Assembly: GCF_006716745.1 (NCBI RefSeq)
Contig: NZ_VFPP01000001.1
Location: 2,542,001 to 2,606,000 of the forward strand
Origin: Saccharothrix saharensis
GTDB lineage: Bacteria; Actinomycetota; Actinomycetes; Mycobacteriales; Pseudonocardiaceae
DNA length: 64,000 bases
Reading direction: 5' to 3'
Part shown: in pieces, positions 1-64,000 of the stretch
How the letters are laid out: every line of letters starts with the position of its first letter
How positions within the stretch are numbered: position 1 is the stretch's first letter
Notes under the pieces: generated by a model
The model's input: the letters and a program-made list of their open reading frames with translations, nothing else
What the model was told of the DNA's origin: nothing
The model's database searches: none
Position numbers and translations under genes: made by a program

Positions 1-1
1 C

Positions 2-913
2 GCGTCCTCGCCGCACCACGAGGTGATCACCGAGTCGTTCGCCGGCGCGAGCGGCACCAGCTTCCCGACGTCGGCGACGGCCGAGTTCGACCGGATCGAC
101 CTCCAGGGCTCGTGGCCGGACCGGACGTGGGCCGGTGCCGTCGTCGGCGACCTCGGTGGACGGGGCGGTGGCGCCGGGTCCGGGTTCGAGGAGACCTCCG
201 ACGGCGTCACGGTCCGCGGGTCCGGCGACATCGCGCCGGTGGTGGCCGGGCGCGGCGGCCTGGGCCGGACCGTCGAGGGCCGGCTGGTGGGCGCGTTCGC
301 CGGGTTGATCGCGGTCATCGTGGTGGCGGCGACGTTCATGACGTCGGAGTACCGGCGGGGGCTGATCCGCACCAGCCTCGCCGCGAGCCCGCGCCGCGGC
401 CGGGTGCTGGCGGCGAAGGCGGTGGTGATCGGCGCGGTCACGTTCGTCACCGGGCTGGCCGCCGCCCTGGTCGCGACACCGCTGGTGCGGGCGGTCGAGG
501 CGGGCAAGGGGTTCTACGCGTTCCCCGTGCCGACCGCGACCGAGCTGCGGGTGCTCGTCGGCACGGCGGCGCTGCTGGCGGTGGCGGCGGTGTTCAGCCT
601 GGCGGTCGGCACGGTGCTGCGGCGCAGCGCGGGCGCGGTGGCGGCGGTGATCGTGGCGATCGTGCTGCCGTACGTCCTGGCGATCGCGTCCGTGCTGCCG
701 GTCGGACCGTCGGACTGGCTGCTGCGGGTCACGCCGGCGGCCGCGTTCGCGGTGCAGCAGAGCCTGCCGGAGTACCACCAGGTCACGGCCGCCTACGCGC
801 CCGCCGACGGCTACTTCCCGTTGAGCCCGGCGGGCGGTTTCGCGGTGCTCTGCGGGTACACGGCGGTCGCGCTGGGCGTGGCGGTCCTCGTGCTGCGGCG
901 GAGGGACGCGTGA
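2..913 (+). CDS. ABC-2 type transporter permease (5'-truncated by window)
   Basis: Membrane subunit of an ABC exporter. The reading frame is open back to the first base of the window, so the true start lies upstream; 303 residues are visible. The first ~85 residues are hydrophilic, glycine-rich and probably extracytoplasmic, after an unseen first membrane segment. Then come about five hydrophobic segments (LVGAFAGLIAVIVVAATFM, a helix around AVTFVTGLAAALVATP, and three more) ending in the cytoplasmic tail RRRDA. The motif MTSEYRRGLIRTSLAASPRR between the first two visible helices is typical of ABC-2 permeases. It overlaps the next permease by 4 bases; the two probably form a heterodimer with an ATPase encoded upstream. 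Substrate unknown. Confidence 0.8.
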   Translation, partial: ASSPHHEVITESFAGASGTSFPTSATAEFDRIDLQGSWPDRTWAGAVVGDLGGRGGGAGSGFEETSDGVTVRGSGDIAPVVAGRGGLGRTVEGRLVGAFAGLIAVIVVAATFMTSEYRRGLIRTSLAASPRRGRVLAAKAVVIGAVTFVTGLAAALVATPLVRAVEAGKGFYAFPVPTATELRVLVGTAALLAVAAVFSLAVGTVLRRSAGAVAAVIVAIVLPYVLAIASVLPVGPSDWLLRVTPAAAFAVQQSLPEYHQVTAAYAPADGYFPLSPAGGFAVLCGYTAVALGVAVLVLRRRDA

Positions 914-1650
914 AGGAGGCGCTGCACGTCGAGTGGACGAAGCTGCGCACGGTGGCGGGCACGGCGTGGCTGCTGGCCGCCGTGGTGCTGCTGACCGCGG
1001 CGGCGGGGGTCGCGGCGTCGGCCGCGTGCGCCGGCACCGGGTGCGGCGACCCGGTGAAGACGAGCCTGACCGGGGTCGTGTTCGGGCAGGCCGTGGTCGC
1101 CGTGCTGGCCGTGCTCGCGGTCGGCGGCGAGTACGGCACGGGGATGATCCGGGTGACGCTGGCCGCGCTGCCGCGCCGGTCCACCGTGCTGGCGGCGAAG
1201 GCGGCCGTGGTCGGCGCGCTGGTGCTGGCGGCGGGCGCGGTGGCGGTGCTGGTGGCGGTGCCGGTCGGGCGGGTGCTCCTGGCGGACGTCGCCGACGCGC
1301 CGGTCGACGGGGTGGTGGTGCGCGCGGCCGTCGGCTCGGTGCTCTACCTGGTGCTGGTCGGGCTGCTGAGCGTCGGCGTGGCCACCGCGGTGCGGGACGC
1401 GGCGGCGGCCATCGGGCTGGTGCTGGGCCTGCTGTACCTGTTCCCGGTCGTGGCCGCGGTGGTGTCCGACCCCGACTGGGTCCGCCGGTTGCAGCGGATC
1501 AGCCCGATGACGGCGGGGCTCGCGGTGCAGGCCACCACGAACCTCGACGCGCTGTCGATCAGCCCGTGGGCGGGGCTGGGCGTGCTGGGCCTGTGGGCGG
1601 CGGGTGCGCTGCTGGTCGGCGGCGTGCTGCTGCGGCTGCGTGACGCCTAG
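910..1650 (+). CDS. ABC-2 type transporter permease
   Basis: Second membrane subunit of the same ABC exporter, 246 residues, about six membrane helices. It starts with GTG inside the stop of the preceding permease (GTGA), indicating translational coupling. The segment GGEYGTGMIRVTLAALPRRSTVLAAKA parallels the MTSEYRRGLIRTSLAASPRR segment of its neighbour, and both proteins end in an R-rich 'RDA' tail, so the pair looks like an ancient duplication. Two cysteines in the first external loop (ACAGTGC) may form a disulfide. Substrate cannot be told from sequence. Confidence 0.8.
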   Translation: MKEALHVEWTKLRTVAGTAWLLAAVVLLTAAAGVAASAACAGTGCGDPVKTSLTGVVFGQAVVAVLAVLAVGGEYGTGMIRVTLAALPRRSTVLAAKAAVVGALVLAAGAVAVLVAVPVGRVLLADVADAPVDGVVVRAAVGSVLYLVLVGLLSVGVATAVRDAAAAIGLVLGLLYLFPVVAAVVSDPDWVRRLQRISPMTAGLAVQATTNLDALSISPWAGLGVLGLWAAGALLVGGVLLRLRDA

Positions 1651-2045
1651 GGCTTCTTCGGCCTGGGCAGCAGCAGGTGCACGGCGAACCCCGCGAGGGT
1701 CGTCAGCACCACCTGGTAGAGGATCGAGAGCCGCGGGTCGCTCCCGACCGTGAACACCGCGTCCAGGCCGGTGGTCGCCACGCCGGCGAGGGTGAGCAGG
1801 CCGGTCACGTGCCAGCCGAAGAACCCGGCCGACCAGGCGACCAGGGGCCAGCGGTTGCGGTCGGGCCGGCGCAGCACCAGGTAGGTGGAGAACGCGGCGG
1901 CGGCGTTGAAGAGCACGCCGACGACCCGCATCTCGGCCAGGTCGCCGGACAGCAGCGTGGCGAGCGTCTGCGCGACCACGAGCGCGACCACCGACCAGCA
2001 CCCGGCCCGAATCTTGTCCACGGGGCGGATGCTAGCGCCGGGCAC
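1647..2045 (-). CDS. Small four-helix membrane protein, unknown function
   Basis: Predicted integral membrane protein of 132 residues with four hydrophobic stretches (about residues 14-33, 40-58, 68-88 and 105-125) and a basic C-terminus (RPKKP). No catalytic motif or known family was recognised. It converges on the upstream permease gene, the two stops overlapping by a few bases, so it is not part of that operon. It is divergent from the glycosyltransferase. Codon use is like its neighbours, supporting a real gene. Confidence 0.65.
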   Translation of the reverse strand: MPGASIRPVDKIRAGCWSVVALVVAQTLATLLSGDLAEMRVVGVLFNAAAAFSTYLVLRRPDRNRWPLVAWSAGFFGWHVTGLLTLAGVATTGLDAVFTVGSDPRLSILYQVVLTTLAGFAVHLLLPRPKKP

Positions 2046-2136
2046 CCCGATCCGGTCTCCGGGGCGTGATCACCCCCCTGTCCGGGACCTGACCGAACAC
2101 GGCGTGCGGCCGGTGGGTGATCTATAGGCTGGCCCG

Positions 2137-3252
2137 ATGCGCGTGCTGTTCACCTTCATCGGCGGGATCGGCCACTTCCGGCCTCTGGTGCCGCTCGCGT
2201 CGGCCGTGGTCGCGGCCGGGCACACCGTGGCGGTCGCGGCGGCGCCGGATCGGCACGAGGCGGTCGAGGCGGCCGGGTTCACGGCGGTCGCGGTGGGTGC
2301 GGGAGGCGCCGAGCGCGCGCAGGTCGGGCCGTTGCTCGTGCCCGACCGCGAGCGTGACGCCCAGGAGCTGCGGGACGGTTTCGCGCGGCGCGGCGCGGCC
2401 GGGCGGGTGCCGCTGTACCTGGACCTGTTCACGCGGTGGCGACCGGACGTGGTGGTGTGCGAGGAAGTCGACTTCGGCAGCGTGCTCGCGGCCGAGAAGC
2501 TCGGTCTGCCCCACGCCAACGCGCAGGTGATCGCCTCCGGCTCGTTCGTGCGGCCCGAGGTGGTCGGTGAGGCGCTGGGCGAGCTGCGCGCCGACCTCGG
2601 CCTGCCGCCCGACCCCGACCTGGTGATGCTGCGCCGGCACCTGGTGATCTCGCCGTTCCCGCCGAGCTTCCGCGACCCGGCGCACCCGCTGCCGAACACG
2701 GCGTTCCCGGTCCGGCCGCCGGTCGGGCCGGTGGGCCGGTCCGACCGGCCGACCGTCTACTTCACCCTCGGCACGGAGTTCAACACCGAGTCGGGCGACC
2801 TGTTCTCCCGCGTGCTGGCCGGGCTGGGCGACCTGCCGGTGGACGTGGTCGCGACCGTCGGCAAGCACGTCGACCCGGCGACGTTGGGCCCGCAACGGCC
2901 CGGTGTGCGCGTCGAGCGCTTCGTGCCGCAGGACGCCGTGCTGCCGCACTGCGACCTGGTGGTCTCGCACGGCGGGTCGGGCAGCGTCATCGGCGCGTTG
3001 GCGCACGGGTTGCCGACCGTGCTGCTGCCGCTGGGCGCGGACCAGCCGCAGAACGCCGAGCAGTGCGTGCGGCTGGGCGTGGGCCGGGAGCTGGACCCCG
3101 TCGCCGCCACGCCGCACGACGTGCGCACGGCGGTGGCGGAGGTGCTGGCGGACCCCGCGTACCGGCGGGCGGCCCTCCGCCTGCGGGCGGAGATGCTTGA
3201 CCTGCCCGAGCCCGCGCGGGCCGTGCCGCTGCTGGAGCGACTCGCGACCTGA
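2137..3252 (+). CDS. GT1-family (UGT/MGT-like) glycosyltransferase
   Basis: Predicted nucleotide-sugar-dependent glycosyltransferase of GT-B fold, 371 residues, close to the usual 370-420. The N-terminal acceptor domain opens with the family hallmark FIGGIGHFRPLVPLASAVVAAGH. The C-terminal donor domain carries VSHGGSGSVIGALAHGLPTVLLPLGADQPQNAEQC (around residues 275-310), the HGG and 'DQ' signature of macrolide/UGT-type enzymes. Acceptor unknown; these enzymes often glycosylate macrolides, flavonoids or other hydrophobic natural products, in biosynthesis or self-protection. It stands alone between a divergent membrane protein and a convergent response regulator. A TATAGG hexamer 13-18 bases before the ATG may be its -10 element; no clear Shine-Dalgarno is present. 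Confidence 0.87.
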   Translation: MRVLFTFIGGIGHFRPLVPLASAVVAAGHTVAVAAAPDRHEAVEAAGFTAVAVGAGGAERAQVGPLLVPDRERDAQELRDGFARRGAAGRVPLYLDLFTRWRPDVVVCEEVDFGSVLAAEKLGLPHANAQVIASGSFVRPEVVGEALGELRADLGLPPDPDLVMLRRHLVISPFPPSFRDPAHPLPNTAFPVRPPVGPVGRSDRPTVYFTLGTEFNTESGDLFSRVLAGLGDLPVDVVATVGKHVDPATLGPQRPGVRVERFVPQDAVLPHCDLVVSHGGSGSVIGALAHGLPTVLLPLGADQPQNAEQCVRLGVGRELDPVAATPHDVRTAVAEVLADPAYRRAALRLRAEMLDLPEPARAVPLLERLAT

Positions 3253-3936
3253 CTACCCGTCGCGCTCGCGGTGGGCCGTCGGCACGATCAGGCCGGTCTC
3301 GTAGGCGACCACGACGGCCTGCGCGCGGCTGGACAGGCCGAGCTTGCCCATGGTGCGCTTGACGTGCGTCTTCACCGTCGCCTCGCTGAGCACCAGGCGT
3401 TGGGCGATCTGGCCGTTGGTCAGCCCGTTGCCGACCAGGCGCAGCACCTCGGTCTCCCGCGCGGTCAGCGCCGCGAGCTGCGGCGCGCCGACGGCGGTGG
3501 CCCGGTGGTGCTGGGCGTAGGTCTCGATCAGCCGGTGCGTGATGTGCGGCGCGACCAGGATGTCCCCCGCGTGGATGGTGCGGACGGCGGAGATGATCCG
3601 GTCCGGCGGGGTGTCCTTGACCAGGAACCCGGACGCGCCCTCGCCCAGCGCGGTGTAGACGTACTCGGGCAGGTCGAACGTGGTCAGCACGATGATCCGG
3701 GGCGGCTCGTCCCGGTGCGCGGCGAGGATCTCGCGGGTGGCCCCGATGCCGTCCAGCACGGGCATCCGGATGTCCATCAGGATCACGTCGGGCGAGGTCC
3801 GCGCCGCCGCCGCCACGGCCTGCTCACCGTCGGCGGCCTCGCCCACCACCTCGAAGCCCGGCGCGGCGGTGAACAGGGCGACCAGGCCCGCGCGGATGAG
3901 CGCCTGGTCGTCGGCCACGAGCACGCGGATGGTCAC
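3253..3936 (-). CDS. NarL/FixJ-family response regulator
   Basis: Two-component response regulator, 227 residues. The receiver domain spans residues 1-120 with acidic pocket D9/D10, phosphoacceptor D55 (VILMDIRMPVLDG) and conserved lysine (FLVKDTPPD). A LuxR-type helix-turn-helix fills the C-terminus (LTARETEVLRLVGNGLTNGQIAQRLVLSEATVKTHVKRTMGKL). The gene overlaps the upstream histidine kinase gene by 4 bases, so the two are cotranscribed and surely partners. A likely target is the divergent serine hydrolase gene or the pair's own promoter, where an 18-base inverted repeat lies. Confidence 0.93.
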   Translation of the reverse strand: MTIRVLVADDQALIRAGLVALFTAAPGFEVVGEAADGEQAVAAAARTSPDVILMDIRMPVLDGIGATREILAAHRDEPPRIIVLTTFDLPEYVYTALGEGASGFLVKDTPPDRIISAVRTIHAGDILVAPHITHRLIETYAQHHRATAVGAPQLAALTARETEVLRLVGNGLTNGQIAQRLVLSEATVKTHVKRTMGKLGLSSRAQAVVVAYETGLIVPTAHRERDG

Positions 3937-5078
3937 CTCGCCGCCACCTCGCCCATCGGCAGCCGCAGCACCACGCCGAACCCGCCGCCGGCGGTCGGTC
4001 CGGCGGTGAGCACGCCCCCGTACAGCTCGGCGCGCTCACGCATGCCGCGGATGCCGTGCGCCTGGTGGTCCGGGTCGCCCGGCCGCGCCGCCCGGCCGTC
4101 GTCGGTCACCTTGACCACCAGGGTCTGCTCCCCGTAGTCCACGTCGATCCGCGCCCGCGCCGGCCCGGCGTGCTTGAGCACGTTGGTCAACGACTCCTGC
4201 ACCACCCGGTACGCGCACAGGTCCGGCCCCGGCTGGAGCTCGCGCGTTACGCCGGTGACCACCACGTCGACCGGCAGCCCCGCGCCGCGGGCCCGTTCGA
4301 CCAGCCCGTCCAGCGCCGACAGGCCGGGTTGCGGCCGGTAGTCGTCGTCCGGGTCCACCCGCAGCACGTCCAGCAGGCGCCGCATCTCGGTCAACGCCTC
4401 GCGGCTCGTGTCGCCGACCGTGGTGATCGCCCGGCGCGCCGTCGCCAGGTCGGTGTCCAGCACGTACTGCGCCACGCCGGCCTGCAACGAGATCACCGAC
4501 ATGTGGTGGGCGACGATGTCGTGCAGCTCCCGCGCGATGCGCACCCGCTCGTCCGCGACCGCCCGCGCGGCCTGCTCGGCCAGCCGCTCGGCCCGGTGCG
4601 CCCACCGCCGCGTGCCCTCACCGAGCATCCACGCGCCGACCACGACCACCACCGACTGCGCCACCTCCGACCACGCGCCCACGGCGACCCGCAGGAACGC
4701 CAGGACCACGACCACCGTCGTCACCCCGAACACGACCGCGGCCACCAGCCGGGTCCGCAGGGTGGCCACGGTGAACATGCCGATCAGCACGCCGACGCCC
4801 CCGCTGGGCAGGCCGCCGAACTCCAGCAGGCTGTAGGCCGCCAGCGCGCCCAGCATGACCGCCATCGTGAGCACGGGCGCGAGCTGGCGCAGGGCGATCG
4901 GCACGACGGTGAGCGCGGCCAGCACGTGCGCCGCCCAGTTGTGCGCACCGCTCTGGTCCACCGCGGTCGCCACGGTCAACGTGGTCAGCACCGCCGCGAG
5001 CAGCAGGTCCAACCGGATCGGCTTGAGTGTCGCCAGCACCAGCCCAAGGTAGTGGCGCGACCCGTCCGCCGTCGCCAC
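3933..5078 (-). CDS. DesK/NarX-type sensor histidine kinase
   Basis: Membrane sensor kinase paired with the overlapping response regulator. About four to five hydrophobic helices in the N-terminal half are followed by a short coiled linker, a HisKA_3 dimerisation box with the phosphorylated histidine in ERVRIARELHDIVAHHMSV, and a HATPase domain (N-box YRVVQESLTNVLKHAG, G-box HGIRGMRERAELYGG). The frame is open up to a GTG at 5150, but starting there would leave 24 bases to the divergent gene and put a perfect inverted repeat inside the coding region. I prefer the GTG at 5078 (381 residues); the start is uncertain. No substrate-binding extracellular domain is seen, so the signal may be sensed in the membrane. 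Confidence 0.88.
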   Translation of the reverse strand: MATADGSRHYLGLVLATLKPIRLDLLLAAVLTTLTVATAVDQSGAHNWAAHVLAALTVVPIALRQLAPVLTMAVMLGALAAYSLLEFGGLPSGGVGVLIGMFTVATLRTRLVAAVVFGVTTVVVVLAFLRVAVGAWSEVAQSVVVVVGAWMLGEGTRRWAHRAERLAEQAARAVADERVRIARELHDIVAHHMSVISLQAGVAQYVLDTDLATARRAITTVGDTSREALTEMRRLLDVLRVDPDDDYRPQPGLSALDGLVERARGAGLPVDVVVTGVTRELQPGPDLCAYRVVQESLTNVLKHAGPARARIDVDYGEQTLVVKVTDDGRAARPGDPDHQAHGIRGMRERAELYGGVLTAGPTAGGGFGVVLRLPMGEVAAR

Positions 5079-5097
5079 CCCGCGGGCGGATTCCGCG

Positions 5098-5115
5098 CTA
5101 CCCCCACGGGGGTAG
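5098..5115. promoter_or_regulatory. 18-bp inverted repeat between divergent kinase and hydrolase genes
   Basis: CTACCCCCACGGGGGTAG has perfect 8-base arms around AC. It lies about 20 bases before the preferred start of the kinase gene and 60 before the serine hydrolase, so it could control both. The G-tract arms look like copper-repressor (CsoR-type) operators, but no copper gene is nearby; a site for the adjacent response regulator is the simpler reading. Confidence 0.5.
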
Positions 5116-5174
5116 GACGGGATGCCATCACAGGGCGACGACGCGAGCACCGCGCGTGCCTACGGTTCGGTGAC

Positions 5175-6365
5175 ATGAAACGACTTCCTGCGGCCGTGGT
5201 GATCGCGGCGCTGACCCTGACCACGGCGGGCACGGCCCACGCCGAGCACCGCACCGACACCAGGACCCTCCAGCGGCACGCCGACGCGTTGCTCGTGCAG
5301 GGTGCACCGGGTGTGCTGGTCGAAGTGGACACACCACGCGGCGACGTGCGGGTGCGCAGCGGTTACGGCGACGTGGACCGGCGGACCCCCGTGCCGTGGC
5401 AGGCGAAGTTCCGCATCGGCAGCTACACCAAGACGTTCGTCGCCGCGACCGTGCTGCAACTGGTCGGCGAGGGCCGGCTGTCCCTCGAGGACACCGTCGA
5501 GGAGTGGCTGCCCGGTGTCGTCGCGGGCAACGGCAACGACGGTTCGAAGATCACCGTGCGGAACCTGTTGCAGCACACCGGCGGCCTCTACAACTACGTC
5601 GGCAAGATGCCGGAGCTGTTCCTGGAGCGGGAGTTCCCGAACGTCCGGTACCGGACCTACCAGCCGGAGCAGCTCGTGGCGCTGGCGATGCGGGAGAAGC
5701 CCGACTTCGCGCCGAACGAGCAGTGGCGCTACTCCAACACCGGCTACATCCTGGCCGGGATGATCATCGAACGCGTCACCGGCAACACCTGGCAGCACGA
5801 GGTGCGCGCCCGCATCGTGCGCCCCCTGGGCCTGCGCGACACCACCCTGCCCGGCACGTCGCCGTTCCTGCCGCGTCCCCATGCCACGGCCTACGAGCGG
5901 TTCCCGGAGAAGGGCCTGGAGGCCGACCCGAACGACCCGCGGTACGGCCGGGCGCTCGACGTGACGCAGTACAACCCGTCGTGGGGCGGGGCGGCCGGTG
6001 ACATGATCAGCACCACCGAGGACGGCAACAAGTTCCTCAAGGCGCTGTTCGGCGGCAAGGTGCTGCGGCCGGCGCAGCTCGCCGAGATGACGAAGACGGT
6101 GCGCGCGCCCGACCTGGACGGCGGCTGGCCGGGCGCCGAGTACGGCCTGGGGATCATGTTCATCCCCAGCTCGTGCGGCGGCTACTGGTCGCACGGCGGC
6201 GACATCCCGGGTTTCCGGACCCGCAACGGCGTGACGCCGGACGGCAAGCGCAGCGTGATGGTGTCGATCAACACCGACTCGATGGTGCCCGAGCCCGGCG
6301 CGCCCAAGCCGGTCCGGGAGGTCACCGCGGACCTGGTCGAGCACGCGCTCTGCGGCGTGCGGTGA
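5175..6365 (+). CDS. Secreted serine hydrolase, class C beta-lactamase / D,D-peptidase fold
   Basis: Exported serine hydrolase of the beta-lactamase family (Pfam Beta-lactamase), 396 residues. Residues 1-23 form a Sec signal peptide ending AHA. The three family motifs are present: S83-Y-T-K86 (SxxK nucleophile), Y186-S-N188 (YxN) and H340-G-G (replacing KTG). LLQHTGGL, typical of the D-alanyl-D-alanine carboxypeptidase / esterase branch, follows at residues 131-138. Probably cleaves a peptidoglycan-like peptide or ester in the cell envelope; true beta-lactamase activity is unproven. Divergent from a two-component pair that may control it and convergent with a second response regulator. Confidence 0.88.
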   Translation: MKRLPAAVVIAALTLTTAGTAHAEHRTDTRTLQRHADALLVQGAPGVLVEVDTPRGDVRVRSGYGDVDRRTPVPWQAKFRIGSYTKTFVAATVLQLVGEGRLSLEDTVEEWLPGVVAGNGNDGSKITVRNLLQHTGGLYNYVGKMPELFLEREFPNVRYRTYQPEQLVALAMREKPDFAPNEQWRYSNTGYILAGMIIERVTGNTWQHEVRARIVRPLGLRDTTLPGTSPFLPRPHATAYERFPEKGLEADPNDPRYGRALDVTQYNPSWGGAAGDMISTTEDGNKFLKALFGGKVLRPAQLAEMTKTVRAPDLDGGWPGAEYGLGIMFIPSSCGGYWSHGGDIPGFRTRNGVTPDGKRSVMVSINTDSMVPEPGAPKPVREVTADLVEHALCGVR

Positions 6366-6373
6366 TCTTCCGC

Positions 6374-6406
6374 GGCGGTAGGGCGTCCCGGTGGCGCCCT
6401 ACCGCC
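6374..6406. terminator. Hairpin terminator between convergent genes
   Basis: A 12-bp perfect stem (GGCGGTAGGGCG paired with CGCCCTACCGCC) with a 9-base loop sits just after the hydrolase stop and overlaps the stop of the facing response regulator gene. There is no long U-run, so it is a GC-type hairpin that could serve both directions. Confidence 0.6.
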
Positions 6407-7031
6407 CGGCCGCGTCCCGGACCAGCAGGGCCGCCTCGACCCGGTTGCGGCAGCCCAGCTTGGCCAGGGCGCGGCTCACGTACGTCTTGATGGTGGCCTC
6501 GCTCAGGTGCACGCGGCGGCCCACCTCGGCGTTCGACAGCCCTTCGGCAAGCAGGGCGACGATGTCGGACTCGCGGGGTGTGAGCGCGGCCAGCCGGCGT
6601 GCGGCGTCCTCGTGACGCCCGTCGCGGACCGCGACCATCCCGAGCACGTGCCGCGCCACGGCGGGCGACAGGTACGCCTCACCGGCGTGCACCGCCCGAA
6701 CGGCCCGGATCAGCTCGTCCGGCGCGCAGTTCTTCAGCACGAACCCGTCGACACCCTGCCGCATCGCCCGGCGCACGTTCACCTCGTCGCCGAACGCGGT
6801 CAGCACCACCACCCGGGGTCCGCTCATCGCGGCTGCGGCGGCCAGGCCGTCCAGCACCGGCATGGCGAGGTCGAGCAACGCCACGTCCACGCGGTGGCGA
6901 CGGGCGGCGTCCACGGCTTCCCGCCCGTCCGCGGCCACCGCGACCACGTCGAGGTCGTCCACCGATCCCAGCACCGCCCGGATGCCCGCGGTGATCAGCG
7001 GTTCGTCGTCGGCGATCAACACCTTGATCAC
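6399..7031 (-). CDS. NarL/FixJ-family response regulator
   Basis: Two-component response regulator of 210 residues starting with GTG. Receiver domain with acidic residues D8/D9/E10, phosphoacceptor D54 (VALLDLAMPVLDG) and lysine in GFVLKNCAPDEL. The C-terminal LuxR helix-turn-helix reads LTPRESDIVALLAEGLSNAEVGRRVHLSEATIKTYVSRAL. It overlaps its partner kinase gene by 4 bases. This is the second of three such pairs in the window, and again a secreted hydrolase gene lies divergent from the pair, a likely target. Confidence 0.92.
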   Translation of the reverse strand: MIKVLIADDEPLITAGIRAVLGSVDDLDVVAVAADGREAVDAARRHRVDVALLDLAMPVLDGLAAAAAMSGPRVVVLTAFGDEVNVRRAMRQGVDGFVLKNCAPDELIRAVRAVHAGEAYLSPAVARHVLGMVAVRDGRHEDAARRLAALTPRESDIVALLAEGLSNAEVGRRVHLSEATIKTYVSRALAKLGCRNRVEAALLVRDAAGR

Positions 7032-8089
7032 GCGGCGGCCCCCACCCGGTCCACCGCGACCGGCAGCATCGCGACCACCCGGAACCCGTCCGCCTCCGCG
7101 CGCACGCGCAGCAGCCCGCCGGCCGCCCGAACCCGTTCGGCCAGCCCGGTCAACCCGGTTCCACCGGCGGTCCGCACCCCCGCGCCGCTCGCGTCGGCCA
7201 CACCGGTCGGTGGGGCCGGCTTCGCCGCACCGGTCGGCGCGGTCGGGTCGGTCGGGTTGGTCACGCCGACCAGCAGTGCGTCGGGCTGCCAGGCCAGCGA
7301 CACGACGACCGGGCGGCCGGGTGCGTGCCGCGCGGCGTTGGTCAGGCCTTCCTGCACGACCCGGTAGGCGGCGTGGCCCGCGTCCCGCGTGATCGGCCTG
7401 ACCTCGCCCGACCGCTCGACCGTCACCGCGACACCGGCCCGGCGGAAGTCGGCCACCAGCCCGTCCACCCCGGCCAAGCCCGGCTCGTCGCGCAGGGCGG
7501 CCACGACGGCGTGCAGCTCGTCCACGGCGGTGCGGGCGGCGTGGGCGAGGTCGCGGGCCGCCGGGCGTTGGTCCGCCGGCAGCGGTGCCACCTCCAGGGC
7601 CGCGGCCTGCACCGACACCAGGCTGAGCCACCGGCCGAGCGAGTCGTGCATGTCCACCGCGATGCGCAGCCGTTCCCCCGTCCGCGCCAGCTCGGCCTGC
7701 CGGGTGGAGTGCACCCCGGCGGCCAGCGGCAACGCCACCAGCAGCGCCACCCGGGCCAGCGTGGGCCACGGGTCGGTCCCGAGCCGTGGCGTCAGGACGA
7801 GCGACAACACCGGGTAGGTGACCGCGGCGGCGGCGACCCAGGCCAGCTCACGACGGGATCCCACGCGTCGTCCGGTCTGGAAGCTCGTGCACGCCAGCAG
7901 CGCCAGCGAACCGCCCGTCACCAACGCCATCCCCACCGCCGCCGGGAACGCCACGAGCGGCCGGCGCGCGGCCAGGGCCAGGACCGCCGCCGTCACCGCG
8001 GCCACGACCCCCAGTCCCCCCACGCCGCTCAGCCACGCCGACCCGGTGTCGGCCACCACCACCGCGAGCAGCAGCGCAGTCCTCGCCAT
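7028..8089 (-). CDS. DesK/NarX-type sensor histidine kinase
   Basis: Membrane histidine kinase, 353 residues from the ATG at 8089, chosen because AGGGTGG precedes it at about 7 bases; an in-frame ATG 18 bases further up is possible. Four or five hydrophobic helices occupy residues 1-125. The H-box LRIAVDMHDSLGRWLS holds H148, and the N-box is YRVVQEGLTNAARHAP. Before the G-box (GTGLTGLAERV) comes an unusual ~25-residue proline/threonine/alanine-rich insertion (TDPTAPTGAAKPAPPTG onward) in the ATP-lid region, encoded by locally repetitive GGTCGG tracts. Partner of the overlapping response regulator. Confidence 0.88.
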   Translation of the reverse strand: MARTALLLAVVVADTGSAWLSGVGGLGVVAAVTAAVLALAARRPLVAFPAAVGMALVTGGSLALLACTSFQTGRRVGSRRELAWVAAAAVTYPVLSLVLTPRLGTDPWPTLARVALLVALPLAAGVHSTRQAELARTGERLRIAVDMHDSLGRWLSLVSVQAAALEVAPLPADQRPAARDLAHAARTAVDELHAVVAALRDEPGLAGVDGLVADFRRAGVAVTVERSGEVRPITRDAGHAAYRVVQEGLTNAARHAPGRPVVVSLAWQPDALLVGVTNPTDPTAPTGAAKPAPPTGVADASGAGVRTAGGTGLTGLAERVRAAGGLLRVRAEADGFRVVAMLPVAVDRVGAAA

Positions 8090-8179
8090 GGTCGCCACCC
8101 TAGCCATCCACTTTGGTGGACAGCCCGAGCGACGATCGCGAACAGCGCCCGGCCACCGCGACTCCCTAGCGTGGGTCGG

Positions 8180-9532
8180 GTGATCAAACTCCTGCTCCCA
8201 CTGCTGCTCGTCGTGCCGCCACACGCCCACCAGCCGCACCGGGCGCTCGACTGGCAGCCGTGCCCCGGTGCCGGCGCGGTCGCCGAGTGCGCCGACCTGC
8301 CCGTGCCCGTGACCTCGTCCCGGACCATCACGCTGACGCTGGCCCGCCTGCCCGCGACCGGCCCGCGCCGGGGCTCGGTGCTGGTCAACTTCGGCGGGCC
8401 GCAAGGCGATCAGATCGCGATCCTGCGGTCCCGGCCGCAGGTCTTCGACCGGGTCCGCGAGTCGATGGACGTCGTCACGTGGGACCCGCGCGGCTACCCC
8501 GGCCTGAGCCGCCCCGCGCTGGCGTGCGACTGGTCGTTGCTGCGCACGCCCCGCTTCCCCGCCGACCAGGCCGGGTTCGACCGGCTCGTCGCGGCCAACC
8601 GCGAGCGCGGCGAGCGGTGCCGGGCCACCGACCCCGAGCTGTTCGACCGCATGGACTCCGGCAGCGACGCCCGTGACGTCGAGGCCATCCGGGTCGCGCT
8701 GGGCGAGCGGCGGGTGAACTTCATCGGCACCTCGTACGGCGGTGTGATCGCGCAGGCCTACGCGCGGCGGTACCCGCACCGGGTGCGCACGGTCTACGTC
8801 GACGGCACGGGGAACCACAGCACCCGTGACTGGGAACGGGAACTCGACGCCATCGCCCGGGACAACGAGGCGTTCGTCCGGCGGTTCCTGGACTGGGCCG
8901 GGGCGGACGTCGAGCGGCGCTGGCAGGCGTTGGTCGCCCGCGCCGACGCCGAACCGGTCCCGGCCCTCACCGCGAACACCGCCTACGACGGCACGCAGTT
9001 GCAGGCGCTCGCGTTCGGCAAGCTCCGGCGCCCGGCGCAGTGGGAGGAAGTCGTGCGGGCCATCGCGGCGGCCGAGGCGGGCGACGCGTCCGGTTTCGCA
9101 CCCGCGGCGGGCCGTGACCCGAACCCCGGGCTGCCCGGCGGCGGTGTGAAGGAGTGCCTGGACTTCCCGCACGCGGACTTCCCGCGGGTCACGCGCACCG
9201 TCGAGCGGCTGCGGCGGATCGCGCCGAACACCGGCGCGTCGTTCCCCCTGGCCTGGCACCTGCCGCTGACGTGCACGGGTTGGCCGACGCGGACGGCCAA
9301 CCCGCCCGCGCCGCTGCCGGTGGCGCTGCCGCCGTTCCTGGGTGCGGGCACCTGGCAGGACCACGCGGCCACGAAGCGGGTGACGGACCAGGTGCCGGGC
9401 AGCCGCACGATCTTCCACGACGGGCCCGGTCACAACCTGTTCGCGGGCATGATGAACGCGTGCGTGGTCGAGCACGTGAGCGCGTACGTCACCGAACGGC
9501 GGCTGCCACCCGCCGACGCCTCGTGCCCGTGA
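8180..9532 (+). CDS. Secreted alpha/beta hydrolase, tripeptidyl-aminopeptidase-like
   Basis: Exported alpha/beta-hydrolase of about 450 residues in the Streptomyces tripeptidyl aminopeptidase / SlpD-like family with a TAP-like C-terminal domain. A short hydrophobic N-terminus (VIKLLLPLLLVVPPHAHA-type) looks like a signal peptide. Oxyanion region VNFGGPQGD (residues 69-77), nucleophile elbow G-T-S185-Y-G, and catalytic histidine in the final block (DGPGHNLF). Conserved cysteines around residues 29, 37, 116 and 147 fit extracellular disulfides. Likely releases short peptides from protein N-termini outside the cell. An in-frame GTG nine bases upstream is an alternative start. Divergent from the preceding two-component system. 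Confidence 0.85.
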   Translation: MIKLLLPLLLVVPPHAHQPHRALDWQPCPGAGAVAECADLPVPVTSSRTITLTLARLPATGPRRGSVLVNFGGPQGDQIAILRSRPQVFDRVRESMDVVTWDPRGYPGLSRPALACDWSLLRTPRFPADQAGFDRLVAANRERGERCRATDPELFDRMDSGSDARDVEAIRVALGERRVNFIGTSYGGVIAQAYARRYPHRVRTVYVDGTGNHSTRDWERELDAIARDNEAFVRRFLDWAGADVERRWQALVARADAEPVPALTANTAYDGTQLQALAFGKLRRPAQWEEVVRAIAAAEAGDASGFAPAAGRDPNPGLPGGGVKECLDFPHADFPRVTRTVERLRRIAPNTGASFPLAWHLPLTCTGWPTRTANPPAPLPVALPPFLGAGTWQDHAATKRVTDQVPGSRTIFHDGPGHNLFAGMMNACVVEHVSAYVTERRLPPADASCP

Positions 9533-9547
9533 CCGCGCCGACAGGCC

Positions 9548-9931
9548 ATGATGTACGGCGTGGAGTCCACCCGTGTGGACCGCTGGCTGTGGGCGGTCCG
9601 GCTGACCAAGACCCGATCCGACGCGGCGGCGGCGTGCCGGGGCGGGCACGTGCGCGTCAACGACAAGCCGGCCAAGCCCGCCACGTCGGTGTCCCCTGGT
9701 GACGAAGTGCGTGCACGAGTGGGTGACACAACCCGGATCGTGGAAGTCGTCCGGGTGATCCAGAAACGCGTCGGCGCGGCGGACGCGGTCGGCTGCTTCC
9801 TCGACCGGACCCCGCCGCCGCCACCGCCGACCGAGGCCCCCGCGCCGGTCGCCCGGCGGGAACGCGGCGCGGGCCGGCCCACCAAGCGGGAACGGCGGGT
9901 GCTCGACAAGTTCCGCGGCGGGCAGTTCTGA
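9548..9931 (+). CDS. S4-domain RNA-binding protein (Hsp15-like)
   Basis: Small RNA-binding protein of 127 residues. The S4 domain occupies the N-terminal ~65 residues (VDRWLWAVRLTKTRSDAAAACRGGHVRVNDKPAKPATSVSPGDEV), as in Hsp15, which binds stalled 50S subunits carrying nascent chains. The basic C-terminal tail (RRERGAGRPTKRERRVLDKFRGGQF) follows a proline run and probably binds RNA non-specifically. Two adjacent ATGs and a GTG at 9560 are possible starts; homologues often begin at the last one. It follows the hydrolase gene by 15 bases and may be cotranscribed. Confidence 0.85.
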   Translation: MMYGVESTRVDRWLWAVRLTKTRSDAAAACRGGHVRVNDKPAKPATSVSPGDEVRARVGDTTRIVEVVRVIQKRVGAADAVGCFLDRTPPPPPPTEAPAPVARRERGAGRPTKRERRVLDKFRGGQF

Positions 9932-9933
9932 GC

Positions 9934-9960
9934 GCACGGGTCCGGGTGGCGGTCCCGTGC
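9934..9960 (+). terminator. Weak hairpin after the S4 gene
   Basis: GCACGGG and CCCGTGC form a 7-bp stem around a 13-base GC-rich loop just after the stop codon, without a U-run. A modest terminator candidate. Confidence 0.4.
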
Positions 9961-10106
9961 ACCCCTGGATGGCCCACCTGACCCTTGTTCCGTTCGGGTG
10001 AACCGAGCGATGTCCTCCTAACGGGGGATGGAGTCCAACCGATCAAGGAAAGGACGGCGTTCTCGCGTGAGCGGCCCGCACAGCCGCGGTGCGGTCGGGA
10101 GGTGCG

Positions 10107-11075
10107 GTGGCGCGCAAGCAGCGGGACGAGCGCAACGGGCGGGTCGGACTGGCCCGCTGGCGGCTGCGGGAGGGCGACTCGGCGGTGCTGGCGGGACGGT
10201 TGCCGGAGGCCGCCGACCTGTACGCGGTAGCCGCGTACGAGCTGGACGGCCTCGATCCCGGTGACCGTGAGGTCGCCACGCTGCTCGCGCACGCGTTGGC
10301 CGGTCACGGCCGGGTGGACGTGGAACTCGGCAACGCCCACCGCGCGCTGGAGACGTTGGCGAACGCTCTCGAGCTGGTCGAGCCGAACAGCGCGCTGCAC
10401 GCCACGGTGCTTTGTTGTCGCGCGTGCGCGTTGCGGGACACGGGGGCGGTGGACGACGCGCTCCGGGCGTTCACCGCCGCGTTGGCGATCCAACGGCAGG
10501 CGGACCGGACCGGTGAGGCGGTGGTCGGGACGCTCACCGAGCTGTCGCGCACGCTCCGGTCGCGCGGCGAGGTGCGTGCCGCCGAGCGTGCCGCTCGCGA
10601 GGCGGTCGAGGTGGCGGAGCGGATCGAGCCGGGCGGGTTCGCCGCCGGGGTCGGCCACCACGTCCTGCGGCAGGCGTTGGACGACCTCGGCCGGGCGGGG
10701 GAGGCGGAGGTGCACCTGGCGCGCAGCATCGATCTGTTGCTGAGGCACGCGCCTGCCGCGGTGGTGACGGCCGACGCGGTGGACCGGTGGTGCGAGGCGG
10801 CGTTGTCGCGGGAGGGTGCGAACGACGCCCTGCCTTGCGTGGACCGGCAGTTGGCCGTGATCGAGCCCCGGGCACCGGGCGCGCCGGTGGTGGGGGTGTT
10901 GCGGTTGTGGCGCGGGATCGGCTTGGCCGCCCTCGGCTCCGACGAGGCGGACGCGGAGGCGTGGCGCGAGTTCGCGCACGCCGAACGCGTGCTGGCCGGC
11001 CACCCCGACCAGGCGGCGCGGGTCGCCCGGGTCCGAGCCGAACGCGCCGCACTGCTCTCCCGCCACGCCCGATGA
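10107..11075 (+). CDS. Tetratricopeptide-repeat protein
   Basis: Predicted cytoplasmic all-helical protein of about 322 residues, made of TPR-like helix pairs: 'LRAFTAALAIQRQ...AVVGTLTELSRTLRSRGEVRAAERAAREAVEVAER' and 'LGNAHRALETLANALELVEPNSALHATVLCCRACALRDTGAVDDALRAF' are typical units. No DNA-binding, kinase or enzyme domain is visible, so it is probably a protein-protein scaffold. I chose the GTG at 10107 because GGGAGG lies just before it; a GTG at 10089 is also in frame. It stands alone, preceded by ~170 non-coding bases and followed by a long promoter-like gap. Confidence 0.7.
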   Translation: MARKQRDERNGRVGLARWRLREGDSAVLAGRLPEAADLYAVAAYELDGLDPGDREVATLLAHALAGHGRVDVELGNAHRALETLANALELVEPNSALHATVLCCRACALRDTGAVDDALRAFTAALAIQRQADRTGEAVVGTLTELSRTLRSRGEVRAAERAAREAVEVAERIEPGGFAAGVGHHVLRQALDDLGRAGEAEVHLARSIDLLLRHAPAAVVTADAVDRWCEAALSREGANDALPCVDRQLAVIEPRAPGAPVVGVLRLWRGIGLAALGSDEADAEAWREFAHAERVLAGHPDQAARVARVRAERAALLSRHAR

Positions 11076-11625
11076 TCCGCGCCGCGATCGACCTCACCGC
11101 GTCCGGGGCACCGCGCCGCCCGCGCCAATTCCACCCGAGTACTACTCGTGCCACTTGTCCGCAACAACGAAACACCCATTCCACATGAGCGAACCTCATG
11201 ATGCCGCCGGACGTTGCAATGCATTCGCCCAACCATTCAGAACCCCCCGACAGGCGACATATCGGACAGCGAACTGTCACCCACGGTAACCATCGTAGGC
11301 GAACATATTCCGCCTAGCACCGACTCGCGTCCGATAATTCCGCAGGCCTGCACCCGCTTTCGCAACTAAGGCTGTGACCTGGAGTAATATAACTGTAACA
11401 CTGTCTCGATCACCGGCCGTGGCGATCGGGAACGACACCGGGCACTCGCATTACCGGCCATTCGGACCACTATTGGCGGAAGCCCGAAGCGACCTGGTAC
11501 ACCGGTATTGCCGACCCACTCGACCGAGTGTGTGATGAGCCCGAAATCGGGCACGGCGCGCAACGCACCGGGGAGTTCGCGCTGCCGAAAAACCGGCGGG
11601 CACAAAATCCATGGGGGAATGTCCA
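11076..11625. other. Long AT-richer intergenic region, likely promoter region of the dehydrogenase gene
   Basis: About 550 bases without a credible gene; AT content is visibly higher than anywhere else in the window (for example GGAGTAATATAACTGTAACA near 11382). It contains small inverted repeats: TAGGCG-N9-CGCCTA (11296-11316), CACTCG-AC-CGAGTG (11517-11530) and a GCCCGA/TCGGGC hairpin (11539-11552). It ends with the GGGGGAA ribosome-binding site of the acyl-CoA dehydrogenase gene. The composition suggests a regulated promoter or a recent insertion edge; no terminal repeats or integrase were seen. Confidence 0.5.
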
Positions 11626-12915
11626 GTGAGCCTCGCGTCCCGAACGACCGGTTACTTCACCACGCCGCAGCACGAGCGGTTGCGCGCCGAGGTGCGCGCG
11701 TTCGCCGAGGCGGAGGTCGCGCCCGCGGTGGCGGGCATGGAGGAGTCCAAGGCCGTCCACACCGAGCTGTCCCGACTGATCGCGCGCCAGGGCTGGCTCG
11801 GCGTCACCGTCGACCCGGAGTACGGCGGCCTGGGCCTGGGCCACCTGGCCAAGACCATCATCATCGAGGAGCTGTCCCGCGTCAGCGGCGCGATGGGCGC
11901 GATGGTGCAGGCGTCCCAGCTCGGTGTCGCGAAGATCGTGCACTTCGGCAACGAGGAGCAGAAGCGGCACTGGTTGCCCCGGGTCGGCGACGGCCGGTGC
12001 CTGCCGACCATCGCGGTGACCGAGCCGGACGCGGGCGGGCACGTGCTCGGCATGTCCAGCACGGCGGAACGGGTCGGCGACGAGTACGTGCTCAACGGGC
12101 GCAAGGTGTTCGTGGGCAACAGCCACGTCGGCGACCTGCACGGGGTGGTGGTCCGCACCGGGCCCGGTTCCGGTGGGCTGTCCGCGTTCCTGGTGGAGTC
12201 GACCGCGCCGGGCTTCTCGCTCGCGCCGCACCGGCCCGCCATGGGCCTGCACGGCTTCAGCTTCGGCGAGCTGGTCTTCGAGGACTGCCGGGTGCCCGCG
12301 GCGAACCTGCTGGGCGCCGAGGGGGACGGCCTCGCCGTCGCGTACTCGTCCAGCGTCCTGTACGGGCGCCCCAACCTGACCGCGGTGTCGCTCGGCATCC
12401 ACCGCGCGATCGTGGAGCAGACCGTCGAGTTCGCCCGCGCCCACCGGCGGTACGGCAAGCCGCTGGCCGAGCTGCCCACCGTGAAGCAGAAGCTGGGGCA
12501 GATGCAGTCCCAGCTCATGACCGCGCGCCTGGCCGCCTACTACGCCGCGCACCAGCTCGACCAGGGCGCGCCGTGCGACGCGGACCTGATCAGCGCCAAG
12601 CTGCTCAACGTCGAGTCCTCTTTGGACTCGGCACGCACGGCGATGGAGATCCACGCCGCGTACGGGCTCGACCCCGGCCGCACGGTCGAGCGCCTGCTGC
12701 GCGACGCGAACCACATCTACTCCCCCGCCGGCACGTCGGACATCCAGCGGCTGCGACTGGCCGAGGTGGCTCTGGGCACCTACCAGGACCAGTGGTCGGC
12801 GCGGCTGGCCGACAAGCTGCGCGCGAGCAGCGTCGCCCTCGATCGGGTCACGCTCGTGGCGGGCGAGCCGGCGAACCTGCCGCTCGGCGAACCCGCGGTC
12901 GCGGCGGCCCGCTAA
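11626..12915 (+). CDS. Acyl-CoA dehydrogenase-like flavoenzyme
   Basis: 429 residues, the normal length for this FAD family. N-terminal helical domain with YGGLGLGHLAKTIIIEELSRVS, middle beta domain with TEPDAGGHVLGMSSTAERVGDEYVLNGRKVFVGNS (substrate and flavin contacts), and C-terminal domain with RRYGKPLAELPTVKQKLGQMQ. The usual catalytic-base motif Y-E-G-T near the C-terminus is replaced by IYSPAGTSDIQRL, so the glutamate at that site is missing and two residues are inserted; the base may lie elsewhere, as in isovaleryl-CoA dehydrogenases, or the reaction may differ. The GTG at 11626 is preferred to an ATG at 11611 because GGGGGAA is correctly spaced. Possibly acts on a carrier-bound natural-product intermediate; unproven. 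Confidence 0.83.
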   Translation: MSLASRTTGYFTTPQHERLRAEVRAFAEAEVAPAVAGMEESKAVHTELSRLIARQGWLGVTVDPEYGGLGLGHLAKTIIIEELSRVSGAMGAMVQASQLGVAKIVHFGNEEQKRHWLPRVGDGRCLPTIAVTEPDAGGHVLGMSSTAERVGDEYVLNGRKVFVGNSHVGDLHGVVVRTGPGSGGLSAFLVESTAPGFSLAPHRPAMGLHGFSFGELVFEDCRVPAANLLGAEGDGLAVAYSSSVLYGRPNLTAVSLGIHRAIVEQTVEFARAHRRYGKPLAELPTVKQKLGQMQSQLMTARLAAYYAAHQLDQGAPCDADLISAKLLNVESSLDSARTAMEIHAAYGLDPGRTVERLLRDANHIYSPAGTSDIQRLRLAEVALGTYQDQWSARLADKLRASSVALDRVTLVAGEPANLPLGEPAVAAAR

Positions 12916-13880
12916 CGCGTCGACGCCGGGCCCTCCGCCGACCGGGGGGCCCGGCCACCGCGCGGCTCACCCAGCTTCACCGCCACCACGCCGCCGAGGA
13001 TCGACGCGCCGCCGGCCAGTTGGACGGGACCGGGTGCTTCGCCGAGGAGCAGCCACGCGAACACCAGCGCCATCACGACCTCGGTCAACGCCACGAACGA
13101 CGCCAGCCGCGAGCCCAGCCGCCTGGTCGCGGCGATGCCGGCGACGTACGCCAGGGCCGCCGTCACCACGCCCAGCGCGAGCAGCGGCGGCCACCACGCC
13201 ACGGTGAACCCGTCGAACGCGACCGGCTCCGCCGACACCGAGAACCCGACGATCCCGACCGCGCCCGCGAGCACCAGCACGACGCCGCCCACCAGCAGCC
13301 CACCCGCGGCCAGCACCACGCCCGGCAGCCCGTCCGCGTCCCGCGCGTTGAGCACGAAGTACACCGCCGCGCCCACCATCGCGGCCAACGCCCACAGCAC
13401 GCCGACGGCGCTGACCCGCGCACCGGACACCACGTCGAGCACCAGCAGCAACCCGAGCAGGCCCAGCACGCCGCCGAGCGCGGTCAGCCGGGTCGGTCGC
13501 TGACCGTGCCGCAGCCACAGCCAGCCGACCACGGCCACCGGCGCGGTGTACTCGACCAGCAGGGCGACCCCGACCTCCATGTGCGCCACGGCGTTGAAGA
13601 AGGCGAGCTGGCAGCCCGCGACCGCGACCAGCCCGTAGGCCGTGATCAACGGCGCGGTCCGGCGCAGCAGGGACCACCGGCCGCGCAGCGCGACGGCCGC
13701 GATCGGCGTCAGCACGGCGGCGGCCAACAGCACCCGGGCCGCCACCGCGGCCGCCGACGACCAGCCCGCGTCCATCAGCCCGCGCGCCAGCGGTCCGGAC
13801 AACCCGAAGGACGACGCCGACAGCAGTGCGAAGCCCAACCCGGCCCGCACCCGCCCGCCCACCTGCGTGTCATGTGTCAT
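12912..13880 (-). CDS. EamA/RhaT-family (DMT) exporter
   Basis: Ten-helix membrane transporter of the drug/metabolite superfamily, 322 residues, made of two EamA halves (first half ending near LGLLLVLDVVSG, second starting near GVLWALAAMVGAAVYFVLNARDA). The second half carries ALAYVAGIAATRRLGSRLASFVALTEVVMALVFAWLLLGE, the most conserved part of the family. Likely exports an amino acid or small metabolite. Start ATG at 13880; an ATG nine bases upstream is possible. It is divergent from the CGNR regulator gene with only 48 bases between, sharing an inverted repeat, so the regulator probably controls it. Confidence 0.87.
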   Translation of the reverse strand: MTHDTQVGGRVRAGLGFALLSASSFGLSGPLARGLMDAGWSSAAAVAARVLLAAAVLTPIAAVALRGRWSLLRRTAPLITAYGLVAVAGCQLAFFNAVAHMEVGVALLVEYTAPVAVVGWLWLRHGQRPTRLTALGGVLGLLGLLLVLDVVSGARVSAVGVLWALAAMVGAAVYFVLNARDADGLPGVVLAAGGLLVGGVVLVLAGAVGIVGFSVSAEPVAFDGFTVAWWPPLLALGVVTAALAYVAGIAATRRLGSRLASFVALTEVVMALVFAWLLLGEAPGPVQLAGGASILGGVVAVKLGEPRGGRAPRSAEGPASTR

Positions 13881-13898
13881 TGTCGCCATGACCCATGA
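13870..13898. promoter_or_regulatory. Inverted-repeat operator between EamA and CGNR genes
   Basis: TCATGTGTCAT, a 7-base spacer, then ATGACCCATGA: 11-base arms with one mismatch. The left arm overlaps the EamA start codon. A further CCCATGACA occurs at the start of the CGNR gene (about 13941). Most likely the binding site of the CGNR regulator acting on both divergent genes. Confidence 0.5.
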
Positions 13899-13928
13899 CG
13901 CTATGGACCGGGTCGGTAATCTGTCAAC

Positions 13929-14459
13929 ATGGTTTTCACCCATGACACGACGGCGTCGCTGATCGCCGCGGTCGCCCTGGTGAACTCGGCCGAAGAGCCG
14001 GACACGATGACCGACCCGGACCGGCTCGACGCGTTCTTCGCCGAGCACGGCTACACCGGCTCGCACACCCGCGACGAGGCCGAGCTGGCGGCCGTCCGAG
14101 CGCTGCGCGCCCCGCTGCGCCGGCTGCTGACCAGCGACCGCGACACCGCCGTGGCGCTGGTGAACGACGTGCTGGCCCGGCACCGGGCGGTGCCGCAACT
14201 CGTGCGGCACGACGGGTTCGACTACCACCTGCACGCCACCGACCCCGCCGCGCCGCTCGCCGACCGGATCGAGGTGGAGACCGCGATGGCGATGGTCGAC
14301 GTGATCCGCGCCGACGAGCTGAGCCGCCTGTCGGTGTGCGCGGACGACACGTGCGGCGGGCTCGTGCTCGACCTGTCCCGCAACCGCTCGCGCCGCTACT
14401 GCAGCACGGCGTGCGGCAACCGGATCGCCGTCGCGGCCTACCGCGCCCGCAAGGGCTGA
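13929..14459 (+). CDS. CGNR zinc-finger / ABATE-domain regulator
   Basis: 176-residue protein of the ABATE + CGNR family of actinobacterial stress-linked putative transcription regulators. The N-terminal ABATE-type helical domain (residues ~5-125) is followed by the C-terminal CGNR zinc finger, with paired cysteines in CADDTCGG and RRYCSTACGNR. The C-x4-C and C-x3-C spacing fits zinc binding, and the finger is thought to bind DNA. Divergent from the EamA exporter, with which it shares an inverted repeat. It lies just upstream of the metallophore-like operon but is separated from it by 144 bases containing that operon's own control site. Confidence 0.85.
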   Translation: MVFTHDTTASLIAAVALVNSAEEPDTMTDPDRLDAFFAEHGYTGSHTRDEAELAAVRALRAPLRRLLTSDRDTAVALVNDVLARHRAVPQLVRHDGFDYHLHATDPAAPLADRIEVETAMAMVDVIRADELSRLSVCADDTCGGLVLDLSRNRSRRYCSTACGNRIAVAAYRARKG

Positions 14460-14546
14460 ACCCCCTCACCCGACGACCGCCGACGAAGGGAGCGCCAGTC
14501 GACCCCGGTGAGCCACATCACCCGGATGGCGGCCACGCGGCCGGAC

Positions 14547-14561
14547 TGATAATGATTACCA
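14547..14561 (+). promoter_or_regulatory. Zur-like (zinc-repressor) operator before the 11-gene operon
   Basis: TGATAATGATTACCA is a 7-1-7 inverted repeat with one mismatched pair (TGATAAT against TGGTAAT). It is one base away from the perfect palindrome TGATAATGATTATCA, the kind of site used by actinobacterial Zur. It does not resemble the TTAGGTTAG-type site of the iron regulators IdeR/DtxR. Its GATAAT could also be the -10 element, so a bound repressor would block the promoter. It lies 43 bases before the ATP-grasp gene start, the AT-richest spot in this intergenic region. Confidence 0.62.
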
Positions 14562-14603
14562 TTCCCTCAGTCCCCGGTCCGACGCCCCTTCGGAGGAGCA
14601 CGC

Positions 14604-15860
14604 GTGGCGCACTTGTTGATGATCGAGAGCTGGGTGGGCGCGATGAGTTCGTTGCTGCCACGGGCGATCCACGAGTCCGGCCACCGGTTCACCTTCCTCA
14701 CCCGGGACCTGCGGCACTACCTGCGCGCCGCGCCCGCGCACCCGCACCCGTTGCTGGCGGCGGACAACGTGCTCACCGCGGAGACCAACGACGTGCCCGC
14801 GCTGCTGTCCTACGCGGAGCGGTTGCACGGCGTGCTGGCGTTCGACGGCGTGATCTCCTCGTGCGACTACTACCTGTCCACGGTCGCCGCCGTCGCCGCC
14901 CACCTCGGCCTGCCCGGACCGGACCCGCTGGCCGTCGAACGCGCCTACCGCAAGGACCTCACGCGCACGACCACCTCGGCGGCGGGCGTGCCCGGTCCCC
15001 GGTTCGCGCTGACCCGGGACTGGCCCGCCACCGCGAAGGCCGCCGCCGAGCTGGGTTACCCGCTGGTGGTCAAGCCGGTCGACCTGTGCGCGGGGATGCA
15101 CGTGCGGGAGGTGCGCGACGAGGCCGCGCTGCGCGAGGCGTACCAGGCGCTGGAAGCGTTCCCGGTCAACGCGCGCGGCCAGGAGCGGGTGCCGACCGTG
15201 CTGCTGGAGGAGCTGCTCGTCGGCCCCGAGGTGAGCGTCGAGACGGTGACGGCGGCCGGGACGACCTACGTGATCGGGGTGACCGACAAGAGCCTGGCCG
15301 GGCGGCCGTGGTTCGTGGAGAGCGGCCACATGTTCCCGGCGGCGTTGAGCGATGCCGACCGCGGCGCGGCCGTGGACACCGCCGTGAGCGCGATCGAAGC
15401 GCTGGGCCTGGACCACGCCGTCGCGCACACCGAGGTCAAGCTGACCGCCGACGGCCCCCGCCTGATCGAGGTCAACCCGCGCCCGGCGGGCAACCGGATC
15501 ACCGAGCTGGTCCGCCGGGTGACCGGGATCGACCTGCCTTCGGTGTTCGCCGACCTCGCCGTGGGCCGTCAGCCGGACCTGCGCGCCCGGGAGACGGGTG
15601 TGGGCAGTGCCGCCATCTCGTTCCTGCTGCCGCCGCGCGCCGGTGTGGTGGCCGGGATCGACGGCGTCGAGGCCTTGGCCGCCGACCCGGAGGTGGTCGA
15701 CTGGGCCGCCAAGCCCGCGGGCCACCGCGCCGGCGAGCCGACCAGCAACAACAGCTACCTCGGGCACGTCATGGTGACGTCGCCGGACGGTGACGCGCGC
15801 ACCCGCGCCGAGCGGGTCGTCGGCGCGCTGGACGTGCGCTACGCGGAGCCCGTCGCGTGA
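14604..15860 (+). CDS. ATP-grasp ligase (amino-acid / dipeptide ligase type)
   Basis: First gene of the operon; 418 residues. Predicted carboxylate-amine ligase that activates an acid with ATP as acyl phosphate and joins it to an amine, as in BacD or carnosine synthase. ATP-grasp features: lysine in YPLVVKPVDLCAGMHVREV (glycine-rich lid), acidic pair in VLLEELLVGPEVSVE, and the metal site VKLTADGPRLIEVNPRPAGN (E and N ligate Mg2+), followed by the typical DLAVGRQPDL tail. GTG start with GGAGGAG 6 bases upstream. Neighbouring epimerase and PLP enzyme suggest it makes a small peptide from unusual amino acids. Substrates unknown. The gene is translationally linked to what follows. Confidence 0.85.
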   Translation: MAHLLMIESWVGAMSSLLPRAIHESGHRFTFLTRDLRHYLRAAPAHPHPLLAADNVLTAETNDVPALLSYAERLHGVLAFDGVISSCDYYLSTVAAVAAHLGLPGPDPLAVERAYRKDLTRTTTSAAGVPGPRFALTRDWPATAKAAAELGYPLVVKPVDLCAGMHVREVRDEAALREAYQALEAFPVNARGQERVPTVLLEELLVGPEVSVETVTAAGTTYVIGVTDKSLAGRPWFVESGHMFPAALSDADRGAAVDTAVSAIEALGLDHAVAHTEVKLTADGPRLIEVNPRPAGNRITELVRRVTGIDLPSVFADLAVGRQPDLRARETGVGSAAISFLLPPRAGVVAGIDGVEALAADPEVVDWAAKPAGHRAGEPTSNNSYLGHVMVTSPDGDARTRAERVVGALDVRYAEPVA

Positions 15861-15976
15861 CCGCGCGACCGGACCGACCCGCCGCCCCGCCGGACGCGCA
15901 CCACGTGGGACCTGTCGCACCACCGAACCGACCCGCTCGCACGCCGCACCTCCGCCACGCCGGAGGTGGCGCGTGA
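15857..15976 (+). CDS. Possible small His/Pro-rich ORF bridging two operon genes
   Basis: A 39-codon frame opens with GTG inside the stop of the ATP-grasp gene (GTGA) and closes with TGA inside the start of the DUF364 gene (again GTGA). It fills the only sizeable gap in the front part of the operon. The peptide is rich in proline, arginine and histidine (VTARPDRPAAPPDAHHVGPV at its start, five histidines in total). Third-position GC is about 77%, lower than the >90% of neighbours, which argues against strong coding selection. It may simply be a coupling frame keeping ribosomes moving across the gap. Confidence 0.25.
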   Translation: MTARPDRPAAPPDAHHVGPVAPPNRPARTPHLRHAGGGA

Positions 15977-16815
15977 CCGCGCAAGCCGACCGACGCCCCC
16001 TGTCCGGCGTCACGGAGCTCATCGCGCTCGCCCGCGCCGGAGCCATGGGGCCCGACCCGGCCGAGGCGGAGGTCAGCGTCGCCTTCACCACGAGGCAGGG
16101 CGCGCGGCACGTGTCGCGGGGGCGGGCGTACCGCAACACGGTGATCAGCGTCCGCATCGGCGACGCGGTCGGCTCGTGCGCGGTCGAACCCGACGGCGCG
16201 GACGACGCGAGCGTGACCGACTGCGTCGGCGAGAGCGCCGCGGACCTGCTCGGCCACCCCGACCCCGCCATCCGGACCGCCGTGCTGGACGCGTACCTGA
16301 TGCACGCGCACCCGCACCACCTCTCCGCCGCGCGGCACGTCGTGATCGGCGCGGGCGACTCGCTGGCCAAGTCGATGGCCCGCGCGTCGGCCGTGGTCGA
16401 CCTGCTGGACGCCCGGCCGGGGCAGCGGGTGCTGGTCGTCGGGGTGGTGAACTCGCTGCTGCACCACCTGCGCGACCGCGGCCTGCGCTACGTGCCGTGC
16501 GACCTCAAGGGCGGGCGCACCGAGTGGGGCGAGCCGATCGTGACCGACGCGCTCGCCGCCGTCGCCGACTGTGACCTGGTGCTGGCCTCCGGCATGACGG
16601 TCGGCAACGGCAGCTTCGAGCCGCTGCTGCGCACGTCCGTCGCGGCCGACCGGCCGCTGGTGGTGTTCGCCCAGACCGCGAGCGCGATCGTGCCGTGGTT
16701 CCTCGGGTCGGGTGTCACGGCGGTGTCGGCCGAGCCGTTCCCGTTCTTCTGGCTGCACGGCGGCCCGACCACGTTGCACCTCTACCGAGCCTCCCCCACC
16801 GGACGGGCCCGGTGA
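15973..16815 (+). CDS. DUF364/DUF4213 'putative heavy-metal chelation' protein
   Basis: 280 residues with the two-domain layout of the DUF4213-DUF364 family: an N-terminal enolase-N-like part (residues ~5-115, RGRAYRNTVISVRIGDAVGSCAVEP) and a C-terminal Rossmann-like part with RVLVVGVVNSLLHHL, DCDLVLASGMTVGNGSFEPLL and PFPFFWLHGGPTTLHLYR. The family is annotated as possibly metal-chelating and often sits in metal-transport or cofactor loci; its chemistry is unknown. GTG start with GGAGG 6 bases upstream; the stop overlaps the next start. A role in making or handling a metal ligand fits the zinc-type operator and transporters here. Confidence 0.78.
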   Translation: MTAQADRRPLSGVTELIALARAGAMGPDPAEAEVSVAFTTRQGARHVSRGRAYRNTVISVRIGDAVGSCAVEPDGADDASVTDCVGESAADLLGHPDPAIRTAVLDAYLMHAHPHHLSAARHVVIGAGDSLAKSMARASAVVDLLDARPGQRVLVVGVVNSLLHHLRDRGLRYVPCDLKGGRTEWGEPIVTDALAAVADCDLVLASGMTVGNGSFEPLLRTSVAADRPLVVFAQTASAIVPWFLGSGVTAVSAEPFPFFWLHGGPTTLHLYRASPTGRAR

Positions 16816-17885
16816 CCGCGCTGTCCCGAGTGGGCGTCCGCAACCCCCACCTGTTCGACCTGCTCGGCAACACCCCGGTCGCCCGCATCGACACGCCGCT
16901 GCCGCACCGGCACGGCGGGTTCTGGGCGAAGCTGGAGTGCCTGGGCGCGGGCGGGATGAAGGCCCGATCGGCGGTCGCCATGCTGGTGGCCGCGCGGGAA
17001 CGCGGCGAGCTGCGCCCCGGCGCGGTCGTCGTGGAGTCGACCAGCGGCACGCTCGGCCTCGGCCTGGCGTTCGCGGGCCAGGCGCTGGGCCACCCGGTGG
17101 TCCTGGTGGTCGACCACGAGCTGGAGCCGTCGATGCGCGCGTTGCTGCGGGCGCACGGCGCGCGGCTGGAGGTCGTGGACCGGCCGCACCCGACCGGCGG
17201 CTGGCAGCAGGCCAGGCTGGACCGGCTGCACGCCCTGCTGCGCGGGCTGCCCGGCGCGTACTGGCCCGACCAGTACAACAACCCCGACAACCCCGCCGGG
17301 TACGCGGGGCTGGCCCGTGAGCTGGCCGCCCAGCTCGACCACGCCGACGTGCTGGTGTGCAGCGTCGGCACGGGCGGGCACAGCACCGGTGTCGTGACGG
17401 CGCTGCGCCGGCACTGGCCGGACGTGCGGCTCATCGGCGTGGACACGGTCGGCTCGACCATCTTCGGCCAGCCCGCCCGCCCCCGGGTCATGCGCGGGCT
17501 GGGCAGCAGCATCCACCCGCGCAACGTCGCCTACGAGCTGTTCGACGAGGTGCACTGGCTCGGCCCGGTGGAGGTGGTGGACGCGTGCCGCCGGCTGGCG
17601 CGGGACTGCTTCGTCACCGGCGGCTGGAGCACCGGCGCGGTGGCCCTGGTGTCGTCGTGGGTGGCGCGCGTCGAACCGGGCGCGACCGTCGTGACGATCT
17701 TCCCCGACGGCCCGCACCGCTACCTCGGCACGATCTTCGACGACGACTTCTGCCGCTCGCGGGGGCTGTTGGGCACGCCCGAGGACCGACCGGTGGAGAT
17801 CGCCGACACCGCCGAGGTCGAGGTCACCAGCTGGGCCCGGTGCCGCACGGTGCACGCGCCCGAGGCCGTCGGGGTGCCGGCGTGA
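16812..17885 (+). CDS. PLP-dependent cysteine-synthase-like (fold II) enzyme
   Basis: 357-residue fold-type II PLP enzyme related to CysK, cystathionine beta-synthase and SbnA. The Schiff-base lysine is K50 in LECLGAGGMKARSA, and the phosphate-binding loop is GTGGHSTG (residues 186-193). The substrate loop, S-G-N-T-G in true cysteine synthases, reads STSGTLG (76-82), so substrate specificity has changed. Such enzymes replace the leaving group of O-acetyl- or O-phosphoserine with another nucleophile; SbnA makes the precursor of 2,3-diaminopropionate this way. A C-terminal extension of ~50 residues contains a CxxxxxH-type end. Likely supplies a non-standard amino acid to the ATP-grasp ligase. 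Confidence 0.82.
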   Translation: MTALSRVGVRNPHLFDLLGNTPVARIDTPLPHRHGGFWAKLECLGAGGMKARSAVAMLVAARERGELRPGAVVVESTSGTLGLGLAFAGQALGHPVVLVVDHELEPSMRALLRAHGARLEVVDRPHPTGGWQQARLDRLHALLRGLPGAYWPDQYNNPDNPAGYAGLARELAAQLDHADVLVCSVGTGGHSTGVVTALRRHWPDVRLIGVDTVGSTIFGQPARPRVMRGLGSSIHPRNVAYELFDEVHWLGPVEVVDACRRLARDCFVTGGWSTGAVALVSSWVARVEPGATVVTIFPDGPHRYLGTIFDDDFCRSRGLLGTPEDRPVEIADTAEVEVTSWARCRTVHAPEAVGVPA

Positions 17886-18883
17886 AGCTCGACTGGACGG
17901 TGTACGGGCTGCACCTGCGGTCGCCGCTGCGGATCTCGCGGTCGGTGATGGCGCGGCGGGACGCGGTGCGCGTGGTCCTGGAGGCCGACGGGGTCCGCGG
18001 CCACGGCGAGGTCGTGACCAGCCAGTACTACGGGCTGGACGTGGAGCGGATCACCGGGCTGCTGCACGACCTCGCGCCCGTGGTCGCCTCCTGCGCGGAT
18101 CCGGGCGAGCTGCGGGCACTCCTGCCCGAGCTGCCGCCGGGCGTGCTCGCCGCCGTGGACGCCGCGCTGCACGACCTCGAAGCGCTGCGCGCGGGCGTGC
18201 CGGTGCACGCGGCCCTGGGCATTCCGCAGTGGACGGACGTGCCGACGGCGTACACGATCGGCATCGGCTCGGTGCGCGACGCGGCCACCGAAGCCGCCGC
18301 GTTGGCCGCGCGCGGGTTCCGCGTGCTGAAGGTCAAGGTCGGCGCGGAGGACGACGTGGCCCGGGTCGAAGCGGTCCGGGCCGCCGCGCCCGACGCCCGG
18401 CTCGTCCTCGACCCCAACGGCGGCTGGACCGCCGAGCGGGCCGTGCGGGTGGTCGACCGGCTCACCGGTGTCGACGCCTTGGAGCAGCCGATCCCGCCGG
18501 GTCGGTGGGACGAGCTGGCGTGGCTGCGCGAGCGGTGCCCGGTGCCGTTGATCGCGGACGAGGACGCCGCCACGGTCGCCGACGTGCGGGCGCTGGCGGA
18601 CCTGGTCGACGGGGTGAACGTCAAGCTGGCCAAGTGCGGCGGCCTCACCGCGGCGCGCGAGGTCGTCGACGTCGCGCGGGCGTGCGGCCTGGACGTGATG
18701 CTGGGCTGCCTGGTGGCCAGCTCGTTGGGCATCGCGCCCGCCGTGCACCTCACCGGTCACGCGCGGTGGGTCGACCTGGACGGCCACCTGCTGCTGGCCG
18801 ACGACCCGTGGACGGGCATCGGCGGCGAGGACGGCACGCTGCGGCTGACCGGCGTGCCGGGGCTCGGCGTGGTGGCCCGATGA
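17882..18883 (+). CDS. Enolase-superfamily dipeptide-epimerase-like enzyme
   Basis: 333 residues, MR/MLE subgroup of the enolase superfamily, closest in layout to L-Ala-D/L-Glu (dipeptide) epimerases. N-terminal capping domain, then a TIM barrel with catalytic K150-V-K152, metal ligands D177 (LDPNGGW), E201 (LEQPIP) and D226 (IADEDA), and the second catalytic lysine in VNVKLAKCGG (K248/K251). All residues for 1,1-proton transfer are present. In this operon it would invert a stereocentre in a dipeptide made by the ATP-grasp ligase; o-succinylbenzoate synthase or N-acylamino-acid racemase activity are alternatives. Starts within the stop of the PLP enzyme. Confidence 0.85.
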   Translation: MKLDWTVYGLHLRSPLRISRSVMARRDAVRVVLEADGVRGHGEVVTSQYYGLDVERITGLLHDLAPVVASCADPGELRALLPELPPGVLAAVDAALHDLEALRAGVPVHAALGIPQWTDVPTAYTIGIGSVRDAATEAAALAARGFRVLKVKVGAEDDVARVEAVRAAAPDARLVLDPNGGWTAERAVRVVDRLTGVDALEQPIPPGRWDELAWLRERCPVPLIADEDAATVADVRALADLVDGVNVKLAKCGGLTAAREVVDVARACGLDVMLGCLVASSLGIAPAVHLTGHARWVDLDGHLLLADDPWTGIGGEDGTLRLTGVPGLGVVAR

Positions 18884-20061
18884 GGCGCTTCCCGCTGTCG
18901 GTGCGCCTGCTGCTGGTCAACCAGTTCGGCGTGAACACCGGCTTCTACCTGCTCATCCCCTACCTGGCCACGCACCTGGGCGACCTGGGGCTGTCCGTGG
19001 CGACCATCGGCGCGGTCCTGGGCGTGCGGACGTTGAGCCAGCAGGGGCTGTTCCTGTTCGGCGGCACGGCGTCCGACCGGCTCGGGCCGCGCCGGGTCAT
19101 CATCGCGGGCTGCGCGGTCCGGGCCGTCGGGTTCGGCCTGTTCGCGGCGGGCGAGTCGGTGGCGGTCCTGCTGGCCGCGTCCGTCCTCAGCGGGCTGGCG
19201 GGCGCGTTGTTCAACCCGGCCGTGCGCGCCTACATCGCCGAGGAGTCCGAGGACCGGGCCGGCGCGTTCGCGCTGTTCAACGCCTACGGGCAGGCGGGCG
19301 CGCTGGCCGGGCCGCTGCTGGGCGGCCTGCTGCTGCTGTGGGACTTCCGGCTCGCGGCGCTGGTCGCGGCCGGCATCTTCGCCGCGCTCACGGTCGCGCA
19401 GGCCGCGGTGCTGCCCGACCGGCCGGTGGCGCCGCACCGGGGCACGGTGCTGGACGACTGGCGCGAGTGCCTGACCGACCGGCGGTTCCTGGCGTTCACC
19501 GGCGCGTTGACGGGCGTGTTCGTGTTGCAGAACCAGCTCTACCTGGTGCTGCCGCTGGAGGCGCGACGGCTGAGCGGGTCGTCGTTCGCGGTCGCCGCGG
19601 TGTTCCTGGTGTCGACCGCCGCGACCCTGCTGTTCCAGGTGCGCGTGACCCGGGCGCTGGAACGGTTCGCGCGCGGGCGGGCCATCGCGCTCGGCACCGC
19701 GGTGATGGGGCTGGGTTTCGTCGCCACGGCGGTGAGCCACCTGGGGTCGCTCGGCGGCATCGCGCCGGTGCTCGTCGCGACGCTGCTGCTGTCGCTCGGC
19801 GTGATGATCTCGCAGCCGTTCGTCTACGAGTTGATCCCCGCGTTCGGCCGCGCCGGGTTGGCCGGCACCTACTTCGGCGTGTTCTACCTGGCCTCCGGCC
19901 TCGCCGCGGCGCTGGGGAACGCGGCGATCGGCTGGGTGTTCGGCCGGTCGGCCCCGGCCGCGTCGCTGCTGTGCGTGGCGGTCGGGCTCGGCTGCGCGGC
20001 GGCCGTGGCCTGGCTGCACCGGCGTGGCGTGCTGACCGTGAACCGAGAGGTGGCCACATGA
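18880..20061 (+). CDS. MFS transporter, 12-helix (DHA1-like) exporter
   Basis: Major facilitator of 393 residues with twelve predicted helices. The loop 2-3 motif appears as FGGTASDRLGPRRVIIAG, the standard MFS-A G-x3-D-R-x-G-R-R form. ATGA overlap with the upstream epimerase gene and with the downstream methyltransferase gene places it firmly in the operon. It is the only obvious exporter here, so it likely secretes the operon's product. MFS proteins have the same role in several siderophore and EDDS-type zincophore clusters. Confidence 0.87.
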   Translation: MRRFPLSVRLLLVNQFGVNTGFYLLIPYLATHLGDLGLSVATIGAVLGVRTLSQQGLFLFGGTASDRLGPRRVIIAGCAVRAVGFGLFAAGESVAVLLAASVLSGLAGALFNPAVRAYIAEESEDRAGAFALFNAYGQAGALAGPLLGGLLLLWDFRLAALVAAGIFAALTVAQAAVLPDRPVAPHRGTVLDDWRECLTDRRFLAFTGALTGVFVLQNQLYLVLPLEARRLSGSSFAVAAVFLVSTAATLLFQVRVTRALERFARGRAIALGTAVMGLGFVATAVSHLGSLGGIAPVLVATLLLSLGVMISQPFVYELIPAFGRAGLAGTYFGVFYLASGLAAALGNAAIGWVFGRSAPAASLLCVAVGLGCAAAVAWLHRRGVLTVNREVAT

Positions 20062-20852
20062 GCGAGAACCTGCTGACCGACAACCCCGGCCTGTACGAGC
20101 AGCAGTTCCCCGACCCGGACCACGTCGCCGCCCGCTTCACGCACGACGTCGTGACGCGGTTCGGCGGGGGCCGGGCCCTGCTGGACGTCGGCTGCGGCAC
20201 CGGCCGCGACGCCGGTCACCTGGCGAGCCTCGGGTACGACGTGGTCGGCCTGGACAGCTCCGAGCGGATGGTCCGGCACGCCCGCGCGCACCACCCCGCG
20301 GTCGGGTTCGTGCTCGGCGACATGCGGACGTTCGACCTCGGCCGCCGCTTCGACGTGATCACGTGCCTGGACAGCGCGCTGCTGTACTGCCACACGAACG
20401 CCGACCTCACCGCGTTCCTCGACCGCTGCCGCGCACACCTCGAACCCGGTGGACTGCTGGTGGCGGAGATGCGCAACGGCGCGTTCTTCCTCGGCAGCAC
20501 CGAGCTCCTCGACGGCGTCCGCACCCGCACGGTCGTCTGGGAAGGCGTGTCCTACACCTCGCACACCAGGCTCTGGATCGACCACGCGGCCCAACTGCTG
20601 CGCCGCCGGCGCGAGTGGTGGTGGCCCGGCGCGCAGCCGCTCGTGCAGCGCTCGGCGTGGCGGCTGCTGTTCCCGCAGGAACTGCGGCACTTCCTCGACC
20701 ACGCCGGGTTCGACGTGCTCGCCCTGTTCGACTCGCCGGGGCCGCGCACCGAACCCCCCTGGGCACCGGACGAGCCGTGGACGGCCGACGCCGGGTTGAG
20801 CGAGGCCCTGTCCGGAGACCGCCTGCACCTCGTCGCGCGCCTGCGCCCCTGA
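20058..20852 (+). CDS. Class I SAM-dependent methyltransferase
   Basis: 264 residues with a clear SAM-binding core: motif I LLDVGCGTGRDAGHLASLGYDVVGLDSSERM, acidic ribose-binding end of strand 2, and VLGDMRTFDL. The rest of the protein (WW-rich REWWWPGAQPL and a HFLDHAGFDVLALFDSPG motif) fits a small-molecule N- or O-methyltransferase. ATGA overlap with the MFS gene. It probably tailors the peptide-like product made by the preceding enzymes. The acceptor atom cannot be predicted. Confidence 0.83.
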   Translation: MSENLLTDNPGLYEQQFPDPDHVAARFTHDVVTRFGGGRALLDVGCGTGRDAGHLASLGYDVVGLDSSERMVRHARAHHPAVGFVLGDMRTFDLGRRFDVITCLDSALLYCHTNADLTAFLDRCRAHLEPGGLLVAEMRNGAFFLGSTELLDGVRTRTVVWEGVSYTSHTRLWIDHAAQLLRRRREWWWPGAQPLVQRSAWRLLFPQELRHFLDHAGFDVLALFDSPGPRTEPPWAPDEPWTADAGLSEALSGDRLHLVARLRP

Positions 20853-20862
20853 AAGGAACACC

Positions 20863-22398
20863 ATGCACCCCCTCAACCGCCGCGGTTTCCTCGGCCTCAC
20901 CGCCGGCCTCTCGATCGCCGCCCTCACCGGCTGCGGCACGCAGACCCCGACCTCCGCCGCGTCCGCCCCCCGCGACGGCGGACGGCTGCGCGCCGCGTTC
21001 GCGGGCGGCGGGGCCAAGGAGGTGCTGGACCCGCACCTGGCCAACCTGTTCGTGGAGGCCGCCCGGTCCAAGGCGCTGTACGACAAGCTCGCCGACCTCG
21101 GCCCGGACGTCTCCGCCCAGCCCAGACTCGCCGAGAAGTGGGAACCCGACGCCACCCTGACCCGCTGGCGCATCACCCTGCGGCAGGCGACGTTCCACGA
21201 CGGCCGGCCCGTGCGCGCGGAGGACGTGCTGGCCAGCTACGCCCGCATCCTCGACCCGAACCGCGCGTTCCGGGCCAAGTCCAGCCTCGCCGTGATCGAC
21301 CTGGCGAACAGCCGCGCGGTGGACGAGCGGACGGTGGAGTTCGCGCTGCAGCGGCCGTTCGTGGAGTTCCCGAACGTGCTGGCCGCGTTCGGCGCGTACG
21401 TCGTGCCCGCGGGCACCGAGGACTTCACCAGCCCGGTCGGCTCCGGCCCGTTCCGCTTCGTGTCGTTCGAACCCGGCAAGTCGGTGCTGCTCAAGCGGCA
21501 CGGCGAGTACTGGGAGGGGGCGCCGCACCTGGACGAGCTGGAGTTCGTGATCGCCAACGAGGAGTCGGCGCGGACCAACGCGCTGCTCGGCGGCCAGGTC
21601 GAGTACGCGCACGACCTCACGCCGACCACCGCGCGCGGCCACGAGGCCGGCGGCCGGATGGCGATCCACCGCGCGCCCAACAGCGCCGTGCAGGCGTTCG
21701 CGATGAAGCTGGACCGGCCGCCGTTCGACAACCGGGACCTGCGCGAGGCGTTGTTCCTGCTGGCCGACCGGCCGCAGCTGGTCGAGTCGGTGCTCGCGGG
21801 CAGCGGGCAGGTGGGCAACGACCTGTTCGGCAAGGGCTACCAGCACTACGCCGACGACATCCCGCAGCGCACCCGCGACCTGGACAGGGCGAAGTTCCTG
21901 ATCCGCCGGGCGGGCGCGGAAGGCCTGACGGTCAAGCTGGACACCTCCACCGCCGCGGCGGGCATGGTCGAGGCCGCGACGGTGTTCGCCGACCAGGTCA
22001 AGGGCTCGGGACTGACCATCGAGGTGGTCACCGGCAACAAGGACAGCTACTGGTCCGACACGCTCAAGAACGGCTCGCTGTCGAGCTTCCGGTCCGGCGC
22101 GATGCCGATCGAGACCCACGTCGCGCAACGGCTGCTCAGCGGTTCGGGCACCAACGTGACCAAGTGGGCCCGGCCGGAGTTCGACGCCCTGTACGACCGG
22201 GCCGTGTCCACCGTGGACGCCGGGCGGCGCGATGAGGTGTACCGGGAGATGCAGCGCTCCCTGCACGCCGAGGGCGGCTACCTGATGTGGGGCTTCGCGG
22301 ACTGGATCGTGGGCGCGGCCCCGAACGTCGGCGGCATCTCCACCGCGCCCGCGAACACGCTGGACTGGGCGCGGTTCGACAAGGTGTGGTTGGGGTGA
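20863..22398 (+). CDS. ABC importer substrate-binding lipoprotein (SBP_bac_5)
   Basis: Extracellular substrate-binding protein of the oligopeptide / nickel / opine-metallophore family (SBP_bac_5), 511 residues. N-terminus has NRRGFLGL (Tat-like twin arginine) and a lipobox LTGC at about residues 24-27, so it is exported and lipid-anchored. Family blocks include RWRITLRQATFHDGRPVRAEDVLASYARIL and SPVGSGPFRFVSFEPGKSVLLKRHGEYWEG. Good ribosome-binding site AAAGGAA 6 bases before the ATG. First gene of the import half of the operon, separated by just 10 bases from the methyltransferase. It likely captures the metal-loaded product. Confidence 0.87.
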   Translation: MHPLNRRGFLGLTAGLSIAALTGCGTQTPTSAASAPRDGGRLRAAFAGGGAKEVLDPHLANLFVEAARSKALYDKLADLGPDVSAQPRLAEKWEPDATLTRWRITLRQATFHDGRPVRAEDVLASYARILDPNRAFRAKSSLAVIDLANSRAVDERTVEFALQRPFVEFPNVLAAFGAYVVPAGTEDFTSPVGSGPFRFVSFEPGKSVLLKRHGEYWEGAPHLDELEFVIANEESARTNALLGGQVEYAHDLTPTTARGHEAGGRMAIHRAPNSAVQAFAMKLDRPPFDNRDLREALFLLADRPQLVESVLAGSGQVGNDLFGKGYQHYADDIPQRTRDLDRAKFLIRRAGAEGLTVKLDTSTAAAGMVEAATVFADQVKGSGLTIEVVTGNKDSYWSDTLKNGSLSSFRSGAMPIETHVAQRLLSGSGTNVTKWARPEFDALYDRAVSTVDAGRRDEVYREMQRSLHAEGGYLMWGFADWIVGAAPNVGGISTAPANTLDWARFDKVWLG

Positions 22399-23339
22399 GC
22401 CTGCGCCGGTACGCCGCCCGACGGCTGGCCCTGGGCCTGGTCCAGGTGCTCGCCGTCGTCACGGTGGTGTTCCTGCTGGTGCAGGCGCTGCCCGGGGACG
22501 CGGCGGTGGCGCTGGCGGGAGACAACCCGGACCCGAAGCGGATCGAGCAGATCCGGGTCGCGATGGGGCTGGACCGGCCACCGCTGGAGCGGTTCGGCGA
22601 CTGGGTCGCGGGGTTGGCGCGCGGTGACTTCGGCGTGTCGCTGATCTCCGGTCGGCCGGTGGTCGAGTTCCTGCACGACGGGCTGGGGCCCACGCTGGTG
22701 CTGGCGGCGCTCGCCCTGGTGCTGCTGATCCCGTTGTCGGTGCTGCTGGGCGTGCTGGCGGCGTTGCGCGAGGGCGGGCCGCTGGACCGGGCCGTCACGA
22801 CGGTCACCGTGGGCCTGCACTCCATCCCGGAGTTCGCGCTGGCCGTGGTGCTGATCGCGCTGTTCGGGGTGCAGTTGCGGTGGCTGCCGCCCACGGCGGT
22901 GGGCGCGGACCTGCTCGGGCAGCCTGCCGTGCTGGTGCTGCCGCTGGTGGTGCTGGTGGCGCGGCCGCTGTGCTCGATCAGCAGGCTGGTCCGCGCCGGG
23001 ATGATCGACGCGCTGGCGTCGGACCACGTCCGGCACGCGCGGCGGCTCGGCATCGGCGTGACGCGGGTCCGGTTCGCGCACGCGCTGCCGACCGCGCTGG
23101 CGCCCGCCGTGCAGCAGGTGGCGCGGACCACCGACTGGCTGCTGGGCGGCGTGATCGTGGTCGAGGCGGTGTTCGTCATCCCCGGCCTGGGCACGATCCT
23201 GGTGGACGCCGTCGCGGGTCGCGACCTGCCGGTGGTGCAGGGGCTGGCGGTGGTGTTCGCGGTGACCACGGTCGTGGTGAACCTGGTCGCCGACCTGCTG
23301 GTGTTCCGGCTCGCCCCGCGATCGGTGGCGATCGCGTGA
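22395..23339 (+). CDS. ABC importer permease (DppB/NikB type)
   Basis: Membrane subunit, 314 residues, six helices. The N-terminus (RRYAARRLALGLVQVLAVVTVVFLLVQALPGD) is the hallmark of DppB/OppB/NikB. The EAA-like loop is SDHVRHARRLGIGVTRVRFAHALPTALAPAVQQVART, and the end has VFVIPGLGTILVDAVAGRDLPVVQG. It pairs with the next permease. GTGA overlap at both ends. Confidence 0.9.
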   Translation: MSLRRYAARRLALGLVQVLAVVTVVFLLVQALPGDAAVALAGDNPDPKRIEQIRVAMGLDRPPLERFGDWVAGLARGDFGVSLISGRPVVEFLHDGLGPTLVLAALALVLLIPLSVLLGVLAALREGGPLDRAVTTVTVGLHSIPEFALAVVLIALFGVQLRWLPPTAVGADLLGQPAVLVLPLVVLVARPLCSISRLVRAGMIDALASDHVRHARRLGIGVTRVRFAHALPTALAPAVQQVARTTDWLLGGVIVVEAVFVIPGLGTILVDAVAGRDLPVVQGLAVVFAVTTVVVNLVADLLVFRLAPRSVAIA

Positions 23340-24106
23340 GGGGCGTCGGCTGGCTGCTCGTGCTGGTGCCGCTGGCACTGGCGCTGCTGGGGCCGCTGTT
23401 CGTGCCGGACGAGCTGACGCGCGGCGCGCCGTTCGTGGCGAACTCGTCGCTGGGCACCGACTTCGTCGGCCGGGACGTGTGGCACCAGGTGCTCGCGGGC
23501 GGGCAGACCGTGGTGCTGGTCGCGGTGCTGGCCACGGTGGTGTCGTACTCGGCGGGCGTGCCGTGGGGCGTGGTCGCCGCGATGACCCGCCTGCGGGTCG
23601 TGGACGAGGTGCTGATGCGGCCGCTGGACCTGCTCCTGGCCGTGCCGTCGCTGCTGGTGCTGATCCTGGTGGCGGCCATCGCCGGGCCCGGGCTGCCGGT
23701 GCTCGTCGGCGTGGTGGCGCTGGTCAACTTCCCCGACGTGGCGCGGATCTCGCGGGCCGCCGCGCTGGAGATCGCCGGACGTCCGGCGCTGGAGGCGATG
23801 CGGTTGCAGGGCGAGACGTGGTGGCGGACGTCGGTCGTCTACACGGGACGGTCGATGCTGCGGACGCTGGCCGCCGACTCGGGCGTGCGGCTGACCGGCG
23901 CGCTGTACCTGGTCGCGTCGGCCAGCTTCCTCGGCGTCGGCGTCGCGCCGGACGCCGCCGACTGGGCCGTCATGGTCGACCGCAACCGGGTGGGGCTGTT
24001 CCTCCAGCCGTGGGCGGTGGTGGTGCCCGCGCTGCTGATCGTCGCGTTGTCGGTGGGGCTGAACCTGGTGTTCGACCGGGCGTTGCGGGCGGAGGCGCGG
24101 ACGTGA
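23336..24106 (+). CDS. ABC importer permease (DppC/NikC type)
   Basis: Second membrane subunit, 256 residues, slightly shorter than usual (~280) because the cytoplasmic N-terminus is trimmed. The DppC signature SSLGTDFVGRDVWHQVLAGGQTVVLVAVLATVVSYSAGVPWGVVA is followed by the EAA loop (GRPALEAMRLQGETWWRTSVVYTGRSM) and the family motif ASASFLGVGVAPDAADWAVMVDRNR. It forms the pore with the preceding DppB-type permease. Overlaps both neighbours by 4 bases. Confidence 0.9.
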   Translation: MRGVGWLLVLVPLALALLGPLFVPDELTRGAPFVANSSLGTDFVGRDVWHQVLAGGQTVVLVAVLATVVSYSAGVPWGVVAAMTRLRVVDEVLMRPLDLLLAVPSLLVLILVAAIAGPGLPVLVGVVALVNFPDVARISRAAALEIAGRPALEAMRLQGETWWRTSVVYTGRSMLRTLAADSGVRLTGALYLVASASFLGVGVAPDAADWAVMVDRNRVGLFLQPWAVVVPALLIVALSVGLNLVFDRALRAEART

Positions 24107-25575
24107 CGACCGTGGTGCACGTCGAGGACCTGCGCGCGGTCGCCGGGACGCACGCGCTGGTCGACGGCGTCAGCTTCGCGTTGGCCGCCGGGCAGGTGGT
24201 CGCGCTGGTCGGCGCGTCCGGCAGCGGCAAGACCACCACGGGGCTCGCGCTGCTCGGCGAGCACGCGCCGGGCGTGTCGGTGAGCGGGCGGGTCACCGTG
24301 ACCGGCCGGGTCGGGTTCGTGCCGCAGCAGCCGTCGGCGGCGCTGAACCCGGTGCGGCGGCTCGGCGGCGTGTTCCGGGAGATCGCCGCGCTGCACCCCG
24401 GCGACCGCGACGCGCTGATCACGACCGCGCTGCGCCGGGCCCGCGTGCCGGTGGAGCTGCTGCGCCGGTACCCGCACGAGCTGTCCGGCGGTCAGCAGCA
24501 GCGGGTGGTGCTGGCGCAGGCCCTGGTGGGCGACCCGGCCGTGCTGGTCGCCGACGAGCCGACCACCGGGCAGGACCCGATCACCCGGGCCGAGGTGGTG
24601 GACGAGCTGGCGTCGGTCGTGGCGCAGGGCGTGGCGCTGGTGCTGCTCACGCACGACCTGGACGTGGTGCGCGCGTTGGCCGACGAGGTCGTGGTGCTGC
24701 GGTCGGGTCGGGTCGTGGAGGCGGGCCCGGTGGCCGACGTGCTCGACCGGCCGCGGTCGGACTACACCGCCGCGCTGGTCGCGGCACAGCCCCGGGTCAC
24801 CGTGCCCGACGGGCGCCCGGCCGTCGCACCCCGGCTGGAGACGCGGGCGCTGACCGCGCGGCACCGCGCCACGACCGTGCTGCACGACGTGGACGTGCGG
24901 GTGGGCGCGGGCGAGTGCCTGGCCGTCGTGGGCCGGTCCGGGAGCGGCAAGACCACGCTCGCCCGGTGCGTCGCCGGGCTGCACGCCGGGTTCACCGGCG
25001 ACGTGCTGCTCGACGGCCGCCCGCTGCCGCGGTCGTTGCGCCGCCGGTCCCGGTCCGAGCTGGCCGCGGTGCAGTACGTGTTCCAGGACCCCCGCGCGTC
25101 GTTCGACGCCTACCGCACCGTGCTCGACCAGGTCAGCCGTACCGCCGTGCGGCTCGGCGGCGTCACCGACGCGCGTGCGGCGGCGTTGGCGGAGCTGGCG
25201 GCCGTGGGGCTGGACGAGGCGACCGCGACCCGCCGGCCCGCCGCGCTGTCCGGCGGCGAGCTGCAACGCGCCGCGCTGGTGCGCGCCCTGCTGGCCCGGC
25301 CCGACGTGCTGGTGTGCGACGAGATCACGGCCGGGCTGGACACCCTGACCCAGGCGAGCCTGCTCGACCAGCTCGCCGCGCTGACCTGCACCGTGGTGCT
25401 GATCAGCCACGACCTGGCCGTCGTCGCCCGGCTGGCCGACCGCGTCGCCGTGCTGCACCAGGGGCGCGTCGTCGAGCACGGCCCGGCGGGCGACGTCCTG
25501 GGCTCCCCCACCCACCCGGTCACCATCGGCCTGCTGGGCCGCTCGATGGAAGGAACAGAGGAGAAGAAGACATGA
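24103..25575 (+). CDS. Fused double ATPase of the Dpp/Nik-type importer
   Basis: 490-residue protein joining two ABC ATPase domains that are separate (DppD and DppF) in many bacteria. First domain: Walker A GASGSGKTT (37-45), signature LSGGQQQR, Walker B VLVADEPTTGQDP. Second domain (from about residue 245): Walker A GRSGSGKTT, signature LSGGELQRAALVRALL, Walker B VLVCDEITAGLD, switch histidine in LISHDLAVV. It powers the permease pair encoded just upstream. ATGA overlap with the GNAT gene at its 3' end. Confidence 0.9.
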   Translation: MTTVVHVEDLRAVAGTHALVDGVSFALAAGQVVALVGASGSGKTTTGLALLGEHAPGVSVSGRVTVTGRVGFVPQQPSAALNPVRRLGGVFREIAALHPGDRDALITTALRRARVPVELLRRYPHELSGGQQQRVVLAQALVGDPAVLVADEPTTGQDPITRAEVVDELASVVAQGVALVLLTHDLDVVRALADEVVVLRSGRVVEAGPVADVLDRPRSDYTAALVAAQPRVTVPDGRPAVAPRLETRALTARHRATTVLHDVDVRVGAGECLAVVGRSGSGKTTLARCVAGLHAGFTGDVLLDGRPLPRSLRRRSRSELAAVQYVFQDPRASFDAYRTVLDQVSRTAVRLGGVTDARAAALAELAAVGLDEATATRRPAALSGGELQRAALVRALLARPDVLVCDEITAGLDTLTQASLLDQLAALTCTVVLISHDLAVVARLADRVAVLHQGRVVEHGPAGDVLGSPTHPVTIGLLGRSMEGTEEKKT

Positions 25576-26123
25576 CCCCCTACCACCGCGAAGTGGGGCC
25601 GTACGAGGTCCGCCGCGCGCGCGAGTCCGATCTGGACGGTGCCCGCAGCGTCATGCTGGACACGTTCTACCAGGAGTTCGGCTACGGTTACCGGCCCGAG
25701 TGGCACCGGGACGTGGTCGACCTCGAAGGCGCCTACCTGCGTCCCGAGCGGCACGCGTTGTTCGTCGCGGTCAAGGGCGACGAGGTGGTGGCCACCACCG
25801 GCGTGCGCGCCACCGCGCCCGCCAGCCCGCCGCACCCCGCCTGGCTGGCCGCCCGGTACCCCGACGGCGTGACGGCGCAGTTGTTCCGGGTGTACGTGCG
25901 GCCGGACCACCGCCGGGCCGGGTTGGCGCGGGCGCTGGTCGGGATGGCCACCGGATTCGTCGCCGCGACGCCGGGTTACGAACGGCTGTACCTGCACACC
26001 GACACCCGGATCGCCGGGGCCGAGCCGTTCTGGCGGTCCGTGGCGGAGGAGGTGCACGACGCCCGTGACGGCGACCCGATTACCTTCCAGACCGTCCACT
26101 TCGAGATCCCGCTGCCGCGCTGA
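25572..26123 (+). CDS. GNAT-family N-acetyltransferase
   Basis: Last gene of the operon; 183 residues. The acetyl-CoA binding motif is QLFRVYVRPDHRRAGLARALVGMATGFVA (R/Q-x2-G-x-G/A type), in the expected place after strand 4. GNATs acetylate amines; here it could modify the metallophore, supply an acyl-amine precursor, or inactivate product or analogue inside the cell. It starts in the stop of the ATPase gene (ATGA), so it belongs to the operon even though its role is unclear. The stop is followed within 20 bases by a convergent gene. Confidence 0.83.
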   Translation: MTPYHREVGPYEVRRARESDLDGARSVMLDTFYQEFGYGYRPEWHRDVVDLEGAYLRPERHALFVAVKGDEVVATTGVRATAPASPPHPAWLAARYPDGVTAQLFRVYVRPDHRRAGLARALVGMATGFVAATPGYERLYLHTDTRIAGAEPFWRSVAEEVHDARDGDPITFQTVHFEIPLPR

Positions 26124-26141
26124 GCACCGCGCCCGGCCACC

Positions 26142-26975
26142 TCACCGGCGGAGCAGGTCCGCCAACGACGTGGCCGGGCGCCCGGTGAGCGCGGGCACCG
26201 CGTCGCTCACCCCGTCCAGCTCGCCGCGGGCGATGGCGGTGTAGGTGGAGACCCAGGCGTCGAGCTGCCAGTCCGGCGCGCCGTACTTCGCGCGGGAGCG
26301 GTAGGCCTCCTCCACCGTCTCCGGGTGGTAGGTGATCGTGCGGCCGGTGGCGTCCGACAGCACGGCCGCGATGTCGCGCAACGTCAGCGCTTGCGGCCCG
26401 GTGAGGTCGTACGTGCGGCCCGCGTGCGGCCCCGGATCGGTGAGCACGGCGGTGGCGGCGTCGGCGATGTCGTCCTGCGCCACGACGGCCGCCCGCCCGT
26501 CGCCGGCGGGACCGCGCAGCACGTCGTCGTCCCCGACCATGCCGGGCAGGAAGTCGGCGTAGAGGTTGTCCCGCAGGAACGTGAACGCCATTCCGCTCGC
26601 GCGGATGTGCTGCTCGGTGGCGTGGTGGTCGCGCGCGAGCGTGAACGTGGCGTCCGCGGCGGCCCCGGCGAACGAGGTGTAGACGAGGTGGGACACCCCG
26701 GCGTCCGCCGCGGCGTCGACGAAGGCCCGGTGCTGGTCGACGCGGTCCACCGACTCGGCCGCCGAGACCATGAGGACGACCGGGATGCCCTCCAGGGCGC
26801 GGCGAACGGCGTCGCGGTCGGCGAACGCGGCTCGCGCCACGGTCGCGTCGGGCAGGTCCGGCGCCCGCGACGGGTCCCGGACGAGGAGCAGTGGGGCGTG
26901 CCCGGCGTCGGCGAGGCGGCGGGCGACGCGGCCACCGATGTTCCCGGTGGCGCCGGTGACGGCGAGCGACGGCAT
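26142..26975 (-). CDS. NmrA-like NAD(P)-binding reductase (SDR, quinone-reductase type)
   Basis: 277-residue atypical short-chain dehydrogenase of the NmrA / QOR2 group. N-terminal Rossmann motif TGATGNIGGRVARRLADAGH, then HLVYTSFAGA and FLRDNLYADFLPGMVG; C-terminal half with a DIAAVLSDATGRTITYH block common to NmrA-like proteins. Members reduce quinones or sense NADP redox state. Stands alone, convergent with the metallophore-type operon, so probably unrelated to it. Confidence 0.85.
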   Translation of the reverse strand: MPSLAVTGATGNIGGRVARRLADAGHAPLLLVRDPSRAPDLPDATVARAAFADRDAVRRALEGIPVVLMVSAAESVDRVDQHRAFVDAAADAGVSHLVYTSFAGAAADATFTLARDHHATEQHIRASGMAFTFLRDNLYADFLPGMVGDDDVLRGPAGDGRAAVVAQDDIADAATAVLTDPGPHAGRTYDLTGPQALTLRDIAAVLSDATGRTITYHPETVEEAYRSRAKYGAPDWQLDAWVSTYTAIARGELDGVSDAVPALTGRPATSLADLLRR

Positions 26976-27081
26976 GCGGCGTGGTCCTCTCGGCTGGTCG
27001 CGCCGAGTCTCCCACCCCCGGCTCGCGGTCGGCCATTCGACCGCGTGCGGGCGCGCCGGCCCCAGCGCGCCCGCACCGCCG

Positions 27082-28323
27082 TCACCAGTGCAGGTCCGGC
27101 AGTTCCGCGATCCGGATGAGGTCCGCCTCGGTCAGGAGCGGGCTCGGCCGGGTCGGGCGGTCGGGCCCGGTGCCGTCGTCGGCGCCGTTGGCGGTGTGAA
27201 CGCCGATCCGGCTGCCGTCGGCCGCCTTCGCGTGCAGTGAGAGCCTGGTGAGGCCGCCGGTGGTCAGCGTGTCCAACGCGCCCTGGCGGCCGTTCGACAA
27301 CCCGACCAGCCGGCAGTCCGGGCGGCCGCCGCAGTCCACCTCGCCGCCGTTCGGCTCGTCCACGGTCACCATCACCCAGCCGCGGCCCGCCGCGTCGGCC
27401 AGGTTGGCGACGGCGCGGTAGCCGCCCTGCCGGACGCGGAAGTCCAACGCCTCGCCGGCCGGGGTCGGCTCGACCTCGACGCCGGCCGGCAGGACACCGG
27501 CCAGCACCCGGTCGAGCTCGGCCGCACGGCGGTCCGACGGGGCCGCCGGCACCGGGCGACCCGTCCACCGCACCCGCAGCTGCGGCGCGGTGGCGATGGC
27601 GAGCAGCCCGTCGTCGTCGAAGACCCGGTTCTTCGAGCCCATGCCCCCGGTCTCCATGACGCTGACGTACGTGCCGTCGGAGCGCCACACGTCGGCGGTG
27701 ACCAGGGTCGTGTCCCCCGTCGGCTCGACCGTGAGGCGCGCCGTGGAGCCGTCGGGCAGCGCCCGGACCGAGCACTGCGTCTCCGGCGTGAACCGCACGC
27801 ACTCACCCGGCGGCTGCCCGCCGAGCGGCCGCACGTAGACGATCGCCACCCGGTCGCCGGTGAGGCGGAAGTCGCCGCCCCAGCTCTCGTCGATGGCGCA
27901 CAACCGCAACGGCGTCGCCTCCACCCCCGCCGGCAGGGGCAGCGCGAACCGCCCGAACGCCTCGGTGAGCCGACCGGACTCGGCCAGCTCCTCCGGCGTC
28001 GCGGAGCCACGCGGCAGATCGGGGAAACCACCCGTCATCCGCGATGCCGCGCAACCCTGCGGCGTCGGTGCCGCGGACGACGTCGCGCTCGTCGTGGGCG
28101 TGGTCGAGAGGGCGTCCGCGGCCGGCGCCGACGTCGGCGTGAACGCGCCGCTCACCGTGACCGCGACCACCGCGACGACCCCCGTCGCGGTGGCGGTCAG
28201 CACGCCGAACCTCCGCCGGGCCCGCCGCTTGCGCCCGTCCCGCACGACGCGCTCGAACTCCAGGCCCGACGCGGGCTCGTCCGCCAGCGCCGACCGGATC
28301 ATGTCCCGCACCTCGTCACTCAC
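27082..28323 (-). CDS. Single-pass membrane protein, partner of SigE-family sigma factor
   Basis: 413 residues beginning with GTG inside the stop of the sigma-factor gene. A cytoplasmic N-terminus of ~38 residues (VSDEVRDMIRSALADEP onward) is followed by one transmembrane helix (about 40-60, VLTATATGVVAVVAVTVSGA) and a large extracellular part after a Ser/Thr/Pro/Ala linker. Extracellular cysteines (CAAS, RLCAID, GECV, TQCS, VDCGG, PDCR) may pair. The cotranscription and topology resemble proteins that accompany SigE-family sigma factors in actinomycetes and may act as anti-sigma or sensor, but no zinc-binding anti-sigma (ZAS) motif is visible, so that role is inference. Confidence 0.72.
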   Translation of the reverse strand: MSDEVRDMIRSALADEPASGLEFERVVRDGRKRRARRRFGVLTATATGVVAVVAVTVSGAFTPTSAPAADALSTTPTTSATSSAAPTPQGCAASRMTGGFPDLPRGSATPEELAESGRLTEAFGRFALPLPAGVEATPLRLCAIDESWGGDFRLTGDRVAIVYVRPLGGQPPGECVRFTPETQCSVRALPDGSTARLTVEPTGDTTLVTADVWRSDGTYVSVMETGGMGSKNRVFDDDGLLAIATAPQLRVRWTGRPVPAAPSDRRAAELDRVLAGVLPAGVEVEPTPAGEALDFRVRQGGYRAVANLADAAGRGWVMVTVDEPNGGEVDCGGRPDCRLVGLSNGRQGALDTLTTGGLTRLSLHAKAADGSRIGVHTANGADDGTGPDRPTRPSPLLTEADLIRIAELPDLHW

Positions 28324-28826
28324 GCGCCCTCCCACAGCACGGTCCGCCGGGTCGCCAACGCACGCCGCAGGGTGTCCAGCCCCTTGGACACCTGGCTCTT
28401 CACCGTTCCCTCGCTGCACCCCAGCGCCGCCGCCGTCTCGGCGACCGGCAGGTCCTCCCAGTACCGCAGGACGACCGCGGCGCGCTGCCGGGGCGGCAGC
28501 GCGGCCAACGCGCGCCGCACGTCCATGGCCTCCTCGACCCCGGTCGACACCTCGGCCGGCTCGGGCAAGGACTCGACCACCGTCTCCGGCCGCCGTCCCC
28601 GCCACCGCGACTCGTCGATCACGGCGCGCACCAGCACCTTGCGCACGTACGCGTCGACTCGCCCGTCCCGGTCCAGCCGCCCCCAATGCACGTAGACCTT
28701 GGCCAGCGCGGTCTGCGCCAAGTCCTCGGCCCGGTGCCAGTCACCGCACAACAAGAACGCGGTCCGCCGCACGACGCCCGCCCGTGCCTCGAAGTACGCC
28801 CGGAACTCGCGGTCCCGATCGTGCAC
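28320..28826 (-). CDS. SigE-family ECF RNA polymerase sigma factor
   Basis: 168-residue extracytoplasmic-function sigma factor of the actinobacterial SigE family. Region 2 (FRAYFEARAGVVRRTAFLLCGDWHRAEDLAQTALAKVYVHW) and region 4 (LAALPPRQRAAVVLRYWEDLPVAETAAALGCSEGTVKSQVSKGLDTLRRAL) are complete. The GTG at 28826 is chosen because GGAGG lies 6-7 bases upstream; the frame extends to 28850 with no ribosome site. It is cotranscribed with the overlapping membrane protein gene, its likely regulator. Confidence 0.9.
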   Translation of the reverse strand: MHDRDREFRAYFEARAGVVRRTAFLLCGDWHRAEDLAQTALAKVYVHWGRLDRDGRVDAYVRKVLVRAVIDESRWRGRRPETVVESLPEPAEVSTGVEEAMDVRRALAALPPRQRAAVVLRYWEDLPVAETAAALGCSEGTVKSQVSKGLDTLRRALATRRTVLWEGA

Positions 28827-28854
28827 GTGACACCTCCTCCACTCGGTCACCCCC

Positions 28855-28882
28855 TATACGGCGGCGGCCCGGGTCCCGTTGC
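28855..28882 (-). promoter_or_regulatory. Candidate autoregulated promoter of the SigE-family gene
   Basis: Reading the minus strand, GCAACG (28877-28882) is followed after 16 bases by CGTATA (28855-28860), then AGGGGG and the gene ~30 bases later. A GCAAC / CGT-type pair is the kind of bipartite site an ECF sigma factor could use at its own promoter. Based on one site only. Confidence 0.35.
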
Positions 28883-28901
28883 CCGTAACTTTGCGTGACG
28901 A

Positions 28902-28933
28902 AGGGCCCGTGCGCCCCCGAGCGCACGGGCCCT
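28902..28933 (-). terminator. Hairpin terminator after the ABC permease gene
   Basis: Perfect 13-bp stem (AGGGCCCGTGCGC with GCGCACGGGCCCT) and a 6-base loop, 26 bases past the permease stop and upstream of the sigma-factor promoter. GC-rich, with only TTCGTC after the stem. Confidence 0.65.
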
Positions 28934-28958
28934 GCCCCCTCGGTCCCGACCGAGCGGC

Positions 28959-30068
28959 CTACTCCTCCCGGGCCCAGGCCTTGGCCAGCTTGAGCTTCCC
29001 GCCGGTGTGCAGCAGCGACCCCGAGTACAGCCGGCTCGCCAGCAGCACGATCAGCACCACCGTCCCGGCCAGCAGCCCCAGCGCCAGCAGCGGCTCCCAC
29101 ACCGCCGCGTCGCCGGCGAACAGCCGCACCGGCATCGCGATCGCCGACGAGAACGGCAGGAACGACAGCACGGTGAGCACGGCGGCGTTGTCGGAGAAGA
29201 ACATCACGCCGAAGTACGGACCCATCACCAGGATCATCACCAGGCCCATGCTCGAACCCAGGTCCTCCTGCCTGCTGACCAACGACCCGGCCACCGCCCA
29301 CATCGACGCCAGCAGCACGAACCCCAGCACCAGGAACGGCACGAACCAGCCCAGCGCGGGCGCGACCAGCGCCAACAGCTCCTGGTGACCGCCCAGCCGC
29401 AACGCCACCGGCGCGGCCACCGCGATCACCACCACCTGGCCGATCGTCAGCAGGGAGTGCCCCGCGATCTTGCCCGCGAGCAGGGCGCGCACCGGGATCG
29501 TCGACACCAGGATCTCCACGATCCGGGTCTGCTTCTCGGTGACCGTGCTCTGCGCGATCGCCGTCCCGCTCATCCCCACGATGAGGAACACCAGCGCGAA
29601 CACCATGATCGCCAACTGCCGCTGGCCCTGCCCCACCTCGGCCGGGTCGAGCAGGTCGACCGGCGGCGCGGTGCGCAGCGCGGCCAGGACGTCGGTCGGC
29701 GGGTCGGCCAGCGCGACCACGCGCACACCGGTGGCCGAATCACCGGCGGTGTCCGGCACGACCGCCGCCTCGACCTCCTCCGACCGGATCAACGCCTCCG
29801 CCGCGGCCACGTCGGCGACCTCGCGGACCTCCAGACCGCTGCCGGTCAGCACGTCGGCGGCCCGCGCGCCGACCGCGGCCACCTTGGTCTCACCGCCGCC
29901 GAGGACGTTCGGCAGGATCGACATCGCGAACAACCCCACCACGATCACCGCGAGGCCGATCCAGAAACCCTTCGCGCGCAGGAACGTCCGCACCTCGCGT
30001 TCGGCGACCAACCGGGTGGCCGCCGCGAAACCCCGAGCCGCGCCGTCCTGCTCCGTCACGCCGGTCAT
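28959..30068 (-). CDS. ABC-2 (NatB-like) transporter permease
   Basis: 369 residues. One helix near the N-terminus (GFWIGLAVIVVGLFAMSIL), a ~130-residue extracytoplasmic loop, then five or six helices, the layout of NatB / ABC-2 permeases with the VEILVSTIPVRALLAGKI cytoplasmic coupling segment. ATGA overlap with the ATPase gene upstream. Together they probably export an ion, peptide or antibiotic under control of the adjacent kinase/regulator pair. Confidence 0.86.
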   Translation of the reverse strand: MTGVTEQDGAARGFAAATRLVAEREVRTFLRAKGFWIGLAVIVVGLFAMSILPNVLGGGETKVAAVGARAADVLTGSGLEVREVADVAAAEALIRSEEVEAAVVPDTAGDSATGVRVVALADPPTDVLAALRTAPPVDLLDPAEVGQGQRQLAIMVFALVFLIVGMSGTAIAQSTVTEKQTRIVEILVSTIPVRALLAGKIAGHSLLTIGQVVVIAVAAPVALRLGGHQELLALVAPALGWFVPFLVLGFVLLASMWAVAGSLVSRQEDLGSSMGLVMILVMGPYFGVMFFSDNAAVLTVLSFLPFSSAIAMPVRLFAGDAAVWEPLLALGLLAGTVVLIVLLASRLYSGSLLHTGGKLKLAKAWAREE

Positions 30069-30958
30069 CAGATCGCCTCCATGAAGATCTCGTCGAGCGT
30101 GGGCACCACGGGCGTGAAGCCGCGCACCGGACCGCGGCGCAACGCGGCCTCCAGGACCACCTGGTCCACGTCGGCGACGCCGTCGGGCTCGAACACCACG
30201 CGCGGCCCGTCGACGTCGACCACCCGCACGCCCGGCACGTCCCGCACCCAGCCCGCGTCGGACGCCACGACCAGCTCGAACCGGGTCGTGCCGTACCGGG
30301 CGCGCAGCTCGTCCCGCGCGCCGGCGGCCGTGACCCGCCCGCCGGAGATGATCACCACGTCGTCGCACAGCCGTTCCACGACCGACAGCTGGTGGCTGGA
30401 GAACAGCACGGGCACGCCGTTCGCGGCCCGCTCCCGCAGCACGCCCAGCACCGTCTCGACCGCGATCGGGTCCAGCCCGGAGAACGGCTCGTCCAGGATC
30501 AGCATCACGGGGTCGTGCACCAGCGCGGCGGCGACCTGCGCGCGCTGCTGGTTGCCCAGCGACAGCTCCTCGAGCTTGTCCTCGGCCCGGTGGCCCAGTT
30601 CGAGCTGGTCGAGCAGGCGTTCGGTGTTGCGGCGCGCGGCGGCGGCGTCCAGGCCGTGCAGCCGGCCGAGCCAGGCGATCTGCTCGGCCACGCCCATCTT
30701 CGGGTACAGGCCGCGCTCCTCGGGCATGTACCCGAACCGCTGCCGCACCGCGCCGGTCACCGGCGAGCCGTGCCAGGCGACCGTGCCGCCGTGCGCGGCC
30801 AGGACGCCGAGGACGATGCGCATGGTGGTGGTCTTGCCGGACCCGTTCGCGCCCAGGAACCCGGTCATGCGGCCGGGCCGGACCTCGAACGACACCCCGT
30901 CCAGGACCCGGTGGTCGCCGAAGCTCCGGCTGACCGACGTGACTGTCAACATGGCCAC
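30068..30958 (-). CDS. ABC transporter ATP-binding protein
   Basis: 296-residue exporter ATPase with Walker A GANGSGKTT (residues ~34-42), Q-loop, signature LSLGNQQRAQ (a variant of LSGGQ), Walker B LMLILDEPFSGLDP and switch histidine in FSSHQLSVVE. A C-terminal DUF4162-like domain follows (RYGTTRFELVVASDAGWVRDVPGVRV), as in NatA-type ATPases. Start is GTG 30958 or ATG 30952; neither has a good ribosome site. Confidence 0.9.
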   Translation of the reverse strand: MAMLTVTSVSRSFGDHRVLDGVSFEVRPGRMTGFLGANGSGKTTTMRIVLGVLAAHGGTVAWHGSPVTGAVRQRFGYMPEERGLYPKMGVAEQIAWLGRLHGLDAAAARRNTERLLDQLELGHRAEDKLEELSLGNQQRAQVAAALVHDPVMLILDEPFSGLDPIAVETVLGVLRERAANGVPVLFSSHQLSVVERLCDDVVIISGGRVTAAGARDELRARYGTTRFELVVASDAGWVRDVPGVRVVDVDGPRVVFEPDGVADVDQVVLEAALRRGPVRGFTPVVPTLDEIFMEAI

Positions 30959-31008
30959 AACGCTAGGTCGCCGCGGCCTGCCGCACGTCCGGCCCGAGAT
31001 CGACTCCG

Positions 31009-31032
31009 GGGGTCCTCCTCGCGGAGGACCCC
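31009..31032 (-). terminator. Hairpin between response regulator and ABC genes
   Basis: GGGGTCCTCC and GGAGGACCCC form a perfect 10-bp stem around TCGC, six bases past the response-regulator stop. No U-run, so it may only attenuate read-through into the ABC genes. Confidence 0.55.
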
Positions 31033-31037
31033 GCGCG

Positions 31038-31709
31038 TCACGCCCGGCCCGGCTCCACGATCCCGTGCTCGTAGGCGAACACGACGGCGTGCGTGCGGTC
31101 GCGCAGGTCCAGCTTGGCCAGGATGCGCGACACGTGCGTCTTCACCGTGGTCTCGCCCAGGTACAGCGCGGCCGCGATCTCGGCGTTGCTCGCGCCGCGG
31201 GCGAGGTGGACCAGCACTTCGAACTCGCGGTCGGTGAGCTCCGGCGGCCGGCGCGCGGGCGTGGCCGGGGAAGGCGCGGTGAACCGAGCGATGACGCGGC
31301 GGGTGACCTCGGGCGACAGCAGCGCGTCACCCCGTGCGACGACCCGCACCGAGTCGACCAGGTCCTCCGGCGAGGCGTTCTTGAGCAGGAAACCGCTCGC
31401 GCCCGCCCGCAACGCCTCGAACAGGTAGTCCTCGCGGTCGAACGTGGTCAGGATGACCACCTTGATCGGGTGGCCCGCGCCGTCCGGGCCGAGGATGCGC
31501 CGGGTGGCCTCCAGCCCGTCCACACCCGGCATCTGCACGTCCATCAGCACCACGTCCGGCTGGAGCCGGCCGACCACGGCCACGGCCTCGACGCCGTCCC
31601 GGGCCTCGCCGACCACCTCGATGTCGTCCTCCGTGCCGAGGATGACCCGGAAGCCCGCCCGGACCAGGTCCTGGTCGTCGGCGAGCACCACGCGCAGGGG
31701 AGCCGTCAT
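31038..31709 (-). CDS. NarL/FixJ-family response regulator
   Basis: 223 residues. Receiver domain with D11/D12, phosphoacceptor D57 (VVLMDVQMPGVDG) and lysine in FLLKNASPEDL; LuxR-type helix-turn-helix at the end (LTDREFEVLVHLARGASNAEIAAALYLGETTVKTHVSRILAKL). Overlaps its kinase gene by 4 bases, and an ABC exporter follows 80 bases downstream on the same strand, so the pair probably controls that exporter in response to an envelope signal. Confidence 0.93.
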   Translation of the reverse strand: MTAPLRVVLADDQDLVRAGFRVILGTEDDIEVVGEARDGVEAVAVVGRLQPDVVLMDVQMPGVDGLEATRRILGPDGAGHPIKVVILTTFDREDYLFEALRAGASGFLLKNASPEDLVDSVRVVARGDALLSPEVTRRVIARFTAPSPATPARRPPELTDREFEVLVHLARGASNAEIAAALYLGETTVKTHVSRILAKLDLRDRTHAVVFAYEHGIVEPGRA

Positions 31710-33004
31710 GCGGGGAACCTCGCACGGACCCGGTACCCGGCGTCACGGCGGGGTCCGGCTTCCAGCTCGCCACCGTGCACCGCGACCCGTTCCCGCATGC
31801 CGACCAGGCCGAACCCCGCCCCGGTCGGCGTGCCGCCGCGCCCCCGGCCGTCGTCGGCCACCTCGACCTCCAGCGAGTTCTCCAGGAACCGCACGCGCAC
31901 GTCGGCCTTGCGCGCGTCGGCGTGCTTCACCACGTTCGTCAACGACTCCTGCACGATCCGGTACACCGACAACGCCACGCCCTCCGGCACCGGCCGCGGT
32001 TCCCCGTACACGCCGTGCGCCACGTCGAGCCCGGCCGACCGGGCCTGCTCGGCCAGCTCGGGCAACTGGTCCAGCCCCGGCGACGACGTCTCGCCCGTGG
32101 TGGGCGGGTGCTTCCGGTCGGTCTCCCGGTCGGTCTCCTGGTCGGCCCGCAGCACGCCGAGCAGGCCCCGCAACTCGCCGATGGCCGTCCGCGCGGTCTC
32201 CTCGACGGTCTTCAACGCCTCCCGAGCCAGGCCGGGGTCGCGGTCGAGCACCCGCCGCGCCGCGCCCGCCTGCACGCCCATGACCGACACGTGGTGCGCC
32301 ACGACGTCGTGCAGGTCGCGGGCGATCCGCACGCGTTCGGCGACGATCGCGCCCCGCGTGTTCTGCTCCTGGGACCGGCGCAACTGCTCGGCCCGGTGCT
32401 CCAACTCGGCCTGCCGCCGCGCCGACACCCACGCCATGTCGCCGAAGAAGTACGCGGACAGGAAGAACAGCACGTTGAACCCGATGCCGTACAGGACGGT
32501 CGCGAGCACGGGATCGAGCGGCCCGGCCGCGCCCTCGAACGGCGGCGCGGGCTCCAGCAAGAACTTCACCAGCCCGAACCCGAGCCACCCGAACATCGCC
32601 ACGACCACCGCGACCCGCCCCCACCGCGCCCGCGCCCGGTCCTGCCCCCACGCGCCGGCGCTGAAGATGGCCAGGAACAACGCGACGGAGGGCACAAGGT
32701 TGTCCGCGACCTGTCGCGTCTGCACGACGATGAGCAGCGCGCCGAGGACGAACATCACGGTGAGGGGGTAGCGCCGCCGTGCCACGAGGGGCAGCGTCAG
32801 GGCCGCGCCCCAGGCGAGCTGCTCGGCCAACGGCGGCCCGTCGTCCCAGGGGCTCGCGCCCATGCTGTTGATCAGCACGGTCACCACCGCGGCGCCCGCC
32901 GGTGCGGCGAGCGCCAGCCAGACGTCGTCGCGCCACCCGGCCGGGCCGGGCCCGGGACGCCGCCACTGCGCCCAGTCGGGCTCGCGCGAGGGTTCGTCCG
33001 TCAT
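31706..33004 (-). CDS. DesK/LiaS-type sensor histidine kinase
   Basis: 432-residue membrane kinase. Helices between residues ~28 and 187, a coiled linker (RRQAELEHRAEQLRRSQEQN), then the H-box ERVRIARDLHDVVAHHVSVM with H232, N-box YRIVQESLTNVVKHAD and G-box GAGFGLVGMRERVAVHGGE. A polar insertion (DQETDRETDRKHPPTTGET) lies between the H-box and ATPase domain, holding a duplicated DRETDR element. First gene of the kinase-regulator-ATPase-permease operon. ATG start with weak ribosome site. Confidence 0.88.
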   Translation of the reverse strand: MTDEPSREPDWAQWRRPGPGPAGWRDDVWLALAAPAGAAVVTVLINSMGASPWDDGPPLAEQLAWGAALTLPLVARRRYPLTVMFVLGALLIVVQTRQVADNLVPSVALFLAIFSAGAWGQDRARARWGRVAVVVAMFGWLGFGLVKFLLEPAPPFEGAAGPLDPVLATVLYGIGFNVLFFLSAYFFGDMAWVSARRQAELEHRAEQLRRSQEQNTRGAIVAERVRIARDLHDVVAHHVSVMGVQAGAARRVLDRDPGLAREALKTVEETARTAIGELRGLLGVLRADQETDRETDRKHPPTTGETSSPGLDQLPELAEQARSAGLDVAHGVYGEPRPVPEGVALSVYRIVQESLTNVVKHADARKADVRVRFLENSLEVEVADDGRGRGGTPTGAGFGLVGMRERVAVHGGELEAGPRRDAGYRVRARFPA

Positions 33005-33657
33005 GCCGGGAAACGTAACCCGACTCCCCGTTCCAGTCGGCGTCGGACCACCCGCGACCCGGTTGTGACGGCGCGGTTCGCCGGCTGTCGGCCCCTCCTC
33101 GCGGCCGGCGCTCGACGTTTCGTCGACTGGCCACAACCTCCACCTGCCAGTACGTTGACCAGGTTCGACGTTGAGCACTGGCTCCACGATCAGGTGAACC
33201 TGGCACAACCCTTCTTCGGAAACGCCGTTATCCGACCTGTGAAACGTCGGTTGGAACGAAGAGGAGACCCGAGCAACCACCCCTGCCCCCGACCCGCCCC
33301 GGCACCCCCGGATGACCGGCTGCCCATCGCCGGACCAACGCCGTCCCGCAGCGACCCGCCCCACGGTGGATCGGCCCGCCTGGCGTCGGGCCGCGCCGCG
33401 GTCTGCGGCGGGTTGGCCCGTCCGGTGTGAGGCCGCCGGCACCGGCCTGTGGCGGATTGGCCCGTTCGGCGTCGAGCCGCCGCTGTCGGGCTGCGGTGCA
33501 TCGGCTCGGTCGGGGTCGGAGCACCGCCGGCCGTAGCGGGCCGGGCTGTCCATCCCCGGGCCGTGGTCGGGTCGTGGTCGGGCCGCTGCGGGTAGGGCTG
33601 TCCATCGCCGGGCCATGGCCGTGTCGCAGCGGAGGAGTCGGGGTGGCGGGTGGGGAA
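33005..33657. other. Gene-free region with imperfect GC repeats
   Basis: About 650 bases upstream of the kinase operon with no frame that looks coding: long frames here give only low-complexity R/P/G peptides. The kinase-proximal part (33060-33270) is more AT-rich and may hold its promoter. The distal part is repeat-rich and is described separately. Confidence 0.55.
33318..33618. repeat. Two interleaved families of imperfect short repeats
   Basis: Family 1: four diverged units of 42-44 bases with a TTGGCCCG/TCGGCCCG core at 33371, 33413, 33457 and 33501. Family 2: GGGCTGTCCATCSCCGGGCC at 33543 and 33595 (52 bases apart, nearly identical over 24 bases), with a weaker copy near 33318 (GGCTGCCCATCGCCGGA). 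The units are not open in a consistent frame, which points to a non-coding minisatellite-like array or remnants of tandem duplication. Confidence 0.6.
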
Positions 33658-34410
33658 TCAGGTGGCGGTTCGGGCGGCGGTGATCACCACGGCCGTGTAG
33701 CGCATCACGAAGCTGCCGCCTGCCGCGTCCACGATCGCGCCGATGTCGGCCAGCAGGCCGCCCAGCTCCTCCGGCGGCACGAGGGTGTGGGCGCCGGAGG
33801 TCGGCAGTTGGTCCAGCCACTCGTCGCGGGTGTAGGTGCGGTTCCAGTCGAACAGCCACTCCTCCGGCTCGTCGAAGCCCCCGGCACGCCGGATGCCGTC
33901 GATCGCCCTGTCGGTCAGCGGTGAGTGGCCGGTCGCGGCGAAGGCGCGGGGGGCGAGTGGGTTCGGGGCGACGCGTCGGTAGACCTCTGCGAAGGCTTCG
34001 GCCAGGTCGGGTGGTGGTTGGCTGACGTTCCAGAACGCGGCCAGCCGGCCGCCGGGTCGCAGGACGGCCGCCGCTTTGGCGGCACCGGCGACCGGGTCGA
34101 CCCAGTGCCAGCTCTGGCCCGACACCACGGCGTCGAAGACCCGGCCGGCGGGGTCCCACGACTCGAATGCGGCGACCTCGACGTCCAAGCCGCACCCCCG
34201 CGCCCAGTCGGCCATCCGGGGATCGACCTCGACGCCGAGGACGCGGCACCCGGCCGCCCGGAACAGCCGGGTCGCGATGCCGGTGCCCGCGCCGACGTCG
34301 ACCACGTCCGGCCCGGGGGTGGCGGCGACGATCGCGCTCACCATGGCGTCCGGGTAGGAAGGGCGGGAGCGGTCGTAGCGGGCGGGGTCGGTGCCGAACG
34401 ATTCGGCCAT
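33658..34410 (-). CDS. Class I SAM-dependent methyltransferase (Methyltransf_11 type)
   Basis: 250 residues. SAM-binding core VVDVGAGTGIATRLFRAAGCRVLGVEVDPRM, followed by AFESWDPAGRVFDAVVSGQSWHWVDP and LRPGGRLAAFWN, a pattern common in UbiE-like small-molecule methyltransferases. Acceptor unknown. The start lies 31 bases from the first of two tandem palindromes shared with a divergent TetR gene, so it is very likely repressed by that regulator. Methyltransferases in this arrangement often detoxify or modify the regulator's ligand. Confidence 0.85.
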   Translation of the reverse strand: MAESFGTDPARYDRSRPSYPDAMVSAIVAATPGPDVVDVGAGTGIATRLFRAAGCRVLGVEVDPRMADWARGCGLDVEVAAFESWDPAGRVFDAVVSGQSWHWVDPVAGAAKAAAVLRPGGRLAAFWNVSQPPPDLAEAFAEVYRRVAPNPLAPRAFAATGHSPLTDRAIDGIRRAGGFDEPEEWLFDWNRTYTRDEWLDQLPTSGAHTLVPPEELGGLLADIGAIVDAAGGSFVMRYTAVVITAARTAT

Positions 34411-34440
34411 GGTGCGGGCTCGGTGCGGTTCGGACGGTAA

Positions 34441-34479
34441 AGTGGGCACGTGCCCACTATGAGTGGGCACGTGCCCACT
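34441..34479. promoter_or_regulatory. Two tandem 18-bp palindromic operators
   Basis: AGTGGGCACGTGCCCACT occurs twice, identically, separated by ATG; each copy is a perfect palindrome and the centres are 21 bases apart (two helix turns). It lies between the divergent methyltransferase and TetR genes. The design fits two TetR dimers bound cooperatively on one face of the DNA, controlling both genes. Confidence 0.8.
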
Positions 34480-34560
34480 CGTCAACCGGAGAGACGAACG
34501 GGACGAGGCGGGGACCTGAGCGGCAGAGCCAGAGTCGAGAGCAGGAGGGCGAGGAGAGCC

Positions 34561-35148
34561 GTGCCGACGGGAGTGACCATCCGTGACGTGCGAGAGCAGC
34601 TGTTCGACGCCGCCGACCGCATCCTGCTGCGGCACGGCCCCAGCGCGTTGACCAGCCGGGCGGTCACCGCGGAAGCCGGTGTTGCCAAGGGTGTGCTGCA
34701 CCGCCACTTCGCGGACTTCGACGCGTTCCTGGCCGAGTTCGTGCTCGACCGCGTCAACCGGATGGACGCCCAAGCCGCCGCCCTGCTCGACGCCGCGGGT
34801 GCCGGCTCGGTCGCCGACAACCTCACCGACGCGCTGATCGCCCTGTTCGGGTCGGTCGCCGTGGCGATCGTCGCCCTGGTGACGTTCCGCGACGAGCTGC
34901 GCGCCCGGCTGCGCGAGACGTGGCCCGCCGGCGTCCCGGTGCTGACCGAGGCGGTCATCATGATCGCCGCCTACCTCGCAGCCGAACGCGACCTCGGCCG
35001 GCTCGCGCCCGACGCCGTGGTCGACGCGCTCGCACCGACCCTGATCGGCACCGCGCACCTGCTGTTCGCCGACCGCGGCGCACGACCGGATCGCGAGGCC
35101 GTGCACCGGGCCGTCACGGCGGTCGTCGCCGGTGCGCTGGCGCCCTGA
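34561..35148 (+). CDS. TetR/AcrR-family transcription regulator
   Basis: 195 residues. N-terminal helix-turn-helix: REQLFDAADRILLRHGPSALTSRAVTAEAGVAKGVLHRHFADFDAFLAEFV, a standard TetR DNA-binding domain. The C-terminal ligand domain is hydrophobic and unassigned. The GTG at 34561 follows GAGGAG by 5 bases; the frame is open further up through the operator, which is unlikely to be translated. Probably binds the adjacent palindromes and represses itself and the methyltransferase. Confidence 0.9.
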   Translation: MPTGVTIRDVREQLFDAADRILLRHGPSALTSRAVTAEAGVAKGVLHRHFADFDAFLAEFVLDRVNRMDAQAAALLDAAGAGSVADNLTDALIALFGSVAVAIVALVTFRDELRARLRETWPAGVPVLTEAVIMIAAYLAAERDLGRLAPDAVVDALAPTLIGTAHLLFADRGARPDREAVHRAVTAVVAGALAP

Positions 35149-35151
35149 GCG

Positions 35152-36129
35152 TCAGCGCGGCTCGACCCTGGTGGCCGTGTCGCCGAACACGAACGGGGAC
35201 GGCTCGCACTCGGCGATGAAGTCGCCGGGGAACCCGAGCCGGAAGTCCACGGCCGCCTCCAGCCGGCGCACGGCGTCGTCGGGCAGCGTCACGTCGAGCG
35301 CCCCGAGGTTCTCGTGGAGCTGGTCCACGCTGCTCACCCCGACCAACGGCAGCACGGCGCGGGACTTGGCGCGCGTCCACGCCAGCGCCACCTGCGCGGG
35401 CCGGACCCCCAGCTCGTCCGCCACTTCCCGGACGGCACGGGCGGCCGCGCGTTCGGTGTCGGTCAGGGTTGCCGGGTCCACCCGCCGCGGGCTGGACGAC
35501 CCGGACAGCTTGCCCGCCGCCAACGGCGCCCACGCCGTCACGCTCAGGCCCAACGCCTCGGCCATCGGCAGCAGTTCCCGCTCGACGTCCCGGTTCAGCA
35601 GGTTGCAGGGCACCTGGAGACCGGCGAACGGGGTCCAGTCGCGCCACTGCGCGAGGGTGTTCGCGCGCGCCACGACCCAGGCCGGCGCGTCGGAGATGCC
35701 GGTGTAGAGCACCTTTCCGGCGCGCACGGCGTCGTCCAGCGCGCGCATGGTCTCCTCGACCGGCGTGTGCCGGTCCCAGATGTGCACCCAGTACACGTCG
35801 ACGTAATCGGTGCGCAGCCGGCGCAGGCTGCGGTCCAATGAGGACACCAGGGTCTTGCGGTGGTTGCCCGAGGCGTTCGGGTCGACGGCGTCGCGCGACA
35901 GCGTGTACTTGGTGCCGATGACGAACCGGTCGCGCCGCCGCACGATCTCGCCGAGCAGTTCTTCACCGTCGCCGTAGGCGGACGCGGTGTCGAGCACGTT
36001 GCCGCCCGCGTCCGCGTAGGCGTCCACGATGCGGCTCGCCTCGGCGGGGTCGTCGAAGGTCATGGTGCCCAGCAGCGGTTCCGACACGCGCAACCCGGTC
36101 TGGCCGAAGAGCCGGTACTTCATGGTCAT
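35152..36129 (-). CDS. Aldo/keto reductase
   Basis: 325-residue NADPH-dependent oxidoreductase of the AKR superfamily. Catalytic tetrad: aspartate and tyrosine in NVLDTASAYGDGEELLGE, lysine in RFVIGTKYTLS, histidine in VDVYWVHIWD. Cofactor-binding C-terminus around LPLVGVSSVDQLHENLGAL. The gene converges on the TetR gene and is divergent from an MmyB-type regulator, an arrangement very common in actinobacteria, where the regulator controls the reductase. Start ATG 36129 or 36123. Confidence 0.88.
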   Translation of the reverse strand: MTMKYRLFGQTGLRVSEPLLGTMTFDDPAEASRIVDAYADAGGNVLDTASAYGDGEELLGEIVRRRDRFVIGTKYTLSRDAVDPNASGNHRKTLVSSLDRSLRRLRTDYVDVYWVHIWDRHTPVEETMRALDDAVRAGKVLYTGISDAPAWVVARANTLAQWRDWTPFAGLQVPCNLLNRDVERELLPMAEALGLSVTAWAPLAAGKLSGSSSPRRVDPATLTDTERAAARAVREVADELGVRPAQVALAWTRAKSRAVLPLVGVSSVDQLHENLGALDVTLPDDAVRRLEAAVDFRLGFPGDFIAECEPSPFVFGDTATRVEPR

Positions 36130-36159
36130 GTCGCACAGCCTGCGGCGGCGGCCCGGCCG

Positions 36160-36172
36160 GAGGGAGGCCCTC
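36160..36172. promoter_or_regulatory. Small inverted repeat between reductase and MmyB-type regulator genes
   Basis: GAGGG-AGG-CCCTC in the 76-base divergent gap, followed by GGGGTCCCCCCTCC. Possible operator for the helix-turn-helix regulator. Confidence 0.35.
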
Positions 36173-36205
36173 ACGGGGTCCCCCCTCCGCCTGGACTCGG
36201 CGACC

Positions 36206-37022
36206 ATGAACGCGTTGGGCGGGTTCCTGCGGGCGCGCCGGGAAGCGATCACGCCGGCCGGGGTCGGCCTCCCGACCGGTCCGCGCCGCCGCACGCCGGG
36301 TCTGCGCCGCGCCGAGCCGGCGGCGTTGGCGGGGGTGAGCGTCGAGTACCTGACCCGGTTGGAACGCGGGCGCGACCGCCATCCTTCGGCGCAGGTCGTC
36401 GGCGCGTTGGCGGACGCGTTGCGGTTGTCGTCGCACGAGCGCGTGCACCTGCACCGCTTGGTGAAGGCGGGGGGGTGGTGCGTGTGCGGCGGTGGTCGAG
36501 CCGCGGCCGGTGCGGCCGACCGTGCCGGCGTTGCTGGACCGGTTGGAGCCCACCCCGGCGTTCGTCGCGGACGCGCGGGGCGACCTGCACGCCTTGACCG
36601 CCGGGTTCCGGTGGCTGGCCGCGCCGTCGGGTCTGCTCGACGTCACGCGGCCCAACCTCGCGCGGCACGCGTTCGGTGACGCGAGGGCGCGCACGACGTT
36701 CCCGGAGTGGGAGCGCGTGGCCGACGAACGCGCGGCCGCGCTGCGGGCCGCCGCGGACCTGGGCGACGGTGGTGCCGCGGTGCTCGCCGAGGAGCTGTCG
36801 ATCACCGTGGGCGCGGACTTCGGCCGCCGCTTCACCGCCGGGTCGGTACCGGGCGGGACGGGTGTGGAGCGCTGGCGGCACCCGGAGGCGGGTGAGCTGC
36901 GCCTGGCCCACGAGAGCCTGACCGTGCCGGGCGACGAGGACCACCGCCTCGTCGCCTACCTGCCCGCGGACGCGGCGACGGCGCGGGCGCTGGAGGTCCG
37001 CGCCTACGCCGCCACGTCCTAG
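36206..37022 (+). pseudogene. MmyB-like helix-turn-helix regulator, frameshifted in a G7 run
   Basis: The N-terminal third is an XRE-type helix-turn-helix (RARREAITPAGVGLPTGP, then GLRRAEPAALAGVSVEYLTRLERGRDRHPSAQVVGALADAL). The rest is an MmyB-type ligand-binding domain (RPTVPALLDRLEPTPAFVADARGDLHAL onward), but the two are in different frames. They join at a run of seven Gs (36469-36475); removing one G would give an intact 271-residue protein, the usual length. Either a sequencing/assembly slip or a real, perhaps phase-variable, frameshift. Both halves keep strong coding character, so decay, if real, is recent. Divergent from the aldo/keto reductase it would control. Confidence 0.8.
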
Positions 37023-37031
37023 CGCCCCCGG

Positions 37032-37988
37032 TCAGAGGACCGCGGCCAGTTGTTCCAGCGCCGCCGACGGGTCCGGGCCGACCGGGATCAGCACCACGCT
37101 GTCCACCCCGGCCGCGAACAGCTCGGCCAGCCGGGCCCGGGCGTCCGGCGCCGTGCCGGTCACCGCGAGCTGCCGGACCCACTCCTCCGGCAGTCGGCGC
37201 ACGAACTCCTCCCGGCTGCCGCACTCCCGACGCAGCGCCGCGAACTCCGCGGCGAACGGCAGCGGGGCGAGGTGCGGTGCCCAGTCCGGCTCGCCGATCC
37301 ACTCCAGACCGGCTCGCACGGCGTCCACGGCCACCGACGCGTCGGAGTGGACGGCGGCCACGTTGTAGCCGACGAGGCGGTGCGGCCGGCGGGCGTCGAT
37401 GTGCGCCAACGCGGCCCGCGCGTACTCCGGCGTGGTCGGCTCGGCCAGGATCGTGCCGTCCGCCACCCGGCCCGACACCGCGAGCGAGCGCGGGCCGCGC
37501 ACCCCCGCCAGCACGGGCGGCGGGGTGTCCGGCACGCACGCGGCCTCCAGGCGCACCCCGGCCAGTCGGACGTACTCGCCCGGCTCGACCGGCTCACCGC
37601 GCAGCAACGCGGTCACCGCGTCCAGGTACTCCTCCAGCAGGGTCAACGGGCTGGCGGGCCACTGGCCCACCGACCGCATCCAGTCGGGCATGCCGTGCCC
37701 GATGCCGATGTCGGTCCGGCCGGGGAACAGCTGGGCCAGGGTCGCGGCCTCCATCGCGGCGAACGCGGCGTTGCGCGCGCCGACCGGCAGCAACCCGATG
37801 CCGACCCGGATGCGCCCGGTCGCCGCCAGCACCGCCGCGGCCTGGCCGACCCCGCCCCGGTACCCGAGGTCCTCCACCACCCACAGCTCGTCGAACCCGA
37901 GCTCGTCGGCGCGCCGCGCGAACGGCAGCACCCGGGACGGCGCGAGGTCGCGGGGCAGCATCACCCCGATCGATCCGGCACGACTCAC
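37032..37988 (-). CDS. LLM-class (F420/flavin-dependent) oxidoreductase
   Basis: 318-residue luciferase-like monooxygenase of the F420-dependent group. TIM-barrel features: SIGVMLPRDLAPSRVLPFARRADELGFDELWVVEDL at the start, IRVGIGLLPVGARNAAFAAMEAATLAQLFPGRTDIGIGHG, and LAEPTTPEYARAALAHI. Likely oxidises or reduces a small organic molecule using F420 or FMN. Last gene of a three-gene operon (VOC protein, SDR, LLM) divergent from a GntR regulator, suggesting catabolism of a specific substrate. Confidence 0.87.
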   Translation of the reverse strand: MSRAGSIGVMLPRDLAPSRVLPFARRADELGFDELWVVEDLGYRGGVGQAAAVLAATGRIRVGIGLLPVGARNAAFAAMEAATLAQLFPGRTDIGIGHGMPDWMRSVGQWPASPLTLLEEYLDAVTALLRGEPVEPGEYVRLAGVRLEAACVPDTPPPVLAGVRGPRSLAVSGRVADGTILAEPTTPEYARAALAHIDARRPHRLVGYNVAAVHSDASVAVDAVRAGLEWIGEPDWAPHLAPLPFAAEFAALRRECGSREEFVRRLPEEWVRQLAVTGTAPDARARLAELFAAGVDSVVLIPVGPDPSAALEQLAAVL

Positions 37989-37997
37989 GACGACTCC

Positions 37998-38675
37998 CTA
38001 GGTCCGCAGGTACGAAGCGCCGTTGAGGTCGAGCACGGCGCCGGACGCCCACTCGGCCGCCGGCGAGGCGAGGTAGACGACGGCGGCGGCGATCTCGTCC
38101 GGCTTCGCCACCCGCCCGAACGGGCTCTGCGCGCGCACCTCGTCGGTCACCATGTCGGCCACCCGGTCCGTGCCCACGAACCCGGGCGCCACCGACGCGA
38201 CCGCGATGCCGTGCGGTGCCAGGGCGACCGCCAGCGACTGGCCCAGGGAGTGCAGCGCCGCCTTGCTCGCGCCGTACGCGGGCATGTTCGGCTCGCCCCG
38301 GAACGCGCCGCGCGAGCCGACGTTGACGATCCGACCGCGGGTGCCGCGCGCGATCATGTGCCGGGCCACGCAGTAGGACATGTCCGCCGCGCCGAAGACG
38401 TTGACCGCGAACGTGCGCCGCCACAACGCCTGCCACTGCGCGTACGGCAGGTCCACCGAGCCGAGTTCGACCAGGCCCGCGTTGTTGACCAGCACGTCGA
38501 TGCCGCCGAGCGCGTCGGCGGTCGAGGAGACCACCTGCTCGATCGCCTCCGGGTCGGCCAGGTCGACGTCCGAGGAGGACAGTCCGACCACCCGGTCACC
38601 GAGGTCGCGGAAGGCGTCGACGATCGCCGCGCCGATGCCTCGGCTGCCACCCGTGACCAGCACTCCCCTGCTCAC
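37998..38675 (-). CDS. Short-chain dehydrogenase/reductase
   Basis: 225-residue classical SDR. Cofactor motif [11 protein letters not shown] at the very N-terminus, NNAG motif ([12 protein letters not shown]), catalytic Ser in VNVGSRGAF, and Y-x3-K in [11 protein letters not shown]-terminal [10 protein letters not shown]. Only a few residues precede strand 1, so it is among the shortest SDRs but complete. GTG start overlaps the stop of the VOC-protein gene. Middle gene of the three-gene catabolic-looking operon. Confidence 0.9.
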
Positions 38676-39088
38676 TTGGCGAACACCTGCGACTCGTCGG
38701 CGAACGCCTTGAACTCCAGCGCGTTGCCCGCCGGGTCGCGGAAGAACATGGTCCACTGCTCGCCCGGCTCGCCCGCGAACCGCAGGTACGGCTCGATCAC
38801 GAACTCGGTCCCGGCCGCGCGCAGCCGATCGGCCAGCGCGTGGAACTCGGGGATCGGCAGGATCAGGCCGAAGTGCGGCACGGGCACGTCGTGGCCGTCC
38901 ACCGGGTTGCGGCCGGAGTCGCCCCGGGGTCCGGGCACGACGTGCGTGACGAACTGGTGGCCGTAGAAGTTCCAGTCCACCCACTTCTCGGCCGAACGCC
39001 CCTCTTCGAGGTTGAGCACGCCGCCGTAGAACGCGCGGGCCTCGGCCAGGTCGTCGACGGGGACGGCGAGGTGGAAACCGGGTCTCAT
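38672..39088 (-). CDS. VOC-superfamily (glyoxalase/extradiol dioxygenase fold) protein
   Basis: 138 residues, two beta-alpha-beta-beta-beta modules. [27 protein letters not shown] supplies a first metal-ligand histidine; [22 protein letters not shown] and the final [17 protein letters not shown] supply further ligands including the glutamate. Members are metal-dependent lyases, dioxygenases or epimerases. First gene of the operon, divergent from the GntR regulator with 46 bases between. Confidence 0.85.
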
Positions 39089-39116
39089 GCCTCCACCTTG
39101 ACCACCACCCCCGCTA

Positions 39117-39133
39117 ATGTCAACATTCGACAT
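39117..39133. promoter_or_regulatory. GntR operator candidate
   Basis: ATGTC-N7-GACAT, an inverted repeat ending one base before the preferred start codon of the GntR gene and 29 bases from the divergent VOC gene. Placement suggests autoregulation and control of the three-gene operon. Confidence 0.45.
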
Positions 39134-39134
39134 C

Positions 39135-39812
39135 ATGGAGTTGCGCAAGGCCGACCGGCGGGGTCTCGCGGACACCGCCGCCGACCTGATCCGGGAAGCG
39201 ATCCTCGGCGGCGTCTTCCCGCCCGGCTCCCCGCTGCGCGAGGTCGAGCTGGCCGCGTCGCTGGACGTCAGCCGCGGCTCGGTGCGCGAAGGCCTGGCCG
39301 TGCTGGAGCGGGAAGGGCTGGTCCGCAGCGCCTGGCACCGCGGCACGAAGGTGATCGACCTGACCGCGCGGGACGCCGAGGAGGTCTACTCGGTCCGGGC
39401 CGCGCTGGAGGGGCTGGCCGGCCGCGGCGCCATCGGCCGGGTCGACCTGGACGTCCTCGGCGGTCTGGTGGACGGGATGGCCCGGCGGCTGGCCGCGGGT
39501 GCGCCCAGCGACGAGCTGCTGGCGCTGGACATCGAGTTCCACGACGCGATCTACCGGGCCGCGGGCAACCGGCGGCTGCTGGAGGCGTGGCACGCCGTGC
39601 GGTCGCAGGTGCACCTGTTCCAGCTCACCCGCATCCGGCTCGGCCACCACGACTACCGCGCGGTCGTGGTGGACGAGCACCGCGAGATCGTCCGCCTCCT
39701 CGACGCCGGTGACGCCGCCGAGGTCACCCGCTTCGCCGAGGAGCACGTCCACTCGGCGAAGCGGGTGCTGCTCGCTCAACTCGACGGCTCGACCCGCGAC
39801 ACCTCCGGGTAA
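39135..39812 (+). CDS. GntR-family (FadR/FCD) transcription regulator
   Basis: 225 residues. Winged-helix domain [53 protein letters not shown], then the all-helical FCD domain with metal-binding histidines ([26 protein letters not shown]). FCD regulators bind carboxylate catabolites. An ATG at 39117 is also in frame but lies inside the inverted repeat, so I prefer 39135, which would make a leaderless or weakly translated mRNA. Its 3' end runs into the convergent hydrolase gene. Confidence 0.87.
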
Positions 39813-40912
39813 CTCGCCGACGGGCCGTCCAGCAGGGGCTGCGGCTCGCCGCGCAGGTGCCGGTCGAAGAACGCCCGCACGTAGGCGCGGGTGATCGCCG
39901 CGCCGCGCTCGCCGGGCACCTCGCCGAAGTCCAGGCCCAGCTGCGGCCCGATCACGCCGATGTCGGTGAACGACGGGTGCTCCATGCCCGCCACCACCAG
40001 CCAGCGCTTCCACCCGGTCAGCAACGGCCAGGCGTCCGCCCAGCTCTTGACGCTCGGAGCGCCGGGCGCGAAGTTGTTCTGCCGACCCAGGAGCATGACC
40101 GGCTGCGCCATCCCGCCCGGCGGGACCGGAGTGGACAGGACGCCGTCCACGTCGATGGCGGCCCGGATGCGGGCGTCGGCGCGCGCCGCCTCCAGGCTGC
40201 TCGCCCCGCCGACGGAGTGGCCGCCCACGGCGATCCGCGCGGCGTCGACCAGGTTCGCGCCGCGGTGGTCGCGCAGCGGCCCGGACAGCTGGTCCAGCAC
40301 GAACGACACGTCCACCGCGCGACCTTCGCCCAGCTTCTGCCAGAACGCCGGGTCGTGGAAGAGCCCGCAGGAGGCGCAGGGCGCGACCCGCCCGTCCGGG
40401 AACGTGGTGGCGACGTTCTCGTGGGTGTGGTCCACCACCGCGACCACGTAACCGTGGCTCGCCAGGTCCTCGGCCAGCGCGGTGAGCGTGGCGCGGGGCC
40501 GCTTGTAGCCCGGGGACAGCACGACCAGCGGCAGGCCGTGCCGCCGACCGACCGGCCGGGCGTCCACCACGGCGTTGGTGCGCACGGTGCTCAGCACGTC
40601 GGGCGGCACGGTGGTGAGGCCGCCGTCCTCCAGCACCGCCCGGGACTCGGTCGGCGTCATGTACTGCTTCTTCGGACCGCGCGCCGACGCGGCCGGGTAG
40701 AACAGCGAGACCATCAGCTCCCGGCGCACCCCGGGCACCCACGGGTCCGGGCGCGTGGTGTCCGTGAGGTGCAGCGAGGTCGTGCCCACGGGGTGGCGGC
40801 CGGTCGGCGCGGGCAGGGAGGGCGTCGCGTCCGGTTCCGGCCCGGCCGCGTGCGCGGGTGTGGCGGACAGGACGAGGCTCAGTGCGATGAGGAACGTGAG
40901 GCTGCTGCGCAT
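39776..40912 (-). CDS. Secreted alpha/beta hydrolase (PAF-acetylhydrolase-like), paralogue 1
   Basis: 378 residues with signal peptide (residues 1-22, ending AHA). Esterase/lipase of the platelet-activating-factor acetylhydrolase-like group: nucleophile elbow VGGHSVGGASS (GxSxG), aspartate in the AAIDVDG segment, and histidine in VVAGMEHPSFTDIG. The block VAVVDHTHENVATTFPDGR and a CASC pair are shared with the next gene. GAGGAG ribosome site upstream. Tandem duplicate of the following gene; both are probably extracellular esterases cleaving short-chain or polymer esters. Confidence 0.87.
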   Translation of the reverse strand: MRSSLTFLIALSLVLSATPAHAAGPEPDATPSLPAPTGRHPVGTTSLHLTDTTRPDPWVPGVRRELMVSLFYPAASARGPKKQYMTPTESRAVLEDGGLTTVPPDVLSTVRTNAVVDARPVGRRHGLPLVVLSPGYKRPRATLTALAEDLASHGYVVAVVDHTHENVATTFPDGRVAPCASCGLFHDPAFWQKLGEGRAVDVSFVLDQLSGPLRDHRGANLVDAARIAVGGHSVGGASSLEAARADARIRAAIDVDGVLSTPVPPGGMAQPVMLLGRQNNFAPGAPSVKSWADAWPLLTGWKRWLVVAGMEHPSFTDIGVIGPQLGLDFGEVPGERGAAITRAYVRAFFDRHLRGEPQPLLDGPSASYPEVSRVEPSS

Positions 40913-40935
40913 GGGTCTTCTCCTCGAGTCGGCCG

Positions 40936-42054
40936 TCAGCCGACGAAGGTCACTTCCGGGTGGTCCGCCGACGGCCCGGCCAGCAGCGGTTGCGGCGTGC
41001 CACGCAGGTGCAGGTCGAAGAACGCGGCGGTGTACGTGCGGGTGATGGCGAGGGCGCGGTTCGCGTCGATGTCCGTGCCGATGTCGACGCCGAGCTGGTC
41101 GGCCAGCGGGCCGAGGTCGGTGAACGACGCGTGCCGGGTGCCCGCCACCACGAGCCAGCGCTTCCAGCCGGTCAACCGGGGCCAGTCCCGCTCCCACCCG
41201 CGGTACGGGCCGAGGCTGCCGGGGACGTAGAGGTCCTTGTTGCCCACGAACAGGAACGGCCGGGACAACCCCTCGGCGGGGATCGGGACGTGCGTGCTGC
41301 CGTCGAGGTCGATGCCCGCCCGGATGCGGTCGTCGGCGAGCATGGCCAGGATCGCGCTCGCGCCGCCCGCCGAGTGCCCGGCCATGGCGATGCGCGCCGG
41401 GTCCACCAGGTTCGCGCCGCGCCGGTGCCGCAGCGGGCCGGTCAGCTGGTCGAGCACGAACGACACGTCGGCCGCGCGGCCCGCGCCGAGCTTCTCCCAG
41501 AACCCGTCCAGGTGGTCCACCTCGCACGCCGCGCAGGTGGTGACCCGCCCGTCGGGGAACGTGGTGGCGACGTTCTCGTGGGTGTGGTCCACCACCGCCA
41601 CGACGTAGCCGCGGCCGGCCAAGTCCTCGGCCAGCGCGGTGAGCGTGGCGCGACCGTTGATGAACCCGGGCGACAGCACGACCAGCGGTGCGCGGTGCCG
41701 GCGACCGGGCGCGGGCGGGGCGTCGACCACGGCGTTGGTCCGGGTCGTGCTCAACAGGTCCGGTGGCAGGTCGGTGAGGCCCGCGTCCTCCAGCATGAGC
41801 GCCGACTCGGTCGGCGTGACGTACCGGGACCTCGGGCCGCGCGCCGTGGCGGCCGGGTAGAACAGCGAGACCATCAGCTCGCGGTGCGTCGAGGGCACCC
41901 ACGGGTCGGGTCGGGAGGTGTCCTCCAGGTGCAGCGAGGTGGTGCCCACCGGCCGGTTGCCGGTAGGCGCGGGTAAGTAGGGCGTCGTGTCCGCGAACGC
42001 CGGTGTGGCGGACAGCGCGAGGGACAGTGCGGTGACGACCGCGAGACCGCGCAT
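40936..42054 (-). CDS. Secreted alpha/beta hydrolase (PAF-acetylhydrolase-like), paralogue 2
   Basis: 372 residues, signal peptide 1-21 (ending AFA), and the same layout as paralogue 1: LPAPTGNRPVGTTSLHLEDTSRPDPWVP, MAGHSAGGASA (GxSxG nucleophile), DLDGS, and GTRHASFTDLG (catalytic His). The CAAC pair matches CASC in its twin. The two proteins are alike over their full length with few gaps, so this is a local gene duplication. Cotranscribed with paralogue 1, 23 bases apart. Confidence 0.87.
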   Translation of the reverse strand: MRGLAVVTALSLALSATPAFADTTPYLPAPTGNRPVGTTSLHLEDTSRPDPWVPSTHRELMVSLFYPAATARGPRSRYVTPTESALMLEDAGLTDLPPDLLSTTRTNAVVDAPPAPGRRHRAPLVVLSPGFINGRATLTALAEDLAGRGYVVAVVDHTHENVATTFPDGRVTTCAACEVDHLDGFWEKLGAGRAADVSFVLDQLTGPLRHRRGANLVDPARIAMAGHSAGGASAILAMLADDRIRAGIDLDGSTHVPIPAEGLSRPFLFVGNKDLYVPGSLGPYRGWERDWPRLTGWKRWLVVAGTRHASFTDLGPLADQLGVDIGTDIDANRALAITRTYTAAFFDLHLRGTPQPLLAGPSADHPEVTFVG

Positions 42055-42076
42055 GGGTTTCTCTTCTCGTGAGAGG

Positions 42077-43060
42077 TCAGGACAGGTGGCGCAGCCGGCG
42101 GAAGCAGAACCACGCCAGCAGCGCGGACAGCGCCAGGTACAGCGCCAGTTCGAGCCACTGCAGGGGCCAGAACCGGCTCGCCGGGTGATAGGCCAGGTGC
42201 TGGCGGTAGCCCAGCTCGGACAGCCGGGCGAAGCACTCGCGCATCCGGTCGAGGACACCCTCGTCGATGTCGCCGACCGGCACGCGCGGCAGGCAGCCGC
42301 CCACCGAGGGGGGCAGCCGGTGGACCACCGCGCCGTTCGGGTCCAGGGTCTCGTTGGCCAGCACCCACGCGCCGTCGGGTTCCAACACGCGCAGCGTCTC
42401 GGGCACGTCGCCGTCCGGTCCCGGCTCCGCCCGGACGCCGGCGATGGTGTGCGCGGTGATCGGGGTGGTCTCCTCCGTCGGCGGCAGCAGGTACGGGCGC
42501 GCCGCGAACGGGACCGCCACCTGCACGGCCGCGAACACCACCAGCGTCACCGCCATCGCCACCACGGTGCGGCGAACCAGGATCGCGACCGCGACACCGA
42601 GGACGAACGCGAACGCGGCGTACCCGAACGGCACGATCCCGCGCACGGCGAACACGACCGGCGTGATGCGCGAGTCGTACGCACCGTCGCCGGCCGGCGC
42701 ATCGACGGGGCCGGCCCACCAGGTGACGACCAGGCCCAGCAGCCCGGCCGCGACCGCGGCGGCCGGCACGCCGAGACCGAGCTTGACCGCGAGCCACCGG
42801 GTGCGCGTGATGCTCTGGTTCCACACCAGGTTGTGCGTGCCGGTCTCCAGTTCGCGGGTGATCATCGGCACGCCCCAGAACACGCCGAGGACGGCGGGCA
42901 CGCCGTACACCGCGAGCATGCTCGCCGAGTACAGGAACTCCACGTCGTCGAAGGCGCCACCCTCGGGCCGGGTGAGCACGAGCACCAGCGCGGCCGACGC
43001 GAGCGCCGCGTAGACCGACAGGAGCGGGAAGCGCACTTGCCGCCACGCCAGCCAGGTCAT
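42077..43060 (-). CDS. ABC transporter permease (ABC-2 type)
   Basis: 327 residues, about six helices, with an extracytoplasmic region of ~100 residues between the last two helices holding two cysteines (GGCLPR, RECFAR). The segment ITRELETGTHNLVWNQSITRTRWLAVKLG is the cytoplasmic coupling motif typical of actinobacterial ABC-2 permeases linked to YtrA regulators. Overlaps the ATPase gene by 4 bases. Substrate unknown; related systems export drugs or envelope-active peptides. Confidence 0.85.
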   Translation of the reverse strand: MTWLAWRQVRFPLLSVYAALASAALVLVLTRPEGGAFDDVEFLYSASMLAVYGVPAVLGVFWGVPMITRELETGTHNLVWNQSITRTRWLAVKLGLGVPAAAVAAGLLGLVVTWWAGPVDAPAGDGAYDSRITPVVFAVRGIVPFGYAAFAFVLGVAVAILVRRTVVAMAVTLVVFAAVQVAVPFAARPYLLPPTEETTPITAHTIAGVRAEPGPDGDVPETLRVLEPDGAWVLANETLDPNGAVVHRLPPSVGGCLPRVPVGDIDEGVLDRMRECFARLSELGYRQHLAYHPASRFWPLQWLELALYLALSALLAWFCFRRLRHLS

Positions 43061-43938
43061 CGGACCACCCCCAGGGACGGGCGACCGACGTGCGGGTTCG
43101 CCATGTAGGCCAGGATCAGGTCTTCCAGGTCGACCTCGCCGACGTCCCACGCCGGGTCGAGGATCGGCCCGTCGGTGCGCACCAGCACGGTGCTCTGGCG
43201 GTCGGTGTGGCGCGCCGAGACGACGCGCTGGTCCGCGGGCAGGGTGTCGACGTCGCGCCGCGGGCCGGTCAGCCTGCGGTGCGTGGCCAGCAGCTCCTCG
43301 ACCTCGCCGGTGACCCGGACCCGCGCGTCCACCAGCACGACGAGGTGGTCGCAGACGCGTTCCAGGTCGGCGACCAGGTGCGACGACATCACCACGCTCA
43401 CGCCGTGCTCGGCCACGGCCTCCATCAGGTCCTGCAGGAACTCCCGCCGGGCCAGCGGGTCGAGCGAGGCCACCGGCTCGTCCAGCAGCAGCAGCTCGGG
43501 CCGTTTCGCGATGCCGAGCGTGAGCGCGAGCTGGGCGCGCTGGCCGCCGGACAACCTGCCCGCGGCCAGCCCGGGGTCGAGGCCGATCCGGGCGATCCGG
43601 TCGTGGGCCAGCTTGTCGTCCCAGCCGGGGTTGAGCCGCGCGCCCAGGCGCAGGTGCTCCGCCACGGTCAGGTTCGTGTAGACGGGGGTGTTCTGCGCGA
43701 CGAACCCGACCTTCGCCAACTGGGCCGGGCCGCTGCCGGGCACGCCGCCGCACACCTCGATCGTCCCGCTGGAGGGTTCCAGCATGCCCGCGGCGAGGCG
43801 CAGCAACGTGGACTTGCCCGCGCCGTTCGGCCCGACCAGCCCGGTGACGTGCCCGGCCGGGATGTCCAGCTCGCAGCCGGTCAACGCCCAGTGGCGCTGG
43901 TACTTCCTGCCCAACCCGCGGGCCTTGAGCACGGTCAC
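43057..43938 (-). CDS. ABC transporter ATP-binding protein
   Basis: 293-residue exporter ATPase: Walker A GPNGAGKST, signature RLSGGQRAQLALTLGIAKRPE, Walker B LLLLDEPVASLDP, switch histidine in VMSSHLVADLE. It partners the downstream permease and is the middle gene of a regulator-ATPase-permease operon, with ATGA/GTGA overlaps on both sides. Confidence 0.92.
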   Translation of the reverse strand: MTVLKARGLGRKYQRHWALTGCELDIPAGHVTGLVGPNGAGKSTLLRLAAGMLEPSSGTIEVCGGVPGSGPAQLAKVGFVAQNTPVYTNLTVAEHLRLGARLNPGWDDKLAHDRIARIGLDPGLAAGRLSGGQRAQLALTLGIAKRPELLLLDEPVASLDPLARREFLQDLMEAVAEHGVSVVMSSHLVADLERVCDHLVVLVDARVRVTGEVEELLATHRRLTGPRRDVDTLPADQRVVSARHTDRQSTVLVRTDGPILDPAWDVGEVDLEDLILAYMANPHVGRPSLGVVR

Positions 43939-44327
43939 GCTATGTCCTCTCTGGACGCGGAGCGAAAGGTGGTGAGGAACAACGCCTCGATGCTCTCCTC
44001 GTCCAGGCCCGCGCGCCGGGCCTTGGCCAGCCAGCGCCGCAGGTCCTGGCGCAGGGGCGCCAGCGCGGCGAGCGACGTGCCGGAGAGCGTGGCGGTCACG
44101 AACGTGCCCACGCCGGGACGGGCCGCGACCAGGCCGTCGTGCTCGAGCTCGCGGTAGGCCTTGAGCACCGTGTTCGGGTTGATGGCGAGGTCGGCCACCA
44201 CGTCCTTCACCTTCGGCAGCTGGTCACCCTCGTGCAGCAGGCCGAGCCGCAACGCGTGCCGCACCTGCCGGACCAGCTGCTGGTAGGGCGAGAGCCCCGA
44301 CTTGCCGTCCAGGTGGAACTCGATCAC
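43935..44327 (-). CDS. GntR-family (YtrA) transcription regulator
   Basis: 130 residues: a winged helix (SPYQQLVRQVRHALRLGLLHEGDQLPKVKDVVADLAINPNTVLKAYRELEHDGLVAARPGVGTFV) followed by a short dimerisation tail, the YtrA layout. YtrA proteins repress their own operon encoding ABC exporters. The GTG at 44327 is preferred because GGAGG lies 5 bases upstream; an ATG at 44339 would sit inside that ribosome site. First gene of the operon. Confidence 0.88.
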   Translation of the reverse strand: MIEFHLDGKSGLSPYQQLVRQVRHALRLGLLHEGDQLPKVKDVVADLAINPNTVLKAYRELEHDGLVAARPGVGTFVTATLSGTSLAALAPLRQDLRRWLAKARRAGLDEESIEALFLTTFRSASREDIA

Positions 44328-44356
44328 GACTACCTCCATTTATCTAGCTACCTAGC

Positions 44357-44385
44357 ACTATAGGCAGATAGGAGGTTGGTGTCGA
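44357..44385 (-). promoter_or_regulatory. Sigma-70-type promoter of the YtrA-ABC operon
   Basis: On the minus strand TCGACA (-35, 44380-44385) and TATAGT (-10, 44357-44362) are 17 bases apart, ideal spacing. The -10 lies in CCTA-N6-TAGG (44351-44364), nested inside TATCT...AGATA (44341-44370): good candidates for the YtrA operator. Confidence 0.65.
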
Positions 44386-44422
44386 GCGGGCGTGCTCACG
44401 GCGGTCGGGCGGTCCGCACCGG

Positions 44423-44460
44423 AACGGCGGGGCCGGGGCGTTCGCCCCGGCCCCGCCGTT
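44423..44460 (-). terminator. Strong GC hairpin after the pectate lyase gene
   Basis: Perfect 17-bp stem (AACGGCGGGGCCGGGGC with its complement) and GTTC loop, 14 bases past the lyase stop. No U-run follows. Confidence 0.75.
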
Positions 44461-44474
44461 CGGTCGGTGGTGCG

Positions 44475-46049
44475 TCAGAAGCGGGCGCCCACGTCCGCGC
44501 CGTTGCCCGGGCGCAGGAAGTCCGAGGACGGGATCGAGCCGTCGGCGTTGCGCGGGCCCGTGAGGGTGGCCGGGTTCGTGCTCGTGAACGACCACGTGCC
44601 ACCGAGGTTCCACGAGTTGCCGCTGCCGGTGGAGGTCGAGCCCAGCGAGGCGTTCGTGCCGTTGGCGACCGACAGGTTCTTGGTGAGCGCGCTGCTCGAC
44701 CGGTCGAACTGGAAGCCGGTCTTCGGGTTGTCCCACGCGGTGCTGCGCTCGATCCGGTGGCGGCCGGGGTTGTTGTTGTCCACGACACCGCCGGCCGCGT
44801 TGTCCCACGTCATCGTGTTGCGCACGGTGTGGTCGGCGGCGACGCCGTTGCCGCCCAGCTTCAGCCCGTTGCCGTCACCGGTGAAGTCGGGCAGGTTCCA
44901 GCGGTTGAAGCCGTTGCCCCAGGCCAGGCTGTTCTCGGTGAGGATCGGCGAGGAGAACATCCAGTAGTCCAGGCCGTCGTCGGAGTTGTGCCACAGCCGC
45001 GCGCCGCGCACGACGTTGCCGGTGCCGGACCCCTCCTTGATGGCCAGGCCGTCGGCGCTCTCACCGTTCTTGCGCGGGTCGCGGTTGCCGTGGGCGTCGA
45101 GGTCGAGGATCCGGTTGTCGCTCGACGCGCCTTGGAGGTGCAGGCCGGACTCGTAGTTGTCACGCGTGACGAGCCGGTCGAAGACGGTGTTGTTGACGTC
45201 CAGGCCGAACACCCCGTAAGGGCCGTGCACGACCTCCAGGCCGATCAACCGCCAGTGGTCGCCCTCGATGTGGATCGCGCCGCGTTCCGCGCGCGGGATG
45301 CTGGAGCCGACCGCGCCCGGCGTGTGCGGCATGTTCTCGCCGTCGACGACCACGCGCTCGTTGCCGTAGTTGCGCAGGGTGATGGGCCGGCTCGCGGTGC
45401 CGTTCTTGAGCAACTGGATGTTGGTGGTGGGCGCGTACGTGCCGCCGCGCACGTGGATCGTGTAGCCGGGCTGGGCCAGGTCGACGCCGCGCTGGATGGT
45501 GCGCAGCGGCGCGGCCGGGGTGCCGGGGTTGCCGTCGTCGCCGTTGACCGCCACGTACAGCGCGTCGGCGGGCGGCGGTGTGCCGTCCTGGGTGAAGTCC
45601 AGGTAGTCGACGTTCGGCAGGCCGGCCGAGGTGGTGGGGCTCAGCCGGATCGTGCCGGAACCCGCCGGCACGGTCAGGGAGACGGTCTTCGAGACCCACG
45701 TCGACCACGCGCCCGTGGCTTCGAACGAGACCGATCGCACGGTGGCGCCGTTGACGACGAGGTCGGCGGGGCGGGCGGCCGTGCCGCCGTTGGCGAACCT
45801 GATCACCACGGTCGCGGCGCCGGCCGCCGGCGCGGCGACGGTGAACTGCGCGCCGGCACCGATGGCGTTGTCCGCGTTGCAGAACCCCGTGCCGGAGTAA
45901 CCGGACCAGTTCGAGTCGAGGGAACCCGCGCACACGGCGGGCGCGGATTCGGCTTCGTGGTGCGTGGTCGCGGCGGTCGCCGTCCCGCCCGGTGCGCCGA
46001 GGACCGCGACTGCGATCACCACGGCGGCGGCACAGGGTTTCAACCTCAT
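44475..46049 (-). CDS. Secreted CBM-PL9 pectate lyase-like enzyme
   Basis: 524 residues. Signal peptide (1-27); a carbohydrate-binding module of CBM35/CBM6 type (about 29-145, HEAESAPAV start, YLDFTQDG end); then a right-handed parallel beta-helix with the PL9 pattern YVAVNGDDGNPGTPAAPLRTIQRGVDLAQPGYTIHVRGGTY and the catalytic-lysine region FTGDGNGLKLGGNGVAADHTV. Calcium-binding aspartates fit DGLDYWMFSS. Cleaves polygalacturonan outside the cell by beta-elimination. The ATG follows GGGAGGAA and is preferred to a frame open 63 bases further up. One of several plant-polymer-degrading genes in this window. Confidence 0.85.
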   Translation of the reverse strand: MRLKPCAAAVVIAVAVLGAPGGTATAATTHHEAESAPAVCAGSLDSNWSGYSGTGFCNADNAIGAGAQFTVAAPAAGAATVVIRFANGGTAARPADLVVNGATVRSVSFEATGAWSTWVSKTVSLTVPAGSGTIRLSPTTSAGLPNVDYLDFTQDGTPPPADALYVAVNGDDGNPGTPAAPLRTIQRGVDLAQPGYTIHVRGGTYAPTTNIQLLKNGTASRPITLRNYGNERVVVDGENMPHTPGAVGSSIPRAERGAIHIEGDHWRLIGLEVVHGPYGVFGLDVNNTVFDRLVTRDNYESGLHLQGASSDNRILDLDAHGNRDPRKNGESADGLAIKEGSGTGNVVRGARLWHNSDDGLDYWMFSSPILTENSLAWGNGFNRWNLPDFTGDGNGLKLGGNGVAADHTVRNTMTWDNAAGGVVDNNNPGRHRIERSTAWDNPKTGFQFDRSSSALTKNLSVANGTNASLGSTSTGSGNSWNLGGTWSFTSTNPATLTGPRNADGSIPSSDFLRPGNGADVGARF

Positions 46050-46203
46050 TGTTCCTCCCTCGGTGTGACGCGGCAGCGAGCCCGTGTTCACGCTTCTGAA
46101 CTGCACAAACACGATCAGGGAGCGATCTCGGGCACGCTAACGCACACGTTTGGAAAGGCGCAATGATTCGACTGCCGAATTCCGCGGTTTCACAATCGTG
46201 AAC

Positions 46204-46244
46204 AAAAAGGGCGGGCACGGGGACGAATGTCCCGTGCCCGCCCC
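46204..46244 (-). terminator. Rho-independent terminator of the MFS gene
   Basis: A 15-bp stem with one bulged base (GGGCGGGCACGG... with GTCCCGTGCCCGCCC), GAAT-type loop, followed on the minus strand by CTTTTTGTTC: a classical intrinsic terminator 20 bases past the stop. Confidence 0.85.
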
Positions 46245-46264
46245 CGACAGCGCGGTCGGTGCGA

Positions 46265-47713
46265 CTAGTGCGGCGACTCCGCCTTGCCCGCCTTGACCGC
46301 GAAAGAACCGGCGACCGCGACCAGCGACAGGATCGCCGCCAGCACCAGCGCCGCGTGCATGCCGCCCATCTCCGCGCCGACGCCCGGCCCACCGGCGGTG
46401 GCCAGCTCGGCGGCCCGCGCGCTCATCACGCTGACCAGCAGCGCCACGCCCGCCGCGGCGGCGAGCTGCTGGGTCGTGCTGAAGATCGCGCTGCCGTGGG
46501 AGTACAGGCGAGCGGGCAGCGCGCCCAGGCCCGAGGAGAACAGCGGCGTGAACGAGAACGCCAAGCCCAGGCTGAGCACGAGGTGGAACACCAGCACGTA
46601 CGTGGCGGACGTGCTGGCGTCGAACGTCGTGGCGAACCACAGCGAACCGCTGGTGGCGACCGTGCCGACGATGAGCAGGACGCGCGGCCCCACCCGGTCG
46701 TAGAGCCGGCCGACGAACGGCGACAGCAGACCCATCAGCAGGCCGCCGGGCAGCAGCAGCAAACCGGTGGCCAGCGGGTCGAGGTCCAGCACGTTCTGCA
46801 TGTAGATCGGCAGGATCGTGACCACGCCGAGCAGCAGGCCCATCATCACCATCATCAGGGCACTGGCGAGCGTGAACGTCCGGAAGGCGAACGTGCGCAG
46901 GTCCAGCAGGGCCCGTTCGTCGCGCTGCAACCGCACCTGGCGCAGGACGAACGCGACGATGCCGAGCACGCCCACCGCCAGCGACGCCCACAGCGTGGCC
47001 GACGACCCGCCGCCGCTGTGCCCGATGCTCGACAGGCCGTAGACCAGGCCGCCGAAGCCGAACACCGACAGCAGGACCGACAGCGGGTCGATCGGCGCGC
47101 TGCTCGCCTCGCCGATGCGGGTCACCCAGCGCAGGCCGAGCACCAGCGTCGTCACCGAGATCGGCAGCACGACCCAGAACATCGCGCGCCAGCTGAACAC
47201 GTCCAGCAGCACGCCCGACACCGTCGGCCCGATGGCCGGCGCGACGGAGATGACGATCGAGATGTTGCCCATCACCGCGCCGCGGCGGGCGGGCGGCACG
47301 AGCGTCATGACGGTCGTCATCAGCAGCGGCAGCATGATCGCCGTGCCGCTGGCCTGCACCACGCGCGCGGCCATGAGCACCGGGAAGCCCGGCGCCAGCG
47401 CGGCCAGCAGGGTGCCCGCGCTGAACAGGCCCATCGCCACGCCGTAGAGCACGCGCGTCGACACGCGCTGGATGAGGTAGCCGGTGATCGGGATGACCAC
47501 CGACATGGTGAGCAGGAAGCCCGCGGTGAGCCACTGGCCCACGGCGGCGGTCACCTGGAGTTCGGTGAGCAGCACGGGCAGTGCGACGCCCATGATGGTC
47601 TCGTTCAGGATGACCACGAACGTGGCCACGAGCAGCACGCCGATCACGGCGCGGTCGGCGCGGGTGAGCGCGGGCGGCGACGTCACGGCGTCGGACACAC
47701 CAGCGGAAGTCAT
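46265..47713 (-). CDS. MFS drug exporter, DHA2 (EmrB/QacA) family
   Basis: 482 residues, 14 predicted helices. Motifs: VATFVVILNETIMGVALPVLLTELQ in helix 1, GRLYDRVGPRVLLIVG in the mid-protein loop, and the antiporter motif C-like MLPLLMTTVMTLVPPARRGAVMG in helix 4-5. Likely a proton-coupled exporter of antibiotics or toxic cations. Stands alone with its own terminator. No regulator is adjacent; the nearest is a TetR gene beyond the FBP gene. Confidence 0.88.
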   Translation of the reverse strand: MTSAGVSDAVTSPPALTRADRAVIGVLLVATFVVILNETIMGVALPVLLTELQVTAAVGQWLTAGFLLTMSVVIPITGYLIQRVSTRVLYGVAMGLFSAGTLLAALAPGFPVLMAARVVQASGTAIMLPLLMTTVMTLVPPARRGAVMGNISIVISVAPAIGPTVSGVLLDVFSWRAMFWVVLPISVTTLVLGLRWVTRIGEASSAPIDPLSVLLSVFGFGGLVYGLSSIGHSGGGSSATLWASLAVGVLGIVAFVLRQVRLQRDERALLDLRTFAFRTFTLASALMMVMMGLLLGVVTILPIYMQNVLDLDPLATGLLLLPGGLLMGLLSPFVGRLYDRVGPRVLLIVGTVATSGSLWFATTFDASTSATYVLVFHLVLSLGLAFSFTPLFSSGLGALPARLYSHGSAIFSTTQQLAAAAGVALLVSVMSARAAELATAGGPGVGAEMGGMHAALVLAAILSLVAVAGSFAVKAGKAESPH

Positions 47714-48260
47714 GCGTGGATCCCCCAGAGGAAAAGACGGGCGCGGCGAAGAGGCGACGGCGCCCCGAACACTCCAACCCTACCTCCGCGGGTGCCGACG
47801 CCACCTCACCTTTTCCCGTCGGCGAACTCGGCCCGGGTGCTCGACCACCACGTCACCCACCGCTGCGCGAAGCACTCCGCGACCAGCCGGCGGTGGCGGT
47901 GGTGCGGCCTGTCCCCACCGCACGGCAGGACCGCGTCGTCGACCTGGTCACGAGGCACGAGGTCCTCGACGCGCCGATGCCGCGTCGGCTCGTTCGACCA
48001 GGGCCGTCGCGCCGGGGCCGCGCAAGAGGCCGAAGAACCGCTCCGCTGCTTCCTCGGTGAACCGACGGTGTGAAGCCCCATCGCTCCGCCGTCCCGTCCT
48101 GGCGGAGCCCGTCGTCGACGTGGGCGATCCGGAACCACCCCTGGTCGACGCCTCGTCGTGGCGCAGCGGACCGCGGGAGCGAACAGCCGGTTCTCGCGGG
48201 CGCGCGGGAATCGGCCGAGCACACCATCGACCCGGTCGCCGCCACGGGCGCGAGGACTGC
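47714..48260 (-). pseudogene. Gene-free region with decayed coding fragments
   Basis: About 550 bases without an intact gene. On the minus strand, plausible protein fragments appear in different frames: GWFRIAHVDDGLRQDGTAERWG, then FTEEAAERFFGLLRGPGATAL, then VEDLVPRDQVDDAV...LVAECFAQRWVTWWSSTRAEFADGK ending near 47806. Their order and codon use suggest one gene broken by several frameshifts. I could not identify the family. The part near 47714-47800 holds the MFS gene's upstream region. Confidence 0.35.
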
Positions 48261-48755
48261 TCACCCGACTATTCCGGCGAGGAACCCCGCGACCTTCACC
48301 CCGGTGCGGGCGGCCTTCTCGTCCACGGTGAGCGACTCGTGCAGGCGGCCGCCCGGTCCGGCGTCCTTCTTGCCGCGCAGGTAGAGCGAGCACGCCAGGT
48401 CGGCGCAGATGTAGACGCCCACGGAGTTGCCCTGCTGGCCGCCGCGGCCCGCCTTGCGCGCCGTCATCAGGGTGACGCCGTCGCCCGGGTGGGTGGTCAG
48501 GCACAGCGAGCACATGTTGCGCCTCGGCCGGCCCGCGGCGGGTGAGGCCAGGCGCAGGGCCACGCCCACCAGGCCGTCGTCCGACGGGGCCACGAGGTAG
48601 GCGCGCTGCGGGGCGGCGGGATCCCGCCAGCCGAGGAAGTCCAGGTCGTCCCACGGTCGGTCGGCCAGGTCACCCGGCACGGGCAGGCGCTTGGCCTCGC
48701 CCTTGCTGCAGTTCACGAACGACGCGCGGATCTCGCGCTCGGTCACGGGTTCCAT
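48261..48755 (-). CDS. FBP-domain (EF-G-binding, FusB-like) zinc-finger protein
   Basis: 164 residues. The C-terminal treble-clef zinc finger is clear: MCSLCLTTHPGDGVTLMTARKAGR then GNSVGVYICADLACSLYLRGK, giving C-x2-C and C-x4-C ligands. In FusB-type proteins this fold binds elongation factor G and frees it from stalled ribosomes, giving fusidic acid resistance; the actinobacterial homologues are mostly uncharacterised. The N-terminal helical part (EREIRASFVNCSKGEAKRL) matches the family. ATG 48755 preferred over an upstream TTG. Divergent from a TetR gene with a palindrome between. Confidence 0.82.
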   Translation of the reverse strand: MEPVTEREIRASFVNCSKGEAKRLPVPGDLADRPWDDLDFLGWRDPAAPQRAYLVAPSDDGLVGVALRLASPAAGRPRRNMCSLCLTTHPGDGVTLMTARKAGRGGQQGNSVGVYICADLACSLYLRGKKDAGPGGRLHESLTVDEKAARTGVKVAGFLAGIVG

Positions 48756-48806
48756 GACGCTCAAGCTACGTCAGGTAGGTACCAAGGACAAATGGTTATG
48801 CATTAG

Positions 48807-48821
48807 CCTAGACCCCCTAGG
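48807..48821. promoter_or_regulatory. Palindrome between FBP and TetR genes
   Basis: CCTAG-ACCCC-CTAGG, perfect 5-base arms, 12 bases before the TetR start codon and 52 from the FBP gene; nearby AT-rich ATGGTTATGCATTAG may hold promoter elements. Likely TetR operator. Confidence 0.45.
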
Positions 48822-48833
48822 AAAGGGGACGGC

Positions 48834-49400
48834 ATGGCGCGTGCGGGGCTCACCGTCGAACGCCTGGTGCAGGCGGCGGCGGAACTGGCGGACGAGGTCG
48901 GCTTCGACAACCTGACCGTCTCGGCGCTCGCCCGCCGCTTCGGCGTCAAGGACGCGAGCCTGTACTCCCACCTGCGCAACGCACAGGACCTCCGGGAGCG
49001 GGTGGCCGTGCTGGCGTTGCGCGAGCTCGCGGACCGGGCCGCCTCCGCGCTGGCCGGTCGCGCGGGCCGGGACGCGCTGATCGCCTTCGCCAACGCCTAC
49101 CGCGACTACGCCAGGACCCACCCCGGCCGGTACGCCGCGATGCGGATCGACCTGACGCCGGAGGTCGCGGCCACCAGCCGGGCGGACCGGCACTCCGAGA
49201 TGACCCGGGCCATCCTGCGCGGCTACCACCTGCCCGAGCCGGACGAGACCGACGCCGTGCGCCTGCTGCACAGCACGTTCCACGGCTTCACGACCCTCGA
49301 AGCGTCGGGCGGGTTCGGGCACCACCCGCGTGACACCGAGGCGTCCTGGACCAAGACCCTCGACGCCCTGCACCACCTGCTCGGCCACTGGCCGGGGTGA
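48834..49400 (+). CDS. TetR/AcrR-family transcription regulator (WHG-type C-terminus)
   Basis: 188 residues. DNA-binding domain LTVERLVQAAAELADEVGFDNLTVSALARRFGVKDASLYSHLRNAQDLRERVA; C-terminal ligand domain with the aromatic/His-Gly block LLHSTFHGFTTLEASGGFGH seen in the WHG / TetR_C_33 group. Ribosome site GGAAAGGGGA precedes the ATG. Probably regulates itself and the divergent FBP gene. Confidence 0.9.
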   Translation: MARAGLTVERLVQAAAELADEVGFDNLTVSALARRFGVKDASLYSHLRNAQDLRERVAVLALRELADRAASALAGRAGRDALIAFANAYRDYARTHPGRYAAMRIDLTPEVAATSRADRHSEMTRAILRGYHLPEPDETDAVRLLHSTFHGFTTLEASGGFGHHPRDTEASWTKTLDALHHLLGHWPG

Positions 49401-49766
49401 ACCCCGCCGCCGGTGAAGCCGGGAAGGCTCCACGGTGGATGATCCACGACCCACCGTCGTGTCGAAAGTTTCGATACGTTTCGCGATGGCCGGATTACCG
49501 CACGTACCGACCGGACATCCGGCCGTACGGCGGCAAGAAAGACGGCCGAATGGCGTCCACCAGCCAACTATCCATCATGTGAGACGAGTTGGTACACCGG
49601 CAGTTCATTGACGTGACACCGCGCCGCCCCCTATCGTTTCGAATCAGTTCCCGAAAGTTTATCTGAATATTCGAAAGTTTCGGCGACCGTCCTGCAGACC
49701 CCCGCCAAGAAGCGGGCGGTGCCCAGCCGACCCCCTCGGCACGCACCTGTGGGAGGAACGAACGAG
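49401..49766 (+). promoter_or_regulatory. Promoter region of the CotH operon with CGAAAGTTTCG sites
   Basis: 366 bases with no gene and raised AT content. It holds TCGAAAGTTTCGA (49462-49474, a perfect 6-1-6 palindrome), CGAAAGTTT (49652-49660) and TCGAAAGTTTCGG (49671-49683), the latter two exactly 20 bases apart, plus looser TTTCGA/GTTTCG halves at 49476 and 49636. GAAA-N-TTTC palindromes of this type are LacI-family operators before xylanase and other glycan-degradation genes in actinomycetes. Ends with GGGAGGAA, the ribosome site of the DUF4956 gene. Confidence 0.6.
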
Positions 49767-50369
49767 ATGTCACAACTCGTCCTGTTCGCGATCGACATCT
49801 GCGCGGTGGTGCTGCTCGTCTTCGGGCTCTACTTCCCGCGGCACCGCCGCCGCGACCTGGTCGTCGCCTACCTCGGCGTCAACATCGGCGTGCTCGCCGT
49901 CGCGAGCGCGTTGAGCACCAGCAACACCGGCGCGGGCATCGGGCTGGGCATGGCGTTGTTCGGCGTGCTGTCGATCATCCGCCTGCGCTCGACGGAACTC
50001 GACCAGCACGAGGTCGCGTACTACTTCTCCGCGCTGGCCCTGGGCCTGCTCGGCGCGCTGAGCACGTCCTCGCTGTGGCTCAACGGCGGCCTGATGGGGC
50101 TCATCGTCGTGGTGATGTTCCTGGGCGACAACAAGAAGCTGTTCCGCCACTACCGGCACCAGGTCCTCGTGCTCGACTCGGCCATACCCGACCACGTCGC
50201 GCTCGTGGCGCACCTGGAACAGCTGCTCAACGCCAGGGTGCACTCGGTCACCGTGCAGCGGTTGGACATGGTGAACGAGACGACGATCGTCGACGTCCGG
50301 TACTCGTTGACCGGACGCGCCCGCACCGCCGCGCCCACCGCGCCCGCGCACTCCGGGGCGCGCCGATGA
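49767..50369 (+). CDS. DUF4956 membrane protein
   Basis: 200 residues. Four or so helices in the first 120 residues (LFAIDICAVVLLVFGLYF; DLVVAYLGVNIGVLAVASAL; FGVLSIIRLRSTELDQHEVAYYFSALALGLLGAL; LNGGLMGLIVVVMFLG), then a soluble tail with a ferredoxin-like fold prediction (RVHSVTVQRLDMVNETTIVDVRY). Motif FGVLSIIRLRSTELDQHEVAYYF is the family core. Function unknown, but it is found beside VTC-domain and CotH genes in many bacteria, as here. Overlaps the VTC gene by 4 bases. Confidence 0.8.
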   Translation: MSQLVLFAIDICAVVLLVFGLYFPRHRRRDLVVAYLGVNIGVLAVASALSTSNTGAGIGLGMALFGVLSIIRLRSTELDQHEVAYYFSALALGLLGALSTSSLWLNGGLMGLIVVVMFLGDNKKLFRHYRHQVLVLDSAIPDHVALVAHLEQLLNARVHSVTVQRLDMVNETTIVDVRYSLTGRARTAAPTAPAHSGARR

Positions 50370-51202
50370 CCGCGACGACGACGTTCGTGCCCGCGGTGGC
50401 GCGGATGGCCCCGGTCGGGCTGGCCGAGCTGGTCGAGCGGGCCGCGCTGCAGACCAGGGTCGACCGCAAGTACGTCGTGCCGGCCGACGCGCTGCCGCAC
50501 CTGTTGGAGCAGGTCGCGCCCCACGCGCGGGTGCTCGACATCGACGGCGCGCGCACGTTCCGCTACGAGTCCGTCTACTTCGACACCCCGCGGTTGGTCA
50601 GCTACCACTCCGCGGCCTACCGCCGGCGTCGCCGGTTCAAGGTGCGCACCCGCACCTACCTGGACACCGCCGAGTGCTGGCTGGAGGTCAAGATCAGCGG
50701 GGCGCGGGGCAGCATCACCAAGCACCGGCTGCCCTACCACCCGGCCGACTGCGACACCGTGCGGCCGGGGCGGCACTTCGTCGAGGCGGCGCTCGCGCGC
50801 GAGTCCATCGCGCCCGAAGCCGACGGCTCGTTCGAACCGGTCCTGGTCACCGGGTACCAGCGGACCACGTTGCTGCTGCCGGAATCCGCGAGCCGGGTCA
50901 CCGTCGACACCGCGCTCTCCTGGCGGCACGGCGGCTCCGCGTTGCGGCTGTCCGGCTTGGCCGTGATCGAGACCAAGACCGCGTCTGCCGCGTCACCGGT
51001 CGACCGCATGCTCTGGCAACGGGGTGTGCGCCCGGCCCGGATCTCCAAGTACGCCACGGGTCTCGCCGCGCTGCGCCTCGACCTGCCCGACGCGCCGTGG
51101 CGGCGGACGTTGCGCCGCCACTTCCGCGGGGCCACGCCGTCGGTGGACCCGGTACCGACCACCCTGTCCCACCGACCCGAACAGGAGACATCGTGCGTGT
51201 GA
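50366..51202 (+). CDS. VTC-domain (polyphosphate-polymerase-like) protein
   Basis: 278 residues with the tunnel-fold motifs of the VTC family: RVDRKYVVP (start of the tunnel), FRYESVYFDTP, RRRRFKVRTRTYLDT (basic phosphate-binding strand), ECWLEVKIS, and RISKYATGLAALR at the end. In yeast Vtc4 this domain polymerises ATP's gamma-phosphate into polyphosphate; bacterial homologues are largely untested. Acidic metal ligand candidates lie in AVIETKTAS. Sits between a DUF4956 membrane protein and a secreted CotH kinase, with which it overlaps. Cytoplasmic. Confidence 0.82.
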   Translation: MTATTTFVPAVARMAPVGLAELVERAALQTRVDRKYVVPADALPHLLEQVAPHARVLDIDGARTFRYESVYFDTPRLVSYHSAAYRRRRRFKVRTRTYLDTAECWLEVKISGARGSITKHRLPYHPADCDTVRPGRHFVEAALARESIAPEADGSFEPVLVTGYQRTTLLLPESASRVTVDTALSWRHGGSALRLSGLAVIETKTASAASPVDRMLWQRGVRPARISKYATGLAALRLDLPDAPWRRTLRRHFRGATPSVDPVPTTLSHRPEQETSCV

Positions 51203-53280
51203 CCCCCCGCAGCAACGGCGCCGCGGCAACACACCGGTCCAAGGGGCTCGCGGTCGCCGCCCTGCTCCTCACCGGACTGCTCATCCCGCTGTCGGCGGGT
51301 GCCGAGCCCGACCGCCCCGACGTGGCGGGCAGCACGGCCGCCGCCGACGCCATCGCCGCCGCGGCCGCGGCCGACGACCTGGTCGGCGACATCACGTTCT
51401 CCGTGCCCAGCGGCACGTTCCAGGGCCAGGTGTCGGTGTCGCTGACCACCGCGATCGCCGGCGCCCAGATCCGCTACACCACCAACGGGCAGCTACCCAC
51501 CGCGCAGTCGACGCTCTACCAGGGCTCGCCGGTGCAGCTCACCCGCACCACGCAGGTGCGGGCCCAGGCGTTCGTCGGCAACGCGGCGTCCGGCCGGCCC
51601 GGCACCGCCATGTACGTCGCTCGCGAGGCATCGCTGACGGCGCACGACCTGCCGGTGGTCGCGATCGACTCCTACGGCGCGGGCAAGCCGCAGCGCGAGT
51701 ACTTCGACGGCGCCACCATGATCTTCGAGCCGCAGGCGGGCGGCACGACGTCGTTGGCGGCGACACCCGCGGTCGCCACCCGCGCCGGGTTCAAGCTGCG
51801 CGGCCAGTCGTCGGCCTCGTTCGAGAAGACGCCGTACCGGCTGGAGTTCTGGGACAACACCAACGACGACGCCGACTACCCGGTGCTGGGCATGCCCGCC
51901 GACTCCGACTGGGTGCTGCGCGGACCGTTCACCGACAAGGCGCTGATCCGCGAGGCGTTCATCTACGACCTCGGCCGCGAGATGGGTCTCAAGGCGCCGC
52001 GCTACAAGTTCGTGGAGTTCTACCTCAACACCGACTCCACCCCGGTGGGCGCCGGTGACTACATGGGCGTCTACATGGTGGTCGAGACGATCAAGAACTC
52101 GAAGAACCGGCTCGACCTCAAGGGCCTGGACGAGGACGACACCACCCTGCCCAAGATCCAGGGCGGCTACATCTTCAAGTTCGAGTGGATGGCGGCCGAG
52201 GAACCGACGCTGCCGTGCACCGGGCCGACCGGCACGTGCTGGAACTACCTGGAAGTGGTCGACCCCGACCCGTTGAACGCGCAGCAGCGGGACTGGTTGC
52301 GCGGGCACATCCAGGAGTTCAACGACGTGCTGCGGGCACCGAACTTTGCCGACCCGGCCACCGGGTACCAGAAGTACCTCGACGTGCCGTCGTTCATCGA
52401 CCACATGATCATCAACGAGCTCAGCCGCGGCATGGACGCCTACCTGCGCAGCGCCCACTTCCACAAGGACCGGGACAGCAAGATCTTCGCCGGTCCGCTG
52501 TGGGACTTCGACCTCACGTTCGGCGTGGGCGGGTTCTTCCAGAACGACCAGGTCTCGGGCTGGCAGTACCTGCAAACCCGGCAGCCGCAGGCCAACGACT
52601 GGCACACCCAGCTCCTGCGCGACCCGGCGTTCGTCAACCAGGTCAAGGTGCGCTGGCAGGCACTGCGCCGCGGTCCGCTGTCGGATTCCGCGCTGCAGAG
52701 CCGGATCGACGGCCTGTCCCGGCCGCTGACCAACGCCGCGCAGCGCAACTTCCAGCGCTGGCCGAACCTCAGCTCGGCGACCGTCGGTTTCTTCCGCACC
52801 CCGACCGCGCCCACGTGGCAGGGGCAGGTGCAGGCGATGCGGGACTGGATGCAGCGCCGCATCCAGTGGCTGGACTCGACGTCGGGTTGGGGCGGTTCGA
52901 CCACTCCGACGTCCACGACGACCTCCACCACCACGACGACCACGACGTCTACCACCACCACGACCACGCAACCGGGCGGTGCCCGGTGCTCGGCGACGTA
53001 CACGGTGGTCAACCGGTGGCAGGGCGGCTTCCAGGGCGAGGTCCGCGTCACCGCGGGCACGTCGGCGATCAGCAACTGGACCGTCTCGTGGACCTACACC
53101 GGCGGTGAGGCGGTCAGCCAGGCGTGGAACGCGACCGTGACCAGCCAGGGTTCGACGGTCACCGCCCGCAACGCCGCGCACAACGGCTCGGTGGGCGCGG
53201 GGCTCAGCACGACGTTCGGGTTCCTCGGGTCGTCCACCGGGACGCCCGGCACACCGGTGCTCACCTGCACCGCGAGCTGA
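51193..53280 (+). CDS. Secreted CotH-kinase protein with cellulose-binding module
   Basis: 695 residues. Signal peptide (about 1-37), an Ala-rich spacer, a CHB_HEX_C-type beta domain (66-140, RYTTNGQLPTAQSTLYQG), then a CotH kinase domain (about 150-510) with FKLRGQSSASFEKTPYRLEFWD, VYMVVETIKNSKNRL and the metal/catalytic block KDRDSKIFAGPLWDFDLTFG. A threonine/serine run (568-592) links to a CBM2 module (597-695, C...C ends, conserved tryptophans). CotH domains are atypical protein kinases that phosphorylate extracellular proteins; the CBM2 would hold the enzyme on cellulose or xylan. GTG 51193 follows AGGAGA; a GTG 6 bases later is an alternative. Last gene of the operon. Confidence 0.85.
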   Translation: MRVTPRSNGAAATHRSKGLAVAALLLTGLLIPLSAGAEPDRPDVAGSTAAADAIAAAAAADDLVGDITFSVPSGTFQGQVSVSLTTAIAGAQIRYTTNGQLPTAQSTLYQGSPVQLTRTTQVRAQAFVGNAASGRPGTAMYVAREASLTAHDLPVVAIDSYGAGKPQREYFDGATMIFEPQAGGTTSLAATPAVATRAGFKLRGQSSASFEKTPYRLEFWDNTNDDADYPVLGMPADSDWVLRGPFTDKALIREAFIYDLGREMGLKAPRYKFVEFYLNTDSTPVGAGDYMGVYMVVETIKNSKNRLDLKGLDEDDTTLPKIQGGYIFKFEWMAAEEPTLPCTGPTGTCWNYLEVVDPDPLNAQQRDWLRGHIQEFNDVLRAPNFADPATGYQKYLDVPSFIDHMIINELSRGMDAYLRSAHFHKDRDSKIFAGPLWDFDLTFGVGGFFQNDQVSGWQYLQTRQPQANDWHTQLLRDPAFVNQVKVRWQALRRGPLSDSALQSRIDGLSRPLTNAAQRNFQRWPNLSSATVGFFRTPTAPTWQGQVQAMRDWMQRRIQWLDSTSGWGGSTTPTSTTTSTTTTTTTSTTTTTTQPGGARCSATYTVVNRWQGGFQGEVRVTAGTSAISNWTVSWTYTGGEAVSQAWNATVTSQGSTVTARNAAHNGSVGAGLSTTFGFLGSSTGTPGTPVLTCTAS

Positions 53281-53293
53281 CCCGTCCGACGAA

Positions 53294-53335
53294 GACCGGG
53301 TGCCCGGCGCCACTCCCGGCGCCGGGCACCCGGTC
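53294..53335 (+). terminator. Long GC hairpin after the CotH gene
   Basis: Perfect 18-bp stem (GACCGGGTGCCCGGCGCC and its complement), ACTCCC loop, 13 bases past the stop. Strong structure without a U-run. Confidence 0.8.
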
Positions 53336-53369
53336 GTGAATTCGCATTCCGCCCGCGGCCCTACCGGAT

Positions 53370-53382
53370 AGTTTCGCAAACT
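53370..53382. promoter_or_regulatory. Inverted repeat upstream of the xylanase gene
   Basis: AGTTT-CGC-AAACT with an embedded GTTTCG half-site like those before the CotH operon, 72 bases before the xylanase start. Possible shared glycan-responsive repressor site. Confidence 0.4.
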
Positions 53383-53454
53383 GTTGACCGCGCGAGCACC
53401 CGACTCGATGCTATTCGACGTCGCTCAGCAATGCCGCTGAAAGGAATTCCGCTG

Positions 53455-54408
53455 ATGTCCGTCAAGATCAGAGGCGGGAGGTTGATCCCGCTCACGGCGA
53501 TCACTTTCCTGCTCATGGCAATAGTGACGTCGAACGCCCAGGCGGCGGTGACCACCAACCAGGAGGGCACCAACAACGGCTACTTCTACTCGTTCTGGAC
53601 CGACAGCCAGGGCACCGTCTCGATGGAGCTCGGGTCCGGCGGCAACTACAGCACGTCGTGGCGCAACACCGGCAACTTCGTCGCCGGCAAGGGTTGGGCC
53701 ACCGGCGGGCGGCGGACGGTGAACTACTCGGGCAGCTTCAACCCGTCCGGCAACGCCTACCTGACCCTTTACGGCTGGACCCGCAACCCGCTCGTCGAGT
53801 ACTACATCGTCGACAACTGGGGCACGTACCGGCCCACCGGCCAGTACAAGGGCACGGTCACCACCGACGGTGGCACTTACGACATCTACAAGACGACGCG
53901 GACGAATGCGCCGTCGATCGACGGGACGCGGACCTTCGACCAGTACTGGAGCGTCCGGCAGTCGAAGAAGACCGGCGGCAGCATCACGTCGGGCAACCAC
54001 TTCGACGCGTGGGCCCGCAACGGGATGAACCTCGGCAGCCACTACTACATGATCATGGCGACCGAGGGTTACCAGAGCAGCGGCAGCTCCAACATCACCG
54101 TGGACGGCGTCCCGGGCGGCAACCCGGGCAACCCGGGCACCGGCGGCTGCACCGCCACCCTGTCCGCGGGCGAGAAGTGGGGCGACCGGTACAACCTCAA
54201 CGTCTCGGTCAGCGGCTCGACCAACTGGACCGTGACGATGAACGTCCCGTCGCCCGCGAAGGTCCTGTCGACCTGGAACATCAGCGCGAGCTACCCGAAC
54301 GCCCAGACCCTGACCGCGAGGCCGAACGGCAGCGGCAACAACTGGGGCGTGACGATCCAGGCCAACGGCAACTGGACCTGGCCCTCCGTCTCCTGCGCCG
54401 CGAGCTGA
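53455..54408 (+). CDS. Secreted GH11 endo-1,4-beta-xylanase with CBM2-type module
   Basis: 317 residues. Signal peptide 1-31 (cleavage after AQA-A), GH11 beta-jelly-roll catalytic domain (about 35-217) with nucleophile E115 ([14 protein letters not shown]) and acid/base E204 ([14 protein letters not shown]), a Gly/Pro linker ([14 protein letters not shown]), and a C-terminal cysteine-bounded CBM2-like module (231-317; [30 protein letters not shown]). Hydrolyses xylan outside the cell. The ATG at 53455 follows AAGGAA at 8 bases; an ATG at 53431 would put that site inside the gene. Adjacent to the cellulose-binding CotH operon. Confidence 0.93.
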
Positions 54409-54412
54409 TCAA

Positions 54413-54451
54413 GGCCGGCGGCACGGCGGTCCCCCCGCCGTGCCGCCGGCC
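54413..54451. terminator. Bidirectional hairpin between convergent genes
   Basis: Perfect 17-bp stem (GGCCGGCGGCACGGCGG and its complement), five-base loop, between the xylanase stop and the stop of the facing gene. Confidence 0.78.
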
Positions 54452-54453
54452 GC

Positions 54454-55500
54454 TCACTGCACGTGGTACAGCTCCGGTTGCGGGATGGTGCGCTTCGCCG
54501 TGCGCCGTCCGTCCCGCAGCCTCTCCAGCACGTGCACCGCGCTCTCCGCGATCCGGTGGGAGTCCTGCACCACCGTGGCGCGCAACGGGCTCGTGCCGTC
54601 GTCGACCAGGTTCCGCGCTTCGACGATCCCGTCGACCCCGACCACCACCGTGTCCGCGGTGAACGGCGAACCGACCGCCCGCAACGCGTCGACCGCGCCC
54701 AGGGCCATCTCGTCGTCGGTGCAGAAGATCGCGTCCAGCCTGACCTTGCGGTGGTCGAGCAGGCGGACGTGCGCCCGCACCGCGTCATCGGCGCGCGACC
54801 GGTGGAAAGCGCAGCGGTCGTCGACCGTGATCGACACGTCGGGCAAGGCCGCCCGCAGGACGTCCGCACAGCACCGTTGGCGCTCGCCGTACTCCTGGCC
54901 GGCCACGATCAGCACGTGCGGTCGGCGCTCGCCCTGGCGCCGCAAGTGCGTGACGAGCCAGTCCCCCGCGGCCTGGGCATCTCGGTCGCGACGACGAACC
55001 CGCCGACGTAGCCGTGCTTCGCGGCGAGGATGCGACGCAGGTGGTACGCCTGCGCCGAGGCGTCGTAGTCGCGTTCCGGGACCCTTGAGCACGAGGTCGA
55101 GGCCATTGCGGTCGAGCACGCCGTGCATGCGCTGCGCGAAACCGGCGACCCGGTACCCCTGCTCGAACGCCGAGGTGACGAGGAAGACCTGCCTCGCGCG
55201 CCCCTTCCGCCGCCGCGCCTGGATGAGCAGCGGGGCGGCGACGACCGCTGCCACGAGGGGCATCGAACAGGCGGGCACCGCCCGGGTCGGCACGCCACCG
55301 CGGATCACGTGCGCGACGCCGGCCACCACCGCACCGCCGGCGAGCAGGAGTGCCGGAACCGCGCCCCACGCCGGTCGTGCCCTGGGGTGGACGTGGTGCT
55401 CCACGGTGACGACCGCGTCCCGGCCCGTCTGCACGACCGATCCGTCGGACGCCGCGCTCGCGTGGTGGCCCGCCGCGCCACCGCGCTCGACCGGCGGCAT
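54454..55500 (-). pseudogene. Membrane-anchored periplasmic-binding-protein-like sensor, frame-disrupted
   Basis: An open frame of 348 codons with two N-terminal helices (VPALLLAGGAVVAGVAHVI and PLVAAVVAAPLLIQ) and a LacI/Peripla_BP sugar-binding fold: VFLVTSAFEQGYRVAGFAQRMHGVLDRNG at its start and LDAIFCTDDEMALGAVDALRAVG, VVVGVDGIVEA later. Between about 55083 and 54966 the family-like sequence lies in another frame (ERDYDASAQAYHLRRILAAKHGYVGGFVVATEMP), so two compensating frameshifts have garbled ~38 residues without stopping the frame. One lies near a C5 run at 54963. Sequencing error or real damage. Convergent with the xylanase gene; a sugar-sensing role is inference. Confidence 0.65.
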
Positions 55501-55961
55501 CGGGCCACGCCGGCGTCCGGCTCGTTCGCTGTCGCGGCCATCGGGCCGGGAACCTCAGCCCACGCCGCGTTCCCTCTTCCCGCCCGGACCGGACATCCTG
55601 GATGTGTGCGGTACAGCGGGCGTCGGCCGGGACCAGCCCGCACTTCTGCGGTGGTCGTGCGGAGTTCTCCGGACGGGGGTCGGCCGACGCGGCCCGGCCG
55701 CGGCTGCTCGACCTGCTCGCGGACCCCGACCCGCTGGTGCACCGCGCGGCGACCGTCCTGGTCGCCGATGACGACCTCCGGGTCCGGTCGGTCGCCGTCA
55801 CCCCACGTCAGCGCCACCGCGTTCCCGGTCCCGCCAATACGTTAACTCCCGAGAGCCGCGCGCATTTCCGGCCCGAACGCGCCTTGCCCTGGATCGGTTC
55901 CCCTCCCTTGAGGACAGTGGAGGCGCAATCGGCAATCCACACCGTCCTAGGGAGTTCGACG
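55501..55961. other. Gene-free region with a HEAT-repeat-like coding remnant
   Basis: About 460 bases without an intact gene. On the plus strand near 55690-55800 a frame reads ARPRLLDLLADPDPLVHRAATVLVADDDLRVRSV, a HEAT-like repeat with very high third-position GC, but it has no proper start or end and may be a decayed fragment. The rest (55820-55960) is the MFS promoter region, with AATACGTTAACT near 55839. Confidence 0.35.
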
Positions 55962-57407
55962 TTGTCCAGTACAGCTGAAACGCGGGCCGGGCAACCGGTC
56001 GCCGGTGGCTCGCGCGGCGGGCTCGTCCTGCTGTTGTTGTGCGCCGCGCAGTTCATGATCGTCCTCGACTTCTCCATCACCAACGTCGCCCTGCCGACGA
56101 TCCAGACCGACCTCGGCTTCTCCGTCAACGACCTCCAGTGGGTGGTCAGCGCGTACGCCCTGACGTTCGGCGGGTGCCTGCTGCTCGGCGGCCGGGTCGC
56201 GGACCTGCACGGGCAGCGGCGGCTGTTCATCATCGGGTTGCTGGTGTTCGGCATCGCCTCGCTGCTCGCCGGGTTCGCGCAGGACGCCGTGCAACTGGTC
56301 GTGTTGCGCGGCGTCCAGGGGCTCGCGGCCGCGTTCGTGGCACCGGCCGCGCTGGCGCTGCTGACGACCTCCTTCCCCGAGGGTCCGGCCCGCAACCGCG
56401 CGCTCGGTGTGTGGGGTGCGGTGCTGTCGCTGGGTTTCGTGTGCGGTGTCATCGCGGGCGGTGTGCTGACCGACCTGCTGAACTGGCGGTGGGTGTTCTT
56501 CATCAACGTGCCGATCGGCGTGATCACGGGTGTCGCCGCGGTCGTGTTCATCTCCGAGGTGGCGCGGCCCGCGAACCGGGTCAAGCTGGACATGCCCGGC
56601 GCGATCACCGTCACCGTGGCGTTGATCAGCCTGGTCTACGGCCTGTCCGTGGCGCACACCCACGGCTGGCTGGGTGCGACGACGTTGGGCGCGTTCGCGT
56701 TGTCCGCCGTGCTGCTGGTGGCGTTCGTGTTCATCGAGAACAAGGCGCCGCACCCGTTGGTGCCGCTGCGGATCTTCAAGCTGCGGGCGCTGGTGGTGGC
56801 CAACGTGACGAACCTGGCGCTGATCGGGGCGTTCGTCGGCTCCACCTACATCGTCACGCTGTACCTCCAGGTGATCGAGCGGTACACGCCGCTGCGCACC
56901 GGCCTGACGTTCTCCGTGCTCGGCCTGACCGCCATGCTCGCCGGGTTCACCGCCGGGAGGATCGCGGCGAAGATCGGCTCGCGCGCCACGATGGTCCTCG
57001 GCGTGGCCGCCCAGGCGGCCGGGTCGCTGGCGATGGCCGCGCTGCCGTCCGGCGCGGCGGGGCTGGTCGCGGTGCTCGTCGGCACGGCCCTGGTGGGGTT
57101 CGGCAACATCACCGCCGTCGTGATGATCATCATCTCCGCGACGGCGGGCGTGCCCGACGACCGGCAGGGGCTCGCGGGCGGTCTGTTCAACACCTCGCAG
57201 CAGCTCGGATCGGCGCTCGGCGTCGCGTTGTTCGCCGCCATCGCGGTCAGCCGCACGGCCGGTGAGCTGCCGGCGGGCGTCTCCGTGGCCGACGCGCCGG
57301 CGGCGGCGCTGCTGTCGGGCTACCGGTTCTCGTTGCTGCTGTGCGGTCTCCTGGCCGTCGCGGCGGGCCTGTTCGCCGCCCTCGCCGACCGCCGCCGGGT
57401 GAACTGA
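55962..57407 (+). CDS. MFS drug exporter, DHA2 (EmrB/QacA) family
   Basis: 481 residues, 14 helices. Helix 1 motif CAAQFMIVLDFSITNVALPTIQTDLGF with the catalytic aspartate, loop motif LGGRVADLHGQRRLFIIG, and the DHA2 helix 5 motif GVWGAVLSLGFVCGVIAGGVLTDLLNWRWVFFINVPIG. No ATG is suitable; TTG at 55962 follows GGGAG at 7 bases and gives the expected N-terminus. Probable multidrug or natural-product exporter. Stands alone; ends at a strong terminator. Confidence 0.88.
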   Translation: MSSTAETRAGQPVAGGSRGGLVLLLLCAAQFMIVLDFSITNVALPTIQTDLGFSVNDLQWVVSAYALTFGGCLLLGGRVADLHGQRRLFIIGLLVFGIASLLAGFAQDAVQLVVLRGVQGLAAAFVAPAALALLTTSFPEGPARNRALGVWGAVLSLGFVCGVIAGGVLTDLLNWRWVFFINVPIGVITGVAAVVFISEVARPANRVKLDMPGAITVTVALISLVYGLSVAHTHGWLGATTLGAFALSAVLLVAFVFIENKAPHPLVPLRIFKLRALVVANVTNLALIGAFVGSTYIVTLYLQVIERYTPLRTGLTFSVLGLTAMLAGFTAGRIAAKIGSRATMVLGVAAQAAGSLAMAALPSGAAGLVAVLVGTALVGFGNITAVVMIIISATAGVPDDRQGLAGGLFNTSQQLGSALGVALFAAIAVSRTAGELPAGVSVADAPAAALLSGYRFSLLLCGLLAVAAGLFAALADRRRVN

Positions 57408-57421
57408 CCCGGGCACGGGAA

Positions 57422-57455
57422 AAGGCTCGTAGGACCCGACCGTCCTACGAGCCTT
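57422..57455. terminator. Bidirectional hairpin between MFS and glgB genes
   Basis: Perfect 14-bp stem AAGGCTCGTAGGAC / GTCCTACGAGCCTT with a 6-base loop, preceded by AAAA and followed by CTT: serves both convergent genes. Confidence 0.82.
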
Positions 57456-57464
57456 CTCGCGTGC

Positions 57465-59230
<1,766 letters not shown>

Positions 59231-59234
<4 letters not shown>

Positions 59235-60537
59235 GACGACCCGCCGACCAGCTCGCGCACGGCCCGCAGCGGCACCGGCAGCCAGTCGGGCCGGTTCGCC
59301 GCCTCGTACCGCACCTCGTACAGCGCCTTGTCCAGCTGGTAGGCCCGCAGCACGGTGGCCGCGGCCGCCAGGTCCACGCCGGACTCGCTGGCGTACCCGG
59401 CCAGGAACGCGCGCTGCGCGTCGTGCACCCAGTGCCGGCTGCGCCGCTCGTCCTCCACCGACCAGTACGTGGCGGTCAGCCGGTGGTGCCCGGCCACGTA
59501 GTCCAGCGACCGCAGCATCCCGGCCACGTCCCGCAGCGGCGAGTCGGGCCGGGCCCGCTCGGCGAGCGGCGCGGACGGCTCGCCCTCGAAGTCCAGCAGC
59601 ACCCAGCGGCCGTTGCTGCGCAGCACCTGGCCCAGGTGCAGGTCACCGTGGACGCGCTGCACCTCGCCGACGGCCGCGGTTCGGACCCGGTCGCCCAGGC
59701 ACGCCCGCAGCGCCGCCGCGTACGGCCGCACCGTCGGTGCGACCTCCAGCGTCTCGGCCAGCCGGGTCAGGAACCGGTCCGCCAGCGCCTCGTGGTCCGC
59801 GGGCGCGGAGCCCAGCGCCCGGCCCAGGTCGGCGTGCACGGCCGCGACGGCGACGCCCAGCCGACCCAGCTCGCCCACCAGGTCCAGCTCGCGGGGCGTG
59901 CCGGTGAGGGTGTGGCCCAGGTCGGCGCGTGCCGCCTCCCAGCCCTCGATCCCACCGTCCACGTAGGACTCGACCAGGCCGAGCGTGTCCGTGCCGTCCA
60001 GGGTGATCGAGCCGAGCAGCCGCGGCACGTACAGGCTGTCCCGCAGCACGCGGTGCAGCGCGAGGTCGGGGTTCTCCCCCGGCCACACCCGCCGGAACAC
60101 CTTGAGCACGCTGTGCCCGCCGACCACCAGCGAGGTGTTGGACTGCTCCACGCCCATCGGCCGCACCTCGCCCGCGCGTTCGGGCAGGTCCACGCCCAGC
60201 TCGGGCCGGAACGCCACCGCGCCCGTCGTCCCGGCCTGCGCCACCAGGTCGTACAGCCGCGTGACCAGCTCCGGGTCGGCGAGCGCGTCGTAGTGCACCT
60301 CCCCGGCCGCGGTGCCGATCACGGCGTCCGCCAACCCCGCGGGCAGGTCCGCGCGGACGCCCACGGGGACGTGGAACCGGCCGTGGGCGGTCGCCACGAC
60401 GGCGATCACGCCGCGCACCGGCCCGGCCGCGAACGGCTCCACCCGCTGCACGGTCACCTCGTCCGCGTCGTCGGCGGGGAACCACCGCTGCCGGGGCAGC
60501 CACTCCTGCAGCCCGGGCACACCGGTGATGGCAGTGG

Positions 60538-60541
<4 letters not shown>
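59231..60541 (-). CDS. mak: Maltokinase
   Basis: 436 residues, also known as Pep2. Phosphorylates maltose with ATP to maltose-1-phosphate, the GlgE donor. N-terminal cap ([25 protein letters not shown]) and kinase-like core with [23 protein letters not shown] (ATP-binding lysine), catalytic [15 protein letters not shown] (Asp) and metal-binding [14 protein letters not shown] (DFEGEP motif of maltokinases). C-terminal [25 protein letters not shown] is a family signature. Overlaps treS and glgB by 4 bases. In some actinobacteria Mak is fused to TreS; here it is separate. Confidence 0.93.

Positions 60542-64000
<3,459 letters not shown>

Follow-up and report, generated by a model that had tools for sequence, protein, structure and literature searches.

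A conserved operon behind a Zur-like box in Saccharothrix saharensis, with a predicted role in producing, exporting and recapturing a small zinc chelator

Gene content and conservation of the operon

The window, a stretch of 64,000 nucleotides from Saccharothrix saharensis, contains an operon of eleven genes on the plus strand (14604-26123) that is preceded by a Zur-like box (Table 1). Profile scores confirm eleven same-strand genes at the coordinates and in the families given by the first-pass annotation, and the box that it had placed ahead of the operon is present. The 4-base start/stop overlaps, which it had described for nearly all of the genes, are exact at eight of the ten junctions. 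The junction between genes 1 and 2 measures +112 if gene 2 starts at 15973 (an earlier GTG at 15790 is possible) and that between genes 6 and 7 measures +10. A profile search of the operon detected neither NRPS modules nor an IucA/IucC synthetase among the eleven genes, and the family assignments agree with the earlier statement that NRPS, NIS synthetase and opine dehydrogenase are missing from them. For genes 1, 3-7, 9 and 10, no listed NCBIfam model attained its cut-off (for genes 3 and 10, the best 25 models).

Table 1. Positions and family assignments of the box and the eleven genes
Feature	Position	Strand	Remarks
Zur-like box TGATAATGATTACCA	14547..14561	+	57 nt upstream of gene 1
Gene 1, ATP-grasp L-amino-acid-ligase-like enzyme, 418 aa	14604..15860	+	ATP-grasp_4 70 bits, LAL_C2 64 bits
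Gene 2, DUF364 protein, 280 aa	15973..16815 (start 15790 possible)	+	PF04016 36 bits
Gene 3, SbnA/cysteine-synthase-like PLP enzyme, 357 aa	16812..17885	+	PALP 187 bits
Gene 4, enolase-superfamily dipeptide-epimerase-like enzyme, 333 aa	17882..18883	+	MR_MLE_C 141 bits
Gene 5, MFS exporter-like transporter, 393 aa	18880..20061	+	MFS_1 126 bits
Gene 6, class I SAM-dependent (probable N-) methyltransferase, 264 aa	20058..20852	+	Methyltransf_25 70 bits
Gene 7, SBP_bac_5 solute-binding protein, 511 aa	20863..22398	+	233 bits
Gene 8, ABC permease, 314 aa	22395..23339	+	BPD_transp_1 93 bits
Gene 9, ABC permease, 256 aa	23336..24106	+	BPD_transp_1 62 bits
Gene 10, two fused ABC ATPase domains, 490 aa	24103..25575	+	ABC_tran, two stretches, 165 bits
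Gene 11, GNAT acetyltransferase, accessory, 183 aa	25572..26123	+	Acetyltransf_1 43 bits

A scan of 84,980 GTDB species genomes revealed 269 confirmed stretches encoding a relative of the gene 1 ligase. The best 80 of the 269 were examined; the other 189 may be more remote. Ten core genes (genes 1-10) occur in the same order and on the same strand in 76 of these 80 loci, which are distributed over five families; the exceptions include L143, which is cut by a contig end, and L141, which holds 201 N. Synthesis, export and import genes, the combination expected of a metallophore operon, are conserved together in the same proportion of the loci. All eleven genes were found in order in 17 of the 59 other genomes searched as relatives, and plasmids of Rhodococcus and Streptomyces, two of which were read whole, carry all ten core genes. 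The comparison thus bears out the earlier expectation that enzyme and transporter genes are linked, as across families they form one conserved unit that nearly always lies behind a Zur-like box. The methyltransferase, previously listed as a member of the operon, is encoded nearly throughout the loci and is absent from one copy, L107. A wide spread over the phylum was rejected: among 119 genomes drawn evenly from it, the window's own is the single one in which the operon was found, and the system is therefore patchy.

The Zur-like box

The box differs at one position, position 13, from the published S. coelicolor Zur motif tGaNNatSatNNtCa (PMC5472717). Among the matches listed in the 8.92-Mb genome, TGATAATGATTACCA is the sole exact match to TGNNAATGATTNNCA; at no more than one mismatch, the whole genome yielded nine strand-hits vs one for the reversed-pattern control. 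Within the 64-kb window, enrichment at no more than two mismatches was unremarkable, with three matches (two of them one site read on both strands) vs a shuffled mean of 0.93, and 11 of 100 shuffles reached three matches. Across the GTDB loci, a Zur-like box with no more than two mismatches precedes gene 1 in 76 of 78; the corresponding control figures are 17 of 1600 for random windows and 50 of 1173 for the regions that lie before other genes. The two loci with no recognisable box before gene 1 are L101 and L102; L120 and L125, in which less than 200 nt lie upstream, were left out of the count. All 17 relatives carrying the operon likewise have the box before it, as do all five plasmid copies. 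It is this conservation across loci, not the statistics of the window, that argues for a Zur-like regulatory site.

A link to zinc was sought in the other boxes of genomes that hold the operon. Of the five one-mismatch sites in the genome of the window, two are flanked by the gene for an AztC-like metal-ABC binding protein (TIGR03772) on one side and by divergent genes for surface proteins on the other, and two have no evident zinc link. One of its four Fur-family genes is situated behind an ArsR-like gene (ArsR by eye), the arrangement expected of zur. Streptomyces cyaneochromogenes has 18 sites at no more than one mismatch, vs six for the reversed-pattern control. Six of the 18 precede two ZnuA genes (one of them with two boxes), the operon, an unlinked GNAT gene and a further SBP_bac_5 gene, and five have no zinc link; seven (L185, L187, L189, L192, L194, 8973012 and 10413709) were left out of the reading. 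Because of the sites with no zinc link and the six control sites, single boxes provide weak evidence.

Enzymes, exporter and importer

The closest solved relative of gene 1 is the L-amino acid ligase BL00235 (94 bits); BacD also ranks near the top among solved structures, but these relationships are remote. The PF04016 score of gene 2 exceeds the gathering cut-off of 23, and its AlphaFold model (pLDDT 92.7) has the two-domain fold, with two DUF364 structures, 3L5O and 3NPG, as the best Foldseek matches. The top match, Dhaf4260 (3L5O; TM 0.58 by query and 0.65 by target, rmsd 5.4-5.9), shares 16% identity with gene 2, which belongs to a distinct conserved group. Gene 3 is of the same PLP enzyme family as SbnA, the staphyloferrin B / 2,3-diaminopropionate enzyme, whose structures 5D84-5D87 are among its best solved relatives, and its Lys50 is conserved in at least 98% of 80 rows. 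Its score against the SbnA family TIGR03945 (254 bits) falls below the cut-off of 350, and unlike the SbnA system the operon has neither an SbnB partner nor an NIS synthetase.

Gene 4 scored 252 bits against DgcA, for which the cut-off is 400, and in two plasmid copies its counterparts are annotated as dipeptide epimerase. Its best solved enolase match is 3IJI, labelled muconate cycloisomerase (168 bits); dipeptide epimerases are near yet remote solved relatives, the best entry so labelled being 3RIT (130 bits). Residues K150, K152, D177, E201, D226, K248, D298 and D300 of gene 4 are conserved in at least 98% of 80 rows. Gene 5 resembles MdtH (146 bits, under the cut-off), and amino-sugar N-methyltransferases are among the closest solved relatives of gene 6, a probable N-methyltransferase.

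In the importer, the gene 7 binding protein is probably a lipoprotein; its Cys24 is conserved in at least 98% of 78 rows. Gene 9 scored 125 bits, under the cut-off, with the nickel transporter permease Opp2C, and the best of the 25 models considered for gene 10 were NikD, CntF and CntD, all under their cut-offs. A precedent is NikA, which belongs to the same SBP family as gene 7 and is described as binding Zn, Ni and Co complexes of the polycarboxylic metallophore aspergillomarasmine A (PMC11091072). In a residue comparison, His416, the NikA residue in contact with the metal complex, proved not to be conserved in the gene 7 protein. NikA-like metal coordination was therefore rejected, and the ligand of gene 7 or its mode of binding differs from that of NikA.

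Relatives of gene 3 also occur outside the operon. PLP matches were examined at 35 places with long flanks in the search of relatives and were present in 103 plasmid records, from which six annotated two-gene PLP+MFS units were read (L182 has no annotation). In a tree, the PLP clade of the operon (100/99) is sister to the PLP enzymes of such units. On four of the six annotated plasmids the units lie near copper or heavy-metal genes, and two of these four regions resemble each other. In a scan reaching from 700 nt before the gene to 60 nt into it, nine of ten units contained no Zur-like box, and the match in the tenth falls inside the gene; the possibility that the units belong to the same Zur-controlled system was consequently rejected.

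Proposed pathway and alternative explanations

From the gene unit, the box and the families of its parts, all of which can be read in the DNA, we infer the metal, the product and the reactions. The operon is likely to be Zur-repressed and to encode the means to make, secrete and recapture a small zinc ligand (zincophore), on the best reading a small aminopolycarboxylate/dipeptide-type zinc chelator. In the proposed sequence of events, Zur would leave the box when zinc falls, and the operon would be transcribed. The SbnA-like PLP enzyme would combine the amine of an amino acid with an activated serine (O-phospho- or O-acetylserine) to yield an aminopolycarboxylate, which the ATP-grasp ligase would join to another amino acid. 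One residue of the free-amine dipeptide would be epimerised by the enolase, and in most producers the product would be N-methylated by the methyltransferase. The MFS protein would export the ligand and the SBP_bac_5 ABC importer would bring the metal complex back. DUF364 may either complete the ligand or release the metal after uptake, and the GNAT may have an accessory function, perhaps in tailoring or inactivating the recovered ligand. Taken as a whole, the zincophore interpretation of the first-pass annotation is partly supported.

A similar layout is described for the opine-like zincophore clusters (cnt; staphylopine, bacillopaline), in which biosynthesis, an MFS exporter and an Opp-type importer are encoded in one cluster, as in the operon (PMC7438024). 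The inclusion of CntF and CntD among the best models for the operon ATPase, under their cut-offs, adds to the likeness. Unlike cnt, the operon contains no homologue of the nicotianamine-synthase-like CntL or of the opine dehydrogenase CntM; its eleven proteins all belong to other families, and the enzymes are different throughout.

The operon might instead be a form of the Zur-controlled EDDS pathway of Amycolatopsis with extra tailoring, in which case its chemistry would already be known. EDDS, the zincophore of Amycolatopsis japonicum, is likewise an actinomycete product that two papers present as Zur-controlled and as thought to arise by neither NRPS nor NIS (PMC4993170, PMC6103462). The SbnA-like PLP enzyme and the MFS protein of the operon speak for this explanation, yet no record titled Amycolatopsis is present among the best 80 of the 269 loci. 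Moreover, EDDS is not known to contain an amide bond, and neither the ligase nor the dipeptide epimerase has an obvious part to play in its synthesis. These two enzymes point to a peptide-type ligand, which would set the operon apart from EDDS, and we regard identity with that pathway as unlikely.

We consider it very unlikely that the product chelates a different metal (Ni, Co, Cu or Fe) and that the box is read by another Fur-family protein. The resemblance of the ABC proteins to nickel and opine importers, the four Fur-family genes of the genome and the copper genes that neighbour PLP+MFS units on some plasmids would fit such a chelator; arguing against it are the single mismatch between the box and the published Zur motif and the like boxes before ZnuA genes in an operon-holding Streptomyces. 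Elsewhere, L-amino-acid ligases make dipeptide antibiotics, and BL00235 and BacD are the closest solved relatives of gene 1. An antibiotic or antimetabolite peptide could accordingly be released under zinc starvation, with the importer used for recapture or self-protection. This is highly improbable given that importer genes accompany the enzymes in 76 of the best 80 of the 269 loci, that zinc-type boxes fit metal recovery better and that the eleven include no resistance-type gene other than the MFS.

If the preferred reading of a Zur-repressed zincophore operon is true, many actinomycetes make a zinc chelator without the NRPS, NIS or opine enzymes that usually flag metallophore clusters. Its product should be directly findable, as there is one operon, one predicted trigger (zinc depletion) and one expected export step, and the operon places DUF364 within a defined pathway, where its role could be worked out. 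No published description of it was found in the open-access literature searched, which excludes most subscription papers and preprints. It is quite possible, if still tentative, that the operon is the founding pathway for a new class of zincophores, the product being an aminopolycarboxylate pseudo-dipeptide that is joined by an ATP-grasp enzyme, epimerised and usually N-methylated. The SbnA-like PLP enzyme and MFS would then be a portable chelator-and-export core, also recruited alone to plasmid metal-resistance regions, and ligand maturation or metal release would be the first defined role of DUF364.

The GNAT, to which a tailoring role in the pathway had been assigned, shows variable linkage. 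In the ten genomes tested it was beside the operon in three, unlinked in four and not found in three; as it occurs in seven of the ten and is unlinked in four of these, it was rejected as a core enzyme. Its membership of the pathway retains the support of a Zur-like box before all four unlinked genes (0, 1, 2 and 2 mismatches, all within 135 nt), in regions scanned over 560 nt vs 260 nt for the control regions. In L162, the unlinked GNAT gene sits behind a Fur-family gene adjoining a catalase-peroxidase-like gene, and with these neighbours it is possible that a different regulator acts at its box. In S. cyaneochromogenes, the unlinked GNAT gene is followed by an SBP_bac_5 gene.

Layout and conservation of the operon

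The operon is real and well conserved, and it is most likely a zincophore operon, a reading in which we place good confidence. It lies in a genome of 8.92 Mb, assembled as a single contig of which the window covers 2542001-2606000, and its eleven genes, all on the plus strand, are joined by 4-base overlaps at eight of the ten gene junctions. At this locus its closest named relatives come from Saccharothrix, with gene 1 identities of up to 94%. None of the listed NCBIfam models reached its curated cut-off (for genes 3 and 10, among the best 25 models), so that the exact functions of the operon genes are not given by homology; genes 2 and 11 matched no NCBIfam model. The genes downstream on the opposite strand have, as far as seen, no relation to the operon.

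Positions and gene families of the features discussed
Feature	Position	Assignment
Operon, genes 1-11	window 14604-26123 (+)	
Gene 1		ATP-grasp with L-amino-acid-ligase C-terminal domain
Gene 2		DUF364
Gene 3		PALP; top NCBIfam model SbnA
Gene 4		enolase superfamily; top models N-acetyl-D-Glu racemase DgcA, L-Ala-D/L-Glu epimerase
Gene 5		MFS
Gene 6		class I methyltransferase
Gene 7		SBP_bac_5
Genes 8, 9		ABC permeases (gene 8 from the Pfam scan alone)
Gene 10		two ABC ATPases, fused
Gene 11		GNAT
Genes downstream of the operon	window 28323-33004 (-)	sigma-70-like factor, ABC-2 transporter and ATPase, two-component system
Micromonospora andamanensis copy	L107: 14197-17060	operon copy
Nonomuraea roseoviolacea copy	L116: 12033-12614	operon copy
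Rhodococcus sp. ZPP plasmid	L171: 25212-25959	small hypothetical gene and DUF1490 gene
S. cyaneochromogenes, gene after unlinked GNAT	L165: 2080-3549	SBP_bac_5
S. cyaneochromogenes, further gene behind a box	L195: 2-1444	SBP_bac_5
Plasmid PLP+MFS units L173, L174, L179, L181	about 6001-7017 of each	PLP gene; heavy-metal genes nearby
Second SbnA-like PLP enzyme, window's genome	L051 (8638500-8658000): 9350-11626	fusion to ATP-grasp, 758 aa

A close orthologue of the PLP enzyme (80% or more) was found in 17 of the 59 other genomes searched as relatives, and all 17 contain the eleven genes in order. When 84,980 species genomes were scanned with the ligase, 269 stretches were confirmed, and the best 80 of them were analysed. 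By title these 80 are actinomycetes: Saccharothrix, Lentzea, Actinokineospora, Streptoalloteichus, Saccharopolyspora, Micromonospora/Verrucosispora, Actinoplanes, Nonomuraea, Planomonospora, Frankia, Streptomyces, Embleya and one labelled Nocardia; the loci represent the five families Pseudonocardiaceae, Micromonosporaceae, Streptosporangiaceae, Frankiaceae and Streptomycetaceae. Genes 1-10, ligase through ATPase, stand on a single strand and in a single order in 76 of the 80 loci. Among the exceptions, the copy of M. andamanensis is without the methyltransferase, and its product may therefore be unmethylated; that of N. roseoviolacea lacks genes 4-8, and the start of its PLP gene continues into the second permease; one sequence (L141) contains 201 N and lacks genes 8-10, and another (L143) ends early. 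Two plasmids compared as a whole carry the ten genes in order, that of Rhodococcus sp. ZPP (51-64% per protein), which adds Nocardiaceae as a sixth family, and that of Streptomyces angustmyceticus (55-72% per protein); three additional plasmid records were compared around genes 1-4 only. On the Rhodococcus plasmid, the operon is followed by two same-strand genes (table). Among 119 genomes sampled evenly across the phylum, the DUF364 profile matched only in the window's own, and the system is thus patchy in the phylum.

Residues were counted as conserved if present in at least 98% of the rows when the window's genes were aligned with their orthologues (78 to 81 rows per gene). By this measure gene 3 retains the PLP lysine K50, its position set by alignment to SbnA, and gene 4 retains K150, K152, D177, E201, D226 and K248, which we take to serve in acid-base catalysis and metal binding, together with a D298-L-D300 motif. 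Dipeptide epimerases of the enolase family use such a DxD motif to bind their substrate by its free amine. Near relatives with solved structures are, for the PLP enzyme, cystathionine beta-synthases and SbnA; for the ligase, the L-amino acid ligases BL00235 and BacD; for gene 4, enolases labelled muconate cycloisomerase or dipeptide epimerase; for the methyltransferase, amino-sugar N-methyltransferases; and for gene 7, binding proteins of family 5, among them some that bind nickel, opines or peptides.

The Zur-like box and its probable link to zinc

In all 17 relatives a box with at most two mismatches to TGNNAATGATTNNCA lies about 32-62 nt ahead of gene 1, and one of them (L038) has an extra box at -89. 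Enough upstream DNA was available for 78 of the 80 GTDB loci, and a box with at most two mismatches to TGANAAYSRTTNTCA was found within the 250 nt scanned in 76 of them, as compared with 17 of 1600 windows taken at random and 50 of 1173 control regions ahead of other genes. The rows are related and so do not amount to independent events, but they come from several families. The box is located 30-125 nt upstream in 75 of the 76 and at -203 in one. The two loci without a box at this threshold in the 250 nt (L101 and L102) have best matches of three and four mismatches. All five plasmid copies of the operon possess a one-mismatch site.

The window's genome contains five one-mismatch sites (10 strand-hits; control 2), one of which is the operon's own. 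Two are flanked on one side by the gene of an AztC-like metal-ABC binding protein (TIGR03772, 597 bits) and on the other by divergent genes for choice-of-anchor M surface proteins, and the other two have neighbours without an evident zinc link. One of the four Fur-family genes of this genome directly follows a gene that by eye looks ArsR-like, as would be expected at a zur locus. For S. cyaneochromogenes, a search allowing one mismatch gave 18 sites, versus 6 in the control. Among the 11 examined, two precede one ZnuA gene, one precedes a second ZnuA gene, one the operon, one the unlinked GNAT with an SBP_bac_5 gene behind it, and one another SBP_bac_5 gene; five more showed no zinc link. The two extra SBP_bac_5 genes may serve to import the same zincophore or different ones. 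Two Zur boxes are reported for znuA of S. coelicolor in the account of PMC5472717.

The GNAT gene was surveyed in 10 genomes selected from the 80 and was present in seven. It is directly downstream of the operon in two (L101, L105), adjoins it divergently in one (L137), and is unlinked in four, where it lies either on a different contig or at a distance of 0.8 Mb. Each of the four unlinked genes has, within 135 nt, a Zur-like box that departs from a somewhat relaxed pattern at 0, 1, 2 and 2 positions; at up to two mismatches this pattern occurred in 56 of 1173 control regions, which were 260 nt long, the scanned GNAT regions being 560 nt long. One of these boxes is ambiguous because that GNAT lies behind a Fur-family gene, which adjoins a catalase-peroxidase-like gene. 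The linkage of the GNAT is variable and the zinc-type box is constant in the cases seen.

Comparison with known zincophore systems

In the most economical reading, the operon products would make, export and recover a small zinc-binding molecule. NikA, a family-5 binding protein, carries metal complexes of aspergillomarasmine A, an aminopolycarboxylate, according to the part of PMC11091072 that concerns it; the histidine NikA uses for this complex is not conserved in the operon's binding protein. Opine-like zincophore clusters, as outlined in PMC7438024, share with the operon the plan of an MFS protein and an Opp-type importer, but none of their enzymes occurs in it. The EDDS system resembles the operon in Zur control, which is predicted here, and in a route that reportedly is unlike NRPS or NIS, as judged from descriptions in passages of PMC4993170 and PMC6103462. 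The outline of antiSMASH 7 in PMC10320115 mentions rules for aminopolycarboxylate and opine-like metallophores. No description of the operon was found in the open-access literature searched.

PLP+MFS units outside the operon

Two-gene units related to operon genes 3 and 5 were found at 10 loci, with identities of 55-63% to gene 3 for the PLP enzymes and 39-47% to gene 5 for the MFS proteins. In the PLP tree the operon enzymes form one clade (100/99) that neighbours the PLP+MFS units (97/95); PLP enzymes encoded beside ATP-grasp or lyase genes form a separate third group with long branches. No Zur-like box precedes nine of the 10 units, and the match at the tenth lies inside the gene. Of the six annotated plasmid units, four have genes for copper or another heavy metal no more than 6 kb away (CopC, metal-sensitive regulator, P-type ATPase, CDF, copper-binding protein), two of these four regions not being independent because they share neighbours; the other two units are not so placed. 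Such a unit would pair an enzyme that makes a chelator with a dedicated exporter.

Just upstream of the PLP gene at two loci (L043, L047), a short peptide with a Cys-Val-Leu-Arg stretch can be encoded, as noted by eye; ahead of some units it is perhaps a leader peptide. The window's genome also encodes a second SbnA-like PLP enzyme, fused to an ATP-grasp domain (table), whose neighbours are lyase, GntG-like aldolase and NRPS genes in a cluster separate from the operon.
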